Assembly: GCF_030409505.1 (NCBI RefSeq) | Contig: NZ_JAUFPZ010000002.1 | Span: forward strand, 3,169,501 to 3,233,500 | Length of the DNA: 64,000 nucleotides | Reading direction: 5' to 3' | Source: Zunongwangia endophytica | Lineage (GTDB): Bacteria; Bacteroidota; Bacteroidia; Flavobacteriales; Flavobacteriaceae | In this document: positions 1 to 64,000 of the stretch, piece after piece | Layout: every line of letters begins with the position of its first letter | How positions within the stretch are numbered: the stretch's first letter is position 1 | Translations under genes and position numbers: made by a program | The notes under the pieces: generated by a model | Seen by the model: the letters and a program-made list of their open reading frames with translations, nothing else | Databases searched by the model: none | What the model was told of the DNA's origin: nothing

Positions 1-685
1 TGTAAAAAAAGTAGTTTCTAAAGGTGCTGGTGCCGGGATTTTAAAAGATGTAGACCTTATGGTTTCGTTAACCGAAGCTATGGTAAAACATACCAATTTA
101 CCGGTAACCGTAAAGACGCGTTTGGGTTGGGATCACGATTCGATTAAAATTCTTGAAGTTGCAGAGCGTTTACAAGATGTGGGCTGTAAAGCGATTTCTA
201 TTCACGGGCGTACCAGAGCACAGATGTATAAAGGTGAAGCCGACTGGAAACCTATTGCTGAGGTTAAAAACAATCCCCGAATGCATATTCCGGTGTTTGG
301 AAACGGCGATGTAGATACGCCTGAAAAAGCGATGGAAATGCGTGATAAATACGGTTTGGACGGTGCGATGATAGGAAGAGCAAGTATAGGATATCCATGG
401 TTTTTTAGAGAAGTAAAGCATTATTTTGAAACCGGAGAGCACTTAGCGCCACCCACTTTGCAAGAACGCGTAGAAGCTGCAAGGCGACATTTACAAATGT
501 CAATTGATTGGAAGGGGGAGAAACTTGGCGTTTTTGAAACCAGAAGACATTATACAAACTACTTTAAAGGAATTCCGCATTTTAAAGATTACCGAATGAA
601 AATGGTAACAAGCGACGATTCTGCCGATGTTTTTGCTGCTTTCGATGAGGTTGAACGCGAGTTCGCAGGTTACGAGTTTGGCTAG
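1..685 (+). CDS. dusB: tRNA-dihydrouridine synthase (DusB-like), 5' end cut by window
   Basis: This enzyme uses FMN and NADPH to reduce uridines in the tRNA D-loop. The open frame runs from base 2 without a start codon, so the N-terminus lies outside the window; an internal ATG at 59 is not the start. The visible part begins just after where the family's catalytic GCP motif would be (KKVVSKGAGAGIL) and continues with TRLGWD, SIHGRTRAQMYKGEADW, VFGNGDVDTPE and GAMIGRASIGYPWFF. These are the TIM-barrel FMN/phosphate-binding motifs of the Dus family, followed by the helical C-terminal domain. The family is secure. DusB rather than another Dus paralogue is inferred from overall similarity. Confidence 0.88.
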   Translation, partial: VKKVVSKGAGAGILKDVDLMVSLTEAMVKHTNLPVTVKTRLGWDHDSIKILEVAERLQDVGCKAISIHGRTRAQMYKGEADWKPIAEVKNNPRMHIPVFGNGDVDTPEKAMEMRDKYGLDGAMIGRASIGYPWFFREVKHYFETGEHLAPPTLQERVEAARRHLQMSIDWKGEKLGVFETRRHYTNYFKGIPHFKDYRMKMVTSDDSADVFAAFDEVEREFAGYEFG

Positions 686-1017
686 TAGAAAGAATGTAGA
701 CTTTAGATCGCTTCGCTGATAGACTTTAGAGTTTAGAACATAGAAAATAGACTAGGGAAAATATACAGATCTATAAATCAGGATTAAAATGTTGAATTTT
801 AATTGCTGGATTTTGAATATTGAATTAAAAAGATGTCACTTCGAGTTATTTTATTGAAGTGATAACGGAGCTAAAATTCTATCGAGAAGCGGTATTTATA
901 TTTAATAAATTCTCGAAATTCAGAATCAAGATTGCACAATTTGGGAGATAATTTTTTTCTGAAAGCTGAGCGTTAATATCTGACAGCTTCTGAAGACTGC
1001 CTACTAGCTACTGAGGA
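686..1017. repeat. Intergenic spacer with degenerate repeats, no gene
   Basis: No credible reading frame. From 695 to 760 short degenerate repeats of the type TAGACTTTAGA and AGAAAATAGACTA recur. Around 832-895 there is a degenerate inverted-repeat block containing TGTCACTTCGAG, TTGAAGTGATAACGGAG and TATCGAGAAG. Related TGTCATTTCGAG...CTCGAGAA elements are scattered between genes in many Flavobacteriia. The flanking genes converge here, so the block may act as a bidirectional terminator; that role is inference. Confidence 0.4.
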
Positions 1018-2214
1018 TTATTCTTCCAAGGCTTTTTTACTTCTTCCAGCGGCGAGAAAAGATGCGAATAAACCTAATATTCCAATCGTGAGTATTACCG
1101 TTAAAATATTGCTAATTTCAATACTTACCGGGTATGGTAGGCTGGGAGTGATCATTACCAGATCGAATTGCATTTGTAAGTAGATAAGAAGCAGTGAGAA
1201 TATTAGTCCGATACCGCCGCCAATGGTACACATCAACATTCCCTGAGTAAAGAAGATATTTTTAATTTGTTTGGGTGTTGCTCCAAGGCTTTGCAGCGTT
1301 TTTATATTGCTTTTTTTATCCAGAATCACCATAATTATTGAACCTACTACGTTGAAAAGTGCAATAATTAGTACTAATGTAAAAATTAAGTATACCGCTA
1401 AATTCTCGGTATTGAGCATTTTATAGAGTACTTCATTTAGCTGTGCCCGAGTTCTTATTTCAACATTATCGCCAAAAAACTTCAGAATATGCTCTTTTAG
1501 AGTTTCTTCGTCAGCTTCCGAAGTCATTTTAATTTCTATAGCGCTATAGGTGTTTTCATCTAAGTTCAATAGACTTTGTGCAAAGTTGATATTAGAAAAA
1601 ATATATTTCCCGTTAAGATCTGAATTGATGTTGTAGATACCACTAACGATAACACTTTTTTGATTAAAAGCATCTGCCGGATTTGTAATTTGTCCTTTAC
1701 CTGGTTTAGGAACTAACAAGCGCATTAAGTGATTATAATTGAATATTCCGGGATTTAGTTTTCTCGAAATATCGGCTCCGATCACCACCTGAGGTTCAGA
1801 AGAAGTAAACCAAGTACCATCTACCGAACTGTCGATTTGTGTGACCTGCTGGTAACGCTCATCCACACCCTTAATAAAAGCCCAGGCCGTTTTTTCCTGA
1901 TACTCTAAGAAAACACGCTCTTCGATAGTTTTCGTGTAGTTGGCAATTCCGTCGATATTACTGAAATCGTCCTCCTGATCTTTAGAAAATGTAATCGTTT
2001 TCCCTGTTTTGGGAATCACTTTTAGATCGGGATCAAACTCGTTAGAAAAGGCAAGGCTAAACTCGCGCAACCCCGAAAATCCCGACAATACGATAAATAG
2101 AGAAAAAGCCCCAGCAAAAACACCAATGGCAGCGATTATCGTGATAATATTAATCGCATTATTACTGCTTTTAGAAAACAGATAACGCTTGGCGATATAT
2201 AAGGGGAACTTCAA
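1018..2214 (-). CDS. ABC transporter permease, LolC/LolE (FtsX) type
   Basis: This is a 398-residue inner-membrane protein with one N-terminal transmembrane helix (about residues 20-45), a large periplasmic domain (about 46-265) and three C-terminal helices (about 270-390). That is the topology of the LolC/LolE lipoprotein-release permeases. The sequence starts MKFPLYIAKRYLFSK and carries the FtsX signature in the last 120 residues (SLGATPKQIKNIFFTQG). The start is TTG at 2214, only 2 nt after the rbfA stop codon, so the two genes are co-transcribed and probably translationally coupled. It probably works with a separately encoded LolD-type ATPase to move lipoproteins toward the outer membrane. 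The precise substrate is inferred from family membership. Confidence 0.8.
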   Translation of the reverse strand: MKFPLYIAKRYLFSKSSNNAINIITIIAAIGVFAGAFSLFIVLSGFSGLREFSLAFSNEFDPDLKVIPKTGKTITFSKDQEDDFSNIDGIANYTKTIEERVFLEYQEKTAWAFIKGVDERYQQVTQIDSSVDGTWFTSSEPQVVIGADISRKLNPGIFNYNHLMRLLVPKPGKGQITNPADAFNQKSVIVSGIYNINSDLNGKYIFSNINFAQSLLNLDENTYSAIEIKMTSEADEETLKEHILKFFGDNVEIRTRAQLNEVLYKMLNTENLAVYLIFTLVLIIALFNVVGSIIMVILDKKSNIKTLQSLGATPKQIKNIFFTQGMLMCTIGGGIGLIFSLLLIYLQMQFDLVMITPSLPYPVSIEISNILTVILTIGILGLFASFLAAGRSKKALEE

Positions 2215-2216
2215 GC

Positions 2217-2609
2217 TTACGACTTTTTCCTACGTTCTAGAAGATCTGGATTGTTAATTGGGTCTTCTTCGCCTTGCAAAGATTTATCGATATTCTCGAT
2301 ATATTCTAAAGAGTCATCTATAAAAAAGCTCAAATCTGGCATTTTACGCAACTGATTTTTGGTACGCATCGCCATCTCGTGCTTTATCTTGTACTTTACT
2401 TCGTTTAATTCTTTAAGAATCTCCTCGGCATGTTTTTGCGGAAAAACACTAAGGTATGCTTTGGCTATACTAAGATCTGTCGTTACTTTAACTTTAGAAA
2501 CAGAAATTAAAATTCCATTAATTCCGGCATCGCGTAAAAAATTATTTACGATTTCGGCCAGATCTTTTTGCAGTACGCCTCCTATTTTTTTCTGTCTATT
2601 TGTTTCCAT
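2217..2609 (-). CDS. rbfA: Ribosome-binding factor A
   Basis: RbfA is a small KH-like protein that binds the 30S subunit and helps mature the 5' end of 16S rRNA. The 130-residue length matches the family. Visible features are the N-terminal helix KDLAEIVNNFLRDAG, the core ISVSKVKVTTDLSIAKAYLSVF and the C-terminal LRKMPDLSFFIDDSLEY strand and helix. The gene starts with ATG at 2609 and is the promoter-proximal gene of a pair with the LolC/E-type permease downstream, an arrangement I recall as common in Flavobacteriia. Confidence 0.93.
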   Translation of the reverse strand: METNRQKKIGGVLQKDLAEIVNNFLRDAGINGILISVSKVKVTTDLSIAKAYLSVFPQKHAEEILKELNEVKYKIKHEMAMRTKNQLRKMPDLSFFIDDSLEYIENIDKSLQGEEDPINNPDLLERRKKS

Positions 2610-2809
2610 GGTGCAAAAATAGTACTTTAAACTTAGCTGTAGATTTATTGAAGATAAGAATAATTATTTTAGTTGAATCTTTGCTCGATTATCGAAATTA
2701 AATGCGCTGATGCAGGTCTCTAGATAAAAAGTTATTTACTATATAGACACCTTTTCTACTTGCCCTACGTAGTTTACTGAAATTAGTATCGATTTTAAAT
2801 AATTTGAAG

Positions 2810-3211
2810 ATGAAAAAGATTGAACATATAGGTATCGCCGTTAGCGATCTAGAAGCAGCCAATAAAACTTATGCAGCGGTGATGGGAAAATCTCATTATA
2901 AAACCGAAGAAGTGCAGAGTGAACAGGTAATTACCTCTTTTTTTGAAATTGGAGAAAGTAAAGTCGAATTATTGGCAGCAACTTCTAATGACAGTGCTCT
3001 TGCAAAATCTATTTTGAAACGAGGTGAAGGTTTGCATCATATTGCTTTTGCAGTTGATAATATTGAAGCTGAGATAGAAAGATTACAAAGTGAAGGCTTT
3101 AGGTTATTAAATGATCAACCTAAAAAGGGAGCGGATAATAAGCTAATTGCCTTTATGCATCCCAAAGAAGCCAACGGAGTTTTGATCGAGCTTTGCCAAG
3201 AAATACAGTAA
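2810..3211 (+). CDS. mce: Methylmalonyl-CoA epimerase
   Basis: A 133-residue protein of the vicinal-oxygen-chelate (glyoxalase) superfamily. It interconverts the two epimers of methylmalonyl-CoA in the propionate-succinate pathway. Metal-ligand motifs are visible: EHIGIAVSDL near the N-terminus, GLHHIAFAVDN in the second half, and the closing VLIELCQ with the C-terminal glutamate. I place the start at ATG 2810. A TTG six bases upstream is in frame, but it would only add two residues before the conserved KKIEHIGIAV. It is monocistronic between rbfA (divergent) and the tRNA gene. Confidence 0.9.
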   Translation: MKKIEHIGIAVSDLEAANKTYAAVMGKSHYKTEEVQSEQVITSFFEIGESKVELLAATSNDSALAKSILKRGEGLHHIAFAVDNIEAEIERLQSEGFRLLNDQPKKGADNKLIAFMHPKEANGVLIELCQEIQ

Positions 3212-3277
3212 ATTTTTAGAGAAAGTACTTTATCTTCAAAGGATTGGCTGTTGGCTATCCACTAATTTAAAAAAATG

Positions 3278-3309
3278 TTTGGCACATAACAGAGATTTAT
3301 CTAAATTTG
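3278..3309 (+). promoter_or_regulatory. Bacteroidota sigma-A promoter for the tRNA gene
   Basis: TTTG at 3278-3281 and TAAATTTG at 3302-3309 match the Bacteroidota -33 (TTTG) and -7 (TAnnTTTG) elements with a 20 bp spacer. Transcription would start about 20 bp before the mature tRNA 5' end at 3336. Confidence 0.7.
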
Positions 3310-3335
3310 CGCACCCATAAGTAAAATTATGGACT

Positions 3336-3412
3336 GGTCCTATAGCTCAGCTGGTTAGAGCACTTGACTCATAATCAAGGGGTCCCTGGTTCGAGCCCAG
3401 GTGGGACCACCA
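3336..3412 (+). tRNA. tRNA with anticodon CAT, probably tRNA-Ile2 (lysidine type)
   Basis: A complete 77-nt cloverleaf including an encoded CCA. The acceptor stem is GGTCCTA with TGGGACC, the D-arm contains AGCTCAGCTGGTTAGAGC, and the anticodon stem-loop is CTTGA-CTCATAA-TCAAG, giving anticodon CAT at loop positions 3-5. The TTCG loop is GGTTCGAGCC. CAT can mean Met or Ile2. Pairs C4-G69 and C5-G68 in the acceptor stem are those known to favour TilS (lysidine synthetase) in E. coli, which points to Ile2. The gene is the attachment site of the element that follows: its 3' half from the anticodon loop onward is duplicated at 40085. Confidence 0.93.
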
Positions 3413-3418
3413 GTAAAA
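3368..3418 (+). repeat. attL: 51-bp direct repeat, tRNA anticodon loop to past CCA
   Basis: The 51 bases starting CTCATAATCAAGG and ending CCACCAGTAAAA are identical to 40085-40135. The repeat begins exactly in the anticodon loop, a classical crossover site for tyrosine integrases. The left copy completes a functional tRNA. Confidence 0.95.
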
Positions 3419-3420
3419 TC

Positions 3421-3450
3421 AAGCCTTACAGAGATGTAAGGCTTTTTTGT
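3421..3450 (+). terminator. Rho-independent terminator after the tRNA gene (element-borne)
   Basis: A perfect 10-bp stem, AAGCCTTACA / TGTAAGGCTT, with loop GAGA is followed by a T run. It lies inside the element, so it replaces the original chromosomal terminator that is now beyond the right attachment site. Confidence 0.85.
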
Positions 3451-3460
3451 TTCATCTTGG

Positions 3461-3479
3461 GTACAACATATGCACAACA
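3461..3479 (+). promoter_or_regulatory. Putative integrase arm-binding site, left end
   Basis: GTACAACATATGCACAACA here matches GTACAACATATGTACAACA at 39951-39969 in 18 of 19 positions and in the same orientation. Each contains two direct TACAACA-like units. Both lie just inside the attachment repeats, as expected for arm-type integrase sites. Confidence 0.5.
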
Positions 3480-3780
3480 TTTTTTTATCAAGGTTAGCTA
3501 TAAAAGCCGGCATTAGTAGAACCCTAGAAGGGTTCGATATGCCCATTCGGGAAATGGACGTAAACGGAAAATAAAAGCCTTAGCCAGGTTTAAGGATAAG
3601 GAGCGCAATTCTGGGAACCAGCGACTGCACGTGTATAGTAGGGAGCTAAGAGATTTCTATTTAAAACACCAGGCAGGAACACTCATTATAGTAGACTAGA
3701 AGCAAAAAATGAAATCATCAAGGAAGAAACATTTGTACTAAGAGACTGGGGGATATTATGATCTAATGATCACAAAAAGT
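3478..3780 (+). pseudogene. Decayed C-terminal fragment of a Cas12f-like gene
   Basis: Translated with one frameshift near 3535, this stretch aligns with the C-terminal third of the Cas12f-like protein encoded at 34992-36092. The first part reads LSRLAIKAGISRTLEG (compare LYRRLAIQAALQRAQN). The second reads SGNGRKRKIKALARFKDKE, then RLHVYSRELRDFYLKHQAGTLIIVD (compare RLHVYSRMLIDFCIKQQAGTLILIN), followed by an in-frame stop. After a further shift, RDWGYYDLM matches RNWNYYELM. The N-terminal two thirds are missing. It is on the plus strand, inverted relative to the intact copy, and like it is followed by guide-RNA-like scaffolds. This is therefore the relic of a second complete effector-plus-guide unit. 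Confidence 0.8.
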
Positions 3781-3813
3781 CGGTATTTAACTGATAATTG
3801 GTTAAAACATTTT

Positions 3814-3900
3814 GAGGGTGCTTTTATACCCACAAGGTGAGCTGAACAATTCACTTACTAAATGCACTTAGCATATACAAAGCATGGACATCTCTCAATA
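3814..3900 (+). ncRNA. Guide-RNA-like scaffold C with following candidate guide
   Basis: Positions 3814-3880 align with scaffold A at 34915-34983. Shared parts are GAGGGTGCTT, a hairpin GGGT..ACCC, AAGGTGAG, a hairpin closed by CTTAC/TCAC-like bases, TAAATGC-ACTTA-GCAT (hairpin 3) and ATACAA. The following 20 nt, starting AGCATGGACATC, would be the guide. It lies downstream of the decayed effector fragment in the same relative position as scaffold A to the intact gene. Expression and function are unknown. Confidence 0.6.
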
Positions 3901-3982
3901 AAGTTTTTAGATGGAAAAACTATAGAATAAAAGTAAGAAAGATTAATTTAAAACAACAGATTATTAATATCTAGTATTCTTT

Positions 3983-4058
3983 TAATTGCATAAGGTGAGT
4001 TGAAAACTTTACTCAAGAAATGCGTAGACCTTATAAAAAGCGTGAGCATTCTTAATAG
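3983..4058 (+). ncRNA. Degenerate guide-RNA-like scaffold D
   Basis: TAAGGTGAG, CTTTACTCAAGAAATGC and ACCTTATAAAA align with the core of scaffolds A-C, but the first hairpin is missing and the third is damaged. The sequence following it, AGCGTGAGCATTCTTAATAG, resembles the candidate guide of scaffold C (AGCATGGACATCTCTCAATA). This suggests that C and D arose by duplication. It is probably a non-functional relic. Confidence 0.35.
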
Positions 4059-4266
4059 GTATTACTACTTTCATTTTTCTTAAACTATAAATTTCAGTGG
4101 CACTAGGCAGGATAATCTTAGGTTTACTAGATGAAGCAAAAATTTTAATTTTAACAGCCTGTTTATTATTTTTTATCAATAAAAATTAATAGAATTTAAT
4201 AAATTTTTTTAAAGTATAAGATTAATAAATTTTTATAGTCATTTTGGTATTATAAAAATATCACAT

Positions 4267-5844
4267 ATGAGCTTAAATACTTCGAACTCCAATTATTTTC
4301 AGCAAATGACCCCCAAAAAACTAGTGGAAATTACTATAAAAAAGGGGCAGGGGCAATTGACCAATTCAGGAAGCCTCGCCATAAACACCGGCAAATTTAC
4401 TGGTCGATCTCCAAAAGATCGTTTTATTGTTGAAGAAGATATAACAAAAGGCGTATTGAATTGGGGAGAAATAAATATTTCGATTTCCTCTGAAAATTAT
4501 AGGAAATTAAAAGATGATATTCTCAAATACTTAGAGGGTAAAGAAATTTATACAAGGTTTGCCAATGCCGGCGCTCTGAAAAAATACCAGCTAAGACTTG
4601 AAGTGATCACTGAATATGCGTGGTCAAATCTTTTTGCTTATAATATGTTCATCAGACCTGAAGAAAAAGAACTTGAGAATTTTAGGAAAGACTGGACAAT
4701 AATTGATGCACCCGGGTTTATGGCAGATCCTGGAGTGCACGGAACCAGGCAGTCAAATTTTGCGATACTAAGCTTTTCAGAAAAAACAGTTTTAATTGGT
4801 GGAACAGGGTATACTGGAGAAATCAAAAAAGGCATATTTTCAGCCTTAAACTTTATCCTTCCAACAGAACATGATGTTTTACCGATGCACTGCTCGGCTA
4901 ATGTTGGAAAAAATAAGGATACAGCTATTTTCTTCGGACTTTCGGGAACAGGAAAAACTACTTTATCAGCCGATCCTAATAGAAAATTAGTTGGGGACGA
5001 TGAGCATGGCTGGACACCTGAAGGTCAAATCTTCAATTTTGAAGGTGGTTGCTATGCTAAGGTTATTGATCTCGATAAAAAATCTGAACCTGATATTTAT
5101 AATGCTATCCATGTAGGGGCTTTACTGGAAAATGTGATCATTAAGAACGGAGAAGTTGATTTTAAGGATATCTCTATCACTCAAAATACACGTGTGAGCT
5201 ACCCCATCAACCATATTGATAACATTCAGGTTCCATCCGTAGGAGAGAATCCTGAAAATATATTTTTTCTAACGGCAGATGCTTTTGGGGTTTTACCTCC
5301 TGTTTCTAAACTTACTAAAAATCAGGCAGCTTATCACTTCATTTCTGGCTATACCTCAAAAATTGCAGGAACTGAAGCCGGCATAAATGAACCTGTACCT
5401 TCCTTTTCTGCATGCTTTGGTGAACCATTTATGCCGTTGCACCCTACGATCTATGCGGAAATGCTCAGTGAAAAAATCGAAAGAAGTGATGCGAATGTCT
5501 GGCTTATTAATACTGGATGGACTGGAGGAGCTTACGGGGTTGGATCAAGAATAAAATTAGAATATACTAGGGCAATGGTGAATGCTATTTTGGATGGCAA
5601 ATTGGATAAGACTTATTCTTATGAAAAATACCACATCCACTCCGTTTTTGGAGTCGCACAACCGAGATCCTGTCCGGGCGTTCCGGATAAAGTTTTAAGT
5701 CCAAGAGCGACCTGGGATAATGATGAAGCATATTATACCGCTGCCTTTAAGCTTTCTAATGCCTTTAGAATAAATTTTGCGAAATTTGAATCTTATGCAA
5801 ATGAGGAAATTCGCCGCGGAGGACCGCAGCGATTCGACTTTTAA
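4267..5844 (+). CDS. pckA: ATP-dependent phosphoenolpyruvate carboxykinase
   Basis: The enzyme converts oxaloacetate and ATP to phosphoenolpyruvate, CO2 and ADP, the entry step of gluconeogenesis from C4 acids. The 525-residue length is normal. Visible motifs are TGRSPKDRFIVEE near residue 45, the kinase-1a P-loop GLSGTGKTTLSADPN near residue 225-240, and the metal-binding LVGDDEHGW just after it. The C-terminal adenine-binding region contains SCPGVPDKVLSPRATW. The start is ATG at 4267. It is cargo of the mobile element, so the host probably has its own copy. The same element encodes a dicarboxylate-type symporter 8 kb downstream, which would fit C4-acid use. Confidence 0.96.
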   Translation: MSLNTSNSNYFQQMTPKKLVEITIKKGQGQLTNSGSLAINTGKFTGRSPKDRFIVEEDITKGVLNWGEINISISSENYRKLKDDILKYLEGKEIYTRFANAGALKKYQLRLEVITEYAWSNLFAYNMFIRPEEKELENFRKDWTIIDAPGFMADPGVHGTRQSNFAILSFSEKTVLIGGTGYTGEIKKGIFSALNFILPTEHDVLPMHCSANVGKNKDTAIFFGLSGTGKTTLSADPNRKLVGDDEHGWTPEGQIFNFEGGCYAKVIDLDKKSEPDIYNAIHVGALLENVIIKNGEVDFKDISITQNTRVSYPINHIDNIQVPSVGENPENIFFLTADAFGVLPPVSKLTKNQAAYHFISGYTSKIAGTEAGINEPVPSFSACFGEPFMPLHPTIYAEMLSEKIERSDANVWLINTGWTGGAYGVGSRIKLEYTRAMVNAILDGKLDKTYSYEKYHIHSVFGVAQPRSCPGVPDKVLSPRATWDNDEAYYTAAFKLSNAFRINFAKFESYANEEIRRGGPQRFDF

Positions 5845-5845
5845 T

Positions 5846-6988
5846 TTACCTGCAAATGTTGTTTATGTATTGCTCTTCTAAAACAAATATTTTTTCATAA
5901 TCAACAAGGAATCTACCGGTGGTGAATTGACATTCAAAACTCAGTTCATCACCTTTTTTTACATAATTAAAGTTGATATTTGGCACTTTTGATGGCTCAC
6001 AATTTATGGGTTTAGAAAAATCTTCAAGTCTATTTCGCGCGATGGAGTTAATTTCACTTTTCAATTCTTTTACTAGTTTTTGCGAACCTAAATCCTTGAT
6101 TAGTTTTTCTTCAACAAGAAATTCGATGTCTCTTCCAATAGTTTTGCCCTTCCTAAAAACCAAATTACTATCTATAGTAAATTCATTTCTAAAAAATGTA
6201 TGTACATAGGCAACCTTTACAAAATTCTCGTTTTCACTAAAATCTGAATTATTATAAGATTCCCTAATTTTTGATTTGTCATCTGCGACTAAAAATGAAT
6301 CAATGGTAAATTCTCTTTTATCATACCAGATTTCGTGTTTTTGATATTCATAGCCTTCAAAAAGCTCGCCCCCTTGATTTTCTTCATCCATACACCTGGT
6401 ATACATTTTGGCTTCTTTCGCAACATAATGAAAGCCGTTTCTTTCTCTGAAAAAGGGAATTTTATATTGACCCTTTAAACTCCATTTGCCCTGATATTTA
6501 TAACATGGAAAATTGCAATCTGCAGGTAGGTCTTTCAACTTGATATAGGGCTGGATATAATTATTCTCAAAACTCCATTTCAACATGTCATACCGGGTTG
6601 TATTAGTTACGGTAGTATCTGCTGGTTCTTCTTTTAAAAATTGTATTCCAAGAAGTACTATAATTCCCACTAGTAATAATAAACAAAGGTATATCGCCCA
6701 CTTCTTATAATTTCTATTTCCAGCTTTCTCAGATAATATATTTTTCTTTTGAAGACTATTTTCATTTAAAAGTCGATTAACATTTCTTAAGGCTCTTTTA
6801 AACTCCCCTTCAGAAGCTGTACCGTTAATAAGTCTGGAAAATTGGGAATCACTATAACAAAGATCTCGCGCAATTTTAGAATTGCTTGTGGATTCGAACT
6901 TTTTATTTTCTGAATTAAATTTACCATAGCTTGTTTCAAGCTTTGAAATAAATTCCTGATGGTTTTCAATCTTATCTTCTTGATGCAT
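5846..6988 (-). CDS. Putative membrane regulator: cytoplasmic HTH-like domain, one TM helix, periplasmic domain
   Basis: Not a family I recognise. The 380-residue protein has a charged N-terminal part (about 1-90) with a possible helix-turn-helix, SKIARDLCYSDSQFSRLING. One strongly hydrophobic helix follows (about 95-117, WAIYLCLLLLVGIIVLLGI), then a periplasmic domain of about 260 residues with scattered cysteines. The layout recalls membrane-tethered transcription regulators. It converges on pckA with 1 nt between the stop codons and diverges from the susC gene at 7261 with 272 bp between them. It may sense a substrate and control that operon; this is inference from position. Confidence 0.55.
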   Translation of the reverse strand: MHQEDKIENHQEFISKLETSYGKFNSENKKFESTSNSKIARDLCYSDSQFSRLINGTASEGEFKRALRNVNRLLNENSLQKKNILSEKAGNRNYKKWAIYLCLLLLVGIIVLLGIQFLKEEPADTTVTNTTRYDMLKWSFENNYIQPYIKLKDLPADCNFPCYKYQGKWSLKGQYKIPFFRERNGFHYVAKEAKMYTRCMDEENQGGELFEGYEYQKHEIWYDKREFTIDSFLVADDKSKIRESYNNSDFSENENFVKVAYVHTFFRNEFTIDSNLVFRKGKTIGRDIEFLVEEKLIKDLGSQKLVKELKSEINSIARNRLEDFSKPINCEPSKVPNINFNYVKKGDELSFECQFTTGRFLVDYEKIFVLEEQYINNICR

Positions 6989-7260
6989 TGTTGATTTATT
7001 TCGCTAAAAATTGATAAAAATTGATAAAAAATAATGAAATAATATCATTTATTTATTTATATCATATAATTGTTGGGAAATCATTTATAGGGACTGATTT
7101 TCAAAGGTACACTTTATTAACAAAAAGATTATAAAAACTGGGAAGTATGGAGTATTTAACAGAAAATAAATTCATAAAGAGATTACCATTTAATCTGAAT
7201 TTCGAACAGAAATGAAAGGGAAAAATTTTAAATAATTTAATTAAAATAAAACCAAATTCA
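6989..7260. promoter_or_regulatory. Divergent control region between the HTH-TM gene and the first susC
   Basis: A 272-bp AT-rich region that must hold both promoters. AAAAATTGAT is directly repeated at 7007-7028. Positions 7127-7150 (GAT, then AAAACTGGGAAGTATGG) resemble the sequence following guide scaffold A. No clear -33/-7 pair was recognised. Confidence 0.4.
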
Positions 7261-10200
7261 ATGAAATATTATATTATTAAAACCTTTGTTTTACTATTTA
7301 TTGCTACCGGAAGTGTTTGGGGACAAAAGCAAGTTTCTGGAACAGTATTAGACGAAAATTCAATCCCAATCCCAGGCGTGACTGTATTGGAAAAAGGGAC
7401 TAAAAATGGAACAGTTACTGATTTTGATGGATTTTACTCCTTAAAACTTGAAACAGATAAACCTGTTTTAAATTTTAGTTTTATAGGTTTCAAAAATCGG
7501 TCTGTTCCAGTAGGAGGTCAGAGTGAGGTGAATTTGACCCTTAAAGAAGACAAAGAATCACTCAATGAAGTGGTTATAATAGGGTACGGAAAAGTGAAAA
7601 AAAGTGATCTTACAGGTGCTGTGTCTTCCATTAGTTCAGAACAATTGCAACGTTTTCCTTCAACTAATGCAGCTGAAGCTATACAAGGACAGGTTGCTGG
7701 ATTATCCATAAGGACTAACTCCAGTGATGCTGAAGGTTCGGGAACGAGTATTCAGATTAGAGGTCGGAACTCCATCTCTGCCTCTAATTCTCCCTTGATA
7801 ATTTTAGATGGTATACCTTATTATGGAAACCTATCAGAAATTAATCCTGTAGATATTCAGTCTATAGACGTACTTAAAGATGCATCTTCAACCGCTATAT
7901 ATGGATCTAGGGGCGCTAATGGTGTAATTATAGTCACTACCAAAAAGGGAAGAATAGGAAAACCGACCATAACCTATGATACTTATTACCGCTTAGATGC
8001 TGTTGGCCATTACCCCGAAATGATGGACGGTCAAAGATTCGGTGAGGCTAAGATAGAATATGGTGAACCATTAACTAATATTGAGCGGAAAAATTATGAT
8101 GCCGGACATACCATAGATTGGATGGACCTTGCTACAAGAACTGGCGAATCTAAACAACATAACCTTTCAGTTCGGGGGGCTTCGGAAAGGGTCAATTACT
8201 ATATATCCGCCGGCATAAACGATAATAAGGGAATAGTGGTTGGAGATGATTTCACAAGAATTAGTTTAAGAACCAATGTCGAAACTGAAATTAATGATTG
8301 GTTAACTTTTGGAACATCCACACAGTTGGGATTTTACGACAGAGATGGTCTTTCAGCGGATGTTGGCAAGGCCTTTGACTCCAATCCCCTGGGAGATGCT
8401 TATAACGAAGATGGATCCTATACTCTGGATTCCTGGGAAGATGCCTTTTGGGCAGCTAATCCTTTAGTGGATACTAATGGAAAAAATAATAATGATACCT
8501 GGAGGGTGATCACCAATAACTATTTTGATATTAAAATTCCTTTTATAGAAGGTCTTTCATATAAATTGAATGTAGGTTATAATTATAGCCATCGTCAATA
8601 TGAACGTTATTACGGAATGGACACTAGAATAGGAAATAAAGTAAATGGAGAGTTATACAATTCGTATCAATATGATAAGGACTGGGTGATAGAAAATATT
8701 CTAAGCTATAATAGGACCTTTGGTAAACATAAACTTTTTCTAACCGGGCTGTATAGTAACCAGGAGAGTACTTACCAATTTAATACGGTTACGGGAAGAG
8801 GTTTTCCAAATGATTTATTAGGGTATTATCAGCAGTCCAATGCTAATTCTTTATCAGGAGATGCTAATTATTCTCAGCGGAACTATGTGTCCCAAATGTT
8901 TAGAAGTAATTATACCTATGATGACCGATATTTAATGACCTTTACGATACGAAGAGATGGTTATTCAGGGTTTGGACAAAATAATAAATTTGGAGTTTTT
9001 CCTTCTTTTGCTCTTGGCTGGAACCTTTCCAACGAAGGGTTTATAAAAAACTCCGAATCTTTAGATTTTTTATCTCAACTCAAACTACGTCTTTCGTACG
9101 GGAAAAATGGTAATGAGGCCATAGCCCCTTACAGTTCATTAGCTCCATTATATCCATTAGCAAATTTGGATGAGAACCACCAAACGCTTGTTGGGTATTA
9201 TCCGCAGAAGCTAGGCAATCCTGAATTGAGCTGGGAAACAACCCGTTCTTTTAATGTTGGTACAGATTTCTCTTTATGGAATAATAGAATCTCTGGAAAT
9301 ATTGATGTCTATTTTTCTAAAACCTCCAATTTGTTGTTGAATAGATCGATACCTGCTTTAAATGGTACAGACCAAATAACAGAAAATGTGGGTGAAACCA
9401 AGAATAGAGGCCTGGATATAAACTTAAACACATTAAATATTTCCACCCTCGACTTCTCTTGGAAAACCAATTTTGTTTTTTCTAGATATCAAAACGAAAT
9501 CGTTAACGTAGGCCTGACGGACGAGAGTGGGAATTATATTGATGATAAAGCTAGTAGATGGTTTATAGGGAAGCCGATAAGTGTGAACTACGATTATTTA
9601 ATTGACGGGGTATGGCAAGTTGATGATTTCAATGACGCGAGTATTCCCGATAGCATGAAAGAAGGCTACAGACCAGGAGATATGAGATACAGAGATGTAG
9701 ACGGGGATGGTGATGTAGATGCCAATGACCAGACAATAATAGGGAGTGCAGTTCCTTCATTTACTACCGGGCTGACAAACGTTATTTCATATAAAAACTT
9801 CTCGTTTAGTTTCTTCTTAAACAGTATCGTTGGTATAGACAGAAGAAACCCAATCCTTAATAATTTTATACCGCAATTACAAAATGTTTATAACATAGTA
9901 GATTATTGGCGGGAAGACAATACCAATACTATATATCCTAAAAATACGCCTGGATCTAATAAATATGACACTGATTTTTTTGATAGTGCTTCATTCGTTA
10001 GACTACAAGATATAACGTTAAGTTACAACTTTGGACAAAACTTATTGGATAAAATTAGAATGGATAATTTTCAAGTATATATAAATTTAAAAAACGTGAA
10101 AACCTGGACAGATTGGGTGGGAGTTGATCCCGAGCATGTTTCTAATGAAGGAAGTCCAATACCGAAGAGCTATTTAATTGGTTTAAAAGCAAATCTATAA
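7261..10200 (+). CDS. SusC-like TonB-dependent outer-membrane transporter
   Basis: A 979-residue outer-membrane transporter that imports an oligomeric substrate with its SusD partner. It has a signal peptide (about 1-21, ending SVWGQ) and then a carboxypeptidase-like regulatory domain (VSGTVLDENSIPIPGV, about 24-100). The plug follows (VVIIGYGKVKKSDLTGAV; SIDVLKDASSTAIYGSRGAN, about 105-230) and then a 22-strand barrel. The start ATG is preceded by an A-rich leader typical of Bacteroidota. It is followed after 43 bp by susD, then an SGNH hydrolase and a DASS symporter in the same direction, making an uptake operon distinct from the starch operon downstream. The substrate cannot be read from the sequence. 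Confidence 0.93.
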   Translation: MKYYIIKTFVLLFIATGSVWGQKQVSGTVLDENSIPIPGVTVLEKGTKNGTVTDFDGFYSLKLETDKPVLNFSFIGFKNRSVPVGGQSEVNLTLKEDKESLNEVVIIGYGKVKKSDLTGAVSSISSEQLQRFPSTNAAEAIQGQVAGLSIRTNSSDAEGSGTSIQIRGRNSISASNSPLIILDGIPYYGNLSEINPVDIQSIDVLKDASSTAIYGSRGANGVIIVTTKKGRIGKPTITYDTYYRLDAVGHYPEMMDGQRFGEAKIEYGEPLTNIERKNYDAGHTIDWMDLATRTGESKQHNLSVRGASERVNYYISAGINDNKGIVVGDDFTRISLRTNVETEINDWLTFGTSTQLGFYDRDGLSADVGKAFDSNPLGDAYNEDGSYTLDSWEDAFWAANPLVDTNGKNNNDTWRVITNNYFDIKIPFIEGLSYKLNVGYNYSHRQYERYYGMDTRIGNKVNGELYNSYQYDKDWVIENILSYNRTFGKHKLFLTGLYSNQESTYQFNTVTGRGFPNDLLGYYQQSNANSLSGDANYSQRNYVSQMFRSNYTYDDRYLMTFTIRRDGYSGFGQNNKFGVFPSFALGWNLSNEGFIKNSESLDFLSQLKLRLSYGKNGNEAIAPYSSLAPLYPLANLDENHQTLVGYYPQKLGNPELSWETTRSFNVGTDFSLWNNRISGNIDVYFSKTSNLLLNRSIPALNGTDQITENVGETKNRGLDINLNTLNISTLDFSWKTNFVFSRYQNEIVNVGLTDESGNYIDDKASRWFIGKPISVNYDYLIDGVWQVDDFNDASIPDSMKEGYRPGDMRYRDVDGDGDVDANDQTIIGSAVPSFTTGLTNVISYKNFSFSFFLNSIVGIDRRNPILNNFIPQLQNVYNIVDYWREDNTNTIYPKNTPGSNKYDTDFFDSASFVRLQDITLSYNFGQNLLDKIRMDNFQVYINLKNVKTWTDWVGVDPEHVSNEGSPIPKSYLIGLKANL

Positions 10201-10243
10201 TATATAAGGGAAAATTAATATATAATTTTAAAAAAAACTTAAA

Positions 10244-11932
10244 ATGAAACTACTCAAAAATTTATTTTTAATCCTTCTTTTCAGTATTTGTATATCCTGC
10301 GATGAAGAAGAGTTCTTAACTGAAGAACCCAGAGACGATATATATGCCGATCAGTTGTACAAGGACTATGAAGGATTTCAAATGGCTCTTAATGCTTCCT
10401 ATGCGTTGGTAAGGGAAGAGTTTTCCTCAACACCTAACACTTCTTTAGCAACACAGGTCTATATGTTATCCGGAACAGACATTGCCTGGAGTCCCAATAC
10501 AAGTGGCACGGATTCAGATTGGTTAAACTGGAGTACTGATTTATCTCCCGATAACGATGCAATAGAAGACATTTTTATGTGGTTATCCCGAGAAATTAAT
10601 TCTGTCAACAAAATAATTGCCAGAGCCGAAAATCCTGATATAGACTGGCAAGGAGCGGATGAAAATGAAGATCTCAAAAGGAAGAACGAAATTATTGCCC
10701 ATGCTCGTTTATTAAGAGCCTGGGCCTATAGGCATCTTACCTATCTTTATAATGATGTTCCTTTAAATCTAGACGAAATTGACGGATCCAATTATAAGAC
10801 TGATTGGGAAAGAAAACCAGTTGCTGAGGTGAGAGCTCAGATGATAGAGGATTTAATTTTCGCAAAGGATCATTTACCGTGGCGATACCCTAATCCGAGC
10901 AGAGCTAACAAAGCAGTAGCCATGCATTATTTAGCAGAAACCTACTGCGCTATGAACCAGTATGAAAAAGCCGTTACTGAAGCTATGAACGTTATAAATA
11001 ATTCTAACTATTCATTGGTAACAAGCCGTTTTGGAGAAAATGCTTCCAATCCTGGAAATCTTTTTATCGATATGTTTCGTGAACCTTTTTATGCAAGCGG
11101 GAATACAGAGACTTTATGGGGTTTTTTAAATATTGAAGAGGATGTGAACCCTGAAGGAAACTTCCCTAACCGAATTAGAGATCAATATTATTCCTACTAT
11201 AGTAATGCTGCTCCTGTAAAGAACTATATGAATAATAATAACGTCTCTACAGATAATCAGTTGAAAGTATATGTATACAATGGCGGAAAAGGAGCACAAA
11301 GAGCGGCTATAACCCCGTGGGCATATGACTTATATGAAAGTGAAGATATAAGATCAGATGAATTTTCAATGGCAAAATATATCACTTTTCCCAATTTGAA
11401 TAATTCCTCAGAAGTTGATACACTCCTTTATACCCATACCACCATTTTTGAAGATCAGTTTTTTCAGACTGAAAAGGAAGAGGGAACCGGAGGCGCAAGT
11501 GCTGAATGGCCTTTCACAAAGAAGTGGGATTATGTCAACCTCTCCGATCCTAAAGGGGTGAACTCTTACAATGATTTTATATACCTAAGATTAGCCGAAA
11601 CGTATTTAGTATTAGCCGAAGCGCAATTGGGGAATGGAGAGCCAGAAGCTGCCCGTAAAACTCTAAATATTTTAAGAAATAGGTCCAGCGCTTCTGAATA
11701 TACCGGTATGGTAGACATAGATTTCATTCTAGATGAGCGCGCTAGAGAGCTCTTTGGTGAAGTGCCCAGAAGGCATGCATTAATTAGGACAGGTAAATTT
11801 TTAGAAAGAGCTAGAGCCCATAATAGGTACATGTTTTACCACCTAAAAGATTATCATGTTTTTTGGCCCATACCTCAATCCGTTATAGACTCTAATACGG
11901 GATCTACTATGGAGCAAAACCCTGGTTACTAA
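10244..11932 (+). CDS. SusD/RagB-type outer-membrane lipoprotein
   Basis: A 562-residue surface glycan-binding lipoprotein that acts as the lid of the SusC channel. The lipobox is in FSICISCDEEEF, with the lipidated cysteine at about residue 19. The sequence has the SusD alpha-helical TPR-like fold signatures, HARLLRAWAYRHLTYLYNDVPL and the C-terminal LRLAETYLVLAEAQL, and ends with MEQNPGY as most family members do. It lies 43 bp after its SusC partner and 23 bp before the SGNH hydrolase gene. Confidence 0.93.
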   Translation: MKLLKNLFLILLFSICISCDEEEFLTEEPRDDIYADQLYKDYEGFQMALNASYALVREEFSSTPNTSLATQVYMLSGTDIAWSPNTSGTDSDWLNWSTDLSPDNDAIEDIFMWLSREINSVNKIIARAENPDIDWQGADENEDLKRKNEIIAHARLLRAWAYRHLTYLYNDVPLNLDEIDGSNYKTDWERKPVAEVRAQMIEDLIFAKDHLPWRYPNPSRANKAVAMHYLAETYCAMNQYEKAVTEAMNVINNSNYSLVTSRFGENASNPGNLFIDMFREPFYASGNTETLWGFLNIEEDVNPEGNFPNRIRDQYYSYYSNAAPVKNYMNNNNVSTDNQLKVYVYNGGKGAQRAAITPWAYDLYESEDIRSDEFSMAKYITFPNLNNSSEVDTLLYTHTTIFEDQFFQTEKEEGTGGASAEWPFTKKWDYVNLSDPKGVNSYNDFIYLRLAETYLVLAEAQLGNGEPEAARKTLNILRNRSSASEYTGMVDIDFILDERARELFGEVPRRHALIRTGKFLERARAHNRYMFYHLKDYHVFWPIPQSVIDSNTGSTMEQNPGY

Positions 11933-11955
11933 TTTAACTTTCAAAAATTTCAAAA

Positions 11956-12714
11956 ATGAAACTTCTTAAAAAAGGAATTTTAATAATCTTTTTAATACCT
12001 ATTTCTCTTTTTTCTCAAATTGAAGAGCCCCATAAAGTGCTGATGGTTGGTAATAGTTTTACTTATTTCTGGAATATGCCTCAAATGGTTGAAGCCATGG
12101 CAGAACATCAGGATATAAATCTTGAGACTTCGCAGTCTACAGTTGGAGGAAGCAACCTGGAACAACACTGGAAAAAACAAAAAGGTACTCAAACCAGAAA
12201 GATTCTTGATAAAGAGAAATTTGATATTGTGGTATTACAGGACCATAGCATGAGTACCATCGAGGCTCCTGAAAGGTTTACAACTTACTCGACTAAACTT
12301 ATCGACCTTATTAATGAAAATGACGCAAAACCATTGCTTTCTATGACCTGGGCTTATGATTCTAACCCGCTAATGCAGGAGGGTATTAGTTCTTCTTATA
12401 TAGAATTGGGAAGAGAAACAGGTGTAAAAGTGGTTCCAGTCGGGACTATCTTTATGCAGGCTCAAAAAGCAAGACCAAATCTTAAAATATACTTTGATGA
12501 TAAGCATCCTTCTTCTGATGGATCTTATCTAATAGCCCTTATTTATTACAAGTATTTAACTGGCAATTCGGTGAAGGATATTCCAAACCGCCTAGTAACA
12601 GAAGATTCGGAAGGAGACCAATTATACCTAAGTTTTGTGCTACCGGAAACCGGAGTATTTCTAAGGCAACTAGTGGATGATTTCGATATGGAATCGTTTA
12701 AAAAAGCACATTAA
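11956..12714 (+). CDS. Secreted SGNH-type hydrolase/esterase
   Basis: A 252-residue protein with a signal peptide (about 1-21, ISLFSQ). It carries the block I serine motif VLMVGNSFTYFW and a C-terminal DDKHPSSDGSYL, the Asp-x-x-His block of the SGNH/GDSL hydrolases. Together they supply the Ser and Asp-His of the catalytic triad. A second conserved segment, DIVVLQDHS, matches block III. The gene is in the SusCD operon and overlaps the next gene by one base (TAATG). It probably removes an ester group from the imported or surface-bound substrate in the periplasm. The acyl group is unknown. Confidence 0.75.
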   Translation: MKLLKKGILIIFLIPISLFSQIEEPHKVLMVGNSFTYFWNMPQMVEAMAEHQDINLETSQSTVGGSNLEQHWKKQKGTQTRKILDKEKFDIVVLQDHSMSTIEAPERFTTYSTKLIDLINENDAKPLLSMTWAYDSNPLMQEGISSSYIELGRETGVKVVPVGTIFMQAQKARPNLKIYFDDKHPSSDGSYLIALIYYKYLTGNSVKDIPNRLVTEDSEGDQLYLSFVLPETGVFLRQLVDDFDMESFKKAH

Positions 12715-14192
12715 TGAAGGTAGGTAAAAATATATTTTTGATCCTTGGGCCAGTCCTTTTTTTAGTCCTTCAAAGCATTGGTGGTCCGAAAGGAATGCCA
12801 GAAACCGCTTATGATGTACTATGCGCTACGATTTGGATTGCATTATGGTGGGTGACAGAAGCAGTCCCTATAGCTGTTACCGCCCTACTTCCCATAGTTT
12901 TGTTTCCATTAACAGGAGCTCTTGATCTTTCAACGACAACAGCTTCTTATGGCCATAAATATATCTTCCTGTATATGGGAGGATTTATTCTGGCTATTGC
13001 AATAGAAAAGTGGAATCTACATAAACGCATGGCACTTCATATTATAAAAGTTATTGGAACCAATGTTAAGAACATCATTCTCGGCTTTATGGTAGCGACC
13101 GCATTTTTATCTATGTGGATATCTAACACAGCTACTTCAGTAATGATGCTTCCAATTGGGATGTCTATTGTTTCGCAGTTAAAAGATAATCCGTCTACAA
13201 AAATGGATGAGAATAAGCTCTTTGGTAAAGCTCTGATGTTGAGCATTGCTTATAGTGCATCTATTGGTGGTATTGCTACCTTAATTGGTACTCCTCCTAA
13301 CCTGGTATTTGCAGGTTATATTCAAGAGGTCTATAATATTGACATTTCCTTTTTTCAATGGCTTAAATTTGGACTTCCTATTTCTATCTTACTACTTTTG
13401 ATTGCCTGGTTCTATATAACACATGTAGCTTTCAACTTTAAACAAAAAGAATTTCCGGGAGGACAACAGGAAATTGATCGGCTTATTACTGAATTAGGAC
13501 CAATGAAGCGGGAAGAAAAAATTGTCCTGAGTGTATTTGTAATAACGGCAATATGCTGGATTACAAGGTCTTTTATTCTGGAAAAACTTCTACCGGGGAT
13601 AGATGATACAATTATCGCTATAATTGCTGGAATTACAATTTTCACTTTAAATTCAGGCAAAGAAGGCAAACCTATTATAAATTGGGAAGAAGCTGTAAAA
13701 ATACCTTGGGGAATTATATTACTTTTTGGAGGTGGTATGGCTTTGGCCTCAGGATTTCAGGTTACCGGACTTGCAGAATGGTTTGGTACTCAAATGACTT
13801 TACTTAATGCCTTGCCATTATTATTGCTAATTCTAATTGTCATATTCAGTGTGAATTTTATAACAGAGCTTACTTCAAATCTGGCAACCACAGCAATGCT
13901 TTTGCCAATTCTGGCTCCTATTGCTTTAAAGTTAGATTTGAACCCTTATATGCTTTTAGTATCAACAACGGTTGCGGCATCATGCGCATTTATGCTACCT
14001 GTTGCCACACCACCAAATGCTGTAGTATTTGGTTCAGGATATCTTAGAATACCAGACATGGTCAAAACTGGGATTTGGATGAATTTAATATCTATTCTGA
14101 TTCTTACCACGGCAGTTTATTTATTATTACCGTTTGTATGGGATTTTGACCCCTTAGGATACAATGAAAAATTTATTACCCAAAAACCATAA
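12714..14192 (+). CDS. DASS-family (SLC13) sodium-coupled carboxylate/sulfate symporter
   Basis: A 492-residue inner-membrane protein with about 11-12 hydrophobic segments. It has the two substrate/sodium-binding motifs of the divalent-anion:Na+ symporters: SNTATSVMMLPIG at about residue 138 and ELTSNLATTAMLLPI at about residue 383. TEAVPIAVTALLPIV near the N-terminus is also typical. The start ATG overlaps the upstream stop codon by one base, implying translational coupling to the esterase. Coupling to an esterase and to pckA on the same element suggests uptake of a C4-dicarboxylate freed from an esterified substrate. That role is inference. Confidence 0.88.
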   Translation: MKVGKNIFLILGPVLFLVLQSIGGPKGMPETAYDVLCATIWIALWWVTEAVPIAVTALLPIVLFPLTGALDLSTTTASYGHKYIFLYMGGFILAIAIEKWNLHKRMALHIIKVIGTNVKNIILGFMVATAFLSMWISNTATSVMMLPIGMSIVSQLKDNPSTKMDENKLFGKALMLSIAYSASIGGIATLIGTPPNLVFAGYIQEVYNIDISFFQWLKFGLPISILLLLIAWFYITHVAFNFKQKEFPGGQQEIDRLITELGPMKREEKIVLSVFVITAICWITRSFILEKLLPGIDDTIIAIIAGITIFTLNSGKEGKPIINWEEAVKIPWGIILLFGGGMALASGFQVTGLAEWFGTQMTLLNALPLLLLILIVIFSVNFITELTSNLATTAMLLPILAPIALKLDLNPYMLLVSTTVAASCAFMLPVATPPNAVVFGSGYLRIPDMVKTGIWMNLISILILTTAVYLLLPFVWDFDPLGYNEKFITQKP

Positions 14193-14881
14193 TCTAGTTC
14201 AATTCTCTCAAAATTAATAGGTAATGAAAATTATTATAAATCTAATCTAGGGTACTTTTAAGTTATAGTGTTTTGGTCTACATTTTCTCGGTTTTCCCGG
14301 CTTATTTAAATGATGAACTAATATAACCGATGATGGAGTCCTGAGATTGCTAAGACAGAATATTGGTGAAGATGAATTTATGAATGGACCTGAAAAATAT
14401 TTCGGTAGAATCTCCATCAACACTTATCTTCTTCAATATCCTTAATAGTTTTACTCGGGACTAGTGGAGACATAGATTTTACCGCTGTAACTACTTATAC
14501 TCAAGGTTCAGCATGTATTTATCCAATTTGCAAATTGATTAGCCATGAGGTTGTTTAAAAATTGAAAAAATGTTTAGGCAACCTCTTTAATAGTATAATG
14601 AAAAAATTGAATATAGTATTCGAATCCTAACTATTACAGTTGTATATTAATTTCAATATAGGGCACTATGCAAATGCCATATTTAATTCTACTGAGTTTA
14701 AAGATTTTCTTTCAGAATAAAATAATATCTATTTGATTTAGGAGTTTTTATTAATTACATACTTTGTAACATAGGAAGCAATAGACCTACCTTATATTTC
14801 ATTTTAAAAATTATTGTTGCGAATCTTTATTACAACTTATACTAAATCTAATATTTCTAAAACGATAAAAAACTATAAATG
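14193..14881. other. 689-bp gene-free gap between two convergent transcription units
   Basis: No convincing gene. A short frame at about 14351-14443 (containing GEDEFMNGPEKYFGRIS) could be the tail of a decayed gene. GAGGTTG at about 14546 and CAACCTC at about 14579, followed by TTT, could pair into a long-loop hairpin, probably a terminator for the symporter operon. The rest is AT-rich without recognised motifs. Confidence 0.4.
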
Positions 14882-16504
14882 TTATAATCTCTTTATCTCC
14901 ATTACCTTTTGTTCAAAGCTTTCTCTGTAGTTGGAGCTGCTTTTAAGCCTTGTTTTGTATGAATAAACTGTGGATAGAGAAACATCTAGAAAATCTGCAA
15001 TTTGTTTATTGTCTTGGATGCCTAATCTATATAGAGCAAAAATTCTTAATTCGGTATTTAACAGCTCTTCTTTTTTTAAATTTCTTTGTTGATCTTTAGG
15101 AAAAAGTTTATTAAAGCTCTCTATAAAGTCAGGAAATAATTGTAGAAAAACTTCATCAAACTGATTGAATAGTGCTACCCTTTCTTGTTTTACACTATAA
15201 TTTTTCATCATTTTAAGTAGTTCATCTGATTTTTTGGTTTGAATTCTTAAAATAGTGGTTTTTTGTAAACTTTCTATTTTGCCAATGAGATGTGAAGTTA
15301 TGCGTAGGAAATAGGTAATATAATCCTGCTTTATAGTATCAGATTCAAGCAAACTAAGATTTACTTTTTTTAAGCGTTCATTATTTTTTGCCAATTCCTT
15401 TCTAGCAATTTTCTTTTCCTTTAGCTGTTTGAAGGTTAAGGCTATAAAAATTAATGTTATTAAGGTTAAGAATGCAAGCAGATATACTGTTGTGCGTAAA
15501 CTTTCATTTTTTTGTTCTACTTTAAGAAGCTGAGCACTTTCAATTATGGGAAGAATAGAGGATATTTGGTTCTTTCGATGCCGGGCATCGTAAAAATTTG
15601 CATCATCTAGAGCAATTTTTACATAATAGTTAGCTTTTTTTAAATATCCTTTTTGAAAAAGTTTATCCGCTAAATTTCTTAAAGCAGTATTTTCTTTAGT
15701 AGCACTTTTTATATCTGAAATTGCTGCAAGAATAAGATATTTATTGGCCAAGTTATCATTTCCTAACCGGTCGTATATATAACTAAGGCTAGATGTAGCG
15801 ATAGCATATAGGTTAGGATTTAAATCAAAATTTTCAATCCATTTGAGATATGAAGTTTCTGCTCCCTTCCAGTTTTGTTCCTTAAGTTTTATCAAACTTT
15901 TTGACTGCCAATATCTTGAGGAATTAGCAGTGCAGTATTTGAGAGATACCTTTAATAGAGCTATTCCTTTTCTAACATAATCTAATTGAAACCTTTTATC
16001 GTCATTGTAATCGGCAAGGTCAAAATATAATCTAGCATATGTATAATAGTATTGGTATTTGTCTTTTTCAATTAGTGTTTCGGGGCTTATAATTTGAAGT
16101 GTGTCGGCAGCTTCTTTAAAGAGGCCGGCGGAAAGCAATATAAATCCTTCATTGATTCTTGAATGAGCCAATTTGCTGCTATCTTTTATTCTTATTGCTA
16201 AATTTTTTGCATTCGTTAAGAAATAATATGCGGAATCATATTTATACGATTCATACTCTTTGAATAACTCAAGATTTGCTTTATAAATATTGGTGGAATC
16301 TCCCAGTAGCTGTTTCCGTTCAAGGTCTTCTTTTAATAAATTAATTCTTTGATCTTTTTTCTTTTCATATTGTTCTCTATCTATAACCATCTTATCCAAA
16401 TCACTATAACTGAGTGAATCTATCTTCTGTGCATATGTTGATGTACAAAAAAGGAATAGTGATAAAAGGAAGAAGATTTTAGAAATTTTGGTTTTAGCGC
16501 CCAT
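14882..16504 (-). CDS. susR: SusR-like membrane-spanning transcription regulator (TPR, TM, LuxR-like HTH)
   Basis: A 540-residue protein, close to the length of Bacteroides SusR. It has a signal peptide (about 1-25), a periplasmic TPR-like helical domain (about 26-325), one transmembrane helix (about 335-355, TTVYLLAFLTLITLIFIAL) and a coiled-coil linker. The C-terminal cytoplasmic domain ends with LNTELRIFALYRLGIQDNKQ and ADFLDVSLSTVYSYKTRLK, a LuxR-type helix-turn-helix. SusR-family proteins sense maltose or starch oligosaccharides and activate sus genes. The gene is divergent from the starch susC gene with a 304-bp shared control region, which supports that role. Family placement is from recognised architecture, not a search. 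Confidence 0.78.
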   Translation of the reverse strand: MGAKTKISKIFFLLSLFLFCTSTYAQKIDSLSYSDLDKMVIDREQYEKKKDQRINLLKEDLERKQLLGDSTNIYKANLELFKEYESYKYDSAYYFLTNAKNLAIRIKDSSKLAHSRINEGFILLSAGLFKEAADTLQIISPETLIEKDKYQYYYTYARLYFDLADYNDDKRFQLDYVRKGIALLKVSLKYCTANSSRYWQSKSLIKLKEQNWKGAETSYLKWIENFDLNPNLYAIATSSLSYIYDRLGNDNLANKYLILAAISDIKSATKENTALRNLADKLFQKGYLKKANYYVKIALDDANFYDARHRKNQISSILPIIESAQLLKVEQKNESLRTTVYLLAFLTLITLIFIALTFKQLKEKKIARKELAKNNERLKKVNLSLLESDTIKQDYITYFLRITSHLIGKIESLQKTTILRIQTKKSDELLKMMKNYSVKQERVALFNQFDEVFLQLFPDFIESFNKLFPKDQQRNLKKEELLNTELRIFALYRLGIQDNKQIADFLDVSLSTVYSYKTRLKSSSNYRESFEQKVMEIKRL

Positions 16505-16753
16505 ATTTTATGAAATGGATTTTAAGAAGTTTATTATTTGAGAATTTAACAATAATAGGCAATAAAAACTTAAAACATTACGCGCGTGCCTACTTATCAA
16601 GCTTTATTATCACTTGATTTTTCTATACTGTAAAAATATATAAAATACTAATAAACAGTTTTATATGTGTTTTTTTGAAGTTGAAAATACTTGATATTTT
16701 ATGGAACAATATAATAGAAAGAATACCCCCTTTACATTTACAATTAATTAACC

Positions 16754-16765
16754 GAAAACGTTTTC
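16754..16765. promoter_or_regulatory. LacI-type palindromic operator upstream of starch susC
   Basis: GAAAACGTTTTC is a perfect 12-bp palindrome with the central CG typical of LacI/CcpA-family operators. It lies 43 bp before the susC ATG at 16809. No LacI-family gene is in the window, so the regulator would be encoded elsewhere in the host. Confidence 0.6.
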
Positions 16766-16808
16766 ATAAATTTTTTATCAGGTTTACTATCAAATAAAAA
16801 TAAATTCT

Positions 16809-19800
16809 ATGCAGCAAATTTTACAAGAAAAAGTTCTGCCCAATATCACTTCATTAATTCTGAATTCATTCTCAATTCTATTTGGATTGGCAATTATGTT
16901 TTGTACTGGACAGGCAGAGGCAACTCCAATGAAGGATCTTATCGGCAAGAATATTCAGTACACTATATCTGGAGAAGTGGTAGATTCTGAGGGATTACCC
17001 ATTCTAGGGATCAACGTTGTTGAAAAGGGTACATCAAATGGCACCATGACAGATATAGATGGTCTTTTTTCCCTTGAAGTTGATTCGGAAAAAGCAATTT
17101 TGGTTTTCTCTAGTATTGGTTTTGAAACTCAGGAAATTCCAGTTGAAGGCACACAAAATATTAAAGTTACCATGCAGACTTCCGTTGCTGGATTAGATGA
17201 AGTTGTTGTTGTGGGATATGGAACTTCTACTAAAAGAGATGTAACAGGTGCAGTAGCAAGCATCTCCGATGAAGAATTTAACCAGGGAGCTATTACAAAT
17301 CCCTTACAGCAAATTTCAGGAAAGGCTCCCGGGGTAAATATTAATCAGGTAGGGAGTGAGCCCGGCTCTACACCAAGTGTTAGAATAAGGGGAATAACTT
17401 CTCTTATAGGTGGAAATGATCCTTTGGTAGTTGTAAATGGTGTTCAGGGCAATATGGATTTGCTTAACCAGATTCCACCTAACGAAATTCAATCGGTAGA
17501 TATTTTAAAAGACGCTTCCGCAACAGCTGTTTATGGTTCCCGAGGTGCTCCTGGGGTAATTATTGTTACTACCAAGAAAAATAAGAGGGGAACTTCTACA
17601 CTTGAATATTCTTCTACTGCTTCGATAGATGTTCTTTCCAACGAATTGGATGTATTAGATGCAAATCAATGGTGGGAACAAGCACAGCGTTATGGTGTTC
17701 CAGCTTCAGCCAATCACGGTTCCAGTACCGATTGGTACGATATACTTACTCAAACGGGATATACTCAAAATCATACGATATCTTTTGGAGCAGGTACCGA
17801 TACTTTCAATTATCGGGCTTCTGTAAGTGCGATTTTACAAGAGGGTGTAGTACTTAATTCTAACAGCGATAAATATATAGCCAGGCTCTCCGCAAATCAA
17901 AAAGCTTTGGATGAAAGGTTGGATATCACCTTGAATATCAATACAGGAATTCTTGAAACAAGTAATAGCGTACAAAGTATAGGTAATGCGGCTTTTACTT
18001 CAAATTTGATTACTAACTCTTATTTTTTAAGACCAACAGATCCTGTTTTTGACACTGATGGAAGTTATTATACAGATCCTAATGTTTTTGAATATTTAAA
18101 TCCTTATGCTGTGGCTCAAACTACGGTAGATGAACGAGAGAATAACAACCTCTTTGTAAGTTTGAATGCAGATTTAGATGTATACAAGGGCATAACATTA
18201 GGATGGTTTGGTAGCTGGAGAAAAACCAATAATACTGTCGGATTCTTTTTACCTGTTGAATCGACAGATGCCAATGCTATAAATCAAAATGGGTTTGCCA
18301 ATATTAGTAATAGCAGGCAAGATGAAAAACTTACTAATCTAAGTTTGTCTTATGAAAATACTTTTGGGGAACATAAGCTAAACGCTTTGGCACTTTATGA
18401 GTGGCAACAACAATCCTATCAAGGTAATTATGGACAGGCACGCGGTTTCTTCAATAATGAAACAACTTACAACTCATTACAATCTGGCGACCTATCTGAT
18501 GTAAGATCGGGAGATATTTCTTCTTATAAAAATGATCGTAGCCTGGTTTCATTCCTGGGTAGGTTAAACTATACTTTAAAAGATAAATACTTGCTTACCT
18601 TAAGTTATCGTAGGGATGGTTCCTCGGTTTTTGGAGAGAACAACAAGTGGGGAAATTTTCCGGCAGCCTCTGTCGCCTGGAGGATTGATGAAGAAGATTT
18701 TATGCAGAATGGCATATTCAATCAACTAAAATTAAGGGCGGGTTATGGAATTACAGGAAATCAACAAGGTCTAATTCCGCAACAATCGCTGTCCCTGGTA
18801 AGCCCTGGAGGGATTACTTATTTTGGAGGGGAGCAAATACGTAACTTTGAAATATCCCAGAACTCTAACGAAGATTTGAAATGGGAACGAAAAAAACAAA
18901 CCAATATCGGAGTAGATTTCAGTTTAATCGATAGTAGGCTAAGTGGTTCACTCGATGCTTATACGGCAACCACCGATGATTTATTATTTAATTATACAGT
19001 TCCTCAACCTCCATTTCCTTATAACACGGTGGCTGCTAATGTAGGTAGTATAAGAAATCGTGGGATAGAACTTGCATTAAACTACGATTTTATAAGGAAT
19101 AATGATGTGACCTTAAGCCTGGGAGGTAATATGTCATTGCTTGATAATGAAGTCCTTAATTTGAGCGGTAGTATTGAAGGAGTTGAATTGAATACCGATT
19201 TTGTTCCCTGGGGAACTAACTCTTATTTGATCGAAGGTCAGCCTGTTGGGACATATTCTATTCTACAGCACGAAGGTATAGATGGTGTAGGAGCTGAAGT
19301 TGTGAGAGATATCAATGGTGATGGAACCATAGACCAGGGGGTAAGAAGTCCAGATAGGCAAATAGAAGGCTTAGCTTTACCAACCTATAATTTTGCCATC
19401 AATCCAAGATTTAGATACAAAGATTTTGATTTTTCAATGCTTTGGAGAGGTTCCGGTGGAAATAAAATTTATAACGGCTTAAGAAGAAATTTGAGTTTGA
19501 TGGAAAGCTTAGGTAATGCCAATGTACTGGAAAGCGCTGTCGATTTAGATCTGTTTACCTCTCAGTATAGTTCAAACTTATGGCTGGAAGATGGAGATTT
19601 TGTTAGACTGGAAAATGTAAATGCCGGCTATAACTGGCAGTTGGATACTTTTAAGTATATAGAATCAGTAAGATTTTCCATTACTGGAAATAACTTGCTG
19701 CTGATTACAGACTATTCCGGAATAGATCCAGAAATCAATTTCAGTGGAGGTAATGGTTTTGGCGGTGACTTCGGAATTTATCCGAGAACTACAAGTGTCG

Positions 19801-19829
19801 CATTAGGTTTACAAGTAACATTTAAATAA
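16809..19829 (+). CDS. susC: SusC-like TonB-dependent transporter, starch locus
   Basis: A 1006-residue outer-membrane maltodextrin transporter. The N-terminus is longer than usual before the hydrophobic segment (about 18-38, LILNSFSILFGLAIMFC). The carboxypeptidase-like domain (ISGEVVDSEGLPILGINVVE, about 55-130), plug (VVVVGYGTSTKRDVTGAVAS; SVDILKDASATAVYGSRGAP) and barrel follow. The start ATG at 16809 keeps the signal segment. susD begins 5 nt after the stop. Assignment to starch comes from the linked susD, SusE-like, GH13 and GH97 genes and the divergent SusR-like regulator. Confidence 0.92.
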   Translation: MQQILQEKVLPNITSLILNSFSILFGLAIMFCTGQAEATPMKDLIGKNIQYTISGEVVDSEGLPILGINVVEKGTSNGTMTDIDGLFSLEVDSEKAILVFSSIGFETQEIPVEGTQNIKVTMQTSVAGLDEVVVVGYGTSTKRDVTGAVASISDEEFNQGAITNPLQQISGKAPGVNINQVGSEPGSTPSVRIRGITSLIGGNDPLVVVNGVQGNMDLLNQIPPNEIQSVDILKDASATAVYGSRGAPGVIIVTTKKNKRGTSTLEYSSTASIDVLSNELDVLDANQWWEQAQRYGVPASANHGSSTDWYDILTQTGYTQNHTISFGAGTDTFNYRASVSAILQEGVVLNSNSDKYIARLSANQKALDERLDITLNINTGILETSNSVQSIGNAAFTSNLITNSYFLRPTDPVFDTDGSYYTDPNVFEYLNPYAVAQTTVDERENNNLFVSLNADLDVYKGITLGWFGSWRKTNNTVGFFLPVESTDANAINQNGFANISNSRQDEKLTNLSLSYENTFGEHKLNALALYEWQQQSYQGNYGQARGFFNNETTYNSLQSGDLSDVRSGDISSYKNDRSLVSFLGRLNYTLKDKYLLTLSYRRDGSSVFGENNKWGNFPAASVAWRIDEEDFMQNGIFNQLKLRAGYGITGNQQGLIPQQSLSLVSPGGITYFGGEQIRNFEISQNSNEDLKWERKKQTNIGVDFSLIDSRLSGSLDAYTATTDDLLFNYTVPQPPFPYNTVAANVGSIRNRGIELALNYDFIRNNDVTLSLGGNMSLLDNEVLNLSGSIEGVELNTDFVPWGTNSYLIEGQPVGTYSILQHEGIDGVGAEVVRDINGDGTIDQGVRSPDRQIEGLALPTYNFAINPRFRYKDFDFSMLWRGSGGNKIYNGLRRNLSLMESLGNANVLESAVDLDLFTSQYSSNLWLEDGDFVRLENVNAGYNWQLDTFKYIESVRFSITGNNLLLITDYSGIDPEINFSGGNGFGGDFGIYPRTTSVALGLQVTFK

Positions 19830-19834
19830 GACTT

Positions 19835-21331
19835 ATGAGAAAATTATATATAAAATTAGTCGGATTATTTGTGATTTCAGTTTTATTCTCCTGTACAGGG
19901 GATGTTGAAGAACAAGTTTATGATAAATATCAAGCTGATGAATTTTACTCCTCTACTGAAGGTGCCGATGTTGCACTGGCTGCAGTTTATGCCAATGTAG
20001 CCGGTAATTGGGGTGGTGTAGGTTATGCCGGTGCCGATAATGGATGGTATGATCTAAACAGTATGAGTGCAGATGAACAGGTAATTCCCCATAGAACAGA
20101 TGGAGCCTGGCAATTAGATTTTGCAAGACTTTATAAACACGAGTGGTTGCCTACAGATTTAATTGTAAACAATACCTGGAACTGGCTTTATGAAGCAATC
20201 TTTAGTGCAAATCTTGCCGTAGAACAACTGGAAACTGCGGGAGCAGCTCCATCAAAAATAGCTGAAGCCAAAGTATTAAGATCATTCTTTTATTATTTAT
20301 TGATGGATGATTATGGGAACGTCCCATTCTATACAACCAATGATGTTACAGTTGAAGAACTGCCACAGACAAGCAGACAGGAGGTTTACGATTTTATTGT
20401 TGCTGAATTGCAAGAGAACGTTCCAAATTTATCAGAGACAAAAGGTGGAGAGTACTACGGAAGGTTCAATAAGTGGGCCGGATACGGGCTTTTAGCTAAA
20501 GTTTATTTAAACGCTGAAGTTTATACAGGTACTCCACAGTGGCAAAAGTGTGTTGAAGCAATTGAAGAATTGGAAACTGGTGGGTTTTCTTTACATCCTG
20601 GATTAGCAAATGAGGCCAGTCCTAATGGCTATCAGTACTATGAATTATTTGGAGATCAGCTTCCAGGTGATGAAACTATTTTGGCAATGTTTGCTACGGC
20701 CAACGTAGTATCCAGAAATATTTTCACTATTAGAAGTTTAAGTGGCCCTCACGCCATGGAGCTATTCGGTGTGAGTGGCTGGAATGGATCTATCGTACCT
20801 CAAGAGTACTATAATAACTACGAAGATGGAGATATAAGGAAAGAACAGTTTTTACTAGGAGAGCAGCCAGGAGGGGTAAGTTATAGTCCACAGGTGAATT
20901 CATTAGATAACCCTGGTGCTGATCCTTTCGCAGGCGTAAGAAATATAAAATTTTATCCCGCTACACCTTTAGATGGGGGGGGAGCTTCCAATGATTTCCC
21001 AATATATCGATATGCCGATTTTATGTTAATGAAAGCAGAATGCTACATCAGGTTGGGTAATTCAGGAGCAGCCAAACCATTAGTTGATGCTATACGGGAA
21101 CGCGCTGGACTTTCAGCGCTGGATAGCGATCCAACCTTGGAAGATATTTATGATGAAAGGGGTTTTGAGCTAAACTGGGAAGGCCATAGAAGACAGGATA
21201 TGATTAGGTTTGGAACTTTTCTGGAAGCCAATGAATTTAGAGGTGCATCAGAAAATCATAGGAAATTATTCCCAATACCTACTTCGGCGTTAGATGCTAA
21301 TCCTAATTTGCAACAAAACCTTGGTTATTAA
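19835..21331 (+). CDS. susD: SusD-like starch-binding outer-membrane lipoprotein
   Basis: A 498-residue lipoprotein with lipobox VISVLFSC (Cys about residue 20). SusD helical repeats are visible (AKVLRSFFYYLLMDDYGNVPF; YRYADFMLMKAECYIRLG), and the typical C-terminal LFPIPTSALDANPNLQQNLGY follows. It binds glucan helices at the cell surface and caps SusC. It lies 5 nt after susC and 10 nt before the SusE-like gene, so all are in one operon. Confidence 0.93.
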   Translation: MRKLYIKLVGLFVISVLFSCTGDVEEQVYDKYQADEFYSSTEGADVALAAVYANVAGNWGGVGYAGADNGWYDLNSMSADEQVIPHRTDGAWQLDFARLYKHEWLPTDLIVNNTWNWLYEAIFSANLAVEQLETAGAAPSKIAEAKVLRSFFYYLLMDDYGNVPFYTTNDVTVEELPQTSRQEVYDFIVAELQENVPNLSETKGGEYYGRFNKWAGYGLLAKVYLNAEVYTGTPQWQKCVEAIEELETGGFSLHPGLANEASPNGYQYYELFGDQLPGDETILAMFATANVVSRNIFTIRSLSGPHAMELFGVSGWNGSIVPQEYYNNYEDGDIRKEQFLLGEQPGGVSYSPQVNSLDNPGADPFAGVRNIKFYPATPLDGGGASNDFPIYRYADFMLMKAECYIRLGNSGAAKPLVDAIRERAGLSALDSDPTLEDIYDERGFELNWEGHRRQDMIRFGTFLEANEFRGASENHRKLFPIPTSALDANPNLQQNLGY

Positions 21332-21341
21332 AAAAAAGATT

Positions 21342-22406
21342 ATGAAGAAGTATTATAAAATTTATTATTTACTATTTGCCATTTTAGGCCTTGGATTTAT
21401 CTCTTGTGAAGATGATGCAGATTTAACCTATTTACAGGAAGTGAATTTTACAGCCACTCCGCAAGTTTCAGCGAATTCCCTAATGCTGGAGCAAGAGGCA
21501 GCAAATGAACCTGCAATTAATATTTCCTGGAGTGAAGTAAGTTTTCCTATAGAAGAAGCTCCGGTAAACTATAGCTTACAATTTGCAACTCCGGCAGATA
21601 CCCTGGGGGAAACAGCGTGGGGAAATGCAACCAGTATGACGGCTGGGGATGATGTGCTTAGTAAGGAAATATCTGTAACAGACCTAAATGAAATGGTAAA
21701 AGATTTGGGCCTAGTAGCTGATGAGGAGGGAACTATTGTGTATCGCGTTAGGGCTTATGTAGACCATCCGGTTTTTTCAAAAGCTGGAGTATTTCAGGTA
21801 ACTCCCTATGATCAGGTTTCAAGTAGTGCTTCCATATATGTTCCCGGGGCATATCAGGGATGGGATCCTGCAACTGCGTCTAGTCTTAAAGAAACTGCTA
21901 CAACAGGAGTATTTGAAGGAATTATTGGGTTTACTGATCCAGCAGCATTGGAGTTTAAATTCACCATAGAACCTAACTGGAATGAGAATTACGGAGGTGA
22001 TGACAATGGTAATCTTGTTTTTGATGGAAATAATTTATCAGTACCATCTGTTGGGTCTTATAAGATAACCGTAAACTTTAATGAAATGACCTGGATGGCC
22101 GAACCTTATTCCTGGGGAATTATTGGTCCCGCTACTCCCAGTGGTTGGGACAGTGATACTGATATGATATATAACAACGAGGAAGAACTTTGGGAGTATA
22201 CAGGAGAATTGATGTCTGGAGCTTTAAAATTTAGACTAAACGATGAATGGACTATAAACTATGGCTCCCGAAATAGCACTGACTTTATTGCATACTTAGA
22301 TGATCCCGGTGCTCATGACATTTCTTCTGCTGGTGTTTATCGGGTTACATTTCAAATAGACGAAGAAGATAATAGTATGGCATATTATACTATAGAAGGA
22401 CAATAA
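21342..22406 (+). CDS. susE: SusE/SusF-type surface starch-binding lipoprotein
   Basis: A 354-residue lipoprotein with lipobox GLGFISC (Cys about residue 22) and an N-terminal SusE-type Ig-like domain (about 25-160). Two starch-binding modules with paired tryptophans follow: YVPGAYQGWDPATASSL at about 170 and IIGPATPSGWDSDTDMIY at about 265. I start it at ATG 21342, which gives a clean lipoprotein signal and does not overlap susD; an in-frame codon further upstream lies inside susD. It has no catalytic residues and keeps starch at the surface near SusC/SusD. Whether it corresponds to SusE or SusF cannot be decided here. Confidence 0.85.
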   Translation: MKKYYKIYYLLFAILGLGFISCEDDADLTYLQEVNFTATPQVSANSLMLEQEAANEPAINISWSEVSFPIEEAPVNYSLQFATPADTLGETAWGNATSMTAGDDVLSKEISVTDLNEMVKDLGLVADEEGTIVYRVRAYVDHPVFSKAGVFQVTPYDQVSSSASIYVPGAYQGWDPATASSLKETATTGVFEGIIGFTDPAALEFKFTIEPNWNENYGGDDNGNLVFDGNNLSVPSVGSYKITVNFNEMTWMAEPYSWGIIGPATPSGWDSDTDMIYNNEEELWEYTGELMSGALKFRLNDEWTINYGSRNSTDFIAYLDDPGAHDISSAGVYRVTFQIDEEDNSMAYYTIEGQ

Positions 22407-22421
22407 AATGATCACTTATTT

Positions 22422-23801
22422 ATGAAAAATACCATGTATATAATTTTAGCAATTTTTATCTCAGTTTTTACTACGGGTTGTAATAATAACGATGATAACT
22501 TGAATGACCAAACTGATTTTGGATACGAACAGTATGGAGAAAATTTCGATAATGTACCCGACCCTGAGGATGCTGTAATTTATCAGGTAAACTTGAGGGC
22601 TTTTAGCGAAGAAGGAACAATAGACGCAGTGACGCAACGCCTAGATTATATAAAGGAATTGGGCGCCAATGTTGTTTATTTAATGCCAATTTATCCTGTT
22701 GGTGTAGAAAACTCTGCAGGAGGGCTGGGTTCCCCTTATGCCGTAAGGGATTACAAAGCGGTGAGTTCAGAATTTGGTTCCCTTGAAGATCTGCAAACCC
22801 TTGTCGAAGAGGCACATAATAGAGATATGGCTGTGGTTTTAGATTGGGTGGCCAATCATACCGCCTGGGATAATGTTTGGGTTACAGAACATCCGGAATA
22901 TTACGAAAGGAATGAGGAAGGAAATTTTATGCCCCCAACTGGTACAAATTGGAGTGATGTTATACAACTTGATTTTGAAAATCCTGAACTTCAGAATGCC
23001 ATGATCGATGCTATGGCATACTGGGTTTATAATGCCAATATTGATGGCTTTAGAATGGATGCAGCAGATTATGTACCTGAAGGCTTTTGGACAGATGCTG
23101 TTACCGAAATCAGAGGTATAAAAGACCAAGAGATGTTAATGCTGGCTGAAGGTGGAGAACAAAGGCACCTAAGATCTGGGTTTGATTATATTTTCGGGTT
23201 TAATTTTTTTGAAACCCTAAAAGAAATCCACGAAGGCGCACCTGCAAGTGAGGTTCAAATAACTCATGCAGAAGAATACCAGAACGTCTATAATGACATT
23301 AAAAGAGTGGTGCGTTATACCACTAACCATGATGTAAATTTAAGCGATGGCACTCCTCTTGAATTATTCGGAGGCATAGAAGGCTCAATAGCTAATTTTG
23401 TAGTGGCAGCCTATATGAAATCTGTTCCTATGATTTATAACGGACAGGAAATTGGTTATGATCAACGATTGCAATTTTTTACTCAAACACCTATTGACTG
23501 GTCTTCAGGCGATCAGCAGGTTTTTGATGAATATCAGGAAATTATAGATTTTAGAAAGAATAGCGAGGCACTTCAGGAAGGTGAATATAAAGGATATAGT
23601 AGTAATGATATGGTTGCCTTTACTATGGAAAGTGAGGAAGAAACAGTTCTAGTGCTCTCAAACATTAGAGATAAGGAAACCGGATTTTTAATTCCCCAAA
23701 ATTTGCAGGGGGAGTGGCAAAATGTTTTTGAAGGTTCCACACAAAATCTTGAAGGTCAAATTAGTCTTCACTCGTATTCATATTTGGTATTAAAAAAGTA
23801 G
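22422..23801 (+). CDS. GH13 alpha-amylase lipoprotein (SusG-like role)
   Basis: A 459-residue alpha-amylase-family enzyme anchored by a lipobox (FTTGC, Cys about residue 20). All four GH13 regions are visible: VVLDWVANH (I), GFRMDAAD with the nucleophile Asp (II), MLMLAEGGE with the acid/base Glu (III) and TTNHDVN with the stabilising Asp (IV). It is smaller than Bacteroides SusG and lacks an inserted starch-binding module. It would cleave starch or maltodextrins at the surface or in the periplasm. It is the last gene of the susCDE operon, followed by a strong terminator. Confidence 0.92.
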   Translation: MKNTMYIILAIFISVFTTGCNNNDDNLNDQTDFGYEQYGENFDNVPDPEDAVIYQVNLRAFSEEGTIDAVTQRLDYIKELGANVVYLMPIYPVGVENSAGGLGSPYAVRDYKAVSSEFGSLEDLQTLVEEAHNRDMAVVLDWVANHTAWDNVWVTEHPEYYERNEEGNFMPPTGTNWSDVIQLDFENPELQNAMIDAMAYWVYNANIDGFRMDAADYVPEGFWTDAVTEIRGIKDQEMLMLAEGGEQRHLRSGFDYIFGFNFFETLKEIHEGAPASEVQITHAEEYQNVYNDIKRVVRYTTNHDVNLSDGTPLELFGGIEGSIANFVVAAYMKSVPMIYNGQEIGYDQRLQFFTQTPIDWSSGDQQVFDEYQEIIDFRKNSEALQEGEYKGYSSNDMVAFTMESEEETVLVLSNIRDKETGFLIPQNLQGEWQNVFEGSTQNLEGQISLHSYSYLVLKK

Positions 23802-23821
23802 TTTGGATTACCTAATTTTTG

Positions 23822-23863
23822 GTTGCCTGATTTATGATATCATTCTGAATCAGGCAACTTTTT
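23822..23863 (+). terminator. Rho-independent terminator after the amylase gene
   Basis: An 11-bp stem, GTTGCCTGATT / AATCAGGCAAC, is followed by TTTTT. It separates the susCDE-amylase operon from the GH97 gene, which therefore needs its own promoter in the 70 bp that follow. Confidence 0.85.
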
Positions 23864-23934
23864 ATATAATCCAAGCCTCTAAAATAATGTTTTAAATAAT
23901 CTCTAAAAAGAAATATATACTTTAAAAATTAAAG

Positions 23935-26097
23935 ATGACTGTAAATAAAATTATCAGCAAAATCTCTGTCACATTAATTTTGGCGCTAATTAGCTTCACG
24001 TCTGAGCTTAAATCTCAAGAGTTGAAATCACCCGATGGTAAATTAATTTTGAATTTAGAGCTAGATTCCAAAGGAACTCCAAAATATGCTTTAAGCTATA
24101 AGGGAAAATCCGTAATAGAGTCTAGTGATTTGGGATTACAAATTAAGAATCAACCTTCTATGATCGAAGGTTTTGAAATTGAAGAAACCGAGAAGAATCA
24201 AGTAGATGAAAGTTGGAATCCGGTTTGGGGAAAACAAAAAACCGTTAGAAATCATTATCGAGAATTAAAAATTAAATTGGTTCAACCTGAACATCAAAAC
24301 AGATATATCTATTTACGTTTTAGGCTGTTCAATGATGGTCTGGCATTTCGGTATGAATTTCCCAAACAAAACACACTCAATTATTTCGTTATTGAGGAAG
24401 AGATTACCGAATTTTCCCTGGCAGGAGATCATAAAATTTTTTGGATCCCGGGAGATTATGATACTCATGAATATTCATATACCACATCAAAGATTTCGGA
24501 GATTCCCGAAAAGATGGACGGGGCTACTGTAAATATTAATGCCCAAACCCCTATAGAAAACCTGGCTATTCAAACCCCTTCTATGATGAAGACTGATGAT
24601 GGCTTGTATATAAATATTCACGAAGCAGCATTGACAAATTATGCTGCCATGGATCTTAATGTGGATCCTGATAATTTTGTTTTTAGCGCTCATCTTGCTC
24701 CTGATGCCGTGGGTAATAAAGGATATATGCAAACCAATACCACAACTCCCTGGAGGACTATCATAGTAAGTGATGACGCTACGGATGTGCTGGCCTCTAA
24801 TATGATAATAAATTTAAATGAACCTACGGAGTATGAACATACCTCTTGGATTACCCCGATGAAATATATCGGTGTTTGGTGGGAATATTTTGTGGAAGGC
24901 AAGAGTACCTGGGCTTACGGTACTGAAACTAATGTGAAGCTTGACCAGGATTTTAATAAACTGACTCCAAGTGGTCGACACGGGGCTAATACAGCACACA
25001 TAAAAGAATATGTAGATTTTGCTGCTAAACACGGCATGGATGCAGTATTGGTAGAAGGCTGGAATATAGGTTGGGAAGATTGGATTGGAAACTGGAAAGA
25101 AAATGTTTTCGATTTTACCACTCCTTATCCGGATTTTGATGTGAAAGAAGTCAATGACTACGCTCATTCTAAAGGAGTTAAAATTATGATGCATCATGAG
25201 ACTTCAGCTTCAGCAACGAATTATGAAAGACGTTTAGACCGAGCATTCGAATTCATGAAGGAATATGGCTATAATTCAGTTAAGACTGGTTATGTTGGTC
25301 AAATTATCCCCAGGGGAGAGCACCATAAAGGGCAATGGATGGTAAATCACTTTATCCATGTAGCTAAACGGGCAGCAGATTACGAAATTATGATCAATAG
25401 TCATGAAGCAGTGCGTCCAACTGGGTTACATAGAACATATCCTAATTGGTTAGCGCAAGAGTCTGCGCGAGGAACAGAATTTGAAGCTATGGGAGGTCTT
25501 GCGCCGGAACACGCTAGTATTTTAGCATTTACACGTTTAATTGGTGGTCCTATGGATTATACGCCTGGTATCTTTCAAACAGATCTATCTTACTATGGGG
25601 ATAATCAACAACGCGTAAATACAACTTTAGTCAAGCAACTTTCGTATTATGTAACGATGTACAGCCCTTTACAAATGGCAGCTGATTTACCTGATAATTA
25701 CGAAAGATTCCCGGATGCTTTTCAATTTATCAAGGATGTGGCAGTCGATTGGGATAATAGTTGGTATTTAGAAGCCGAGCCAGGAGATTATGTTACTATT
25801 GCCAGGAAAGCAAAGAACAAATATGAATGGTTTGTAGGAAGTATGACTGATGAAAACGAAAGGGAAGCAACAATTGATTTTAGCTTTCTACCGGAAGGAG
25901 AAAATTTTGTCGCTACCATATATGCTGATGCTAAAGACGCCAGCTGGGACCAAAACCCTCAAAATTACACTATTGAAACAGTTCTTATAAGCTCAGAAAC
26001 TATTTTAGATAAATTTATAGCCAGAGGAGGCGGTTTGGCCATCAGCATAAAGAAAGCAACGGAAAATGATTTTAACGAATTAGACATTATAAAATAA
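23935..26097 (+). CDS. susB: GH97 inverting alpha-glucosidase (SusB type)
   Basis: A 720-residue periplasmic enzyme with an N-terminal signal segment, GH97 N-terminal beta-sandwich (about 28-270), central TIM barrel (about 290-600) and C-terminal beta domain. It shows the glutamates of inverting SusB-type enzymes: MMHHETSAS, NSHEAVRPTG and LAQESARGTEFEAM. At the position where retaining GH97 enzymes have an Asp (KVDF) it has VKTGYVG, which also marks the inverting alpha-glucosidase group. It hydrolyses maltooligosaccharides to glucose. The gene is separated from the amylase gene by a terminator. Confidence 0.92.
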   Translation: MTVNKIISKISVTLILALISFTSELKSQELKSPDGKLILNLELDSKGTPKYALSYKGKSVIESSDLGLQIKNQPSMIEGFEIEETEKNQVDESWNPVWGKQKTVRNHYRELKIKLVQPEHQNRYIYLRFRLFNDGLAFRYEFPKQNTLNYFVIEEEITEFSLAGDHKIFWIPGDYDTHEYSYTTSKISEIPEKMDGATVNINAQTPIENLAIQTPSMMKTDDGLYINIHEAALTNYAAMDLNVDPDNFVFSAHLAPDAVGNKGYMQTNTTTPWRTIIVSDDATDVLASNMIINLNEPTEYEHTSWITPMKYIGVWWEYFVEGKSTWAYGTETNVKLDQDFNKLTPSGRHGANTAHIKEYVDFAAKHGMDAVLVEGWNIGWEDWIGNWKENVFDFTTPYPDFDVKEVNDYAHSKGVKIMMHHETSASATNYERRLDRAFEFMKEYGYNSVKTGYVGQIIPRGEHHKGQWMVNHFIHVAKRAADYEIMINSHEAVRPTGLHRTYPNWLAQESARGTEFEAMGGLAPEHASILAFTRLIGGPMDYTPGIFQTDLSYYGDNQQRVNTTLVKQLSYYVTMYSPLQMAADLPDNYERFPDAFQFIKDVAVDWDNSWYLEAEPGDYVTIARKAKNKYEWFVGSMTDENEREATIDFSFLPEGENFVATIYADAKDASWDQNPQNYTIETVLISSETILDKFIARGGGLAISIKKATENDFNELDIIK

Positions 26098-26123
26098 TCG
26101 ATTAATAATTTCTACCAATTGAG

Positions 26124-26155
26124 GGTAATAGGATATATTTCTATTACCTTTTTTT
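26124..26155 (+). terminator. Rho-independent terminator after GH97
   Basis: An 8-bp stem, GGTAATAG / CTATTACC, with a 9-nt loop is followed by a seven-T run. TATCTTTG at 26164-26171, just after it, fits a -7 box for the next gene, but I see no good -33 TTTG. Confidence 0.8.
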
Positions 26156-26357
26156 ACTTAGGTTATCTTTGCAGAAATTTTTCATAGAATCCTAAGGGTT
26201 CAAAAACTCGTGAGGGCATCAATAATATTTATACAGCAATTACTAATAAAATTAAATCTGAAAATATGATCAAAATTTAATTTTAGTATGTAGAATTTTT
26301 ATACTTGAACTTAATAAATATTCTTTTGGTTATATTTAATAACACAAAACTTGAATT

Positions 26358-26909
26358 ATGGAGAAGTTCATTCAGATCTCAGCAAAGGCATTGGCTCAAT
26401 TGAGGTCTGGATTCAACTATTTTCTGGAAGAGAAAGTTCAGGCTAATTCTACTAACTTAATTCTTTTTCTTCTGTCCATCTTTGTTCTATTTTTGCTAAG
26501 CTTCAGCCTTATTCTAGGGTTTCCAAATATTGCCCAAATCCTTTTCATTATTGCAGTTTTAGCAGGTATCATGCTTGTTATTCTTGTGGGACTAGCTATT
26601 TACTACGAGTCTAATAGACATCTTACTAAAGGACATCATAACTTTAAGATCGAACCCATCAATAAAAGCCGTATCCGTTTTGATCATATTCAATTGGATA
26701 AAGCTTCTCAAAAAGAGTTCATAAGGCTTATGAAAGGAAAACGGGTCAATCAAAGAATCAACTTTACCATGGGGAATAAAAGTGGAGATTCGGCCAATCA
26801 TAAGATCCTCTTTGTTCTTTTTGACGAACTATTAGTAGGAGGGATTCAGGATCTTGCTGGTGAACGTAAGCAATATTTTTTTGACTTACTTATGGAATCA
26901 TTTTTTTAA
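26358..26909 (+). CDS. Hypothetical membrane protein at start of mobilization block
   Basis: A 183-residue protein of unknown function. It has an amphipathic N-terminal part (about 1-32), two closely spaced hydrophobic helices (about 33-55 and 60-85) and a soluble C-terminal half (about 86-183). The C-terminal half contains IRFDHIQLDKASQKEFIRLM and HKILFVLFDELL. It precedes the HTH and primase genes of the element and is followed by a small overlapping frame, which suggests a replication, transfer or maintenance role. I cannot name a family. Confidence 0.6.
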   Translation: MEKFIQISAKALAQLRSGFNYFLEEKVQANSTNLILFLLSIFVLFLLSFSLILGFPNIAQILFIIAVLAGIMLVILVGLAIYYESNRHLTKGHHNFKIEPINKSRIRFDHIQLDKASQKEFIRLMKGKRVNQRINFTMGNKSGDSANHKILFVLFDELLVGGIQDLAGERKQYFFDLLMESFF

Positions 26910-27034
26910 TGAATAATGCTCCGCTTAAAGCCTCCACGTTAAAAACCAGTTTTTCGGCATGGAAGGGAGATCAGGAAAAAATAAACTCCCGAAATCAGCG
27001 AAAATTAATTAAACAGGTGCTACGGAAAGACTGA
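26909..27034 (+). CDS. Small basic protein, translationally coupled
   Basis: A 41-codon frame starts with an ATG that overlaps the previous stop (TAATG) and ends TGA at 27032-27034. The product is basic (MNNAPLKASTLKTSF... KLIKQVLRKD) and may be a fragment of a longer ancestral protein. The support is coupling and frame only; no homologue is recognised. Confidence 0.35.
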   Translation: MNNAPLKASTLKTSFSAWKGDQEKINSRNQRKLIKQVLRKD

Positions 27035-27254
27035 AATTCAATTCTATTATTCCTGATTTTTCCAGATCTTCTACCTATAAGCGTTACTTCTTTCTTCTTT
27101 TTTCATCTGACGGTCAAAATATAGCATAATTAATGAATAATATCTTATTGCTTTAAATTATGGTATTGATTTACAGGTATTTGCTTTCTTAGGTTTGCTT
27201 TAGCTAAAATTATAAGAGGCCTCTTATGGAGTTCTAATTTTAAAGTAAATACTT

Positions 27255-27545
27255 ATGAATGAGCAAGAAAAAGTGGTGGATTTACTACAGGAAATTAAAG
27301 TACTGTTATCCCATAAGAAGAAAGTTATGAATGTTGAAGACCTATCTGTTTATACCGGACTTTCCAAAAGTAAAATTTATAAACTTACCCACCTTCAGCT
27401 TATCCCAATGGGGAGCAATCCTAATATTCGTCAAAAGTTTTTTGATAGGGATAAAATTGATGCCTGGCTGTTAGGGAAACCTGATCTATCGGATCAACAT
27501 ATCGAGGAGAAATTCAATAAAACATTATTGAAAAACAAGAAGTAA
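27255..27545 (+). CDS. Excisionase-like helix-turn-helix DNA-binding protein
   Basis: A 96-residue protein whose core MNVEDLSVYTGLSKSKIYKLTHLQ with the wing DRDKIDAWLLGKPD is the helix-turn-helix of the MerR/Xis-like family (HTH_17). Such proteins in Bacteroidota elements control excision or the mobilization genes. It precedes the primase/helicase and relaxase genes in the same direction. The excision role is inferred, since the gene is 12 kb from the integrase. Confidence 0.72.
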   Translation: MNEQEKVVDLLQEIKVLLSHKKKVMNVEDLSVYTGLSKSKIYKLTHLQLIPMGSNPNIRQKFFDRDKIDAWLLGKPDLSDQHIEEKFNKTLLKNKK

Positions 27546-27569
27546 CCTATTCACTTAAATCAATCTACT

Positions 27570-28782
27570 ATGAAGAGTATACCGTATTTACGGGTAGGGA
27601 CTTCGTATTACAAAAAAGTCAAAGCACCTACCATTGCCGGGCACTTCAATGAGCTATTGCTTCCCTGGAGTGTAGAGACCATTCGACAGGATCATGGCAA
27701 ATCATACCTGAGTAAAATTGCAAAATATGATGGTTTTACCTGTATTCCCGATCACCTGAATTTTAAACCGGTTTATTATAAATTCTACAACATCTATTCT
27801 CCCTTAAGTAATATCCCGATGCAGGGCGAATTAGGTTTTAGCCTGAATTTTGTCCAACATATTTTTGGAACGCATTTTGAATTAGGACTGGACTATCTAC
27901 AACTATTATATACCAAACCGGTGCAAACCTTACCAATCCTTTGTTTGGTTTCAAAAGAACGATCCACTGGGAAAAGTACGTTTTTGAAATGGCTGAAAAG
28001 CATCTTTGAAAATAACATGACCTATCTGACCAATGATAGTTTTAGTAGTCAGTTTAATGCGGATTGGGCGAATAAGCTACTGATCTGTATTGATGAAGTG
28101 CTTTTTAATAAAGAGGAACTAACCGAGCGGATCAAATACCTTAGTACCACAAACATTAAACAAGTTGGAGGCTAAAGGAAAGGACAAACGGGAAGTGGAG
28201 TTTTTTGGAAAGTTTATCCTATGCAGTAATAATGAGGATAACTTTATCAAGATTGATGGTAATGAAACACGGTTCTGGGTGCTTAAAGTGCCTAAAATTA
28301 CGACTGAAGAAACGGATTATCTCAACCATCTCAACCGGGAAGTTCCGGCCTTTCTGCATTTTTTAAAACACCGTCAATTGCATTCGAAAAATTTGACCAG
28401 GATGTGGTTCCATCCTTCCCAGTTAAAAACACCAGCCTTAAAAAAATTGCTTGCTAATAATCGAAACCGGGTAGAAAAGGAACTGGCCACCATTTTACTA
28501 ATGGGTATGGACCATTTTAATATCGATGACATTCAACTCTGCCCGATTGATGCATTACAATTACTGAATCGGACACGGATTAAAACGGATCTTACCCAGC
28601 TTAGACGACTGCTGAAGAATTCCTGGAAGTTAGAGAATCAAAAGAATACGCTTTGCTATCAAAGATTGGTATGGTGGCAAGATGGATCGATAGAGCAGCG
28701 GGAAGCGAAAGGCCGCTATTTTAACATTTCAAGGTCGTTTCTGATCGAGAATTTTGATGAATTGATGAACGCTGAAGATTAA
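27570..28782 (+). pseudogene. Primase-helicase-type ATPase gene, split by a frameshift
   Basis: Two adjacent frames form one ancestral protein of about 404 residues. The first (27570-28175) has the P-loop segment VSKERSTGKSTFLKWL and the Walker B-like LLICIDEVLF. The second continues KGKDKREVEFFGKFILCSNNEDNFIKIDGNETRFW, typical of D5/VirE-like primase-associated helicases in mobile elements. At about 28163-28170 the sequence GTTGGAGGCT has one extra G: with GTTGAGGCT the frame would read through as QVEAKGKD. This is either a real inactivating shift, a slippage site, or a sequencing error. The second part could be translated alone only from a poor TTG at 28165. Confidence 0.75.
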
Positions 28783-28984
28783 GCCCTGTATTTATAGGGT
28801 TTTAATGGCTCATCATTTATTCATCAAATGTTCATCAAAAATAAAAGTGATGAATAAAAACCTGCTATTGAAAATAAAAATGATGAATTGATGAATTTTT
28901 GATGACAGCCTCAGCTCAATATCTACAAGGGCTTAGAAGGGGGGCTCATCAATTCATCAAAAAAATTCAGAAAATAGAACGCTT
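28783..28984. repeat. Iteron-like repeats of TGATGAAT / ATTCATCA before the primase gene
   Basis: ATTCATCA or TTCATCA and the complements TGATGAAT or TGATGAATT occur about eight times between 28808 and 28965, in both orientations (for example AATGATGAATTGATGAAT and CATCAATTCATCAAA). The position, next to primase genes of a mobilizable element, fits a replication origin or a control site. Confidence 0.5.
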
Positions 28985-29860
28985 ATGAAAACAAAGAAAA
29001 TATGCTGTGAACATGCCCGTAATTTAGACATCGTACACGTACTCGCTAAATTAGGTCATTATCCCAGCAAAACAACGGTGAAAGAAGCCTGGTTTCTGAG
29101 TCCCCTGCGGTCAGAAACACAGGCCTCTTTCCATGTCTCTTATCATAAAAACAGATGGTACGACTTCGGATTGGGAAAAGGAGGAAATTGTCTGGATCTG
29201 ATTATTGCCTTAAAACAATGTTCTATTACTGAAGCTTTACAATTTCTGGCCAATGATCAGTATCCATTAATTACAGATCTTACAAAACCTGGTTTGTCTT
29301 TTCATAAGCAGATTTCTAAAAAGGAAAAGGAGGGTATTAATATACTTAGTGTTCAGGAACTCTCAAATTTTCAATTACTCCGTTATGCTAAAAATCGAGG
29401 TATCCCTAGAGGACTGATTCGAGAATTGACCAGTGAAGTACATTTTGAATTATATGGAAAACCATATTATGCTATTGGTCTAGAAAATAGACGGGGAGGT
29501 TATGAGCTTCGGAATGCTTTTTATAAAGCCTCAAGTACACCTAAATCGTATAGCTATCTCCAACAAGATAGGAATGGACTGATCATTACCGAAGGATTAT
29601 TTGATTACCTGTCTTTAGCGCTATTAGATTCTGAGCTATTCTTTACCCATGATCATATTATACTCAACTCCCTATCCTTTATTCAGGAAATCATAGTACG
29701 TTTTGACGGCTATCCTGATCCAATCTTATTATTTCTGGATAATGATGCTGCCGGAGATCGTATGACTTCATATTTACTAGAACATTTTGCTCAGGCGATT
29801 GACCTGAGATATCGCTTTTATCCACATAAAGATCTTAACGAAAAACGCTGCCATGTTTGA
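28985..29860 (+). CDS. CHC2 zinc-finger/Toprim DNA primase
   Basis: A 291-residue primase. The N-terminal half (about 1-100) is a CHC2-type DNA-binding domain: LSPLRSETQASFHVSYHKNRWYDFG and GGNCLDLIIALKQCS. The C-terminal Toprim domain has LIITEGLFDYLSLALL (acidic Glu) and ILLFLDNDAAGDRM (DxD motif). Such single-unit primases accompany relaxases in Bacteroidota mobilizable elements, where they prime the transferred strand. It overlaps the next gene by 8 nt, forming one mobilization operon. Confidence 0.85.
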   Translation: MKTKKICCEHARNLDIVHVLAKLGHYPSKTTVKEAWFLSPLRSETQASFHVSYHKNRWYDFGLGKGGNCLDLIIALKQCSITEALQFLANDQYPLITDLTKPGLSFHKQISKKEKEGINILSVQELSNFQLLRYAKNRGIPRGLIRELTSEVHFELYGKPYYAIGLENRRGGYELRNAFYKASSTPKSYSYLQQDRNGLIITEGLFDYLSLALLDSELFFTHDHIILNSLSFIQEIIVRFDGYPDPILLFLDNDAAGDRMTSYLLEHFAQAIDLRYRFYPHKDLNEKRCHV

Positions 29861-30374
29861 CGAGAAAATACCCTTTGAAAACGAAAAGAAATCATCCTAT
29901 TCCTTAAGCTTTGAAAAGCTAAAAAAAAGGGAGGGGAAAACGAGGATTTCCAATGATGGGGACACGGGTTCCCATCAAACGGAAAATTCTAATATAGATC
30001 CTAATTCAAGATGTGTGTCTGTGGACACAATCTTGATTGCTCCCCACGGTCGCAATGAAAAAAAAGAGATGTTTAAGGGGAAGACCTCCTTAATCAAATT
30101 CAGGTGTACGTTGTACCAAAAAAAACTACTGAACATTAAGGCGAAACGATCGGGATTAAGCCTTAGTGAATTTTGTCGAAAATCAGCCATGAATCTGCCC
30201 ATCAATGAGCGGATGAGCGATGATCATATTGCTATCTATAAAGACCTGGTGAAATTTCATAACAACTTTAAGTCGATCGGAAATATGTTTCGAAAACGGG
30301 ATCCTAGATTATCAGCTGAAGTTTATAAACTGGCTGAGGCCATGAAGCAACATCTTAAAAAACTGGATCTATGA
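29853..30374 (+). CDS. mobC: MobC-like relaxosome accessory protein
   Basis: A 173-residue protein with a poorly conserved N-terminal half. The C-terminal ribbon-helix-helix/MobC domain starts about residue 75 (SLIKFRCTLYQKKLLNIKA, SGLSLSEFCRKSAM) and continues with YKDLVKFHNNFKSIGNMFRKR. MobC proteins bind near oriT and help the relaxase open the strands. It overlaps the primase gene by 8 nt upstream and the relaxase by ATGA downstream, so it is in the mobilization operon. Confidence 0.78.
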   Translation: MFDEKIPFENEKKSSYSLSFEKLKKREGKTRISNDGDTGSHQTENSNIDPNSRCVSVDTILIAPHGRNEKKEMFKGKTSLIKFRCTLYQKKLLNIKAKRSGLSLSEFCRKSAMNLPINERMSDDHIAIYKDLVKFHNNFKSIGNMFRKRDPRLSAEVYKLAEAMKQHLKKLDL

Positions 30375-31240
30375 TTGGTAAAGGAAAATCCATTAGTCAT
30401 ACCCAGGCTTCCATGAAGTATGGATGGAACCAGGAAAAGCAGGCTGAAATTATATACGCTCAAAATATAGTGGGAGATTCTCCGCAGGAAATTAGCCGCG
30501 AGTTTGAACAGATCCAAAAGCTAAATGAAAATTGTGAGCGAAATACGCTGTCGTTTGTCCTGAGTCCGACCATTGAAGATGGACGGACACTGGATCAGCA
30601 AAAACTAGGAGAACTGACCAAAGACTTCATGCGGGAGATGAAACTGGGCCAGCGGCAGGCGATTGCCTTTGTGCATCAGGATAAAGAGCACAAGCATGTG
30701 CATCTATATGTGAATCGGATTGATTTTGATGGGCGCGCCTACAAGGATAATTTTATAGGTAAACGTAGTCAGCATGCTGCCGAGCGCGTAGCCCATGAAC
30801 ATCAGCTGACCACCGTTCGCCAGGTGCAAATGATGCGAGATATAAATTTAACTGACATCCGAAATGAAATAAAACGCCGGCATGAGTTGACCATGAAACA
30901 GTTCAAACCAGAAACTTATAAAGCCTACATGCGCGGAATGGAAACCAATGGTGTAAAAGCCATTCCCTTTATCAATAAGCAACAAAAATTGCAGGGCTTT
31001 CGATTTGAATTTGATGGGCATAGCCTTAAAGGTAGCGCAGTTCATCGCTCGATGAGCATGTCCAATATCGGAAAGCAAATGGCCAGAGAACATGGCATCG
31101 AGAAATTTAAAGAACTCAATAAAGCAATTAGCCTGGCGAAAAGCCCGGAACCGGTGCAAATCAGCTTAAAACTATTAAAAGAAATCGCACAAAAAGTTAT
31201 TAAAAAGTCCATATCCAAAGGCATGGATATCGGATACTAA
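30371..31240 (+). CDS. mobA: Relaxase (MobA/VirD2 type, MOB-P like)
   Basis: A 289-residue DNA-nicking transesterase that starts conjugative transfer at oriT. It has the relaxase metal site AIAFVHQDKEHKHVHLYVNR (three-histidine motif III) at about residue 95-115. Preceding features are GKGKSISHTQASMKYGW and the FVLSPT strand. The C-terminal helical extension is short, with no helicase domain. It overlaps mobC by 4 nt. With no type IV secretion genes in the window, mobilization must depend on a helper. Confidence 0.87.
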   Translation: MIGKGKSISHTQASMKYGWNQEKQAEIIYAQNIVGDSPQEISREFEQIQKLNENCERNTLSFVLSPTIEDGRTLDQQKLGELTKDFMREMKLGQRQAIAFVHQDKEHKHVHLYVNRIDFDGRAYKDNFIGKRSQHAAERVAHEHQLTTVRQVQMMRDINLTDIRNEIKRRHELTMKQFKPETYKAYMRGMETNGVKAIPFINKQQKLQGFRFEFDGHSLKGSAVHRSMSMSNIGKQMAREHGIEKFKELNKAISLAKSPEPVQISLKLLKEIAQKVIKKSISKGMDIGY

Positions 31241-31252
31241 ATCTCTATAATT

Positions 31253-31555
31253 ATGGCAAAAATTGATGAACTATCGGAATTATTATGCGCCGAGCTGGCA
31301 AGCTTTGAGCAGCATATGAAACGACTGCAAGAAATTCACTCGCAAGGGATTCACCTGGATACCAAAGACCTCATACGACGACTTTCAAGTCTTGAAGATA
31401 CGCTGGATTTTGAAAAGAACGAATATGAAAGGATTTCTACGGAATTATCCAACACGATTAAAGAGGCAAAGATCTATCCGAAATGGGCGCTGGTTGTCTT
31501 TTTTGTTTCTTTGAGTCTTAATATTATTGGTATAGCGTTTTTGTTATTTAGTTAA
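31253..31555 (+). CDS. Small coiled-coil, tail-anchored membrane protein of the mobilization operon
   Basis: A 100-residue protein. Residues about 10-72 are highly charged and predicted coiled coil (LASFEQHMKRLQEI; SSLEDTLDFEKNEYERIS). Residues about 77-98 form one hydrophobic helix (WALVVFFVSLSLNIIGIAFLL). It lies 12 nt after the relaxase gene and is probably co-transcribed. MobB-like proteins with a membrane helix link relaxosomes to the membrane in some plasmids, a possible but unproven role here. Confidence 0.6.
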   Translation: MAKIDELSELLCAELASFEQHMKRLQEIHSQGIHLDTKDLIRRLSSLEDTLDFEKNEYERISTELSNTIKEAKIYPKWALVVFFVSLSLNIIGIAFLLFS

Positions 31556-31666
31556 GTATCCAATTATAGTGGATACTATAATTCCAGATATCCGAAACAT
31601 ACTCCAGATAAATAGTTATATTTATGAATATATAATGAGTTGTGCCTTATTTTTAACAAGTAATAG

Positions 31667-32887
31667 ATGAATTACATTTACATTAATGGATCTAGTAAAG
31701 TTTCCATAAAATACTCCGAGGATAATTCAAAAGTAGAAGAAGTTTATATTGATGATAGTTTAGTAGAATTTGAAGAAGAGGACAAGCAAGATAAGCTCGA
31801 ATATGCAATAAAAACGAAGAGAAATAAATACCAAAAATTCCTGAATAAGCAATTTGAAAATTTAATTGTTTTAACTGGCGCAGGTTCTTCAGTTGGAATT
31901 GGAGAAAAGAATAAGGGAAGACTTTTATCACAATTATGGGATGACACGAAAGAAAAATTAGGTGAAGAAAAACTTAATCATTTCTGTGAATTAGTTAATT
32001 ACAATTCCAAAGATGAAAATGGAAATTATGTAAAAAATTTAGAAAAATTATTATCGATTGCTAACGCAGCTAAAGATTTTGTTGCTTCTACGAAGGAAAT
32101 TAATATCCCGAAAACTATAAAAGAAATAGAAAAACTAATTAAATCCAAATGTGAATTAGTTTTACCTAAAGATGCTCCTCACCATACTTTTTTAGAAAAG
32201 ATAACACGCCGAAAAGTAACGCTTCCAAGAGCAAAAATTTTTAATTTAAATTATGACACTCTTTTTGAACAAGCTGGGAGAAAGGGAAACTTCACAATCA
32301 TCGATGGCTTTTCATTCTCATTTCCTAGATATTTTAGTGGAAGAAACTTCGATTACGATATTGTATTAAGGGATAAAAGTAGATTAAAAGAAGAAGATAA
32401 TTTCAAAAAAAGGGTTTTTCACCTTTACAAACCACATGGCTCCGTAGATTGGGAAAAAGTAAAAAAAGACATTATTCAATCTGATAATGTAAAAAAAGCA
32501 TTAATGATCTATCCAAAAGACAGCAAATATGAAAGCTCATATGAGCAACCATTTTTTGAAATGATGTCACGGTTTCAACAAAACCTAAGGAAAGATAATA
32601 TTCTGCTAATTTGTATTGGATTTAGCTTTAATGATAAACATATAGTTACTGCCATCCAAGAAGCTCTCGAACAAAATTCAGGATTTCAATTAATGGTTAT
32701 AAATAAAGGGATTGACACTTCAGATAATTTAAAATGGCTTTTGGAATTAGCTCATAAACATTCCAATATTCTACTAATTGATGAACTTTTCTCAGATTTT
32801 GCAGAGCAATATCCTTTGCTAAAATCATATAACCAAGATGAGTATAAAAGAATTACTATTAACCTAAATGACACAGATGGAGAATAG
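31667..32887 (+). CDS. SIR2-domain anti-phage effector (SIR2-HerA system)
   Basis: A 406-residue protein with a SIR2-like NAD-binding domain: NLIVLTGAGSSVGIG at about residue 65-75, IFNLNYDTLFEQA at about 190 and FHLYKPHGSVDW with the catalytic-type His at about 262. The C-terminal part, LLICIGFSFNDKHI, closes the Rossmann fold. SIR2 proteins of this type deplete NAD+ when activated by phage. The next gene overlaps it by 20 bp and encodes a HerA-type ATPase, matching the known two-gene SIR2-HerA defence system. Codon use is more AT-rich than the mobilization genes beside it. Confidence 0.86.
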   Translation: MNYIYINGSSKVSIKYSEDNSKVEEVYIDDSLVEFEEEDKQDKLEYAIKTKRNKYQKFLNKQFENLIVLTGAGSSVGIGEKNKGRLLSQLWDDTKEKLGEEKLNHFCELVNYNSKDENGNYVKNLEKLLSIANAAKDFVASTKEINIPKTIKEIEKLIKSKCELVLPKDAPHHTFLEKITRRKVTLPRAKIFNLNYDTLFEQAGRKGNFTIIDGFSFSFPRYFSGRNFDYDIVLRDKSRLKEEDNFKKRVFHLYKPHGSVDWEKVKKDIIQSDNVKKALMIYPKDSKYESSYEQPFFEMMSRFQQNLRKDNILLICIGFSFNDKHIVTAIQEALEQNSGFQLMVINKGIDTSDNLKWLLELAHKHSNILLIDELFSDFAEQYPLLKSYNQDEYKRITINLNDTDGE

Positions 32888-34589
32888 AAATCCTTTTGAG
32901 CACAACTATTTCATTGGATATATTAATTACGTTTCAGCACAATTTGTAAAAGTCCACTTTCCTTCCTCCACCCTTCTCCAATCTTTTACATTTAAAGGAG
33001 AAAATCTAAATGGTGGATTAGTTGGAAACTTTGTTGTCATTGAAGGAGAACAATTCGGATTTTTAGGTAAGATTCAAGAATTGTCATTGCCTGAAAAAGA
33101 AAGATTAGAATTCAGCGAAAAATCTTTTAAGAATAGTGATTTCCACCCGACTGGTAAGATAGAAATATTACTATCTTTTGATTTATTTGAACCTACTAAA
33201 ATTGATAAGGGTTTAAATGCACTACCTGTTATCGGAGCAAAAGTTTTCGTTTGTTCATCTAATTTTATAAGAAGTTATTTTAGAAAATTCGGAATTAAAC
33301 ATGAGCATTTACAAACTAGTCCAGTTTTTGAACTAGGAAAATTAACTTTTGACAAATCCGCGCCAATTGAAGTATCACAACAAGCGATTTTTGGACGTCA
33401 CTGTGCCGTTGTTGGCACAACCGGCGGCGGTAAAAGTTATACTGTTAGTAAACTTTTAGAAGGTATTGTATCTAATAACGGAAAAGCTATTATAGTTGAT
33501 GCTACTGGTGAATATTCTACCCATGATAAAAACAGTTATTCTGATATTCCGGCCACATTATCCACTAATTCCTTTTTTCATTATTCTAACCTTACAGTTG
33601 GAGATTTATTCGTCTTGTTAAGACCTTCTGGTCAAGTCCAGCAACCAGTACTTTTAGATGCAATCCATTCATTAAAACTTGTTCAAATTGCTAAAAGAGA
33701 AAATAGGAATTTGGAGCAAATTAAAGATGGGATCTTAATTAAAAAACAAGCCTTAAAAAGACCAATATTTGATTTATACAATGAATTCTCTGAAGAAATT
33801 GAAAAAAGTAATGCTGATTTCGATATACAAAAATTGACTCAGCAATTAAGAAGGGAATGTGTTTATGACAGTCACAAATTTGGAGAAGATATAACAAGAT
33901 GGGGCGACTTAGACAAGCGAAAATTTGAAAATAGCACAAGTCTTTTTCTTAGAACAGAGAATCTTATTCAAACTGAATCTTTCAAAAATATTTTTGGGTT
34001 TGGAAAGCAGAAAACCGATGAAGGTGAGTTGGCCACTAGGATATCTGATTTTTTAAATGGGGATAAAAAGATTCTAAGAATCGGTTTCGAAAATGTAGGA
34101 TTTGATTTTCAAGCGAGAGAAATAGTTGCAAATGCTATCGGGAAATACTTGTTAGAAATGGCCAGAAAAGGTAAATTTAATGAAAAGCCCTTAGTATTAT
34201 TTGTAGATGAGGCACATCAATATTTAAACAAAAGTGTTAAGGATGAATATTTTGAACTGACGCAATTAAATTCATTTGATTCTATTGCTAAAGAATGTAG
34301 AAAATATGGGCTTTTTCTTACAATAGCAACTCAGATGCCAAGAGATATACCTCTTGGTACTCTTAGTCAAATTGGTACGTTTATCATACATAGATTAATC
34401 AATCATTATGACAAAGAAGCAATAGCTAATGCAAGTTCTTCTGCCAATCGAAATACATTAGATTTTCTGCCGGTTTTAGGTGCTGGTGAAGCAATTTTAA
34501 TGGGAGTTGATTTTCCTATGTCTGTCATGTTAAAAATAAATAAGCCTTTAACTCCTCCTAATTCGAATACTCCACAATTCAAAATTTAA
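32868..34589 (+). CDS. HerA/FtsK-type ATPase, partner of the SIR2 effector
   Basis: A 573-residue hexameric-type ATPase. The N-terminal HAS-barrel-like region (about 1-165) is followed by the Walker A motif VVGTTGGGKSYTVSKLLEG (about 180-198). Walker B is PLVLFVDEAHQYL (about 442-455), and the sensor/arginine-finger region includes FLTIATQMPRDIPLGTLSQIG. It overlaps the SIR2 gene by 20 bp; the start could be ATG 32868 or ATG 32877. In SIR2-HerA systems HerA forms a complex with SIR2 and controls its NADase activity. The gene is followed directly by the convergent guide-RNA/Cas12f-like locus. Confidence 0.86.
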   Translation: MTQMENRNPFEHNYFIGYINYVSAQFVKVHFPSSTLLQSFTFKGENLNGGLVGNFVVIEGEQFGFLGKIQELSLPEKERLEFSEKSFKNSDFHPTGKIEILLSFDLFEPTKIDKGLNALPVIGAKVFVCSSNFIRSYFRKFGIKHEHLQTSPVFELGKLTFDKSAPIEVSQQAIFGRHCAVVGTTGGGKSYTVSKLLEGIVSNNGKAIIVDATGEYSTHDKNSYSDIPATLSTNSFFHYSNLTVGDLFVLLRPSGQVQQPVLLDAIHSLKLVQIAKRENRNLEQIKDGILIKKQALKRPIFDLYNEFSEEIEKSNADFDIQKLTQQLRRECVYDSHKFGEDITRWGDLDKRKFENSTSLFLRTENLIQTESFKNIFGFGKQKTDEGELATRISDFLNGDKKILRIGFENVGFDFQAREIVANAIGKYLLEMARKGKFNEKPLVLFVDEAHQYLNKSVKDEYFELTQLNSFDSIAKECRKYGLFLTIATQMPRDIPLGTLSQIGTFIIHRLINHYDKEAIANASSSANRNTLDFLPVLGAGEAILMGVDFPMSVMLKINKPLTPPNSNTPQFKI

Positions 34590-34711
34590 AAAAAAAGAAA
34601 GGATCGGAAAAACCCTAACACGCAGATTAAAAGACGGATTAAAGACCAAATAATCATGGTACATTTTATTTTGGTCAGCCCATAATTCCTGTATTTTTCA
34701 GCCTTCAGATC

Positions 34712-34806
34712 TAAATTTTCTAAGCTTAATTGTTGTAAATACTGCGTGCTTTTAGTGAGTGTCATTAAAGATCTAAACCTCACCTTACGGGTATTCTAAT
34801 TATCCC
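34712..34806 (-). ncRNA. Guide-RNA-like scaffold B with candidate guide
   Basis: Read on the minus strand, 34806 down to 34732 aligns with scaffold A. The two share ACCCGTAAGGTGAGGT, then CTCACTAAA, then GCAGTATTTACAAC, where A has GCAGCATATACAAC. The first hairpin is weak (GGG..CCC), and the second is closed by GTGAG/CTCAC. The following bases (34731 downward, AATTAAGCTTAGAAAATTTA) are unrelated to those after A, as expected of a variable guide. Farther down, 34664-34678 repeats a 15-nt piece of the Cas12f-like gene's 3' end. B may therefore be left from a duplicated unit. Confidence 0.6.
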
Positions 34807-34894
34807 AAGTGTACTTACACCAAAAACCTTAGATTGTAGTTAATTTTTAATGACTACATATAAATATTTCTGTTTACCATAATTCCCAGTTTAT

Positions 34895-34983
34895 CTTATC
34901 GCGGGAAGGCTTTTGTTGTATATGCTGCGCGCATTTAGTGAGAGCTACTGAGACCTCACCTTACGGGTGTACAAGCACCCTCA
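34895..34983 (-). ncRNA. Guide RNA candidate (scaffold A) of the Cas12f-like/sigma system
   Basis: Immediately downstream of the Cas12f-like gene on the same strand. The scaffold (34983 to 34915) folds into three hairpins. They are GGGTG/CACCC (34980-34976 with 34969-34965), GTGAG/CTCAC (34959-34955 with 34942-34938) and ATGC/GCAT (34934-34931 with 34925-34922). It ends with ATACAAC. The variable part begins at 34914: AAAAGCCTTCCCGCGATAAG. Scaffold similarity among copies A, B and C at three places, with divergence exactly after ACAA(C), is the signature of a structured guide RNA. RNA ends are estimated. Confidence 0.72.
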
Positions 34984-34991
34984 TTTTTAAT

Positions 34992-36092
34992 TTAATCCAC
35001 GATAAGTTCTATTCCGGCTTTTTCAGCCTTATATTTTATTTTGGTCATCAGTTCATAGTAATTCCAATTCCTTAAAACAAATCCATTTTCCTTTTTGGCG
35101 ATCTCCATTTTATCTTCCTGATTTATTAAAATGAGTGTACCTGCTTGCTGTTTGATACAAAAATCAATAAGCATCCGACTGTATACATGCAAACGGTTAC
35201 CTACATAATTTTTTTCTTTTTCGTGAAATCTTTCTACTGCTTTTGTTTTGCGTTTACGACCTTTTCCTGATCTACAGTAGGCCGTAGCATTTTGCGCCCT
35301 TTGTAAAGCAGCCTGTATGGCTAATCTTCGATATAAAAACTCCTCTCTACTACCAATATTAAGCTTTGCTTTACCAGATTTCACTATAATTGGATATTCA
35401 AGAGATAGAGAAGCTTCTGCAATGACTTCCGGTTTTAAGCTATGTTTTTCTTTCGCGACTTCAAATACGGCCAACCAATAAATTTTTCCTTTATTCAGTT
35501 GAATTTTAGAAGCGCAGAGTTTGATTTGGCCGGCTACTACCTGTTTCAGCAAGCTCCGTTTATCCGTATAATCCTTGCCTAAATAGGTTTTAAAAGGGAT
35601 GGAAAATAGTCGAAAGCAAAATGCTTTTTTTTCATTTTTATAGGATAATCCATGAATACCTATCGTTCCAAATGGAAAAGGAATATCCCTTCTAAAATTT
35701 GCCAGAGAGCGCTCTCCCCTCCTATATTGCGCTAAGTTTTTACCAAAATTATTCATGATATTATAATTCATATTGGCTAAAATGTTGGTTGGGACATCAC
35801 CTTTAAAACGATCGGATACCACCCGGTAGGTACAATTGCTCTTTGAACGATTGAGCATGCCATCTTCAGCTTTCTTATCATCGACCAGCCTATATTTTAT
35901 CCCTTCAGATAAATAAAAAAAATCCTTAATCATTTCCTGAATATACTGGTGGGTAACGATGAGATTACCTGCCCTATAGCTTCGGTTCTGCCAACGGTAT
36001 AGAGTATCAAGAGCCTCTTTTCTTTCTTCTTTGGTAGGGGCGTCGACCCGTAGCTGGATCTTTCGGGTAAGTTTTATGGTTTCTTTTCTCAT
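34992..36092 (-). CDS. Nuclease-dead Cas12f/TnpB-like RNA-guided DNA-binding protein
   Basis: A 366-residue protein whose C-terminal half aligns, from memory, with the RuvC region of Cas12f. EVIAEASLSLEYPII (about 222-236) corresponds to Cas12f SIIGGIDVGVKSPLV, so the RuvC-I Asp is Ser228. The bridge-helix-like RRLAIQAALQRAQ (255-267) and KNYVGNRLHVYSRMLIDF (294-311) follow. GTLILINQEDKM (318-329) corresponds to GTVQMENLESM, so the RuvC-II Glu is Ile323. The protein then ends at GIELIVD, before the TSxxCxxCG zinc finger and RuvC-III Asp. It should bind guide RNA and DNA but not cut. The sigma-factor gene ends 2 nt upstream, and guide scaffolds follow. No transposase or transposon ends are seen. 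I infer RNA-guided recruitment of the sigma factor. Confidence 0.8.
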   Translation of the reverse strand: MRKETIKLTRKIQLRVDAPTKEERKEALDTLYRWQNRSYRAGNLIVTHQYIQEMIKDFFYLSEGIKYRLVDDKKAEDGMLNRSKSNCTYRVVSDRFKGDVPTNILANMNYNIMNNFGKNLAQYRRGERSLANFRRDIPFPFGTIGIHGLSYKNEKKAFCFRLFSIPFKTYLGKDYTDKRSLLKQVVAGQIKLCASKIQLNKGKIYWLAVFEVAKEKHSLKPEVIAEASLSLEYPIIVKSGKAKLNIGSREEFLYRRLAIQAALQRAQNATAYCRSGKGRKRKTKAVERFHEKEKNYVGNRLHVYSRMLIDFCIKQQAGTLILINQEDKMEIAKKENGFVLRNWNYYELMTKIKYKAEKAGIELIVD

Positions 36093-36094
36093 GA

Positions 36095-36871
36095 CTAAGC
36101 CGATTGTTGTTGTTTGTGTTTACTTTGTAAAAGCTTATAAGCAGTCACAAATTCCTTGTGGACTTCTTTTTGGGATAGTTGGAGTTCTTCTGCAATAGCC
36201 GCAAAAGAATAGTGCATTTCATTCCGTAGCTGTAAGACTTTTTCTTGTTCCCTGGTTATTCTAGTATTTTTCTTTACTTGAATTTGATCAGGTTTTGAAC
36301 CCAAATTACTCCCGTTATGAATAATTTTTTTAATATCGTCAATCGCTCTTTTTATCTCATTACTAGTATAGGTAGTGCTTGTTCCCATAAGCTCAGCAAT
36401 ATTTTTATATTGAAAACCGTATTTTAAGCAGAGTTCAATTAAATATCTTCTTTCCGGTCTGAGTAAAGGAAAAATACGGCTTATCCGATCAAAGGCTTTT
36501 TGGTCGGCTTTCTGAACCTGTAAGTGATCATCCTCTTTTTGCGGGTCATAACCGTGCATATATTCCTGATAATTCTCAAAATATTCTAATCTGCCTATAT
36601 TCCGTTGAAAATTATGCTTAGGTCGTGTATAATAATATGTACAATCCCTCTTCATCACAAAGCGGAGGAAAAAGAAAATATGTTCCGGTTCCTGTATCCG
36701 TTCCCTTTTCTGCCATAGTTTTAAGAATGTATCCTGAAGGATGGTTTCAATGACAAATTCGTCCCGAATTAATTTCTTTCCTAACCCAAAAAGCCTATGA
36801 TGATATCTGGCATAGATAAACTCCATGGCATCAGGATGTCCTTGTTTTAAAAGTTTAAACTCACGTTCCAT
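36095..36871 (-). CDS. ECF-type sigma factor with extra C-terminal HTH, linked to Cas12f-like gene
   Basis: A 258-residue sigma-70-family protein, longer than the usual 170-200. Region 2 (about 5-75) has LLKQGHPDAMEFIYARYHHR, then LQDTFLKLWQKRERI, then HIFFFLRFVMKRDCTYYY. Region 4 (about 130-184) has LLRPERRYLIELCLKYGFQY and AELMGTSTTYTSNEIKRAI. A further helix-turn-helix follows a linker (about 205-250, REQEKVLQLRNEM; FAAIAEELQLSQKEVHKEF). I start at ATG 36871; TTG at 36877 is in frame. No anti-sigma gene is adjacent. The Cas12f-like gene begins 2 nt after its stop, so the two proteins are made together. It probably brings RNA polymerase to sites chosen by the Cas12f-like protein and its RNA. 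Confidence 0.85.
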   Translation of the reverse strand: MEREFKLLKQGHPDAMEFIYARYHHRLFGLGKKLIRDEFVIETILQDTFLKLWQKRERIQEPEHIFFFLRFVMKRDCTYYYTRPKHNFQRNIGRLEYFENYQEYMHGYDPQKEDDHLQVQKADQKAFDRISRIFPLLRPERRYLIELCLKYGFQYKNIAELMGTSTTYTSNEIKRAIDDIKKIIHNGSNLGSKPDQIQVKKNTRITREQEKVLQLRNEMHYSFAAIAEELQLSQKEVHKEFVTAYKLLQSKHKQQQSA

Positions 36872-37264
36872 TGCCAACAGGTTTTAGTGCTGGATCGGAT
36901 CTTCGAATGGGTATTGTATTAATAATTAATACCAGTCTCTCGGTATGGTCTATAATTTTCATAGTTTGGTGTGGTTTTGTTTGTCTTTAATTAGTTCATG
37001 AAACCATAGGCCTTCCCAAACTGCCGTTAAACTTTAGGGAAGACTACGAGTTTAAGGAAAGGCTTTCTGGCTTCTGGCCTAGGCTAAATGGCTAATTCAT
37101 TAAACGGTGGTTTGTTTCTTCTTATAGGTTTGGTTAAAAAATTCATTTTTAATTTATCTACCTAGCTTTATTTTTATCTCTTAAATCGAAAATAAAATTA
37201 AGCAAGGGGTAAGTCAGAATTCCTTACATATAAGCTTATAAGACTCGAATATAGTAAAAAAATC
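36872..37264. promoter_or_regulatory. Control region upstream of the sigma/Cas12f-like operon
   Basis: A gene-free region of about 390 bp. An imperfect inverted repeat at 36910-36933 is bounded by GGTATT and AATACC around TATTAATAATTAATA, 40-60 bp before the sigma ATG. A second inverted repeat, CCTTCCC..GGGAAG, lies around 37011-37040. These may be operators. No standard -33/-7 promoter was recognised. Confidence 0.4.
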
Positions 37265-37292
37265 AAAAAGGATACATATATGTATCCTTTTT
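37265..37292. promoter_or_regulatory. 28-bp perfect palindrome, operator candidate of the XRE gene
   Basis: The arm AAAAAGGATACATA (37265-37278) is followed directly by its exact complement TATGTATCCTTTTT. It lies 30 bp before the XRE start at 37322. A perfect palindrome at that distance suits an autoregulatory binding site. With its T run it could also act as a terminator. Confidence 0.55.
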
Positions 37293-37321
37293 TTATTTCA
37301 GAAAATGAGACTTTTATTCTA

Positions 37322-37573
37322 ATGTCAGATAAAAAGCTCATACAAGCAAAGAAAGCACTAGGATTGAAAATTGCTGAACTCAGAAAAAAAGTTATTAATC
37401 CAGAAACAAATAAACCTATTTCGCAGGAAGAATTAGGGTTGAGAACAGGAAACGCAAAAAAGACGATTGGTGAAATTGAAAGAGGGAATACTAATCCAAC
37501 TTTTGAAACTTTATTTAAAATAGCCAATGAGCTTCAAGTAAGTATTGCTGAGCTATTCCAACCAAAATCTTAA
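37322..37573 (+). CDS. XRE-family helix-turn-helix regulator
   Basis: An 83-residue protein with one Cro/CI-type HTH: GLKIAELRKKVIN, then ISQEELGLRTGNAKKTIGEIERGNTNPTFETLFKIANELQ. I choose ATG 37322 (MSDKKLIQAKKALG). An earlier in-frame ATG at 37280 lies inside the 28-bp palindrome and would add a hydrophobic, non-conserved leader. It probably represses its own promoter and perhaps neighbouring element genes. A strong terminator follows 10 bp after the stop. Confidence 0.82.
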   Translation: MSDKKLIQAKKALGLKIAELRKKVINPETNKPISQEELGLRTGNAKKTIGEIERGNTNPTFETLFKIANELQVSIAELFQPKS

Positions 37574-37583
37574 ATCTAATAAA

Positions 37584-37616
37584 AAAACCCGGGAGCTTGT
37601 CCGGGTTTTGTTTTTC
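37584..37616 (+). terminator. Rho-independent terminator after the XRE gene
   Basis: CCCGG (37588-37592) pairs with CCGGG (37601-37605), extended by flanking AAAA/TTTT, with further T residues after it. It probably works in both directions and separates the XRE gene from the convergent Abi gene. Confidence 0.8.
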
Positions 37617-37745
37617 AATTTTTTAAAGTGCAGAACCAATGCATGATGATTGGCTGGGCACTATTTCTATTGCAAATATAGGTATATGCCTACTTATGCA
37701 CAAGATTATTAACAATTTTATGAACTATAGCCATCTGTAAACAGG

Positions 37746-38615
37746 TTATAATTCATATCCAATCTTGTTTACAATAATCTCACTAATTGCTTTGTTATCG
37801 TTAAATTGCGCAAACAGGTCATTGATATTTTTAGTGATTTCCTTACATCGATTAACAGATATTTTTTCTAAAAAATAGCATATAATTCTTATAGATGAAG
37901 ATAAGGAATGTCTTTTATTTCTGTCTATATCAATTATGGGAGTAGATTTAATCCCTAAAGGTGTATAAGAATCAAATAGTAAATCACTATGTGCGCAAAT
38001 ATTGCGAATAAATAAAATAGTAGTAAGGTAATTTTCGAAAACCCCTAAGCTTTTTATGCCATATTGTTCTGCTATCTTTTTTTGTAAATCTTGATTATGT
38101 AGTGATAAGTACAATTTTATAACACTACCGAAAGTTAAATATTCCAATGTTTTCCAAGCAGGAGCATAAATATCATTTGAGTGCTTTCTATGATGATTTT
38201 TTATGGGCTTATTATTTTTTTTAAAACTCTCTGTGTAGATTTTGGGAAACCCTTTCACAAATTGATGGGAAACTATTTTTTTGTCAGCAAACCAGGTAGG
38301 GTTTTTATCATAATAATTAGAAACGTAATAAATTAATTGGGTTTTAAAATTAATTTCTATCCTATTTAATGCTCTGGATAATATATGTTTTAAATCTGTA
38401 TCTAAATAATAAAGCTTTACTACATCTGAAAATTTAGTGCCATTTTTTAGATTATGATGTTCATCTATTTCGAAAGGATTCCAATAGAAGCCTAAACGGT
38501 AGTAACCAATATCAAGTAGGATTTCTTTGGCCTTGACATCGCCTAAATCCATCGTCATATTTCTACCTTTAAGCTTATCTATTTGTTCGTCAACTGTAGT
38601 TGCTGTTTTCCCCAT
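37746..38615 (-). CDS. Abi-family (AbiD/F-like, HEPN-type) abortive-infection protein
   Basis: A 289-residue protein of the Abi_2 family. Typical segments are LLDIGYYRLGFYWNPFE near residue 32-48, KLYYLDTDLKHILSRALNRIEINFKTQLIYYV near 68-100, and WKTLEYLTFGSVIKLYLSL near 155. The RNICAHSDLLFD segment at about 208 has the Arg-x4-His HEPN ribonuclease motif. These proteins stop phage growth by RNA cleavage or related toxicity. It is alone between the XRE gene (convergent) and the integrase, at the variable right end of the element. Confidence 0.83.
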   Translation of the reverse strand: MGKTATTVDEQIDKLKGRNMTMDLGDVKAKEILLDIGYYRLGFYWNPFEIDEHHNLKNGTKFSDVVKLYYLDTDLKHILSRALNRIEINFKTQLIYYVSNYYDKNPTWFADKKIVSHQFVKGFPKIYTESFKKNNKPIKNHHRKHSNDIYAPAWKTLEYLTFGSVIKLYLSLHNQDLQKKIAEQYGIKSLGVFENYLTTILFIRNICAHSDLLFDSYTPLGIKSTPIIDIDRNKRHSLSSSIRIICYFLEKISVNRCKEITKNINDLFAQFNDNKAISEIIVNKIGYEL

Positions 38616-38721
38616 ATTATTGGATTATGACTTTATCTAAGATCTCATACTTAAATTTCCAAGTAAGACCAATGTAATTTTTACCTTTTGAGTAATTTAT
38701 ATATTTAAAGCTGTAAATTAA

Positions 38722-39930
38722 TTATTTTTCTAACAATAATTCACTTGCTTCATCCAAGATTGCCGTATCCAACTCTTTTAAGTATGCTTTAGTTGTTTTA
38801 ACATCTTGATGACCTAAGGATTCACTAATAATATCTGTACCGGCGCCTTTTTGCTTTAGGCAATTGGCAAAGCTATGCCTGGCCACATAACTTGTAATAG
38901 GCTTATCAATTTTCGCAAGTTCTCCTAATTCTTTCAAATCCTTATTAAATTTTTTGAGCGTTTTTCTTTTCCGGTTGTTTAGTTGACTTGGAGTTAGGTT
39001 TTCATGAAGTATAATAGGAAAGACGTAAGAATGGTTATTGCCCTTATAATAATTCAATATTCGTTGTACAGGCGGCATAATTTTGATGATAAAGTTCCCT
39101 TTTGTCTTTGATCGCGTATAATGTATTCTATCGCTGTAGATATTATCCCATCTTAATTTCATCATATCAGCAAAATTCATTCCCCTCGTATAAAAACTAA
39201 AAATGAAATAATTCCTACTATTCACTAAATGTGGCTTGTCATTTAAATCAAGGTTTTGAAGTCGGTGTACCTCTTCGATTTTGAGCGCTTTTTTTATAGA
39301 TTTTCCTTTTAGTTTGGAAATTTTGTAATGCTTAAAAGGGTATACTTTTTCATCTATAATATTACGCTTAATTGCAACATTGAAAATCGCTCTAATGGCG
39401 CGCATTTTAACTCCAATTCCCCCGCCAGTTCCTCCTTTGTTTCTGAGATAAACTTCATACTTGTCTAAAAATGTAGGAGTGACCTCTTTAAAATGAATAG
39501 GCTTATTCTTTGCGAATTTCTGAACTGAGTTTTTAGTATGGTGATATACGTCCGCATTTCCCATTCTTCCAGCCATTTTCATTTCATCAATCAGTTCATC
39601 CCAAAATGGAAAAATATTTGAAGCTTCTGGATTAGATTCAATTCTAAATTTATTTTCGAAATCATTTAGAGTGTAAAAATCCTGATTCATTTCTAATTCG
39701 GAAATTACAGATAAAGCTCTGTCTTCAATTTTTCCGAGCAATCTATTTGATTTAATTTGCTGATTGTACTTTTTACTAAATCTGCCTAGCTTAGAATCCC
39801 ACTCATTCAAATGAACTTCGAATGGTGTTCTAAAAAATTTTGATTTTCTATCTTTAGTGACACGTAAAAGAACTGGATATTTTCCATTCTTCAATACTGT
39901 TTTTCGTAGGATTGTTTTGATTGATGCCAT
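38722..39930 (-). CDS. int: Tyrosine recombinase/integrase of the element
   Basis: A 402-residue integrase with an N-terminal arm-binding domain (about 1-85, VLKNGKYPVLLRVTKDRKSKFF), a SAM-like core-binding domain (about 95-190) and a catalytic domain. Catalytic residues are visible: Arg in FSFYTRGMNFADMMKLRW, Lys in RSKTKGNFI, ARHSFANCL, His in SESLGHQDVKTTKAYL and the Tyr in KAYL. It integrates at the tRNA gene by recombination within the 51-bp repeat. It lies 155 bp inside the right attachment site and reads away from it. An arm-type site candidate sits 20 bp before its start, so the integrase may repress itself. Confidence 0.95.
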   Translation of the reverse strand: MASIKTILRKTVLKNGKYPVLLRVTKDRKSKFFRTPFEVHLNEWDSKLGRFSKKYNQQIKSNRLLGKIEDRALSVISELEMNQDFYTLNDFENKFRIESNPEASNIFPFWDELIDEMKMAGRMGNADVYHHTKNSVQKFAKNKPIHFKEVTPTFLDKYEVYLRNKGGTGGGIGVKMRAIRAIFNVAIKRNIIDEKVYPFKHYKISKLKGKSIKKALKIEEVHRLQNLDLNDKPHLVNSRNYFIFSFYTRGMNFADMMKLRWDNIYSDRIHYTRSKTKGNFIIKIMPPVQRILNYYKGNNHSYVFPIILHENLTPSQLNNRKRKTLKKFNKDLKELGELAKIDKPITSYVARHSFANCLKQKGAGTDIISESLGHQDVKTTKAYLKELDTAILDEASELLLEK

Positions 39931-39950
39931 GATAAGATTATTTATTTTAT

Positions 39951-39969
39951 GTACAACATATGTACAACA
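39951..39969 (+). promoter_or_regulatory. Putative integrase arm-binding site, right end
   Basis: GTACAACATATGTACAACA, 18 of 19 identical to 3461-3479 near the left attachment site. It lies 20 bp upstream of the integrase start, so binding could also control integrase expression. Confidence 0.5.
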
Positions 39970-40084
39970 AATTGCTTGATAAAGGTAAATTAAAGAAAGT
40001 AAATGGAAAAATTAATCAAGTTAAAGAACTGATTTACAGTTTAATGAAAATATATGAAATTTATTGAAGTTGAATTTTTCATTT

Positions 40085-40135
40085 CTCATAATCAAGGGGT
40101 CCCTGGTTCGAGCCCAGGTGGGACCACCAGTAAAA
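40085..40135 (+). repeat. attR: second copy of the 51-bp tRNA 3'-half repeat
   Basis: Identical to 3368-3418. It holds only the tRNA from the anticodon loop to CCA, so it is not a functional tRNA gene. It marks the right end of the element and the original chromosomal 3' end of the tRNA gene. Confidence 0.95.
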
Positions 40136-40170
40136 CCCCTATAAATATTTAATTTATAGGGGTTTTTTTA
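40134..40170 (+). terminator. Original chromosomal terminator of the tRNA gene
   Basis: A 13-bp stem, AACCCCTATAAAT / ATTTATAGGGGTT, is followed by a T run. Before insertion it lay directly after the tRNA gene; the element has moved it 36.7 kb away. Confidence 0.85.
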
Positions 40171-40790
40171 TTTTTTAAGGGAGTCAAAAGTCTGACTTAT
40201 TTTATTTACATCCAATTTTTGGGCATTGTCTCATTTCATGGCGACGTTGAATCTGAAAGTCGCTGATATCAGGTTTGGTTATGTAGTCCTATCTATTGAT
40301 TAAATTAAAATATGTGGTTTTCCCACATATTTTTTGGTATAAAACCAAACAGGGCTATCTCTTTCGTGGTTTAAGTTTGTAAGACAAATTGTTTGATCGA
40401 ATAGAAGCTAAATGTTCATTCTTTAAATGTGAGTTAATTGCAAAGGACTGAATTTTTTTTAGTGCTAATCAGGCAAATTCAAAAAACATAATTTGTTTAA
40501 TTTATATGAATAATAATTAATTTATGCCGATGATATCCTTTATACTAATATTGATAATAAAACTACTGCTTTCTTTGTTTAGGTAAGAAGTGTTTGAGCC
40601 TTTTAAAGTGCTTTAAATGTTACTATAGGATAGATTTTCTTGAATTTAGGAGAATTCTAGTATGCTAAGTAAAAAATATAAAGTACGTTTTAGGGATCAA
40701 TCTTCTTTATATCAGAACCATTATACATATTTGATATTGTAAGAAGTGAATTATTTTAGAAGATTACTTGAACCTTAAGTCTAATAAACC
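40171..40790. other. 620-bp gene-free region with one hairpin
   Basis: No gene seen. An 11-bp hairpin, AAAATATGTGG / CCACATATTTT (40307-40317 with 40323-40333), with following T residues is a probable terminator or regulatory stem. The remainder must contain the promoter of the sensor kinase gene; no confident -33/-7 pair was found. Confidence 0.45.
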
Positions 40791-42713
40791 TTGAAGTCAT
40801 ACTTTCAAATTTTATCCATTCTCCTCTTTATATTTCTTGGTTGTAAAGACAAGCAGATAAGAAATACAGAATCGGATATAGATTTTGAAAAAAATAAAAT
40901 AGAATTAAACGACAGTATTGTTAAAAAGCAATTATTGGACTCTTCCTACTATTACTTAAAAAATGAAGACTCAGTTCGTTTCTTTAAAACAAATTCCAGA
41001 GCTATTACTTTTACCAACAAAATAAATGATAGTACAGGAAAGGCAACCGCTTACTGGGATAGAGGACAGTTTTACTACTACTTTGGCGTAATGGATAGTG
41101 CTTATTTTTATTTTGATAAAGCTCAGAAGGGGTTTGCTCGAATTGGAAATAAAAAGCGGGCTGGACAATTACTTCTAAATATGGCAGTTATTCAGGGATA
41201 TTATAAGAATTACACCGGAAGTGAAATTCTTTTGTCTGAGGCTATAAACGATTTAAAGGATCAAGGCGCCAATAAAAGTTTGTATTTTGCTTACAACAAT
41301 CTAGGTACGCTCTCCAGAAACTTAAAAGAATTTGAAAGATCTGTGATTTACTATAAGAAAGCAGAGGAATATCTAAAGGAAGTTGATGATGCGAACGAAT
41401 ATCCTTCATTATGGAATAATTTAGGTTTAGTATACACCACTAATGGAGAATATAAAAAAGCTCTTGATTATTATACGAAGGGTTTAAAAGCGCAAAGAAA
41501 ACTAAAAAGTGAAGATGTTGATTTGGAAATTAAGGCGATGTTAATAGATAATCGAGCCTATGCTAAACAAAATCTTCTTGACACCATAGGCATTTATGAA
41601 GAGTACCTTGAAGCATTAATGATTCGAGAAGATCAGGAACTTTATGCGGGGCAGTCTATGAGTTATATACATTTTTCAGAATATTTTATTTTGAAAGGGG
41701 ATACATCCAACGCGATTAGTTTGGCTCTCAAATCGAAAATGGTAGCAGATAAGATAAATGCAACCGAAAATTATTTGGAATCATTGAAGCTTTTGGCCGA
41801 TATCGATCTTGACAAGGCTCTAGACTACACTAAAGAGTACATAAAATTATCTGATAGTTTATATTTTGTTGAAAGGGGCATTCGTAATAAGTTGGCGAGA
41901 ATTCGATTTGAAACGGATGAATATATAAATGAGACAAAAACCTTAAATCAGCGCATATTTAGAATATCTACAATAACTGGAATAATTATAATTTTTCTCA
42001 TCTTGATATCGATTATAGTTTATCAAAGATCTCGAAATAGATTATTTCGCCAAAAAGAGGAAGCAGGGAAAGAAATTTATAAGTTGATTTTGAACCAACA
42101 ACAATTTTTTGAAGATGGTAGGGAGAAAGAGCGTTTAAATATTTCCAGAGAATTACATGATGGGGTATTGGGACAACTTTTTGGATTACGCTTAAGTCTT
42201 GATATTTTAAATGAAGATGATTCCAAAGAAAGCAAGCAGAAAAGAAAAAATTATATTGAAGAAATTGCAAAAGTAGCTAAAGAAATAAGAAATATTTCTC
42301 ATAAGCTTAACGTAAGCAGTTTTGTTACAGTCAATTTTAAAGTAATCCTGGAAGAACTTGTAAATCAGCAGAAGGTACACGGATTAAGAGTCAATTTTGA
42401 AATAGATGAGGAAATAAATTGGGATAAAATCAGTGATGATATCAAAATCAATATTTATAGAATTTTACAGGAGGCGCTTACCAATATCAATCAACACGCA
42501 AATGCACAACTATTGAAGATTTCGATTCTTCGTAGGCAAAATACTATGTATTTGACGATCGCAGATGATGGTGTAGGATTCAGTAGTGATAAAGCGATTG
42601 GTATTGGAATAAAAAATATGAAATCAAGATGTAAATCTATAGGAGCAGATTTTGCGTTATCTTCAAAATTAACCGTAGGAACTAAAATCTCAATTTCGGT
42701 TAAAATTAAATAG
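40791..42713 (+). CDS. TPR sensor histidine kinase (HisKA_3 type), lipoprotein signal
   Basis: A 640-residue sensor kinase. The start is TTG at 40791, because only this start gives the lipoprotein-like signal FLGCKDKQ (Cys about residue 18). A periplasmic TPR domain (about 40-370: FAYNNLGTLSRNLKEFERSV; SLWNNLGLVYTTNGEYKKAL) precedes one transmembrane helix (about 390-410). The HisKA_3 dimerisation domain has phospho-His in ISRELHDGVLGQLFGLRL (about 453), and the HATPase domain has ILQEALTNINQHA and LTIADDGVGF. It is 2 nt from the response regulator gene, so the two form a two-component pair. The signal is unknown. Confidence 0.88.
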   Translation: MKSYFQILSILLFIFLGCKDKQIRNTESDIDFEKNKIELNDSIVKKQLLDSSYYYLKNEDSVRFFKTNSRAITFTNKINDSTGKATAYWDRGQFYYYFGVMDSAYFYFDKAQKGFARIGNKKRAGQLLLNMAVIQGYYKNYTGSEILLSEAINDLKDQGANKSLYFAYNNLGTLSRNLKEFERSVIYYKKAEEYLKEVDDANEYPSLWNNLGLVYTTNGEYKKALDYYTKGLKAQRKLKSEDVDLEIKAMLIDNRAYAKQNLLDTIGIYEEYLEALMIREDQELYAGQSMSYIHFSEYFILKGDTSNAISLALKSKMVADKINATENYLESLKLLADIDLDKALDYTKEYIKLSDSLYFVERGIRNKLARIRFETDEYINETKTLNQRIFRISTITGIIIIFLILISIIVYQRSRNRLFRQKEEAGKEIYKLILNQQQFFEDGREKERLNISRELHDGVLGQLFGLRLSLDILNEDDSKESKQKRKNYIEEIAKVAKEIRNISHKLNVSSFVTVNFKVILEELVNQQKVHGLRVNFEIDEEINWDKISDDIKINIYRILQEALTNINQHANAQLLKISILRRQNTMYLTIADDGVGFSSDKAIGIGIKNMKSRCKSIGADFALSSKLTVGTKISISVKIK

Positions 42714-42715
42714 TT

Positions 42716-43375
42716 ATGAGCATGATTAAAATTTTACTTGTAGATGATCATCCACTAATACTAGAAGGATATCAAAATGTATTAAGTAGATTAGAACTTC
42801 CTGAAATTAAATTAATAATAGATACCGCTGATAAATGTGATGAAGCTTGGCAGAAAATTGTCTCGGGAAATTATGATGTCGTGTTTTTAGATATAAATTT
42901 TCCAATAGATGGTAACTCTAGATTTATTTCTGGAGAAGATTTGGGAGCTGCGATAAAGAAAGAGTATGGTAGTGAGATGAAATTAGTAATCTTAACAGTT
43001 ATAGATGATTCCTTAAGGGTACATAATATTTTACGTAATGTAAATCCTGATGGCTTCTTGGTGAAAGGAGAAACAAATTCCGAGGAACTTGTCACCTGTC
43101 TTAAAAAAGTAATTAAGAGCCCTCCATTTTATGGTAGTACTATTTCTAAAATATTGCATTCAGGAGTAATGAGCACTAAGATTATTGATGATATTGATCG
43201 TCAAATTCTTTACCAACTTTCTTTGGGAACCAAAACCAAGGATATTCCTCAACATGTTAATCTATCATTAAGAGCGGTGGAAGATCGTAAAAGAAGATTA
43301 AAAGAAGTGATGGAGGTTGAAAAAGGAGGAAATAAAGCACTGCTTGAAAAAGCTAGAAAGAGTGGTTATATTTAA
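42716..43375 (+). CDS. NarL/LuxR-type response regulator
   Basis: A 219-residue regulator. The receiver domain (about 1-130) has the acidic pocket LLVDDHPLILEGY, the phosphorylated Asp in YDVVFLDINFP and a conserved Lys in GFLVKGETNS. The C-terminal HTH (about 155-205, IDRQILYQLSLGTKTK, HVNLSLRAVEDRKRRLKEVM) binds DNA. The start could be ATG 42716 or ATG 42722. It is paired with the upstream kinase. Confidence 0.9.
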   Translation: MSMIKILLVDDHPLILEGYQNVLSRLELPEIKLIIDTADKCDEAWQKIVSGNYDVVFLDINFPIDGNSRFISGEDLGAAIKKEYGSEMKLVILTVIDDSLRVHNILRNVNPDGFLVKGETNSEELVTCLKKVIKSPPFYGSTISKILHSGVMSTKIIDDIDRQILYQLSLGTKTKDIPQHVNLSLRAVEDRKRRLKEVMEVEKGGNKALLEKARKSGYI

Positions 43376-43506
43376 TTCAAAAATAAGTTTTCATCTGTAG
43401 TAGCATCTTTCACTGAGGCATTTCAGTATTAGATTAATATGAAATTTTTGCAATCTGAATTGTTTAAGGTATAGCTCTTTTCAATTAGCATTAATAATAT
43501 ACAATA

Positions 43507-44742
43507 ATGAAATTTTTCAAAAAATTATTAAAATGGATGGTGATAATAGCCCTGTTCGTTATCGTTGCCATCCTAGGTTCGGTCTATTATATTTATTCTG
43601 GTTTATCGGATATGTCTGAAGCCAAATTTAAATTTTCTTCAACCTATGATACGATTCCTTTTTATTTTTCGAATTCCGGTCATATGCTTATTGATGTGAA
43701 GTTTGGTAAAGAAAGTAATACATATCCTTTTATACTGGATAGTGGAGCCTCTAATACTATTTTTGCACGTTTTGCGGATGATTTCGATTTAGAAGATAAT
43801 GGCTATTTACCAAGTATAGGATCTTTAGGTAACTTTTTTTGGTCTGAGGTTAAAGAAATAGATCGATTGAAATTAGGAAACTTAGCCTTTACCGATCTTA
43901 ATTTTCAGGTTTCATCTATTTCTGGCCAATGCATCGAGGCATATGGTATTATAGGAATTGGTGTCATGAGACATTTGGTCTGGCAAATTGATTTCGAAGA
44001 ACAAATACTAATAGTTACAAAAGAGTTAAGTGATCAAACTATTGCCTCATCAGATTTAAAATTTGACTTGGATCAGAATCCTTATGGACATCAATTATAT
44101 ATTCCTGTTCATTTATCGAAAGGAAAGAAAAATATCGATGTCTGTGTAGATCTAGGAAGTAGTGGGTATTTAAGTTTAGATGAAAATCTAATTTTAAGAG
44201 ATTCATTAAAATTAAAATCAAAAACTATATTTGGAGAAGGCTCTGGCGGTCTTGGCGAACAAAAGGAAGCAGTCGCTCAAGAAAAGATATATCTTATGGA
44301 TACCCTTAAGTTTTCAGATACTGATTTTCAAATCAACAATTTACCAATCAATTCGCAAAAAGGACATTTGGACTTATTAGGGTTAGGGTTCTTTCGAAAA
44401 TTTAAAACAACAATAAGCTGGAGAGATAATAGACTAATTTTGTCCCCTATTGATTCTCTAGATTTTATGCCTAAAATTATAGGTTTCAATATGAATTTTG
44501 AAGAAGAGAGCAAAGAAACTTTTATATCTACAGTAATTAAAAATTCTCCAGCTCAAAAAGCTGGAATTCAGCTGGATCAAAAGGTTATCGACATCAATGG
44601 AATAGCTATAAAAAATAGCGATGATTTTTGTAAGGCACGATCTGCATTACAAAAAGATAAAATTATAGATGTTCATATAAAAGACAATAATATGTCTAAA
44701 CATTATAAGGTTAAGGAAGAATACCTTTTTGAATTGAATTAA
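43507..44742 (+). CDS. Membrane-anchored retropepsin-like aspartyl protease with PDZ domain
   Basis: A 411-residue protein with one N-terminal transmembrane helix (about 10-32), then two aspartyl-protease-like repeats. The first carries FILDSGASNTIFARF (about 75) and the second VCVDLGSSGYLSL (about 215), in which the motif is D-L-G rather than D-S/T-G. A C-terminal PDZ domain (about 340-400, NSPAQKAGIQLDQKVIDINGI) follows. The protease acts in the periplasm on unknown substrates. It is 131 bp after the response regulator and 8 bp before a CPBP protease gene. Confidence 0.78.
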   Translation: MKFFKKLLKWMVIIALFVIVAILGSVYYIYSGLSDMSEAKFKFSSTYDTIPFYFSNSGHMLIDVKFGKESNTYPFILDSGASNTIFARFADDFDLEDNGYLPSIGSLGNFFWSEVKEIDRLKLGNLAFTDLNFQVSSISGQCIEAYGIIGIGVMRHLVWQIDFEEQILIVTKELSDQTIASSDLKFDLDQNPYGHQLYIPVHLSKGKKNIDVCVDLGSSGYLSLDENLILRDSLKLKSKTIFGEGSGGLGEQKEAVAQEKIYLMDTLKFSDTDFQINNLPINSQKGHLDLLGLGFFRKFKTTISWRDNRLILSPIDSLDFMPKIIGFNMNFEEESKETFISTVIKNSPAQKAGIQLDQKVIDINGIAIKNSDDFCKARSALQKDKIIDVHIKDNNMSKHYKVKEEYLFELN

Positions 44743-44750
44743 AAAATTAA

Positions 44751-45587
44751 ATGTCAGAAAAAAGCAAGATTCCGGGATGGGCAAGAATACTTTTAATCAT
44801 TTTGCCGTATTTTTTTGTGGTAGCATTTTTTCAAATAATGGGTGCTCTAATTGCAGGTTTAGATATAGAAGCATTCGAAACACCAAAAAAAACATCGATA
44901 CAGGACCTTCTTATTACACTATTTTCATTCTTAGGGACATTGCTTGTAACCTCGTCCTTTGTTATTAAGGTAGATAAAGAAAAGTTTATAAACATTGGAT
45001 TGCATTTAAAGAATAGACTTCAAGATATTCTAATAGGTTTAGTTGTAGGAGCAGGTATTATAATCATTGGTTTTGGAATCTTAATAGGATTGGGAGAGAT
45101 CAGTTTTGAAGCTATTAATTGGAATTTTAAAGAATTTCTCATAGCTATATTACTATTTACTATTGTTGCGATCGAGGAAGAGGTTTTTTGTAGAGGATAT
45201 ATTCAAAAAAACCTAATGACGTCATTCAATAAGTATTTTGCTTTAGTGATAACAGCGCTAATATTTTCTCTGATGCATTCTTTCAACCCAAATCTCAGTT
45301 TATTAGGATTAATAAACATTTTTATTGCTGGAATTTTTTTGGGATTGTCCTATGTCTATACTAAAAACCTATGGTTTCCAATTGCATTGCATCTAAGTTG
45401 GAATTTTTTCCAGAGTTTATTAGGATTTAACGTAAGTGGTCAAAATATGTATTCCTTAATTAATATTAGCAATAATTCTACTAACTTTTTAAATGGAGGT
45501 GATTTTGGTCTTGAAGGTTCTATTCTAGCTACGATTCTACAAGTTATAGCAATATTTATTATTTTCTTCTACTATAATAAACGCTGA
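44751..45587 (+). CDS. CPBP-family intramembrane metalloprotease
   Basis: A 278-residue protein with about seven hydrophobic helices. It has the CPBP/CAAX protease motifs: EEEVFCRGYIQK with the paired Glu and Arg (about residue 142), FSLMHSFNP (about 180) and PIALHLSWNFFQ (about 205). It is 8 bp after the aspartyl protease gene, so the two are probably co-transcribed. Its role, such as prenyl-protein processing or bacteriocin self-protection, is unknown. Confidence 0.82.
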   Translation: MSEKSKIPGWARILLIILPYFFVVAFFQIMGALIAGLDIEAFETPKKTSIQDLLITLFSFLGTLLVTSSFVIKVDKEKFINIGLHLKNRLQDILIGLVVGAGIIIIGFGILIGLGEISFEAINWNFKEFLIAILLFTIVAIEEEVFCRGYIQKNLMTSFNKYFALVITALIFSLMHSFNPNLSLLGLINIFIAGIFLGLSYVYTKNLWFPIALHLSWNFFQSLLGFNVSGQNMYSLINISNNSTNFLNGGDFGLEGSILATILQVIAIFIIFFYYNKR

Positions 45588-46274
45588 TTTGATTTATTGC
45601 TGAATTAAACACCTTAGACTTTTATTATCAATCCTAGGTAACTCACATTAAAAAAGATCAAGATTCAAAAGAATTATAAATCCAAATAAAATCTTAAATT
45701 TTCGATGAAGTCAAAAAAAATATAGACGAAATTAGCTAAAAAAGGCGTCATTTATTTAATTTAGTAGCACCAACTAAACCTTTTAATGACCAATGCTATC
45801 TTTTTTACATAAAAATCGTTTTTTCATCATCCTTGTTTTAAGCACAATTGCTGTTTGGTTCACTCTCGATATGATCTATTACAATAATCTACCATAACAT
45901 TGTTTCTTTCTCCTCTTAACGGAGCAATTTTATCTACCCTATCGAAACAGCTCAAATTCTTACAACTATATGATCATGTTTGTGGTCATTCTTCATATTC
46001 AGTTCAGCTAAATTGGGGGTGTATAGTATTTAACTAGCACTCCACTACTATTTCCTATTTCAGCAAAATTTATAATTCCCCCAATTTTTACATTTTCACT
46101 TTTCTGAAATATATTTTTAGGACACTGCCTTTAATTCATTAAGAATAATAGTATTTTTAGATTTCGTGCTATTTAGTAGCGCTTTCGCCTTTTACAAATT
46201 GAAATAGAAAGCGGAAGTAATAACTTTAGTTGCAAATAAAAATCAAACCTTAGCAATCAACCGAAATTTAAAAA
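45588..46274. other. 687-bp region, only one doubtful small frame
   Basis: No standard gene. A 34-codon frame at 45793-45897 encodes a small hydrophobic peptide (MLSFLHKNRFFIILVLSTIA... DMIYYNNLP). It could be a small membrane protein or the truncated start of a lost transporter gene. TAACTTTA near 46220, 20 bp after TTG, is a weak promoter match for the GH97 gene. Confidence 0.35.
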
Positions 46275-48218
46275 ATGAAATTACTACGAATTCAGCTATT
46301 TCTTGCTTTAGTATTTTTAGGTAATCTACTTACCGCTCAAATTGGAGAAATTAAAAGTCCAGATGGGCAAATTAGCTTAAAATTAAATGAGAACAACGGA
46401 AAAATATCTTATGATATTTATTACGCAGACTCTTCGTTTTTAGATGATTCTCCGTTAGGTTTGAAAACCTCATTAGGGGATTTTTCATCAAATCTTGAAT
46501 ATGTTTCTTCGGAAATTAATAGCATCGAAGACTCTTACGAGCTAAAGAAGGCAAAAGTGAGTCATGTAGATTATAAAGCTAATGAATTAGTAGCGAAATT
46601 TGTAAATGAAAACGAGGATAGCCTTTTTGTATATTTTCGAGTTTCTAATCGTGATGTGGCATATTCGTATCAACTAAAATCGAAAGCGGGGAGAAGTAAT
46701 ATTAAGATTCTTGAAGAAATCTCGGGTTTTCATTTGCCAGATGGTGCTACTAGCTATATTACGCCGCAAGCGTTACCAATGACGGGGTGGAGTGAAACTA
46801 AACCATCTTATGAAGAAGAATACACGCTAAGCGAAAAATTAGGAAAAGCTTCAGAATATGGTGTTGGTTATACCTTTCCTGCATTATTCAAATTAGGTGA
46901 AAAAGGATGGATTTTAATTTCAGAAACTGGTGTAGACAGTAGTTATCCCGGTAGTCGATTAAGTGAATCTACAGATGACGGTTTATTCAGTATCAAATTT
47001 CCGCAGAAAGGAGAAAATAATAGCATTGGCGATACTTTTGCTGCTATGGCTATGCCTGCTAAAACCCCGTGGAGAACAATCACGCTTGGTGAAACTTTAA
47101 AACCAATAGTTGAATCTACAGTTGCTTTCGATTTAGTAGAGCAAAAGTATGAACCAAGTATCGATTACCAAATGGGACGCGCTACCTGGAGTTGGATCGT
47201 TTGGCAAGACAATAGTATAAATTACGACGACCAGATAAAGTATATCGATATGGCTTCTATGCTAGGATTCGAGTATGTATTGATCGACAACTGGTGGGAT
47301 AATAATATCGGTTACGAAAGAATGGAAGAGCTGGTAAAATATGCACAATCCAAAAATGTAGATGTGCTGCTATGGTATAATTCTAATGGGTATTGGAACG
47401 AAGCGCCGCAAACACCACAGGATAAAATGAATAATATCGCTTCTAGAAAAAAGGAAATGGAATGGCTGCAGAAGATAGGAGTGAAAGGTTTAAAAGTTGA
47501 CTTTTTTGGAGGAGACAAACAAACCACCATGAAGTTGTATGAAGATATTTTAACCGATGCGAATGAGTATGGATTGGGTATTACATTTCATGGGTGTACA
47601 ATTCCCAGAGGTTGGGAAAAAATGTATCCTAATTACGTAACTTCAGAGGCTGTATTGGCTTCAGAAAATCTAATTTTTGGTCAGGAGGCATTAGATAAAC
47701 ATGCTTTAAATGCAACTATTTTACCGTTTACGAGAAACGCAATTGGCGCTATGGATTTTGCTCCGGTATTTTTGAATCAGAAAATGTCTAGAGATCAACA
47801 AAACGGAACGATAAGAAGTACCACCGATGCTTTTGAGTTGGCAACATCTATACTCTATTTCTCACCGATACAGCATTTTGGTTTAACTCCTAATAATTTA
47901 GAAGAACAGCCCGATTATGTTTTAGACTTTATCCGTGAGGTACCTACGGTTTGGGACGAGACCATTTATATTGGTGGAGAACCAGAAGATTATTGTGCCT
48001 TAGCGCGTAGAAAAGGTGACAAATGGTACATAGCCGTTGTTAATGCGAAGAAGGAGAAAAGAAAAATTGAATTAGAATTACCAATGCTTGCCGGAAAAGA
48101 ACTTAAACATCTTTTTGATGAGAAAAATAAAACAGCCGGGTATAAAACTTCTAAAATTAGGAAAAACGGAACTTTAAAAATAGAATTGCAACCCGAAGGA
48201 GGAGCAGTTTTATATTAG
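46275..48218 (+). CDS. GH97 enzyme, retaining (alpha-galactosidase-like) type
   Basis: A 647-residue secreted glycosidase with signal peptide (about 1-21, LTAQ), N-terminal GH97 beta-sandwich, TIM barrel and C-terminal beta domain. In the barrel it has GLKVDFFGGDKQ, where retaining GH97 enzymes have the nucleophile Asp. TFHGCTIPRGWEKMYPNYVTSEAV follows. It lacks the HHET and SHEAVRPTG glutamates of the inverting SusB-type enzyme at 23935. It therefore probably acts on alpha-galactosides rather than maltodextrins. It precedes GH2 and GH43 genes in the same direction, forming a host glycan-degrading cluster. Confidence 0.85.
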   Translation: MKLLRIQLFLALVFLGNLLTAQIGEIKSPDGQISLKLNENNGKISYDIYYADSSFLDDSPLGLKTSLGDFSSNLEYVSSEINSIEDSYELKKAKVSHVDYKANELVAKFVNENEDSLFVYFRVSNRDVAYSYQLKSKAGRSNIKILEEISGFHLPDGATSYITPQALPMTGWSETKPSYEEEYTLSEKLGKASEYGVGYTFPALFKLGEKGWILISETGVDSSYPGSRLSESTDDGLFSIKFPQKGENNSIGDTFAAMAMPAKTPWRTITLGETLKPIVESTVAFDLVEQKYEPSIDYQMGRATWSWIVWQDNSINYDDQIKYIDMASMLGFEYVLIDNWWDNNIGYERMEELVKYAQSKNVDVLLWYNSNGYWNEAPQTPQDKMNNIASRKKEMEWLQKIGVKGLKVDFFGGDKQTTMKLYEDILTDANEYGLGITFHGCTIPRGWEKMYPNYVTSEAVLASENLIFGQEALDKHALNATILPFTRNAIGAMDFAPVFLNQKMSRDQQNGTIRSTTDAFELATSILYFSPIQHFGLTPNNLEEQPDYVLDFIREVPTVWDETIYIGGEPEDYCALARRKGDKWYIAVVNAKKEKRKIELELPMLAGKELKHLFDEKNKTAGYKTSKIRKNGTLKIELQPEGGAVLY

Positions 48219-48240
48219 TGTTTCTTCGGAATAAAATATA

Positions 48241-48267
48241 AAAACCTCTCATTGAAGAGGTTTTTTT
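48241..48267 (+). terminator. Rho-independent terminator after GH97
   Basis: A 9-bp stem, AAAACCTCT / AGAGGTTTT, with loop CATTGA is followed by T residues. Confidence 0.85.
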
Positions 48268-48399
48268 ATGAACGGATGTGAATTTCAAAATGCTGAATCG
48301 TTTTTGTAAAAAATTGGTAGCTAGAAAAATAAGCTAAATAAAAGATAAGCGTAATTTTTACATTAAATTAGAAGATTGAAACTTCTAAGTCATCTTCAA

Positions 48400-50841
48400 A
48401 TGAAATCTAAGATCATTTTTGTTCTATTTTTTGCTATGTTTTTTAATGGAATTCTTTTCGCACAAGAACGTACAACCGTAATTCTTCAAAACGACTGGAA
48501 ATTTAAGAAGGGAGATCCTTCAGGAGCAGAAGAAATTAATGAGAATACTTCAGATTGGAAAAGCATAAGTATTCCTCATGATTGGGCGGTAGAAGAAGAT
48601 TTTATTAAAGATGGGGATGGCAATACCGGGAAATTACCCTGGAAAGGACAGGCTTGGTATCGCCACGATTTGGATCTTTCAGCAATAAAAAAAGGTGATA
48701 AAGTTTTCCTGATTTTTGATGGTATCATGGCTTTTCCAAAAGTGTATATCAATGGGAAACTAGCAGGACAATGGGACTACGGTTATAATTCATTTTATAT
48801 AGAAATTTCAGATCACTTAGATTTTACTGAAAATGCTAAAAATGTCTTGGCCGTTCATGTAGATACCCGGCAGCATGATAGCCGCTGGTATCCGGGAGCA
48901 GGAATTTACCGGAAAGTACGCATGGTTGCCATGGCACCAATTCATACAAAAATCTGGGAGACTCAGGTAACTACGCCTATTATTAAACCAAACTATGCTA
49001 ATGTTCGCATTTCAAGTTTGGTGAAAAATGAGACTTCCGAAGCGAAAAAAATTACCGTGACTCAGCGTATTCTTAATCCTGAAGGAAATGAGGTAGCGAA
49101 AAAAAGCATTTCGCATAAGTTACGAGCCGGAGAAGAAAATTATTTTGAAATAAATACTCAGCTTACCAATCCTATGCAATGGGATATCGAACATCCTCAT
49201 CTTTACAAAACAATTACGGAAGTTAGTGCAGATGAAAAAATTGTAGATCTGTCTGAAAGCACTTTTGGTATAAGAAGCATAAAATTTACACCAGATGACG
49301 GTTTTCATTTAAACGGAAGAAGAGTCCAGTTAAAAGGAGTGAATTTGCATCATGGTCATGGACCGCTTGGTGCTGCATTTTATCCTCGAGCGATGGAAAG
49401 GCAATTAGAAATTATGAAATCGATGGGCGTGAATGCGATTCGAAGTAGCCATAATACTGCTGCTCCTGAAGTTTTAGAATTGTGCGATAAAATGGGGATT
49501 TTGATGTTTAACGAAGTTTTTGATAAATACGATCGGAAAGCCGATATAGTAGACACCACTAATTTTGAAAGTTTTGCGGAACGTAACATTCGCAACTTTG
49601 TGATGCGTGATCGTAATCATCCTTCAGTATTTATTTGGAGTGTGGGTAACGAGATGCACGATGTACAGGCCAATGCTAATAATGGTTTTCGTCGCTTACT
49701 TACGATGTTGAATTATGTTCGAAAATACGATCATACCCGTCCGGTTACGATGGTCAACGATGTACAGGATAATGCGGCTTTACGACATTTTGATCTTTAC
49801 GATGTGCATAGCTGGAATTATGGCAGGCGTTATCAATTAGCTCGGCAAATGGAACCGAATAAATCGGTAATTATTTCAGAATCTGCTTCTACAGTAAGTA
49901 CGCGTGGATTTTATGAATTTCCTTTACCCGAAAAGAAAACAGATTTTACCAAATCACTTCAAGTTAGTTCTTACGATTTTCATGCACCATCTTGGGCAGA
50001 AATTGGCGACGATGATTTTATGTGGCAGCAGGACGAACCTTATATCGCAGGCGAGTTCGTCTGGACGGGTTTTGATTATTTGGGAGAACCCACACCTTAC
50101 ACCAATCGAACCGTAAAAGGTATGGGAATGAGCGATAAGGAAGCAGCGCGTAGTTCTTACTTCGGAATTGTAGATATTATGGGGATTCCAAAAGATCGAT
50201 ATTATTTGTATAAAAGCTATTGGAAGCCCGGAGAGAAAACGATACATATTTTACCGCATTGGAACTGGAAAGGAGAGGAAGGCGAGAATATCCCGGTTTT
50301 TGTATATACCAACGGTGATTGTGCCGAACTTTTTATAAACGGAAAATCGCAAGGCAAACAATGTAAATCACCCTCTTCTAAAAATTCAACCGAGCGCTTT
50401 CGTTTAATGTGGAAGGATGTGGTTTACGAGCCCGGTGAAGTAAAAGTAGTCGCTTATAAACAAGGAGAAAAATTGGGCGAAAAAACATTAAAAACTACCT
50501 CGGAAGCTACCAAAATTAAATTGTCGGCCGATCGAAAAATAATAAAAGCTGATGGAATGGATCTTTCTTATGTTTTGGTGGAAGCTTTTGATAAAGACGG
50601 GAATTTGGATCCTTTAGCAAATGAAGGTTTAGAAATTGAAGTTAGTGGAGCAGGTGAATTAGCCGGTGCAGGAAACGGAGATCCGCAATCTTTCGAGCCG
50701 CTTCAGGATCATAAAGTCGATTTATTCTACGGAAAAGCAATGATCATCCTAAAATCGGGAATGGAAGCAGGAACTATTAAACTGAAAGTTAGCAGCGAAA
50801 ATTTGAAAGGAGAAACGATAAAAATTGAAACTGAAAATTAA
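48400..50841 (+). CDS. GH2 beta-galactosidase-like enzyme, secreted
   Basis: An 813-residue GH2 enzyme. I start at ATG 48400, which gives a typical signal peptide (MKSKIIFVLFFAMFFNGILFAQ region); TTG at 48376 would add eight residues. Domains in order are the sugar-binding jelly roll (about 25-200), immunoglobulin-like domain (about 205-295), TIM barrel (about 300-600) and C-terminal Ig-like/DUF4982-type domains. The acid/base Glu is in IWSVGNEMHDV and the nucleophile in SVIISESAS. It removes terminal beta-linked galactose or related sugars from oligosaccharides in the periplasm. The exact linkage is unknown. Confidence 0.88.
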   Translation: MKSKIIFVLFFAMFFNGILFAQERTTVILQNDWKFKKGDPSGAEEINENTSDWKSISIPHDWAVEEDFIKDGDGNTGKLPWKGQAWYRHDLDLSAIKKGDKVFLIFDGIMAFPKVYINGKLAGQWDYGYNSFYIEISDHLDFTENAKNVLAVHVDTRQHDSRWYPGAGIYRKVRMVAMAPIHTKIWETQVTTPIIKPNYANVRISSLVKNETSEAKKITVTQRILNPEGNEVAKKSISHKLRAGEENYFEINTQLTNPMQWDIEHPHLYKTITEVSADEKIVDLSESTFGIRSIKFTPDDGFHLNGRRVQLKGVNLHHGHGPLGAAFYPRAMERQLEIMKSMGVNAIRSSHNTAAPEVLELCDKMGILMFNEVFDKYDRKADIVDTTNFESFAERNIRNFVMRDRNHPSVFIWSVGNEMHDVQANANNGFRRLLTMLNYVRKYDHTRPVTMVNDVQDNAALRHFDLYDVHSWNYGRRYQLARQMEPNKSVIISESASTVSTRGFYEFPLPEKKTDFTKSLQVSSYDFHAPSWAEIGDDDFMWQQDEPYIAGEFVWTGFDYLGEPTPYTNRTVKGMGMSDKEAARSSYFGIVDIMGIPKDRYYLYKSYWKPGEKTIHILPHWNWKGEEGENIPVFVYTNGDCAELFINGKSQGKQCKSPSSKNSTERFRLMWKDVVYEPGEVKVVAYKQGEKLGEKTLKTTSEATKIKLSADRKIIKADGMDLSYVLVEAFDKDGNLDPLANEGLEIEVSGAGELAGAGNGDPQSFEPLQDHKVDLFYGKAMIILKSGMEAGTIKLKVSSENLKGETIKIETEN

Positions 50842-50969
50842 AAGAAAAAGCATCGGTTTTGGGGTTAACGAAGCCGATGTTGTTTATTGAAACTGCAAGC
50901 TTTTAATTATTTTCACTCAGTTTATTAAATCAGAAATTAAGACTAAAATTCGCTAATACTGATTATAAT

Positions 50970-51488
50970 TTATTTTTTAAACTCCTTCGAAAACACCAAT
51001 CGTGATCCGCGATCTTCAGTGGAAATTTCTTTTACTTCAGTTAATCCTAATTTTTTAATGGCCTTAATAGAAGCATGATTGTCCGGACTAGCAGCAGCCA
51101 AGATTCGATCTAATTGAAGTTCATTTTCAGCAAAATCGATCCAAAATTGGCCAATTTCAGTAGCGAATCCTTTTCCCCAATGATTCTGATGCAATACAAA
51201 ACCGAATTCAAGATCATCTTCATCGCCAAGAAAGTTACACGGAATCAAACCCGTGAAACCTATAAAATTGCCTGTAGTTTTATCTAAAATGCATACAAAA
51301 CCAATTTGCGCATTTTCATCTAAAATAAAATCATTGGCTAAAACGTCTAAAAACTCCTTTTGAGAAAGCACTCTACCTTTAAAAGCAGACTGCATTACGG
51401 TTTGATTCTCACAAAACAATTGATAGAGCGGTACAAATAATTCAGGTTTAAAACTTACAATTTTAAGTCTTTCGGTTTCTAATTGCAT
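50970..51488 (-). CDS. GNAT-family N-acetyltransferase (RimJ/RimL-like)
   Basis: A 172-residue acetyltransferase. It has the N-terminal METERLKIVSF-like strand (MQLETERLKIVSFKPELF), the central FGFVLHQNHWGKGFATEIGQFW with the acetyl-CoA pyrophosphate loop, and the C-terminal ILAAASPDNHASIKAIKKLGL, all typical of the RimJ/RimL branch. The substrate is unknown. It is transcribed against the GH2 and GH43 genes. Confidence 0.88.
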   Translation of the reverse strand: MQLETERLKIVSFKPELFVPLYQLFCENQTVMQSAFKGRVLSQKEFLDVLANDFILDENAQIGFVCILDKTTGNFIGFTGLIPCNFLGDEDDLEFGFVLHQNHWGKGFATEIGQFWIDFAENELQLDRILAAASPDNHASIKAIKKLGLTEVKEISTEDRGSRLVFSKEFKK

Positions 51489-51800
51489 TCAGCTTATTAT
51501 TTTAAAACTGAAAAGTATGGAAAAATTAGGGTTTTTATTATAGGATTTTAGATTGCTTAGTATTCAAATTCGAGAACAGAATTTAAGATAACATGGAAAC
51601 CTTTAAAGTCAAATTTTGACTGGCTTTCTTAACTTCAGCTACAGTAATTTTAATGTCCTTTTTCAATAAAAACATTTTACTTCAGAATAAAGCTTTTTAA
51701 AATTTATTCAGCATTCAGTATAAAAATTGCTAAGCTTTGAAACATAATGCGTTTACCCTATATTTACATAATTCAAATTCAAAATAAACTTTTCATATTC
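51489..51800. other. Gene-free region before GH43
   Basis: A 312-bp AT-rich spacer between the divergent acetyltransferase and GH43 genes; it must hold both promoters. Nothing else is recognised. Confidence 0.35.
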
Positions 51801-52829
51801 ATGAAAATATCAGTTCATTCTTTTAGAAAAATAGCAACACTTAGTGCATTTGTAGGGTTAAGTTTTCTTAGTTTTCAAAATATTCAGGCTCAAAAATATG
51901 GTGGTAATCCGGTAATCGAAGGGATGTTTACTGCAGATCCTTGTCCGCTTGTTTATAATGACACACTTTATCTTTTTACTGGTCGTGACGAGCAAAAGGA
52001 AGACAAAGAAGGATTTCTAATGAATGAATGGCAGGTGTTTTCTACTTCAGATATGTACGACTACACCAGTCATGGATCTTTACTAAGTATCGAAGATTTT
52101 GATTGGGCCGCCGGTAATGCTTTTGCAAGTCATGTAATAGAACGCGATGGTAAATTTTGGTGGTATGTTTCGCTTACCCATAAAAATATTCGCGTAAAAG
52201 AAGGTTTTGCTATAGGTGTAGCCGTGGCAGACCATCCACTTGGTCCTTACAAAGATGCTAAAGGTTCGGCTATCGTTACAGACGAAACGCCAAATGTAAT
52301 CCCACTAAATATTGATCCTGCCGTATATATCGATGATGATGGGCAGGCCTATTTATTTTGGGGCTCTTGGGGCGAAGCGCGTGTCGTTAAGCTAAAAGAC
52401 AATATGATCGAAATGGATGGGGAAGTACAGACACTGAAACTTAAAAATTTCTTTGAAGCTCCTTTTGTGCATAAAAAAGGAGATACTTACTATATGACCT
52501 ATGCAGGATCTGGATATCCTTCAAAAACCGAGTACTCCACAAGTAAAAGTATTACCGGTCCTTGGACGTATCAGGGAGTTGTTAATGAGCTTCTTCCTAT
52601 ATCTGCAACTAACCATCAGGGAATTGTGGAATTTCGCGATAACTGGTATTTCGTATATCACAATGCACAATTGCCTAAAGGAGGCGTATTCAGAAGATCG
52701 GTAAGTATCGATAAGCTGGAATATACCGAAGATGGTCTTATAAAAACTGTTGAACGTACCGAAACCAGCGTCCCTGCTATAGACAAATCTGGAAAGGTGA
52801 TTCAGACGGAAACCTCTAAAAAGAATTAG
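51801..52829 (+). CDS. GH43-family glycosidase (five-bladed beta-propeller)
   Basis: A 342-residue secreted enzyme. The start is ATG 51801, giving signal peptide MKISVHSFRKIATLSAF... ending QAQ; an upstream ATG at 51747 would put 18 residues before it. The propeller contains EGMFTADPCPLVYNDTLYLFTGRDE with the catalytic-base Asp, IDPAVYIDDDGQAYLFWGS with the pKa-modulating Asp, and NFFEAPFVHKKGDTYYMTY with the acid Glu. GH43 members cleave arabinofuranosyl or xylosyl units. No extra binding module is present. Confidence 0.9.
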   Translation: MKISVHSFRKIATLSAFVGLSFLSFQNIQAQKYGGNPVIEGMFTADPCPLVYNDTLYLFTGRDEQKEDKEGFLMNEWQVFSTSDMYDYTSHGSLLSIEDFDWAAGNAFASHVIERDGKFWWYVSLTHKNIRVKEGFAIGVAVADHPLGPYKDAKGSAIVTDETPNVIPLNIDPAVYIDDDGQAYLFWGSWGEARVVKLKDNMIEMDGEVQTLKLKNFFEAPFVHKKGDTYYMTYAGSGYPSKTEYSTSKSITGPWTYQGVVNELLPISATNHQGIVEFRDNWYFVYHNAQLPKGGVFRRSVSIDKLEYTEDGLIKTVERTETSVPAIDKSGKVIQTETSKKN

Positions 52830-52854
52830 CCAACAAAAGGCAATTTTGTTATTT

Positions 52855-53940
52855 CTATTGTGATTTTTTTTCTGGAATAAAGCGATCAAGTTCTTTTTGC
52901 CACTCAGGAGACCTTAAAACTTCAATCAAGGCGTTGTTGACAGGTAACCTCAAGTCGCTATCAACTGGAAATGCAAAGGCATAATAGTGAGGGTCGATGT
53001 TTGCGGAACGTACTTTTGCAGAGAATTTTGACCTATTATTTATAGCATACCGCAATTGCGGAACACTATGTAAAAGTACTTCAATATCATCTGTTTTGAG
53101 ATCTTCTAAAGCGGAAGGAATGTCGTTATATCCTTTAAAAGCAATTCTTTCCGCATTTAAATAACTTTCTGCTGAAGAACCATTTACAACAGCAACTTTC
53201 ATATCACGAAGATCATTGGGCACCTGAATTTGATTATTTCCCGATCCCATTACTGCTGAAACCAAAGAAGCCGTCAAGACAGAAGTCACGGCCATCGCCA
53301 CCAGCATCCACACTAGCGCAATTGCTCTTCCTGTAAAGGTAACCGGAGCCTTATCACCATAACCAATTGTCGTCATCGTTACACCGGCCCACCAAAAACC
53401 AGAACCTATACCTTTTGCAATAGAACGCTCACCACCAAAATTATCTTCATTATGCCTACGCTCTACGAAATATATTATCGACCCAACAATTAATAGAAGT
53501 ATCGATAAAGAACCCGCTATGTACCAAAATTTCTTACTGAAAAAGGCTTTTAAAACAGATTTCATTTTCATTCCAGACTTTGTTGCTGTACCAATTTCTG
53601 ATATATGGTAAATGTGGCTGAAATCTAATTTTTCTTTGGAATTTTCAGCAATATCACCAAGAACGAATAAATCAACCTGATTAATAGTTATCGAATCAAC
53701 CTGATCAATTTCTTTATAAGTATAATTTTCGTCTAAATCTTCCGCTAATTTTCTCCAGAGTCGGATACTAATTCCTTCCCAGTTGCCTTCCTGATCTTTA
53801 TAGGCATAAGGAGGTTTGCTGGTAACACCTACAACTAAATTACTACGAGAAGTTGAAGCAATCGTGTCTTCCTGACCAAAACTAATATGCGGACTTATAC
53901 AAAGACTGAAAAAAATAAGTAATGATAAAGTTCGCGCCAT
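52855..53940 (-). CDS. Prokaryotic ionotropic glutamate-receptor-like potassium channel
   Basis: A 361-residue protein with signal peptide (about 1-23). A periplasmic type-3 solute-binding domain is split in two: LVVGVTSKPPYAYKDQEGNW (about 34-54), and then PNDLRDMKVAVVNGSSAESY to PEWQKELDRF (about 240-355). A two-helix pore domain is inserted (about 130-235) with the selectivity filter TMTTIGYGDKAP. This is the GluR0-type architecture: ligand binding outside opens a K+-selective pore. The ligand, an amino acid or another small solute, is not predictable. Confidence 0.87.
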   Translation of the reverse strand: MARTLSLLIFFSLCISPHISFGQEDTIASTSRSNLVVGVTSKPPYAYKDQEGNWEGISIRLWRKLAEDLDENYTYKEIDQVDSITINQVDLFVLGDIAENSKEKLDFSHIYHISEIGTATKSGMKMKSVLKAFFSKKFWYIAGSLSILLLIVGSIIYFVERRHNEDNFGGERSIAKGIGSGFWWAGVTMTTIGYGDKAPVTFTGRAIALVWMLVAMAVTSVLTASLVSAVMGSGNNQIQVPNDLRDMKVAVVNGSSAESYLNAERIAFKGYNDIPSALEDLKTDDIEVLLHSVPQLRYAINNRSKFSAKVRSANIDPHYYAFAFPVDSDLRLPVNNALIEVLRSPEWQKELDRFIPEKKSQ

Positions 53941-54114
53941 CGATTAAATTTAGGATTATACGTATCGAATAATGAGCGTATTCTGTTTAAGCTTCAAAAA
54001 ACTCATTATCTTAAAGTTACAAAATAGAATCCTAACATGTTAGCTAATCTGGAGCTTACTGTTTAATTAGAGTGATATCTTATCATGTAAATGGTATAAC
54101 AACATTTTATATAC

Positions 54115-54786
54115 CTACTCTGCTTTAGTCTTACTTCCATCTAAAAGATGCACAATTCGATTTGCGTAAGCTGCGTTACTTTCAGAATGCGTGGCTTGTA
54201 TAATGGTTACGCCATCTTCTTCGTTAAATTGCTTAAAAAGTTGCATAATTTCGTCGCTTTGTTTAGAGTTGAGGTTTCCGGTAGGCTCGTCGGCAAGGAT
54301 TAATTTAGGTTTAGAAATTAGGGCACGCGCCACACCAACCAATTGCTGTTGCCCGCCGCTGAGTTGATTAGGAAAAAGATCCTTTTTTCCTACAATATTA
54401 AAACGATCTAGCATATCTGCAACCAGCGCTTTACGTTCTGAAGATTTTATCTTTTTATAAAGTAGTGGCGTTTCGATGTTTTCGTAAACGGTAAGTTCGT
54501 CGATAAGATGATATTGCTGAAAGACAAATCCTATATACTCTTTGTATAATTTAGAGCGGTGTTTTTCTTTCATGTCATGAATATTTTGATCCAGAAATTT
54601 ATATTCTCCTTCCTGAAATCCGTCCAACATTCCAATTACATTTAGCAAAGTAGATTTCCCAGAACCCGATGGTCCCATGATCGAAATAAATTCACCTTCA
54701 GCTACGCTAAGGCTCAAATCGTTCAATAGAAATGTTCTTCTTCCGCCGGTGGTTACCCATTTGTAAATGTGGTTTAATTCTAACAT
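54115..54786 (-). CDS. ABC transporter ATP-binding protein (MacB/LolD type)
   Basis: A 223-residue ATPase with Walker A GPSGSGKSTLLN (about 38-49), Q-loop FVFQQYHLIDELTV, signature LSGGQQQLVGVARAL, Walker B KLILADEPTG and the H-loop TIIQATHSESNA. It is of the LolD/MacB subfamily and would power the four tandem permeases encoded upstream in the same direction. Only a DUF2807-type gene lies between. Confidence 0.93.
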   Translation of the reverse strand: MLELNHIYKWVTTGGRRTFLLNDLSLSVAEGEFISIMGPSGSGKSTLLNVIGMLDGFQEGEYKFLDQNIHDMKEKHRSKLYKEYIGFVFQQYHLIDELTVYENIETPLLYKKIKSSERKALVADMLDRFNIVGKKDLFPNQLSGGQQQLVGVARALISKPKLILADEPTGNLNSKQSDEIMQLFKQFNEEDGVTIIQATHSESNAAYANRIVHLLDGSKTKAE

Positions 54787-54839
54787 TATATAAATTTTGA
54801 GTAATTAGTATTAAATTATTCTGATGTGTTTAAAGAGAA

Positions 54840-55589
54840 TTAATCGATTTTCTGAATTATATTTTCGCCAATTTTGAGTCCGTTTTTCACTTCAGCATTT
54901 CCTTTATATTGAATATTGGCTTCGCCAAAAGCGGAAACTTTTAATTTATCTGAAACATTTATCACCGCGTGATTATTCCCGTAAGCGGCAATTTTGGTTT
55001 CATTAGATTTTAATTCAATAGTATTTATTTCACTTTCCCCGTAACAACGATACCGCTGATAATCGACATTACCATCTTTAATTTCTAAATAGCTTTCGCC
55101 ATACATTGCTATTTTCAGTTTCTTTGCAGTAACACTTTCAAAGAAAACTTTCGCAGCCCCATAAATATCAAGTTTAAACTCTTCCGTATTTATAACATCT
55201 TCAAAATTAAAGCGTTCTTCACTTCGAATTTCAACTTTATTCAAGCTCTTATAATATACAGTTAATCGAACTTCAGTATTTCTATAAATAGAGTGATTTT
55301 GATTGTGTCCGTTTATTAAAATTTTCTCTTCTTTTGCTGTAATCTTAGCATCTTCAAGATAGATATGCAGTTTATCTTTACTACTCTCGATATTAATTTT
55401 TTCTCGGTCTATTTTCGAATTTTCAATAATTACCGAGGTCTTTTCCGACTCAATAAATCTTACCTGAATATGAGGACTTATAATTACTTCTGAAAAATCG
55501 GATACTTCAATAGTTTCTGATTGCGCGTTGCAGGGACTAAACCAAAGAAGATTTAGTATTGCTATGATTTTAAAATAAGTCTTAGTCAT
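54840..55589 (-). CDS. DUF2807 (GIN-domain) putative cell-surface protein
   Basis: A 249-residue secreted protein with signal peptide (about 1-22, WFSPCNAQ). It forms a repetitive beta-strand body: the strands EFKLDIYGAAKVFFESV, LKIAMYGESYLEI, RYRCYGESEINTIEL and ETKIAAYGNNHAVINV repeat a YG(A/E) pattern about every 20 residues. This is the right-handed beta-helix typical of the DUF2807/GIN family common in Bacteroidota. It lies between the ATPase and permease genes of an ABC operon. Its function is unknown. Confidence 0.82.
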   Translation of the reverse strand: MTKTYFKIIAILNLLWFSPCNAQSETIEVSDFSEVIISPHIQVRFIESEKTSVIIENSKIDREKINIESSKDKLHIYLEDAKITAKEEKILINGHNQNHSIYRNTEVRLTVYYKSLNKVEIRSEERFNFEDVINTEEFKLDIYGAAKVFFESVTAKKLKIAMYGESYLEIKDGNVDYQRYRCYGESEINTIELKSNETKIAAYGNNHAVINVSDKLKVSAFGEANIQYKGNAEVKNGLKIGENIIQKID

Positions 55590-55612
55590 GATGAATGTTT
55601 TTAATTGATAAT

Positions 55613-58033
55613 TTATTCTGTTCTTAAAGATTTTACTGGATTTTGTAGAGCTGCATTAATCGTTCTTAAACTTATGGTGATCAATGCGATAAATAGGGCG
55701 GTAACGCCTGCAGCGACAAATATCCAAAAAGTGAGATTGATGTGATTTGCATATTTTTGAAGCCAGTTATTTGCCAGCCACCAACTTACCGGTGCGGCAA
55801 TTAAAAAACTTACTCCTACTAATTTTAAAAAGTCTTTAGAAAGCATCAACGTTAAGTTTAGCACACTTGCTCCTATTACTTTACGTACACCAATTTCTTT
55901 TCTTCGTTGAGCAACTATAAGTAAAGAAATGGCAAACAAACCAATACAGCTTAATATTATTGCGAGGATAGAACCACTGGTAATCATTGTAGCCATTTTC
56001 TTTTCGGCTTTAAATGTTCGATCTATATTTTCATCTAAAAACGATCCTAGAAAATTAGCGTTAGGTTCGATGTCTTTCCAAGTCTTTTCTAGAAGTGTTA
56101 ATGCGCTTGCGGCTTTGTTGGGTGCCACTTTGATATAGGCGTAATATTTATTAGAATCAGGCTCTAGAAATATACTTAATGGTTCTACTTCTTGATTTAG
56201 CTTTTGAAAATTATAATCTTCCAGCACACCTAAAACCTGATAATAGGTGCTATCGCCTAAAATAAAACGAGTCTCTAGAGGATTCTCTTCTTGCAATTGC
56301 GCTGCCATCTTTTGGTTAATTAAAACCCCGAGGCTGTCTGTCGAGAAAGATCGGTCAAAGCTTCTACCTTCTATAAGTTTAAGATCTAAAGTCTCTACAT
56401 AATCATAACCTATGGTAAGCCTGTGGGTACTTACACCTCTTCCTTTATAGTCGAAACCTAACTGACTTGTCATTTGCCCACCGTCTTTACCTAGTCCCAA
56501 TATATTATCTGCGGAAGAAATACTTATGATTTCAGGATGATTCTGTAGTTTATTGCGTAAACGTTCAACAGCCTGCGATCCTGAAAGTTTTCCATTTAGT
56601 GGCAGCGAGATAACCTGTTCTTTATTGTACCCAAGGTTTTTATTCCGCATAAAATCTATTTGCTGCCAAAGAATAAATGTTCCGCTAATCAACAAAATAG
56701 CAATCCCAAATTGAACAACCATCAAAAAATCTCTTGTGCTATTTTTTCTAGTAAGATTTAGTTTGCCTTTTAAAGATTGTAAGGTTCCTAACTTTGAAAG
56801 CAACAAGGCCGGGTAACCACCTGCTATAAAAGTGATCAACAGGAAACTCACAACACTTCCCACGAGAATTTTGAAACTCAAAATTGCTTCGAAAGTGGCT
56901 CTTGTTGAAAATAAGGTCTTAAATGAATCTGTAAGTGAAAACGCCAGCAGCCCTCCAAAAATTGCTGCTCCTAAAAATATCAAAACACTTTCACCCCAAA
57001 ACTGAAAAAACAACTGACCGTTACCTGCTCCCAAAGTTTTACGCATCCCAATCTCTCGCAAACGCTGACTGCTTTTTGCGATACTCATATTGATAAAATT
57101 TACACAAGCAATAAAAAGTATCAAAAAACCAACTCCCAGAACCAAATACGGCATCGTCTTTTCTATTCGTGCAATCCCACTATCAAAATTGGCATAAGAA
57201 ACATCTTCAAATGGAAGCAAACGTATTTGTTTGTAAAGTCCGTTTTCGTCTGGTTGTGCACCGTCCCGTTTTGCATTATCCATCTCTTCCTGATAGTGAA
57301 GTTGAGTGAATGGTTCTGTCGCTTTCTCAAACTGAGCTGCAGTTACGCCTTGCTCCAACTGCGCATATACTTCATGATTTTCCTTACTCCAATCGTCTTT
57401 AATATCAGCATAGGAATAAGAAGCCTGATTGCTGAAATCCAAAGCCAGATCAAATTTAAGACTGCTTTGATCTGGGAAATCTTCAATCAGAGCTGAGACC
57501 GTGAAAAGTTTTTCTTCCCCTTCGGTAATAATGCGCAACGTTTTGCCCAGTGGATTTTCGTCGCCATAAATTCGATTGGCGGCGTGCTCGGTAATACTAA
57601 TGGTACTCTTGTCTGCTGTTGGTTTTTGCTCTTTTCCTTTAAGTATAGGGAAACTGAACATAGAGAAAAAATCAGGATCTACATATGCAGCACTCATTCG
57701 CAACTCTTTATCTCCGGAAATCACCAAAACTCCTTTTCCATTATAACGCGAAATTTTTGCTAAACCAGGAACCTCTTCTCTTAAGGCAGGCGCAAATGGA
57801 ACAGATTGTGGCGTATCTGCAACAATACCTTCTGGAGTCTGATTTGTATTATAAACCTGATACAGCGATGCTTTATTTTTGTGAAAACTATCATACGACA
57901 ATTCAAAAAAGGCATACACCCCCAAAAGTACAGCAACGGCAAAAGCGGTACTCAAACCTACAAGATTTAGAACTGTGAATGTTTTATCCTTCCACAGATT
58001 CCGAAAAGCGATTTTAATGTAGTTTCTAAGCAT
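55613..58033 (-). CDS. MacB/FtsX-type ABC permease, 806 aa
   Basis: An inner-membrane permease with two MacB-type core domains, each followed by FtsX transmembrane helices. It starts MLRNYIKIAFRNLWKDKTFTVLNLVGL, with helices at about 20-40, 285-310, 340-365 and 380-410 in the first half, and a second set (about 680-800) ending NAALQNPVKSLRTE. The motifs REIGMRKTLGAGNGQLFFQF and RKEIGVRKVIGASVLNL are the FtsX signatures. Four such permeases stand in tandem with one ATPase, probably for export or sensing of an antimicrobial or a peptide. Confidence 0.85.
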   Translation of the reverse strand: MLRNYIKIAFRNLWKDKTFTVLNLVGLSTAFAVAVLLGVYAFFELSYDSFHKNKASLYQVYNTNQTPEGIVADTPQSVPFAPALREEVPGLAKISRYNGKGVLVISGDKELRMSAAYVDPDFFSMFSFPILKGKEQKPTADKSTISITEHAANRIYGDENPLGKTLRIITEGEEKLFTVSALIEDFPDQSSLKFDLALDFSNQASYSYADIKDDWSKENHEVYAQLEQGVTAAQFEKATEPFTQLHYQEEMDNAKRDGAQPDENGLYKQIRLLPFEDVSYANFDSGIARIEKTMPYLVLGVGFLILFIACVNFINMSIAKSSQRLREIGMRKTLGAGNGQLFFQFWGESVLIFLGAAIFGGLLAFSLTDSFKTLFSTRATFEAILSFKILVGSVVSFLLITFIAGGYPALLLSKLGTLQSLKGKLNLTRKNSTRDFLMVVQFGIAILLISGTFILWQQIDFMRNKNLGYNKEQVISLPLNGKLSGSQAVERLRNKLQNHPEIISISSADNILGLGKDGGQMTSQLGFDYKGRGVSTHRLTIGYDYVETLDLKLIEGRSFDRSFSTDSLGVLINQKMAAQLQEENPLETRFILGDSTYYQVLGVLEDYNFQKLNQEVEPLSIFLEPDSNKYYAYIKVAPNKAASALTLLEKTWKDIEPNANFLGSFLDENIDRTFKAEKKMATMITSGSILAIILSCIGLFAISLLIVAQRRKEIGVRKVIGASVLNLTLMLSKDFLKLVGVSFLIAAPVSWWLANNWLQKYANHINLTFWIFVAAGVTALFIALITISLRTINAALQNPVKSLRTE

Positions 58034-58103
58034 GATTTGTTACTATTAGCATTTCTATTACTATTCAAGCGCAATTAGTTCCCCCTTTGGGGGTTAGGGT
58101 AAT
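58034..58103. repeat. Intergenic repeat between tandem permease genes, copy 1
   Basis: About 70 bp nearly identical to 60549-60620: TTACTATTAGCATTT, CTATT, ATTCAAGCGCAATTAGTTCC, a CCCCC..GGGGG hairpin and TCTATTCGGTCCTTAA. The duplicated stretch includes the end of each permease gene and the gap before the next. Confidence 0.85.
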
Positions 58104-60548
58104 CTATTCGGTCCTTAATGATTTTACAGGATTTTTGCGCGCCGTTCTAAATGTTTTAAAGCTGATGATCGCGAGGGCTAGAACGAACATTCCGATTCCG
58201 CTTAATGCAAAAACCCACCAACTCATAGCTGTTTTATAAGCATAATCCTGAAGCCAGTTATGCATTCCCCACCACGCTAATGGCGCTGCAATTAAGAAAG
58301 CAAGGGCTATTAATTTTAAAAAATCTTTGCATAGCAACAGGTTGAGTTGGGCGACTGTTGCACCCAGCACTTTACGAACCCCTATTTCTTTGGTACGCCG
58401 CGTAACGGTATGAATCACCAAGCCCAACAACCCCAAAACACTTATCAAAATAGAAAGTCCCGTAGCCCAATCTAATAAGGTAGAAAGGCGTTTTTCCCGC
58501 TCGTAAAATCGCGCGATGGTATCGTCTATAAATTTGATTTCGAAAGTTTCCCCGGGATAAACCTCTTGATAAGCATCTTCTATGCGCGCTAAGGTTTGCT
58601 TGAGGAGCTGGGAATCATGCGTTGGTAACATTAAATGAATATTTCTAAATCGACTCCAAAAACCCCTGTCGGTGTCCCCTCCAAAAACCATAGGCCGAAC
58701 ACCAGTCTTAAGCGAGCGTTGCTTAAAATCTTGCATCACCCCTACAATGCGGTAGTTCTCTTCGTTTATAGTAAGATTCTTATCTAAGATCTCCTCTGGG
58801 GCTTTAAATCCTAAAGCTTCTAAAGCAGTCTCATTAACCACATATTCGTTGATTGTATCATTAAGCGGTATTTTTCCGGCAAGCAGGGGGATTCCATAAA
58901 CATCAAGATAAGACAGGTCCCCATATAAAATTTCAAGATCTACCTGTATTTCCTGATCTTCATTTTGAAAAGTTACTCCAGAAGAATGCGTGCTAAAAGA
59001 AGCTGGTGGCATTCCACCCAAACTGCTTTTTTCAATACCTGGTATACGTTCAAACTTTTGTAATAAGACTTCGTTTTTATCAACGCTTTTATACCGCCAG
59101 GGGCGCGATACATATGCAACAGCATCCGTTTTAAACCCCATATCTGCATTCATCAAAAATCGTATTTGCTTCCCTACCAATAAAGTTGCAATTAAAAAGA
59201 CCTGGGCTATGGTAAATTGAAAAACGGTTAAGAATTTTCTCATATTTGATTTTCCTGAATTAGAGGAAGCTGTACTCCTCAATACGCGGTAGGGCTTAAA
59301 TCCCGTAAGCACAAAGGCCGGGTACAATCCAGATAATAAGGTGACTGTAATGAGTAGCATTATACAGCATAGAAGAATTACGGGTTCCTTAAACAGCGAG
59401 AAGGCAAGACCATCTGGAATGAAATCTGAAAAGACTTTAAGCAAATAACTCGCTAAAACCAGCGAAATAACCGCAGATACTAGTGTAAGTAAAAAAGTCT
59501 CGCCTAAAAACTGGGAGATCAGTTGTTTTTTTGAACTTCCTAAGGTCTTACGAATGCCTATTTCTTTTGCCCGTTGATATGCCTGAGCAGTATTAAGATT
59601 GATGAAATTTACGCATCCCAGTAAAAGAAGAAAACCAGCAATAAAACCTAAGCCCATCAATACAGAGCGGTCTGCTGTATAATTACTAAAACTAAAAATA
59701 CCATAATCAGTATCAAAATGCAGGTCTTTTAAAGCTTGTAAATTAAACGTTCGGCTTATATCAAATTTTTTATCGTACTCAGATTGATGATTCTTGGCAA
59801 TTTGATCTAACTGAGTCTGTACAGTTGCTGCATTTGGAGATACCAGTTTTACAAATATTTGTGCACTGTTTGAGGTGCTACCCCATTCCTCACTAAACGC
59901 ACTGGCTGCCATATCTGTTTTTTTGGCCGTTTCTCTTGAAAGAAATTCTTCAAAGATCAAATCTGTTCGCTTATCCAAATTCGCTACAACTCCAGTTACT
60001 TTAGCCACTATAGAATCGTTGTAAATCAACTCTTTCCCCAGTATATTTTCAGGTTTGGTTTTAGGAAAATAGTGAAGCGCTCTTTTTTCGGTCAGCACTA
60101 CTTCATTTGGGTTATTTAGTCCATTTTCTGCAGAGCCTGCAAGCCACGTATAGTTGAATATTTTAAAATATTCAGGATTTGTAAAAACAGTATATTCCGG
60201 GTCTTTAAATACGCTTCCGCTACTAGGATTCATCACATTGGTAAAACCCCCTGTATAAAGAGCCGCAGTTGTTTCAACCTCTGGGATTTCCTCCTTTAGC
60301 ACCTGATAGAGCGGGATCGTGACACCGGCATTTCCGTTAGTGCCTTCTGAACTTTTAAATGTTGTCGTGATTCTAAATATGCGATCTCTATCTTTGTGAA
60401 ATTTATCAAAGGTAAAATCGTAATACACCATCAAGCCGATGACAAACGAAGCACTGAGTCCAATAGCCAGACTAATAATATTGATGACTGAAAAAAGCTT
60501 GTTTTTCCAGATGTTCCGCCAAGCGATTTTAATATAGTTTCTAATCAT
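58104..60548 (-). CDS. MacB/FtsX-type ABC permease, 814 aa (tandem copy)
   Basis: The same architecture as its neighbours: two MacB periplasmic domains and two FtsX helix sets, from MIRNYIKIAWRNIWKNKLF to KNPVKSLRTE. The first about 50 residues are almost identical, in DNA as well, to those of the next permease (60621-63065), and so is the last segment (SWWVFALSGIGMFVLALAI). The periplasmic middles differ strongly. That pattern suggests duplication with later homogenisation of the ends. Confidence 0.86.
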   Translation of the reverse strand: MIRNYIKIAWRNIWKNKLFSVINIISLAIGLSASFVIGLMVYYDFTFDKFHKDRDRIFRITTTFKSSEGTNGNAGVTIPLYQVLKEEIPEVETTAALYTGGFTNVMNPSSGSVFKDPEYTVFTNPEYFKIFNYTWLAGSAENGLNNPNEVVLTEKRALHYFPKTKPENILGKELIYNDSIVAKVTGVVANLDKRTDLIFEEFLSRETAKKTDMAASAFSEEWGSTSNSAQIFVKLVSPNAATVQTQLDQIAKNHQSEYDKKFDISRTFNLQALKDLHFDTDYGIFSFSNYTADRSVLMGLGFIAGFLLLLGCVNFINLNTAQAYQRAKEIGIRKTLGSSKKQLISQFLGETFLLTLVSAVISLVLASYLLKVFSDFIPDGLAFSLFKEPVILLCCIMLLITVTLLSGLYPAFVLTGFKPYRVLRSTASSNSGKSNMRKFLTVFQFTIAQVFLIATLLVGKQIRFLMNADMGFKTDAVAYVSRPWRYKSVDKNEVLLQKFERIPGIEKSSLGGMPPASFSTHSSGVTFQNEDQEIQVDLEILYGDLSYLDVYGIPLLAGKIPLNDTINEYVVNETALEALGFKAPEEILDKNLTINEENYRIVGVMQDFKQRSLKTGVRPMVFGGDTDRGFWSRFRNIHLMLPTHDSQLLKQTLARIEDAYQEVYPGETFEIKFIDDTIARFYEREKRLSTLLDWATGLSILISVLGLLGLVIHTVTRRTKEIGVRKVLGATVAQLNLLLCKDFLKLIALAFLIAAPLAWWGMHNWLQDYAYKTAMSWWVFALSGIGMFVLALAIISFKTFRTARKNPVKSLRTE

Positions 60549-60620
60549 GATTTATTACTATTAGCATTTTTTCTATTATTATTCAAGCGCAATTAGTTCC
60601 CCCTTGGGGGGTTAGGGGAT
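60549..60620. repeat. Intergenic repeat between tandem permease genes, copy 2
   Basis: Second copy of the 70-bp gap sequence at 58034-58103, with the same CCCCC/GGGGG hairpin. The gap at 63066-63154 is different in sequence, although it too contains a hairpin (CTCTCC..GGAGAG). Confidence 0.85.
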
Positions 60621-63065
60621 CTATTCGGTCCTTAAACTTTTTACAGGGTTTGTACGAGCAGTTTTAAAGGTTTTAAAGCTTATGATCGCCAGAGCTAAAA
60701 CAAACATTCCGATTCCGCTTAAGGCGAAAACCCACCAACTCATCTCGGTTCTATAGGGAAAATCCTCCAGCCAAACCGTTACCCGCCAGTACGCTAAGGG
60801 TATTGCAATCACAAATGCAATTGCTATAAGTTTTATAAAATCTTTACACAACAACACCTGAAGCTCCATTAGAGAAGCTCCTAGTATTTTACGGATGCCT
60901 ATTTCTTTTACGCGACGCTCTGTTGTGAAAATCACCAGTGCAAGCAAGCCCAAAACACTTATTGCTACCGCAAGACCTGCTGCCCAATTTAAAAGCAGTT
61001 CTGTTCTGCGTTGTGAGTTATAGAAATTGGCTACTGTCTCATCCATAAACTGAATTTTAAAATCAGATTCGGGGTAGATGGATTTCCACACAGCTTCAAC
61101 TTTGACAATTGTTGCAGACAAATCCCCGGTCTTTGGTTCAACTTTAAAGTGAAGGGTATTGAACTGAGAATACCGGCTTCTATTTAAGTCACCCACAAAT
61201 GCCACAGGTTTCATCTCAGAAGTCAAGGGTTTCTGATTAAAATCTGACATAACACCCACTATGGGATATGAATTTTCACCTTGAGTCAACTGCGTACCTA
61301 CCGCTTCAGTAGGATTCTTAAACCCTAACAAATCAAGCATGGTTTCGTTAATCACAAATTCTCTGATCGTGTCATTTAATGGTTTACGCCCAGCCAACAG
61401 TTTTAGCCCGTATAAGTCAAAATAGTTGGCGTCGCCAAAGCGTTGTTCCAGAACCACTTCAATACTCTTACCATCTTTTACAAAATCAGCCACCGTAGAA
61501 TTGATATATCGTGATGCTGGTGGCGGGCCACCAAGACTAATTGTAGAAAGCTCTGGGATTGTTTCAAGTCTGTTCATAAACAGCTCTTTCTTACTCATCG
61601 AATCGTCATTCCATGGAATCTGGAGGTAGGCAATGTCATCAATATGAATACCAATATCTTTATTCATCAAAAAATGAACTTGCTTTCCTACCAGCAAGGT
61701 CCCTATGATAAAAACCTGAGCAATTACAAATTGAAATACGGTAAGCCCTTTTCTAAAATTTGCACTACCGCTTTGTTCAGATAGTTTATTCTTTAATACG
61801 GAAACCGGTTTAAAACCGGAAAGTACAAATGCCGGATATGTCCCGGAAAGCAGTGCAACAACTATAAGAAGTAAAATGGAAAACCCAATAATTAAAGGAT
61901 TTACGAAAAGCTTGAAGGAAAGGCCAGAGGGTGTAAATTCTGCAAAAAAGCGCAATAACCAGAAGGCTAAGAAAATCGACAAAATTCCCGCAAATAAGGT
62001 CAACAAAAAGGTCTCTCCCAAGAACTGAGAGACCAGTTGTTTTTTTGAACTTCCCAGTGTTTTACGTATTCCTATTTCTCGGGCTCTTTGCGTAGCTTGC
62101 GCGGTTGTTAAATTGATGAAGTTTATACTACCCAGCAGTAAAAGAAATACGGCAACAATGCCTAAATTAATGAGCACTTTTTTACTCGCCTGAGGCTCAC
62201 TATAATCAAACGTGCCGAAGCGCGTATCAAAATGAAGTTCTTCCAGAGGCTGTGGGTAAAAACGTATCCATTCCCCACTTTTAAGTTCTTCTGGGTCTGC
62301 ATGACTTTTACTCAGTTTATCTAACTGTTTCTGAATGCTGCTTATCGCTACCCCTTTATGGCGTTTGAGCAATACTTGTGAATTGGAATTGTAACTGTTC
62401 CAGTTTGTATTGGTTACCGAAGATTTGATATCTGACTGGTCGGCCGTTGGATAAGAAATAAACTCTTCAAAAATAATATCCGTCCGCCCTTTAAAATTGG
62501 CTACTATCCCCGTGATTTTTGCGGGTATAGAGTCGTTATAAATCAAACTTTTACCAATAATGTTTTCCGGGGCAGTATTCGGAAAATACTTGAGCGCCCG
62601 GGCCTCGGTAAGTATCACTTCATTAGGTTGCTGCAAGCTTTTTGCCTTCAATCCAGCAATCCACTGGTAATCAATAACGTCAAAATAACTACTGTCTGCA
62701 TAGATTACATGTGTTGGTTCCTTAAATACCTCATCACGTTTTTCAGTTTCTACTTTTAAAGGTTCATATTTAAAAACAGCACTTACACTTTCAAGTCCGG
62801 TTACTTCGATTTTTAATGCATCTGCCAAGACCGCATTAACCCCACCAAAATAGTTTGTTTCTTCAGGAGTTATAAATTCGACGGCAACCCTATAGATGCG
62901 ATCTCCATCTTTATGAAATTTATCAAAGGTAAAATCGTAATACACCATCAAGCCGATGACAAACGAAGCACTGAGTCCAATAGCCAGACTTATGATGTTG
63001 ATCACTGAAAAAAGCTTGTTTTTCCAGATATTCCGCCAGGCGATTTTGATGTAGTTTCTAAACAT
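60621..63065 (-). CDS. MacB/FtsX-type ABC permease, 814 aa (tandem copy)
   Basis: The tandem paralogue of 58104-60548, of equal length. FtsX motifs are AREIGIRKTLGSSKKQLVSQF and VKEIGIRKILGASLMELQ. The periplasmic domains (about 45-275 and 460-670) diverge from the neighbour's, while both ends are nearly identical. It probably pairs with the ATPase at 54115 and other permeases of the operon. Confidence 0.86.
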   Translation of the reverse strand: MFRNYIKIAWRNIWKNKLFSVINIISLAIGLSASFVIGLMVYYDFTFDKFHKDGDRIYRVAVEFITPEETNYFGGVNAVLADALKIEVTGLESVSAVFKYEPLKVETEKRDEVFKEPTHVIYADSSYFDVIDYQWIAGLKAKSLQQPNEVILTEARALKYFPNTAPENIIGKSLIYNDSIPAKITGIVANFKGRTDIIFEEFISYPTADQSDIKSSVTNTNWNSYNSNSQVLLKRHKGVAISSIQKQLDKLSKSHADPEELKSGEWIRFYPQPLEELHFDTRFGTFDYSEPQASKKVLINLGIVAVFLLLLGSINFINLTTAQATQRAREIGIRKTLGSSKKQLVSQFLGETFLLTLFAGILSIFLAFWLLRFFAEFTPSGLSFKLFVNPLIIGFSILLLIVVALLSGTYPAFVLSGFKPVSVLKNKLSEQSGSANFRKGLTVFQFVIAQVFIIGTLLVGKQVHFLMNKDIGIHIDDIAYLQIPWNDDSMSKKELFMNRLETIPELSTISLGGPPPASRYINSTVADFVKDGKSIEVVLEQRFGDANYFDLYGLKLLAGRKPLNDTIREFVINETMLDLLGFKNPTEAVGTQLTQGENSYPIVGVMSDFNQKPLTSEMKPVAFVGDLNRSRYSQFNTLHFKVEPKTGDLSATIVKVEAVWKSIYPESDFKIQFMDETVANFYNSQRRTELLLNWAAGLAVAISVLGLLALVIFTTERRVKEIGIRKILGASLMELQVLLCKDFIKLIAIAFVIAIPLAYWRVTVWLEDFPYRTEMSWWVFALSGIGMFVLALAIISFKTFKTARTNPVKSLRTE

Positions 63066-63154
63066 AATCTATTGTCATTTTTATTTCAATTATTATTCTA
63101 TACGTATGAACTTCTTCTCTCCCTCTGGGAGAGATGCCCAGCGGGCAAAAAGGG

Positions 63155-64000
63155 CTACTCCGTTCTTAACGATTTAATAGGATTTACTGCTGCTGCTTTA
63201 ATGGCTTGAAAACTCACTGTTAGCAACGCGATAGCCAATGACAAAGCACCCGCTGCAAAAAATGCCCAGATGGGTATATCTATGCGATACGCAAAATCCT
63301 GAAGCCAGTTATCCATCGCAAACCAAGCGACAGGCACAGAGAGGATTAAGGCCAACACTACCAACTTTAAAAAGTTTATCGCCAGCAATTTGACGATGCT
63401 ACCTATACTGGCACCTAATACTTTGCGTACACCGATTTCTTTGGTACGCTGCTGCGCGGTAAATGCGATGAGACCAAATAATCCCAGACAAGCGACAAAA
63501 ATGGCGAGTATGGTAAATACCGTAAATAAAGAGGCCAAACGCTGATCTTCCTGATAGGCGTAGGCTAAATCTTCATCTAGAAATGAATATTCAAAGGGTG
63601 TACTTTCTGAATAAGTTTCCCATAAATTTTGCACCTCACTGATCACTATCTCGGTGTTTTCTCCAGAAATTTTCAAACTAATAAAAGATGTACGGGTATC
63701 GTAACTCTGTGATGCTTGAGCAAAAAGTGCAAATGGCTGAATGGGCGTGTGTAGCGATTCCAAATTAAAATCTTTTAAAACACCTACTACCGTATAATAT
63801 TCCATATTTCCGCCGGGATAGCGTATTTGCTTGCCAATGGGATTTTTCCAACCTATCTGAGCTGCAGCAGTCTCATTAAGAATGACTGATAACGAATCAT
63901 TAAAACGTTTGTCAAAACCTCTACCAGCCTTGACTTCAAGATCTAATGTTTGTATAAAGACATCATCTACCAGATACGAGCTCAGTGAAATATCGGTTGC
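63155..64000 (-). CDS. MacB/FtsX-type ABC permease, N-terminal part beyond window
   Basis: C-terminal 281 or so residues of a fourth tandem permease. The frame stays open from 63155 to the window end (residues such as NPIGKQIRYPGGNMEYYTVVGVL precede the ATG at 63805), so the gene is cut by the window. The FtsX segment RTKEIGVRKVLGASIGSIVKLL and the C-terminal VNPIKSLRTE are present. Confidence 0.86.
   Translation of the reverse strand, partial: ATDISLSSYLVDDVFIQTLDLEVKAGRGFDKRFNDSLSVILNETAAAQIGWKNPIGKQIRYPGGNMEYYTVVGVLKDFNLESLHTPIQPFALFAQASQSYDTRTSFISLKISGENTEIVISEVQNLWETYSESTPFEYSFLDEDLAYAYQEDQRLASLFTVFTILAIFVACLGLFGLIAFTAQQRTKEIGVRKVLGASIGSIVKLLAINFLKLVVLALILSVPVAWFAMDNWLQDFAYRIDIPIWAFFAAGALSLAIALLTVSFQAIKAAAVNPIKSLRTE

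Follow-up and report, generated by a model that had tools for sequence, protein, structure and literature searches.

The locus described here raises the question of what a compact Cas12f-like protein, encoded directly behind a sigma factor gene, may do for its host and at which genes. It lies on a 64,000-nt stretch of DNA from the marine bacterium Zunongwangia endophytica, hereafter the window, and a sequence-only reading had taken it for a candidate RNA-guided transcription system carried on a mobilizable element. To our knowledge, the natural purpose of bacterial RNA-guided activation, a very recent kind of regulation, is little documented. A 2025 report is said to describe dCas12f-sigmaE RNA-guided transcription in Bacteroidota, with transcription reportedly starting about 46 nt downstream of a target site that is reportedly preceded by a G motif, and we take the PDB entries 9n9c, 9n9m, 9n9o, and 9n9q to represent the Flagellimonas (Allomuricauda) taeanensis dCas12f-sigmaE system. 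The part of the open literature reached by our search contained no paper on a dCas12f-sigma system. We conclude that the window very probably carries a dCas12f-sigmaE RNA-guided transcription cassette, the sites of which would be leaders within a single SusC-SusD operon class and, sometimes, the leader of its own operon.

Sigma-dCas12f operon

The operon is encoded on the minus strand, where the sigma gene (36095..36871), with its stop at 36095, and the gene of a 366-residue protein (34992..36092), with its start at 36092, are separated by 2 nt. The first product is an ECF-type sigma factor, the putative partner of dCas12f, which matches the RpoE chain 9n9q_C with 286.5 bits and Pfam sigma-70 region 4 above the cut-off, region 2 scoring slightly under it. 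Two starts are listed for this reading frame, ATG at 36871 and an upstream TTG at 36877, and we prefer the ATG because the relatives from the genus begin with MERxF at that point. The second product is a nuclease-dead Cas12f: in a PDB chain search, it aligns over residues 1–365 with 9n9c_A, deposited as 'Nuclease-deactivated Cas12f', at 575.4 bits, and with Cas12f and TnpB nucleases at 154 to 34 bits. Residues 1–100 printed for 9n9c are those of an Allomuricauda taeanensis protein (locus L031), to which the window protein is 69% identical (252/366). Among family models, PADLOC Cas12f matches the reading frame with 173.3 bits and NCBIfam TnpB with 62.2 bits, under its cut-off of 100, while the Pfam traces of TnpB/Cas12f are all sub-threshold. 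The pairing of an ECF-type sigma gene with a compact Cas12f-like gene across a 2-nt gap, noticed in the sequence-only reading, is thus borne out by the reading frames and PDB matches, and the same chain matches provide, by sequence, the homology to the proposed RuvC/Cas12f fold.

Superimposed in alignment on the Cas12f nuclease 9nzo, the window protein carries Ser228 in place of the Asp of VDLG and Ile323 in place of the Glu of MER, residues that, from general knowledge of the family, we take to be the RuvC-I and RuvC-II catalytic residues. The substitutions are those assigned in the sequence-only reading, and intact RuvC acidic residues are absent at both positions. The early stop of the protein was also recognized correctly, as 9nzo extends about 90 residues further at the C terminus. 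Ser at position 228 is kept in at least 90% of 30 relatives, and a sigma homolog is present in 80 of the 81 loci examined.

Judged by these comparisons, the window cassette is a further member of a kind that is itself not new, dCas12f-sigmaE RNA-guided transcription. It shares with the F. taeanensis system, besides the closely related dCas12f, a homologous sigma factor, the gene order, and the scaffold family, and it differs from it in the guide (AAAAGCCTTCCCGCG here, TTGTGGGATATACGC in L031) and in having a second, decayed guide RNA as well as a relic copy. With CRISPR-Cas12f (type V-F) and TnpB nucleases, it has in common the homologous protein core, to which the 154 to 34 bits testify, but not the catalytic residues; moreover, unlike in type V-F, the guide RNAs are one to few separate units and not a CRISPR array.

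Guide RNAs and their scaffolds

The structured repeats with divergent 3' sequences that had been seen behind the operon proved to be two guide-RNA scaffolds on the minus strand. Scaffold 1 (34915..34982) is intact and matches our covariance model R1 with 83.6 bits (E 1.8e-19); the guide RNA begins 10 nt past the dCas12f stop and ends in guide 1, AAAAGCCTTCCCGCG (34900..34914, minus strand). Scaffold 2 (34732..34807) has a decayed 5' stem and scores 40.1 bits (E 2.6e-8); it is followed by guide 2, AATTAAGCTTAGAAA (34717..34731, minus strand), for which there is no convincing target. Scaffold 2 lies just beyond the limits that the sequence-only reading had set for the locus. A guide length of about 15 nt is suggested by the end points of the leader matches described below.

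Model R1 was trained on the scaffolds of 48 relatives, the window being excluded. In these 48 sequences, 98.4% of the cells of the three-stem structure are paired, and its covariation score exceeds that of all 500 shuffles, which ignore relatedness. The model finds four scaffold copies in the window and, across the whole genome, the same four, as single copies. Over six genomes of the genus, it finds scaffolds in five, the same five that carry dCas12f. The relatives' loci come from GTDB genomes, where 269 pattern matches, 214 of them with a relative, yielded 79 distinct loci that were retained. Their scaffolds have the layout GAGGGTGCTTGTACACCC-GTAAGGTGAGG-(loop)-CACTCACTAAATGC-(loop)-GCATATACAAC and lie 3' of dCas12f; the pattern is present in 69 of the 78 loci scanned for it (L015 to L092). 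For the guide counts, a pattern scan that omitted L001 to L006 and L014 detected 101 scaffolds, distributed over 76 loci. The sequence that follows ACAAC differs among loci yet groups into classes, the most frequent of which, the A class, reads (G)GCGTGGGCTCTCTTAT, while the guides of the genus contain GCCTTCCC, preceded by two to four further bases.

In relatives, 12 of 23 guide RNAs are clearly followed by a remnant of the dCas12f 3' end, all of them in L015, L016, L019, L020, L021, and L023; the remnant is not seen after those of L026, L029, L062, and L084 and after one each of L020 and L023; L014 was on the list of this test, and no row was obtained for it. Similar remnants suspected after the two guide RNAs of the window were dropped, as their scores are reached by 62/300 (gRNA1) and 9/300 (gRNA2) shuffles.

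The two remaining scaffold copies belong to the relic of a second dCas12f on the plus strand, about 120 nt downstream of a tRNA gene. By sequence match, the dCas12f relic (3529..3789) corresponds to residues 269–355 and is interrupted by two stops. It is followed by a scaffold of 61.9 bits (3814..3881) and by a strongly decayed one of 20.3 bits (3972..4039), whose E value is 0.0029 within the window and 0.2 genome-wide.

Guide matches upstream of SusC genes

When the guides of the relatives were compared with the 700 nt 5' of the MKNNY-class SusC genes of the same genome, 34 of 88 guide-leader pairs reached at least 12/15 (33/87 without G022, which duplicates G002 at the SusC loci and doubles one D-class match), and 54 stayed under this value; guides within one genome and across relatives are kin, and the counts are not independent events. 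At the same threshold, shuffled guides gave 7/880 and the upstream regions of other SusC genes, 47 stretches from the Z. endophytica genome only, 43/4136. At 14/15, the numbers were 9/88 for the guides, 0/880 for the shuffled guides, and 4/4136 for the other SusC upstream regions. The comparison used 27 of 29 listed leader loci, L257 and L263 being left out as their start was not located. Thirteen are from 30 loci gathered by SusC similarity, six from 13 further stretches (L264 to L268 being unused), and eight, namely seven genus loci and L110, were found by leader or guide patterns and do not form an independent sample.

For the different guide classes, the matches recur at comparable distances from the start of SusC: 471–530 nt and once 615 nt for the GCGTGGGCTC class, 250 nt for the GAATCGCAGC class (one genome, counted twice), 112–126 nt for the AATTAG class, and 79–90 nt for the GCCTTCCC class; GGCGTGTCATCC was found once, at 619 nt. 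Matches 5' of one SusC class, well over the controls, together with a dCas12f, a sigma factor, and a scaffold that have counterparts in the solved dCas12f/RpoE system or in close relatives of it, support by comparison the proposed RNA-guided transcription system.

Genome-by-genome co-variation of guides and leaders was rejected by a swap test, in which 23 of 38 guides reached at least 12/15 in their home genome, as did 179 of the 494 comparisons with other genomes, the home fit lying above the mean of the other genomes for 30 of the 38. A guide-leader pair from G004, once regarded as a case of co-variation, was withdrawn, as other genomes match equally well. From the sequences compared, the leaders form a conserved family, and the guides appear to address this family without a home-genome advantage.

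Guide matches upstream of the sigma gene

Among 95 guides, taken as 15-mers, 19 agree at 12/15 or better with the 310 nt that precede their own sigma gene, as compared with 10/1900 shuffled guides and 9/1367 random 310-nt pieces; at 13/15, the respective numbers are 15/95, 0/1900, and 3/1367. Related rows recur in these counts and in those of the swap test, G001 being the same as the Z. atlantica contig at the compared loci. The other 76 guides fall short of 12/15, and self-targeting would therefore be confined to a minority of guides. In a number of relatives, the A-class site lies 165–215 nt 5' of the sigma start. In relatives, all 17 A-class sites 5' of sigma are preceded by G, which agrees with the reported G motif, although this G is also part of a conserved loop.

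A search of five genomes with the A-class 16-mer, at up to two mismatches, located it beyond the guides and sigma leaders also 5' of SusC in two genomes, at L108 (genome of L016) and L110 (genome of L060), as well as 5' of other reading frames in G009 (L106, L112, L114, and L116); the reversed pattern, used as a control, gave two matches in total over the five genomes. In the window, a hairpin leader (37001..37067, minus strand) precedes the sigma gene, and its 5' arm is a possible self-target, GAAAGCCTTTCCTTA, which agrees with guide 1 at 10/15 positions. Taken alone in its own genome, this is a weak candidate.

Leader RNAs

The A-class leaders, of which 32 distinct ones were aligned, may adopt two competing folds. 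RNAalifold proposes a terminator that pairs the guide-site strand with a downstream strand and is followed by a T run in most rows; written by hand, this structure pairs in 98.8% of the cells, and its covariation exceeds that of all 500 shuffles. The alternative is a long hairpin formed by CTGGTA/TACCAG, GATAAG/CTTATC, and GCTCACG/CGTGGGC, which pairs in 99.7% of the cells and likewise exceeds all shuffles in covariation, one of its pairs showing eight changes from U-A to C-G; its count of pair types is not above that of the shuffles (444/500). The guide-site strand is common to both folds, and either fold arises when the first six leaders are folded singly. The A-class leader, which holds the commonest guide site, is thereby attenuator-like as far as its predicted folding goes. 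At the gathering score, Rfam has no family for the leader in the six loci scanned and nothing relevant in the 64-kb window.

A search for the exact pattern did not find the A-class leader in the Z. endophytica genome. The B-class leaders (GCCTTCCC...GGGAAGGC) are simpler inverted repeats whose 5' arm is the guide site, and the stability of the window's own, when folded singly, is unexceptional (z −1.62; 13/200 shuffles equally good).

Candidate targets in the genome and genus

The SusC leaders of G001 and G005, two sister species, contain guide 1, AAAAGCCTTCCCGCG, without a mismatch; G005 shares the guide sequence, whereas the guide of G001 differs. In the Z. endophytica genome, the 15-mer at up to two mismatches finds only itself and positions 774241, inside an open reading frame (L203), and 2123026, and the corresponding 20-mer finds only itself. 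At lower stringency, guide 1 agrees at 12/15 positions with a SusC leader near 4.167 Mb of contig C2 and at 10/15 with another near 1.275 Mb of the same contig. These two leaders, both outside the window, are by sequence the best candidate targets, and each precedes an operon for SusC, SusD, and an M16 peptidase. The base before the 12/15 site is A, as it is before the SusC site in the genus, unlike the G of the motif reported for dCas12f-sigmaE.

A hairpin leader of the type preceding the sigma gene occurs in 2 of 49 SusC upstream stretches of the Z. endophytica genome; these represent 49 of 58 SusC match rows, the other nine being contig-end duplicates, second gene pieces, or on contig C3. 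Over six genomes of the genus, the 3' arm of the hairpin has 37 matches, and the 30 retrieved for inspection place the leader 5' of sigma and MKNNY SusC genes in all five dCas12f-carrying genomes. The two 3'-arm matches in G003, the genus genome without dCas12f, are not such leaders.

Guide 2, as a 20-mer, has nine non-self matches in the genome at two to three mismatches as compared with five for the control; among the seven inspected, none is 5' of SusC and one is within a SusC-like gene (L009). The SusCD operons of the window (7261–11932 and 16809–21331) are, by comparison of the 15-nt guides, not predicted targets: in their 700 nt upstream, the best agreement is 9/15 and 10/15 for guide 1 and 11/15 and 9/15 for guide 2. 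A resemblance between the sequence downstream of gRNA1 and the region upstream of the SusC gene at 7261 is probably due to chance, and the guide itself has no match there.

Genomic setting

In comparison with three sister genomes, the alignable part of the window is mainly the cassette, from 34727 or about 34786 to 37135 or 37546, which therefore occurs in different surroundings; the other alignable pieces are 31320–31523 and 34576–34666. The cassette is flanked by a SIR2-HerA pair (31667–34589) and an AbiD-like gene (37746–38615), defence families according to PADLOC. Around it lie genes for an MbpB/MobB-like relaxase, which scores under the NCBIfam cut-offs, a NikA-like protein, a primase-like protein, and a tyrosine integrase that is 100% identical over 401 residues to one on a Zunongwangia atlantica contig (L086). 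Among the 81 loci, within the stretch examined near the cassette, a related relaxase occurs in 14, a NikA-like protein in 14, and a primase-like protein in 12. The suggestion of a mobilizable element with carbohydrate-uptake operons is thus upheld in part: mobilization genes surround the cassette, but the SusCD operons of the window are not predicted to be its targets.

Discussion

We infer the working of the cassette, from guide length and processing through DNA binding, sigma recruitment, and start point to feedback, as follows. The sigma factor, dCas12f, and the guide RNA would be produced from one operon, and dCas12f would form with the guide RNA a complex that binds a DNA site of about 15 bp. 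The bound dCas12f would recruit its own sigma factor and RNA polymerase, and transcription would begin downstream of the guide site. Such sites would lie in the leaders of one SusC-SusD operon class, here that of the SusC-SusD-M16 peptidase operons. Some relatives, and perhaps this strain, would have a further site in the leader that precedes sigma and dCas12f, resulting in positive feedback. As the best agreement of guide 1 with a SusC leader of its own genome is only 12/15, activity in this strain is less certain than that of the family.

This last point bears on the possibility that a cassette of known kind is idle or decaying in Z. endophytica, a passenger of a mobile element whose guide has lost its target. 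It would account for a guide that is perfect for the SusC leaders of two sister species and reaches 12/15 at most at home, for the decay of scaffold 2 and of the second copy, a relic, and for the 14 loci, out of 81, that have a related relaxase in the vicinity. Still, dCas12f, sigma, and scaffold 1 are all intact, and the leader is retained by two SusC operons and by the sigma operon of this genome; we regard idleness as unlikely, though the most serious of the rival explanations. The guide RNA could also pair with the leader transcript, dCas12f serving as an RNA carrier, and shift the balance between terminator and anti-terminator, since A-class guides are identical to the strand common to both folds, and pairing with either of its partners would be open to them. 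We find this improbable: the sites at 250 nt and 112 nt upstream belong to other classes and lie outside the switch, the linked sigma factor suggests action at initiation, and the solved relatives include a dCas12f with RpoE (9n9q).

TldR functions without a partner sigma factor. According to PMC13418256, TldR are nuclease-dead TnpB-like repressors, and the cassette is like them a nuclease-dead RNA-guided regulator from the TnpB/Cas12 lineage, with a nuclease loss and short guides that, in part reportedly, resemble theirs. That dCas12f likewise blocks promoters, the sigma gene being a bystander, is nevertheless very improbable, given the linked sigma gene here, a homologous one in 80 of the 81 loci, and the solved entry 9n9q, which combines an RpoE chain with a relative of dCas12f; unlike for TldR, activation is predicted and not repression. 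An active CRISPR-Cas12f or TnpB nuclease, to which the PADLOC (173.3 bits) and sub-cut-off NCBIfam (62.2 bits against 100) matches could point, is hardly conceivable with the catalytic residues replaced, the C terminus absent, and Ser228 kept in at least 90% of 30 relatives.

RNA-guided transcription by dCas12f and its sigma factor is thus the reading that we retain, and its likely additions to the known kind, as far as the sequences tell, are the natural targets (the SusC-SusD class), the self-site, and the attenuator-like leader. A more tentative extension, which we consider possible but on balance doubtful, is that guided transcription bypasses RNA attenuators in Flavobacteriia, switching on both the cassette itself and nutrient import. 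The guide sites would be the 5' arms of the leader hairpins before the SusC-SusD class and the sigma-dCas12f operon, and a transcript starting at the reported distance of about 46 nt past the site would lack the 5' arm, so that the terminator could not form. Guide-RNA arrays would select one or another of the several sites in a leader, and in some Salegentibacter and relatives they may have grown by duplications including the end of the dCas12f gene.

The guide-leader matches provide concrete, testable targets, one SusC-SusD class and a possible sigma feedback loop, and connect a CRISPR-derived regulator with a structured RNA leader for which the loci scanned gave no Rfam family. If the attenuator bypass is true, guided initiation and attenuation would be joined as two regulatory layers. 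In all, the cassette probably switches on outer-membrane nutrient-import genes and perhaps its own operon.

Leaders and relic copy

The A-class leader, which carries the commonest guide site upstream of sigma or SusC genes in relatives, is structured, with two folds in competition (L172, L227, L232, L110 and other loci; alignment A3), and no Rfam match to it was found in the six loci scanned. In Sinomicrobium weinanense, whose genome holds the dCas12f locus L046, this leader and its guide site are also present upstream of small non-SusC ORFs (L106, L112, L114 and L116).

The window carries a second dCas12f gene, a relic accompanied by two guide-RNA scaffolds (3529–4039, + strand), with a tRNA gene about 120 nt before it. 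One of the two scaffolds retains 61.9 bits with the covariance model, and a convincing match to the relic's guide was absent from the regions tested.

Possible array growth and mobility

In relatives, a copy of the dCas12f 3′ end, some 80 nt long, follows 12 of the 23 guide RNAs tested; these 12 lie downstream of dCas12f at loci L015, L016, L019, L020, L021 and L023. The copies suggest that the arrays grow by tandem duplication.

The cassette of the window is flanked on both sides by defence genes detected by PADLOC, SIR2-HerA (31667–34589, + strand) and an AbiD-like gene (37746–38615, − strand).

Relaxase/NikA genes lie inside the stretch examined around the cassette in 14 of 81 loci (L034, L035, L044, L046, L019 and L016 among them), which suggests that mobilizable elements have carried the cassette repeatedly.
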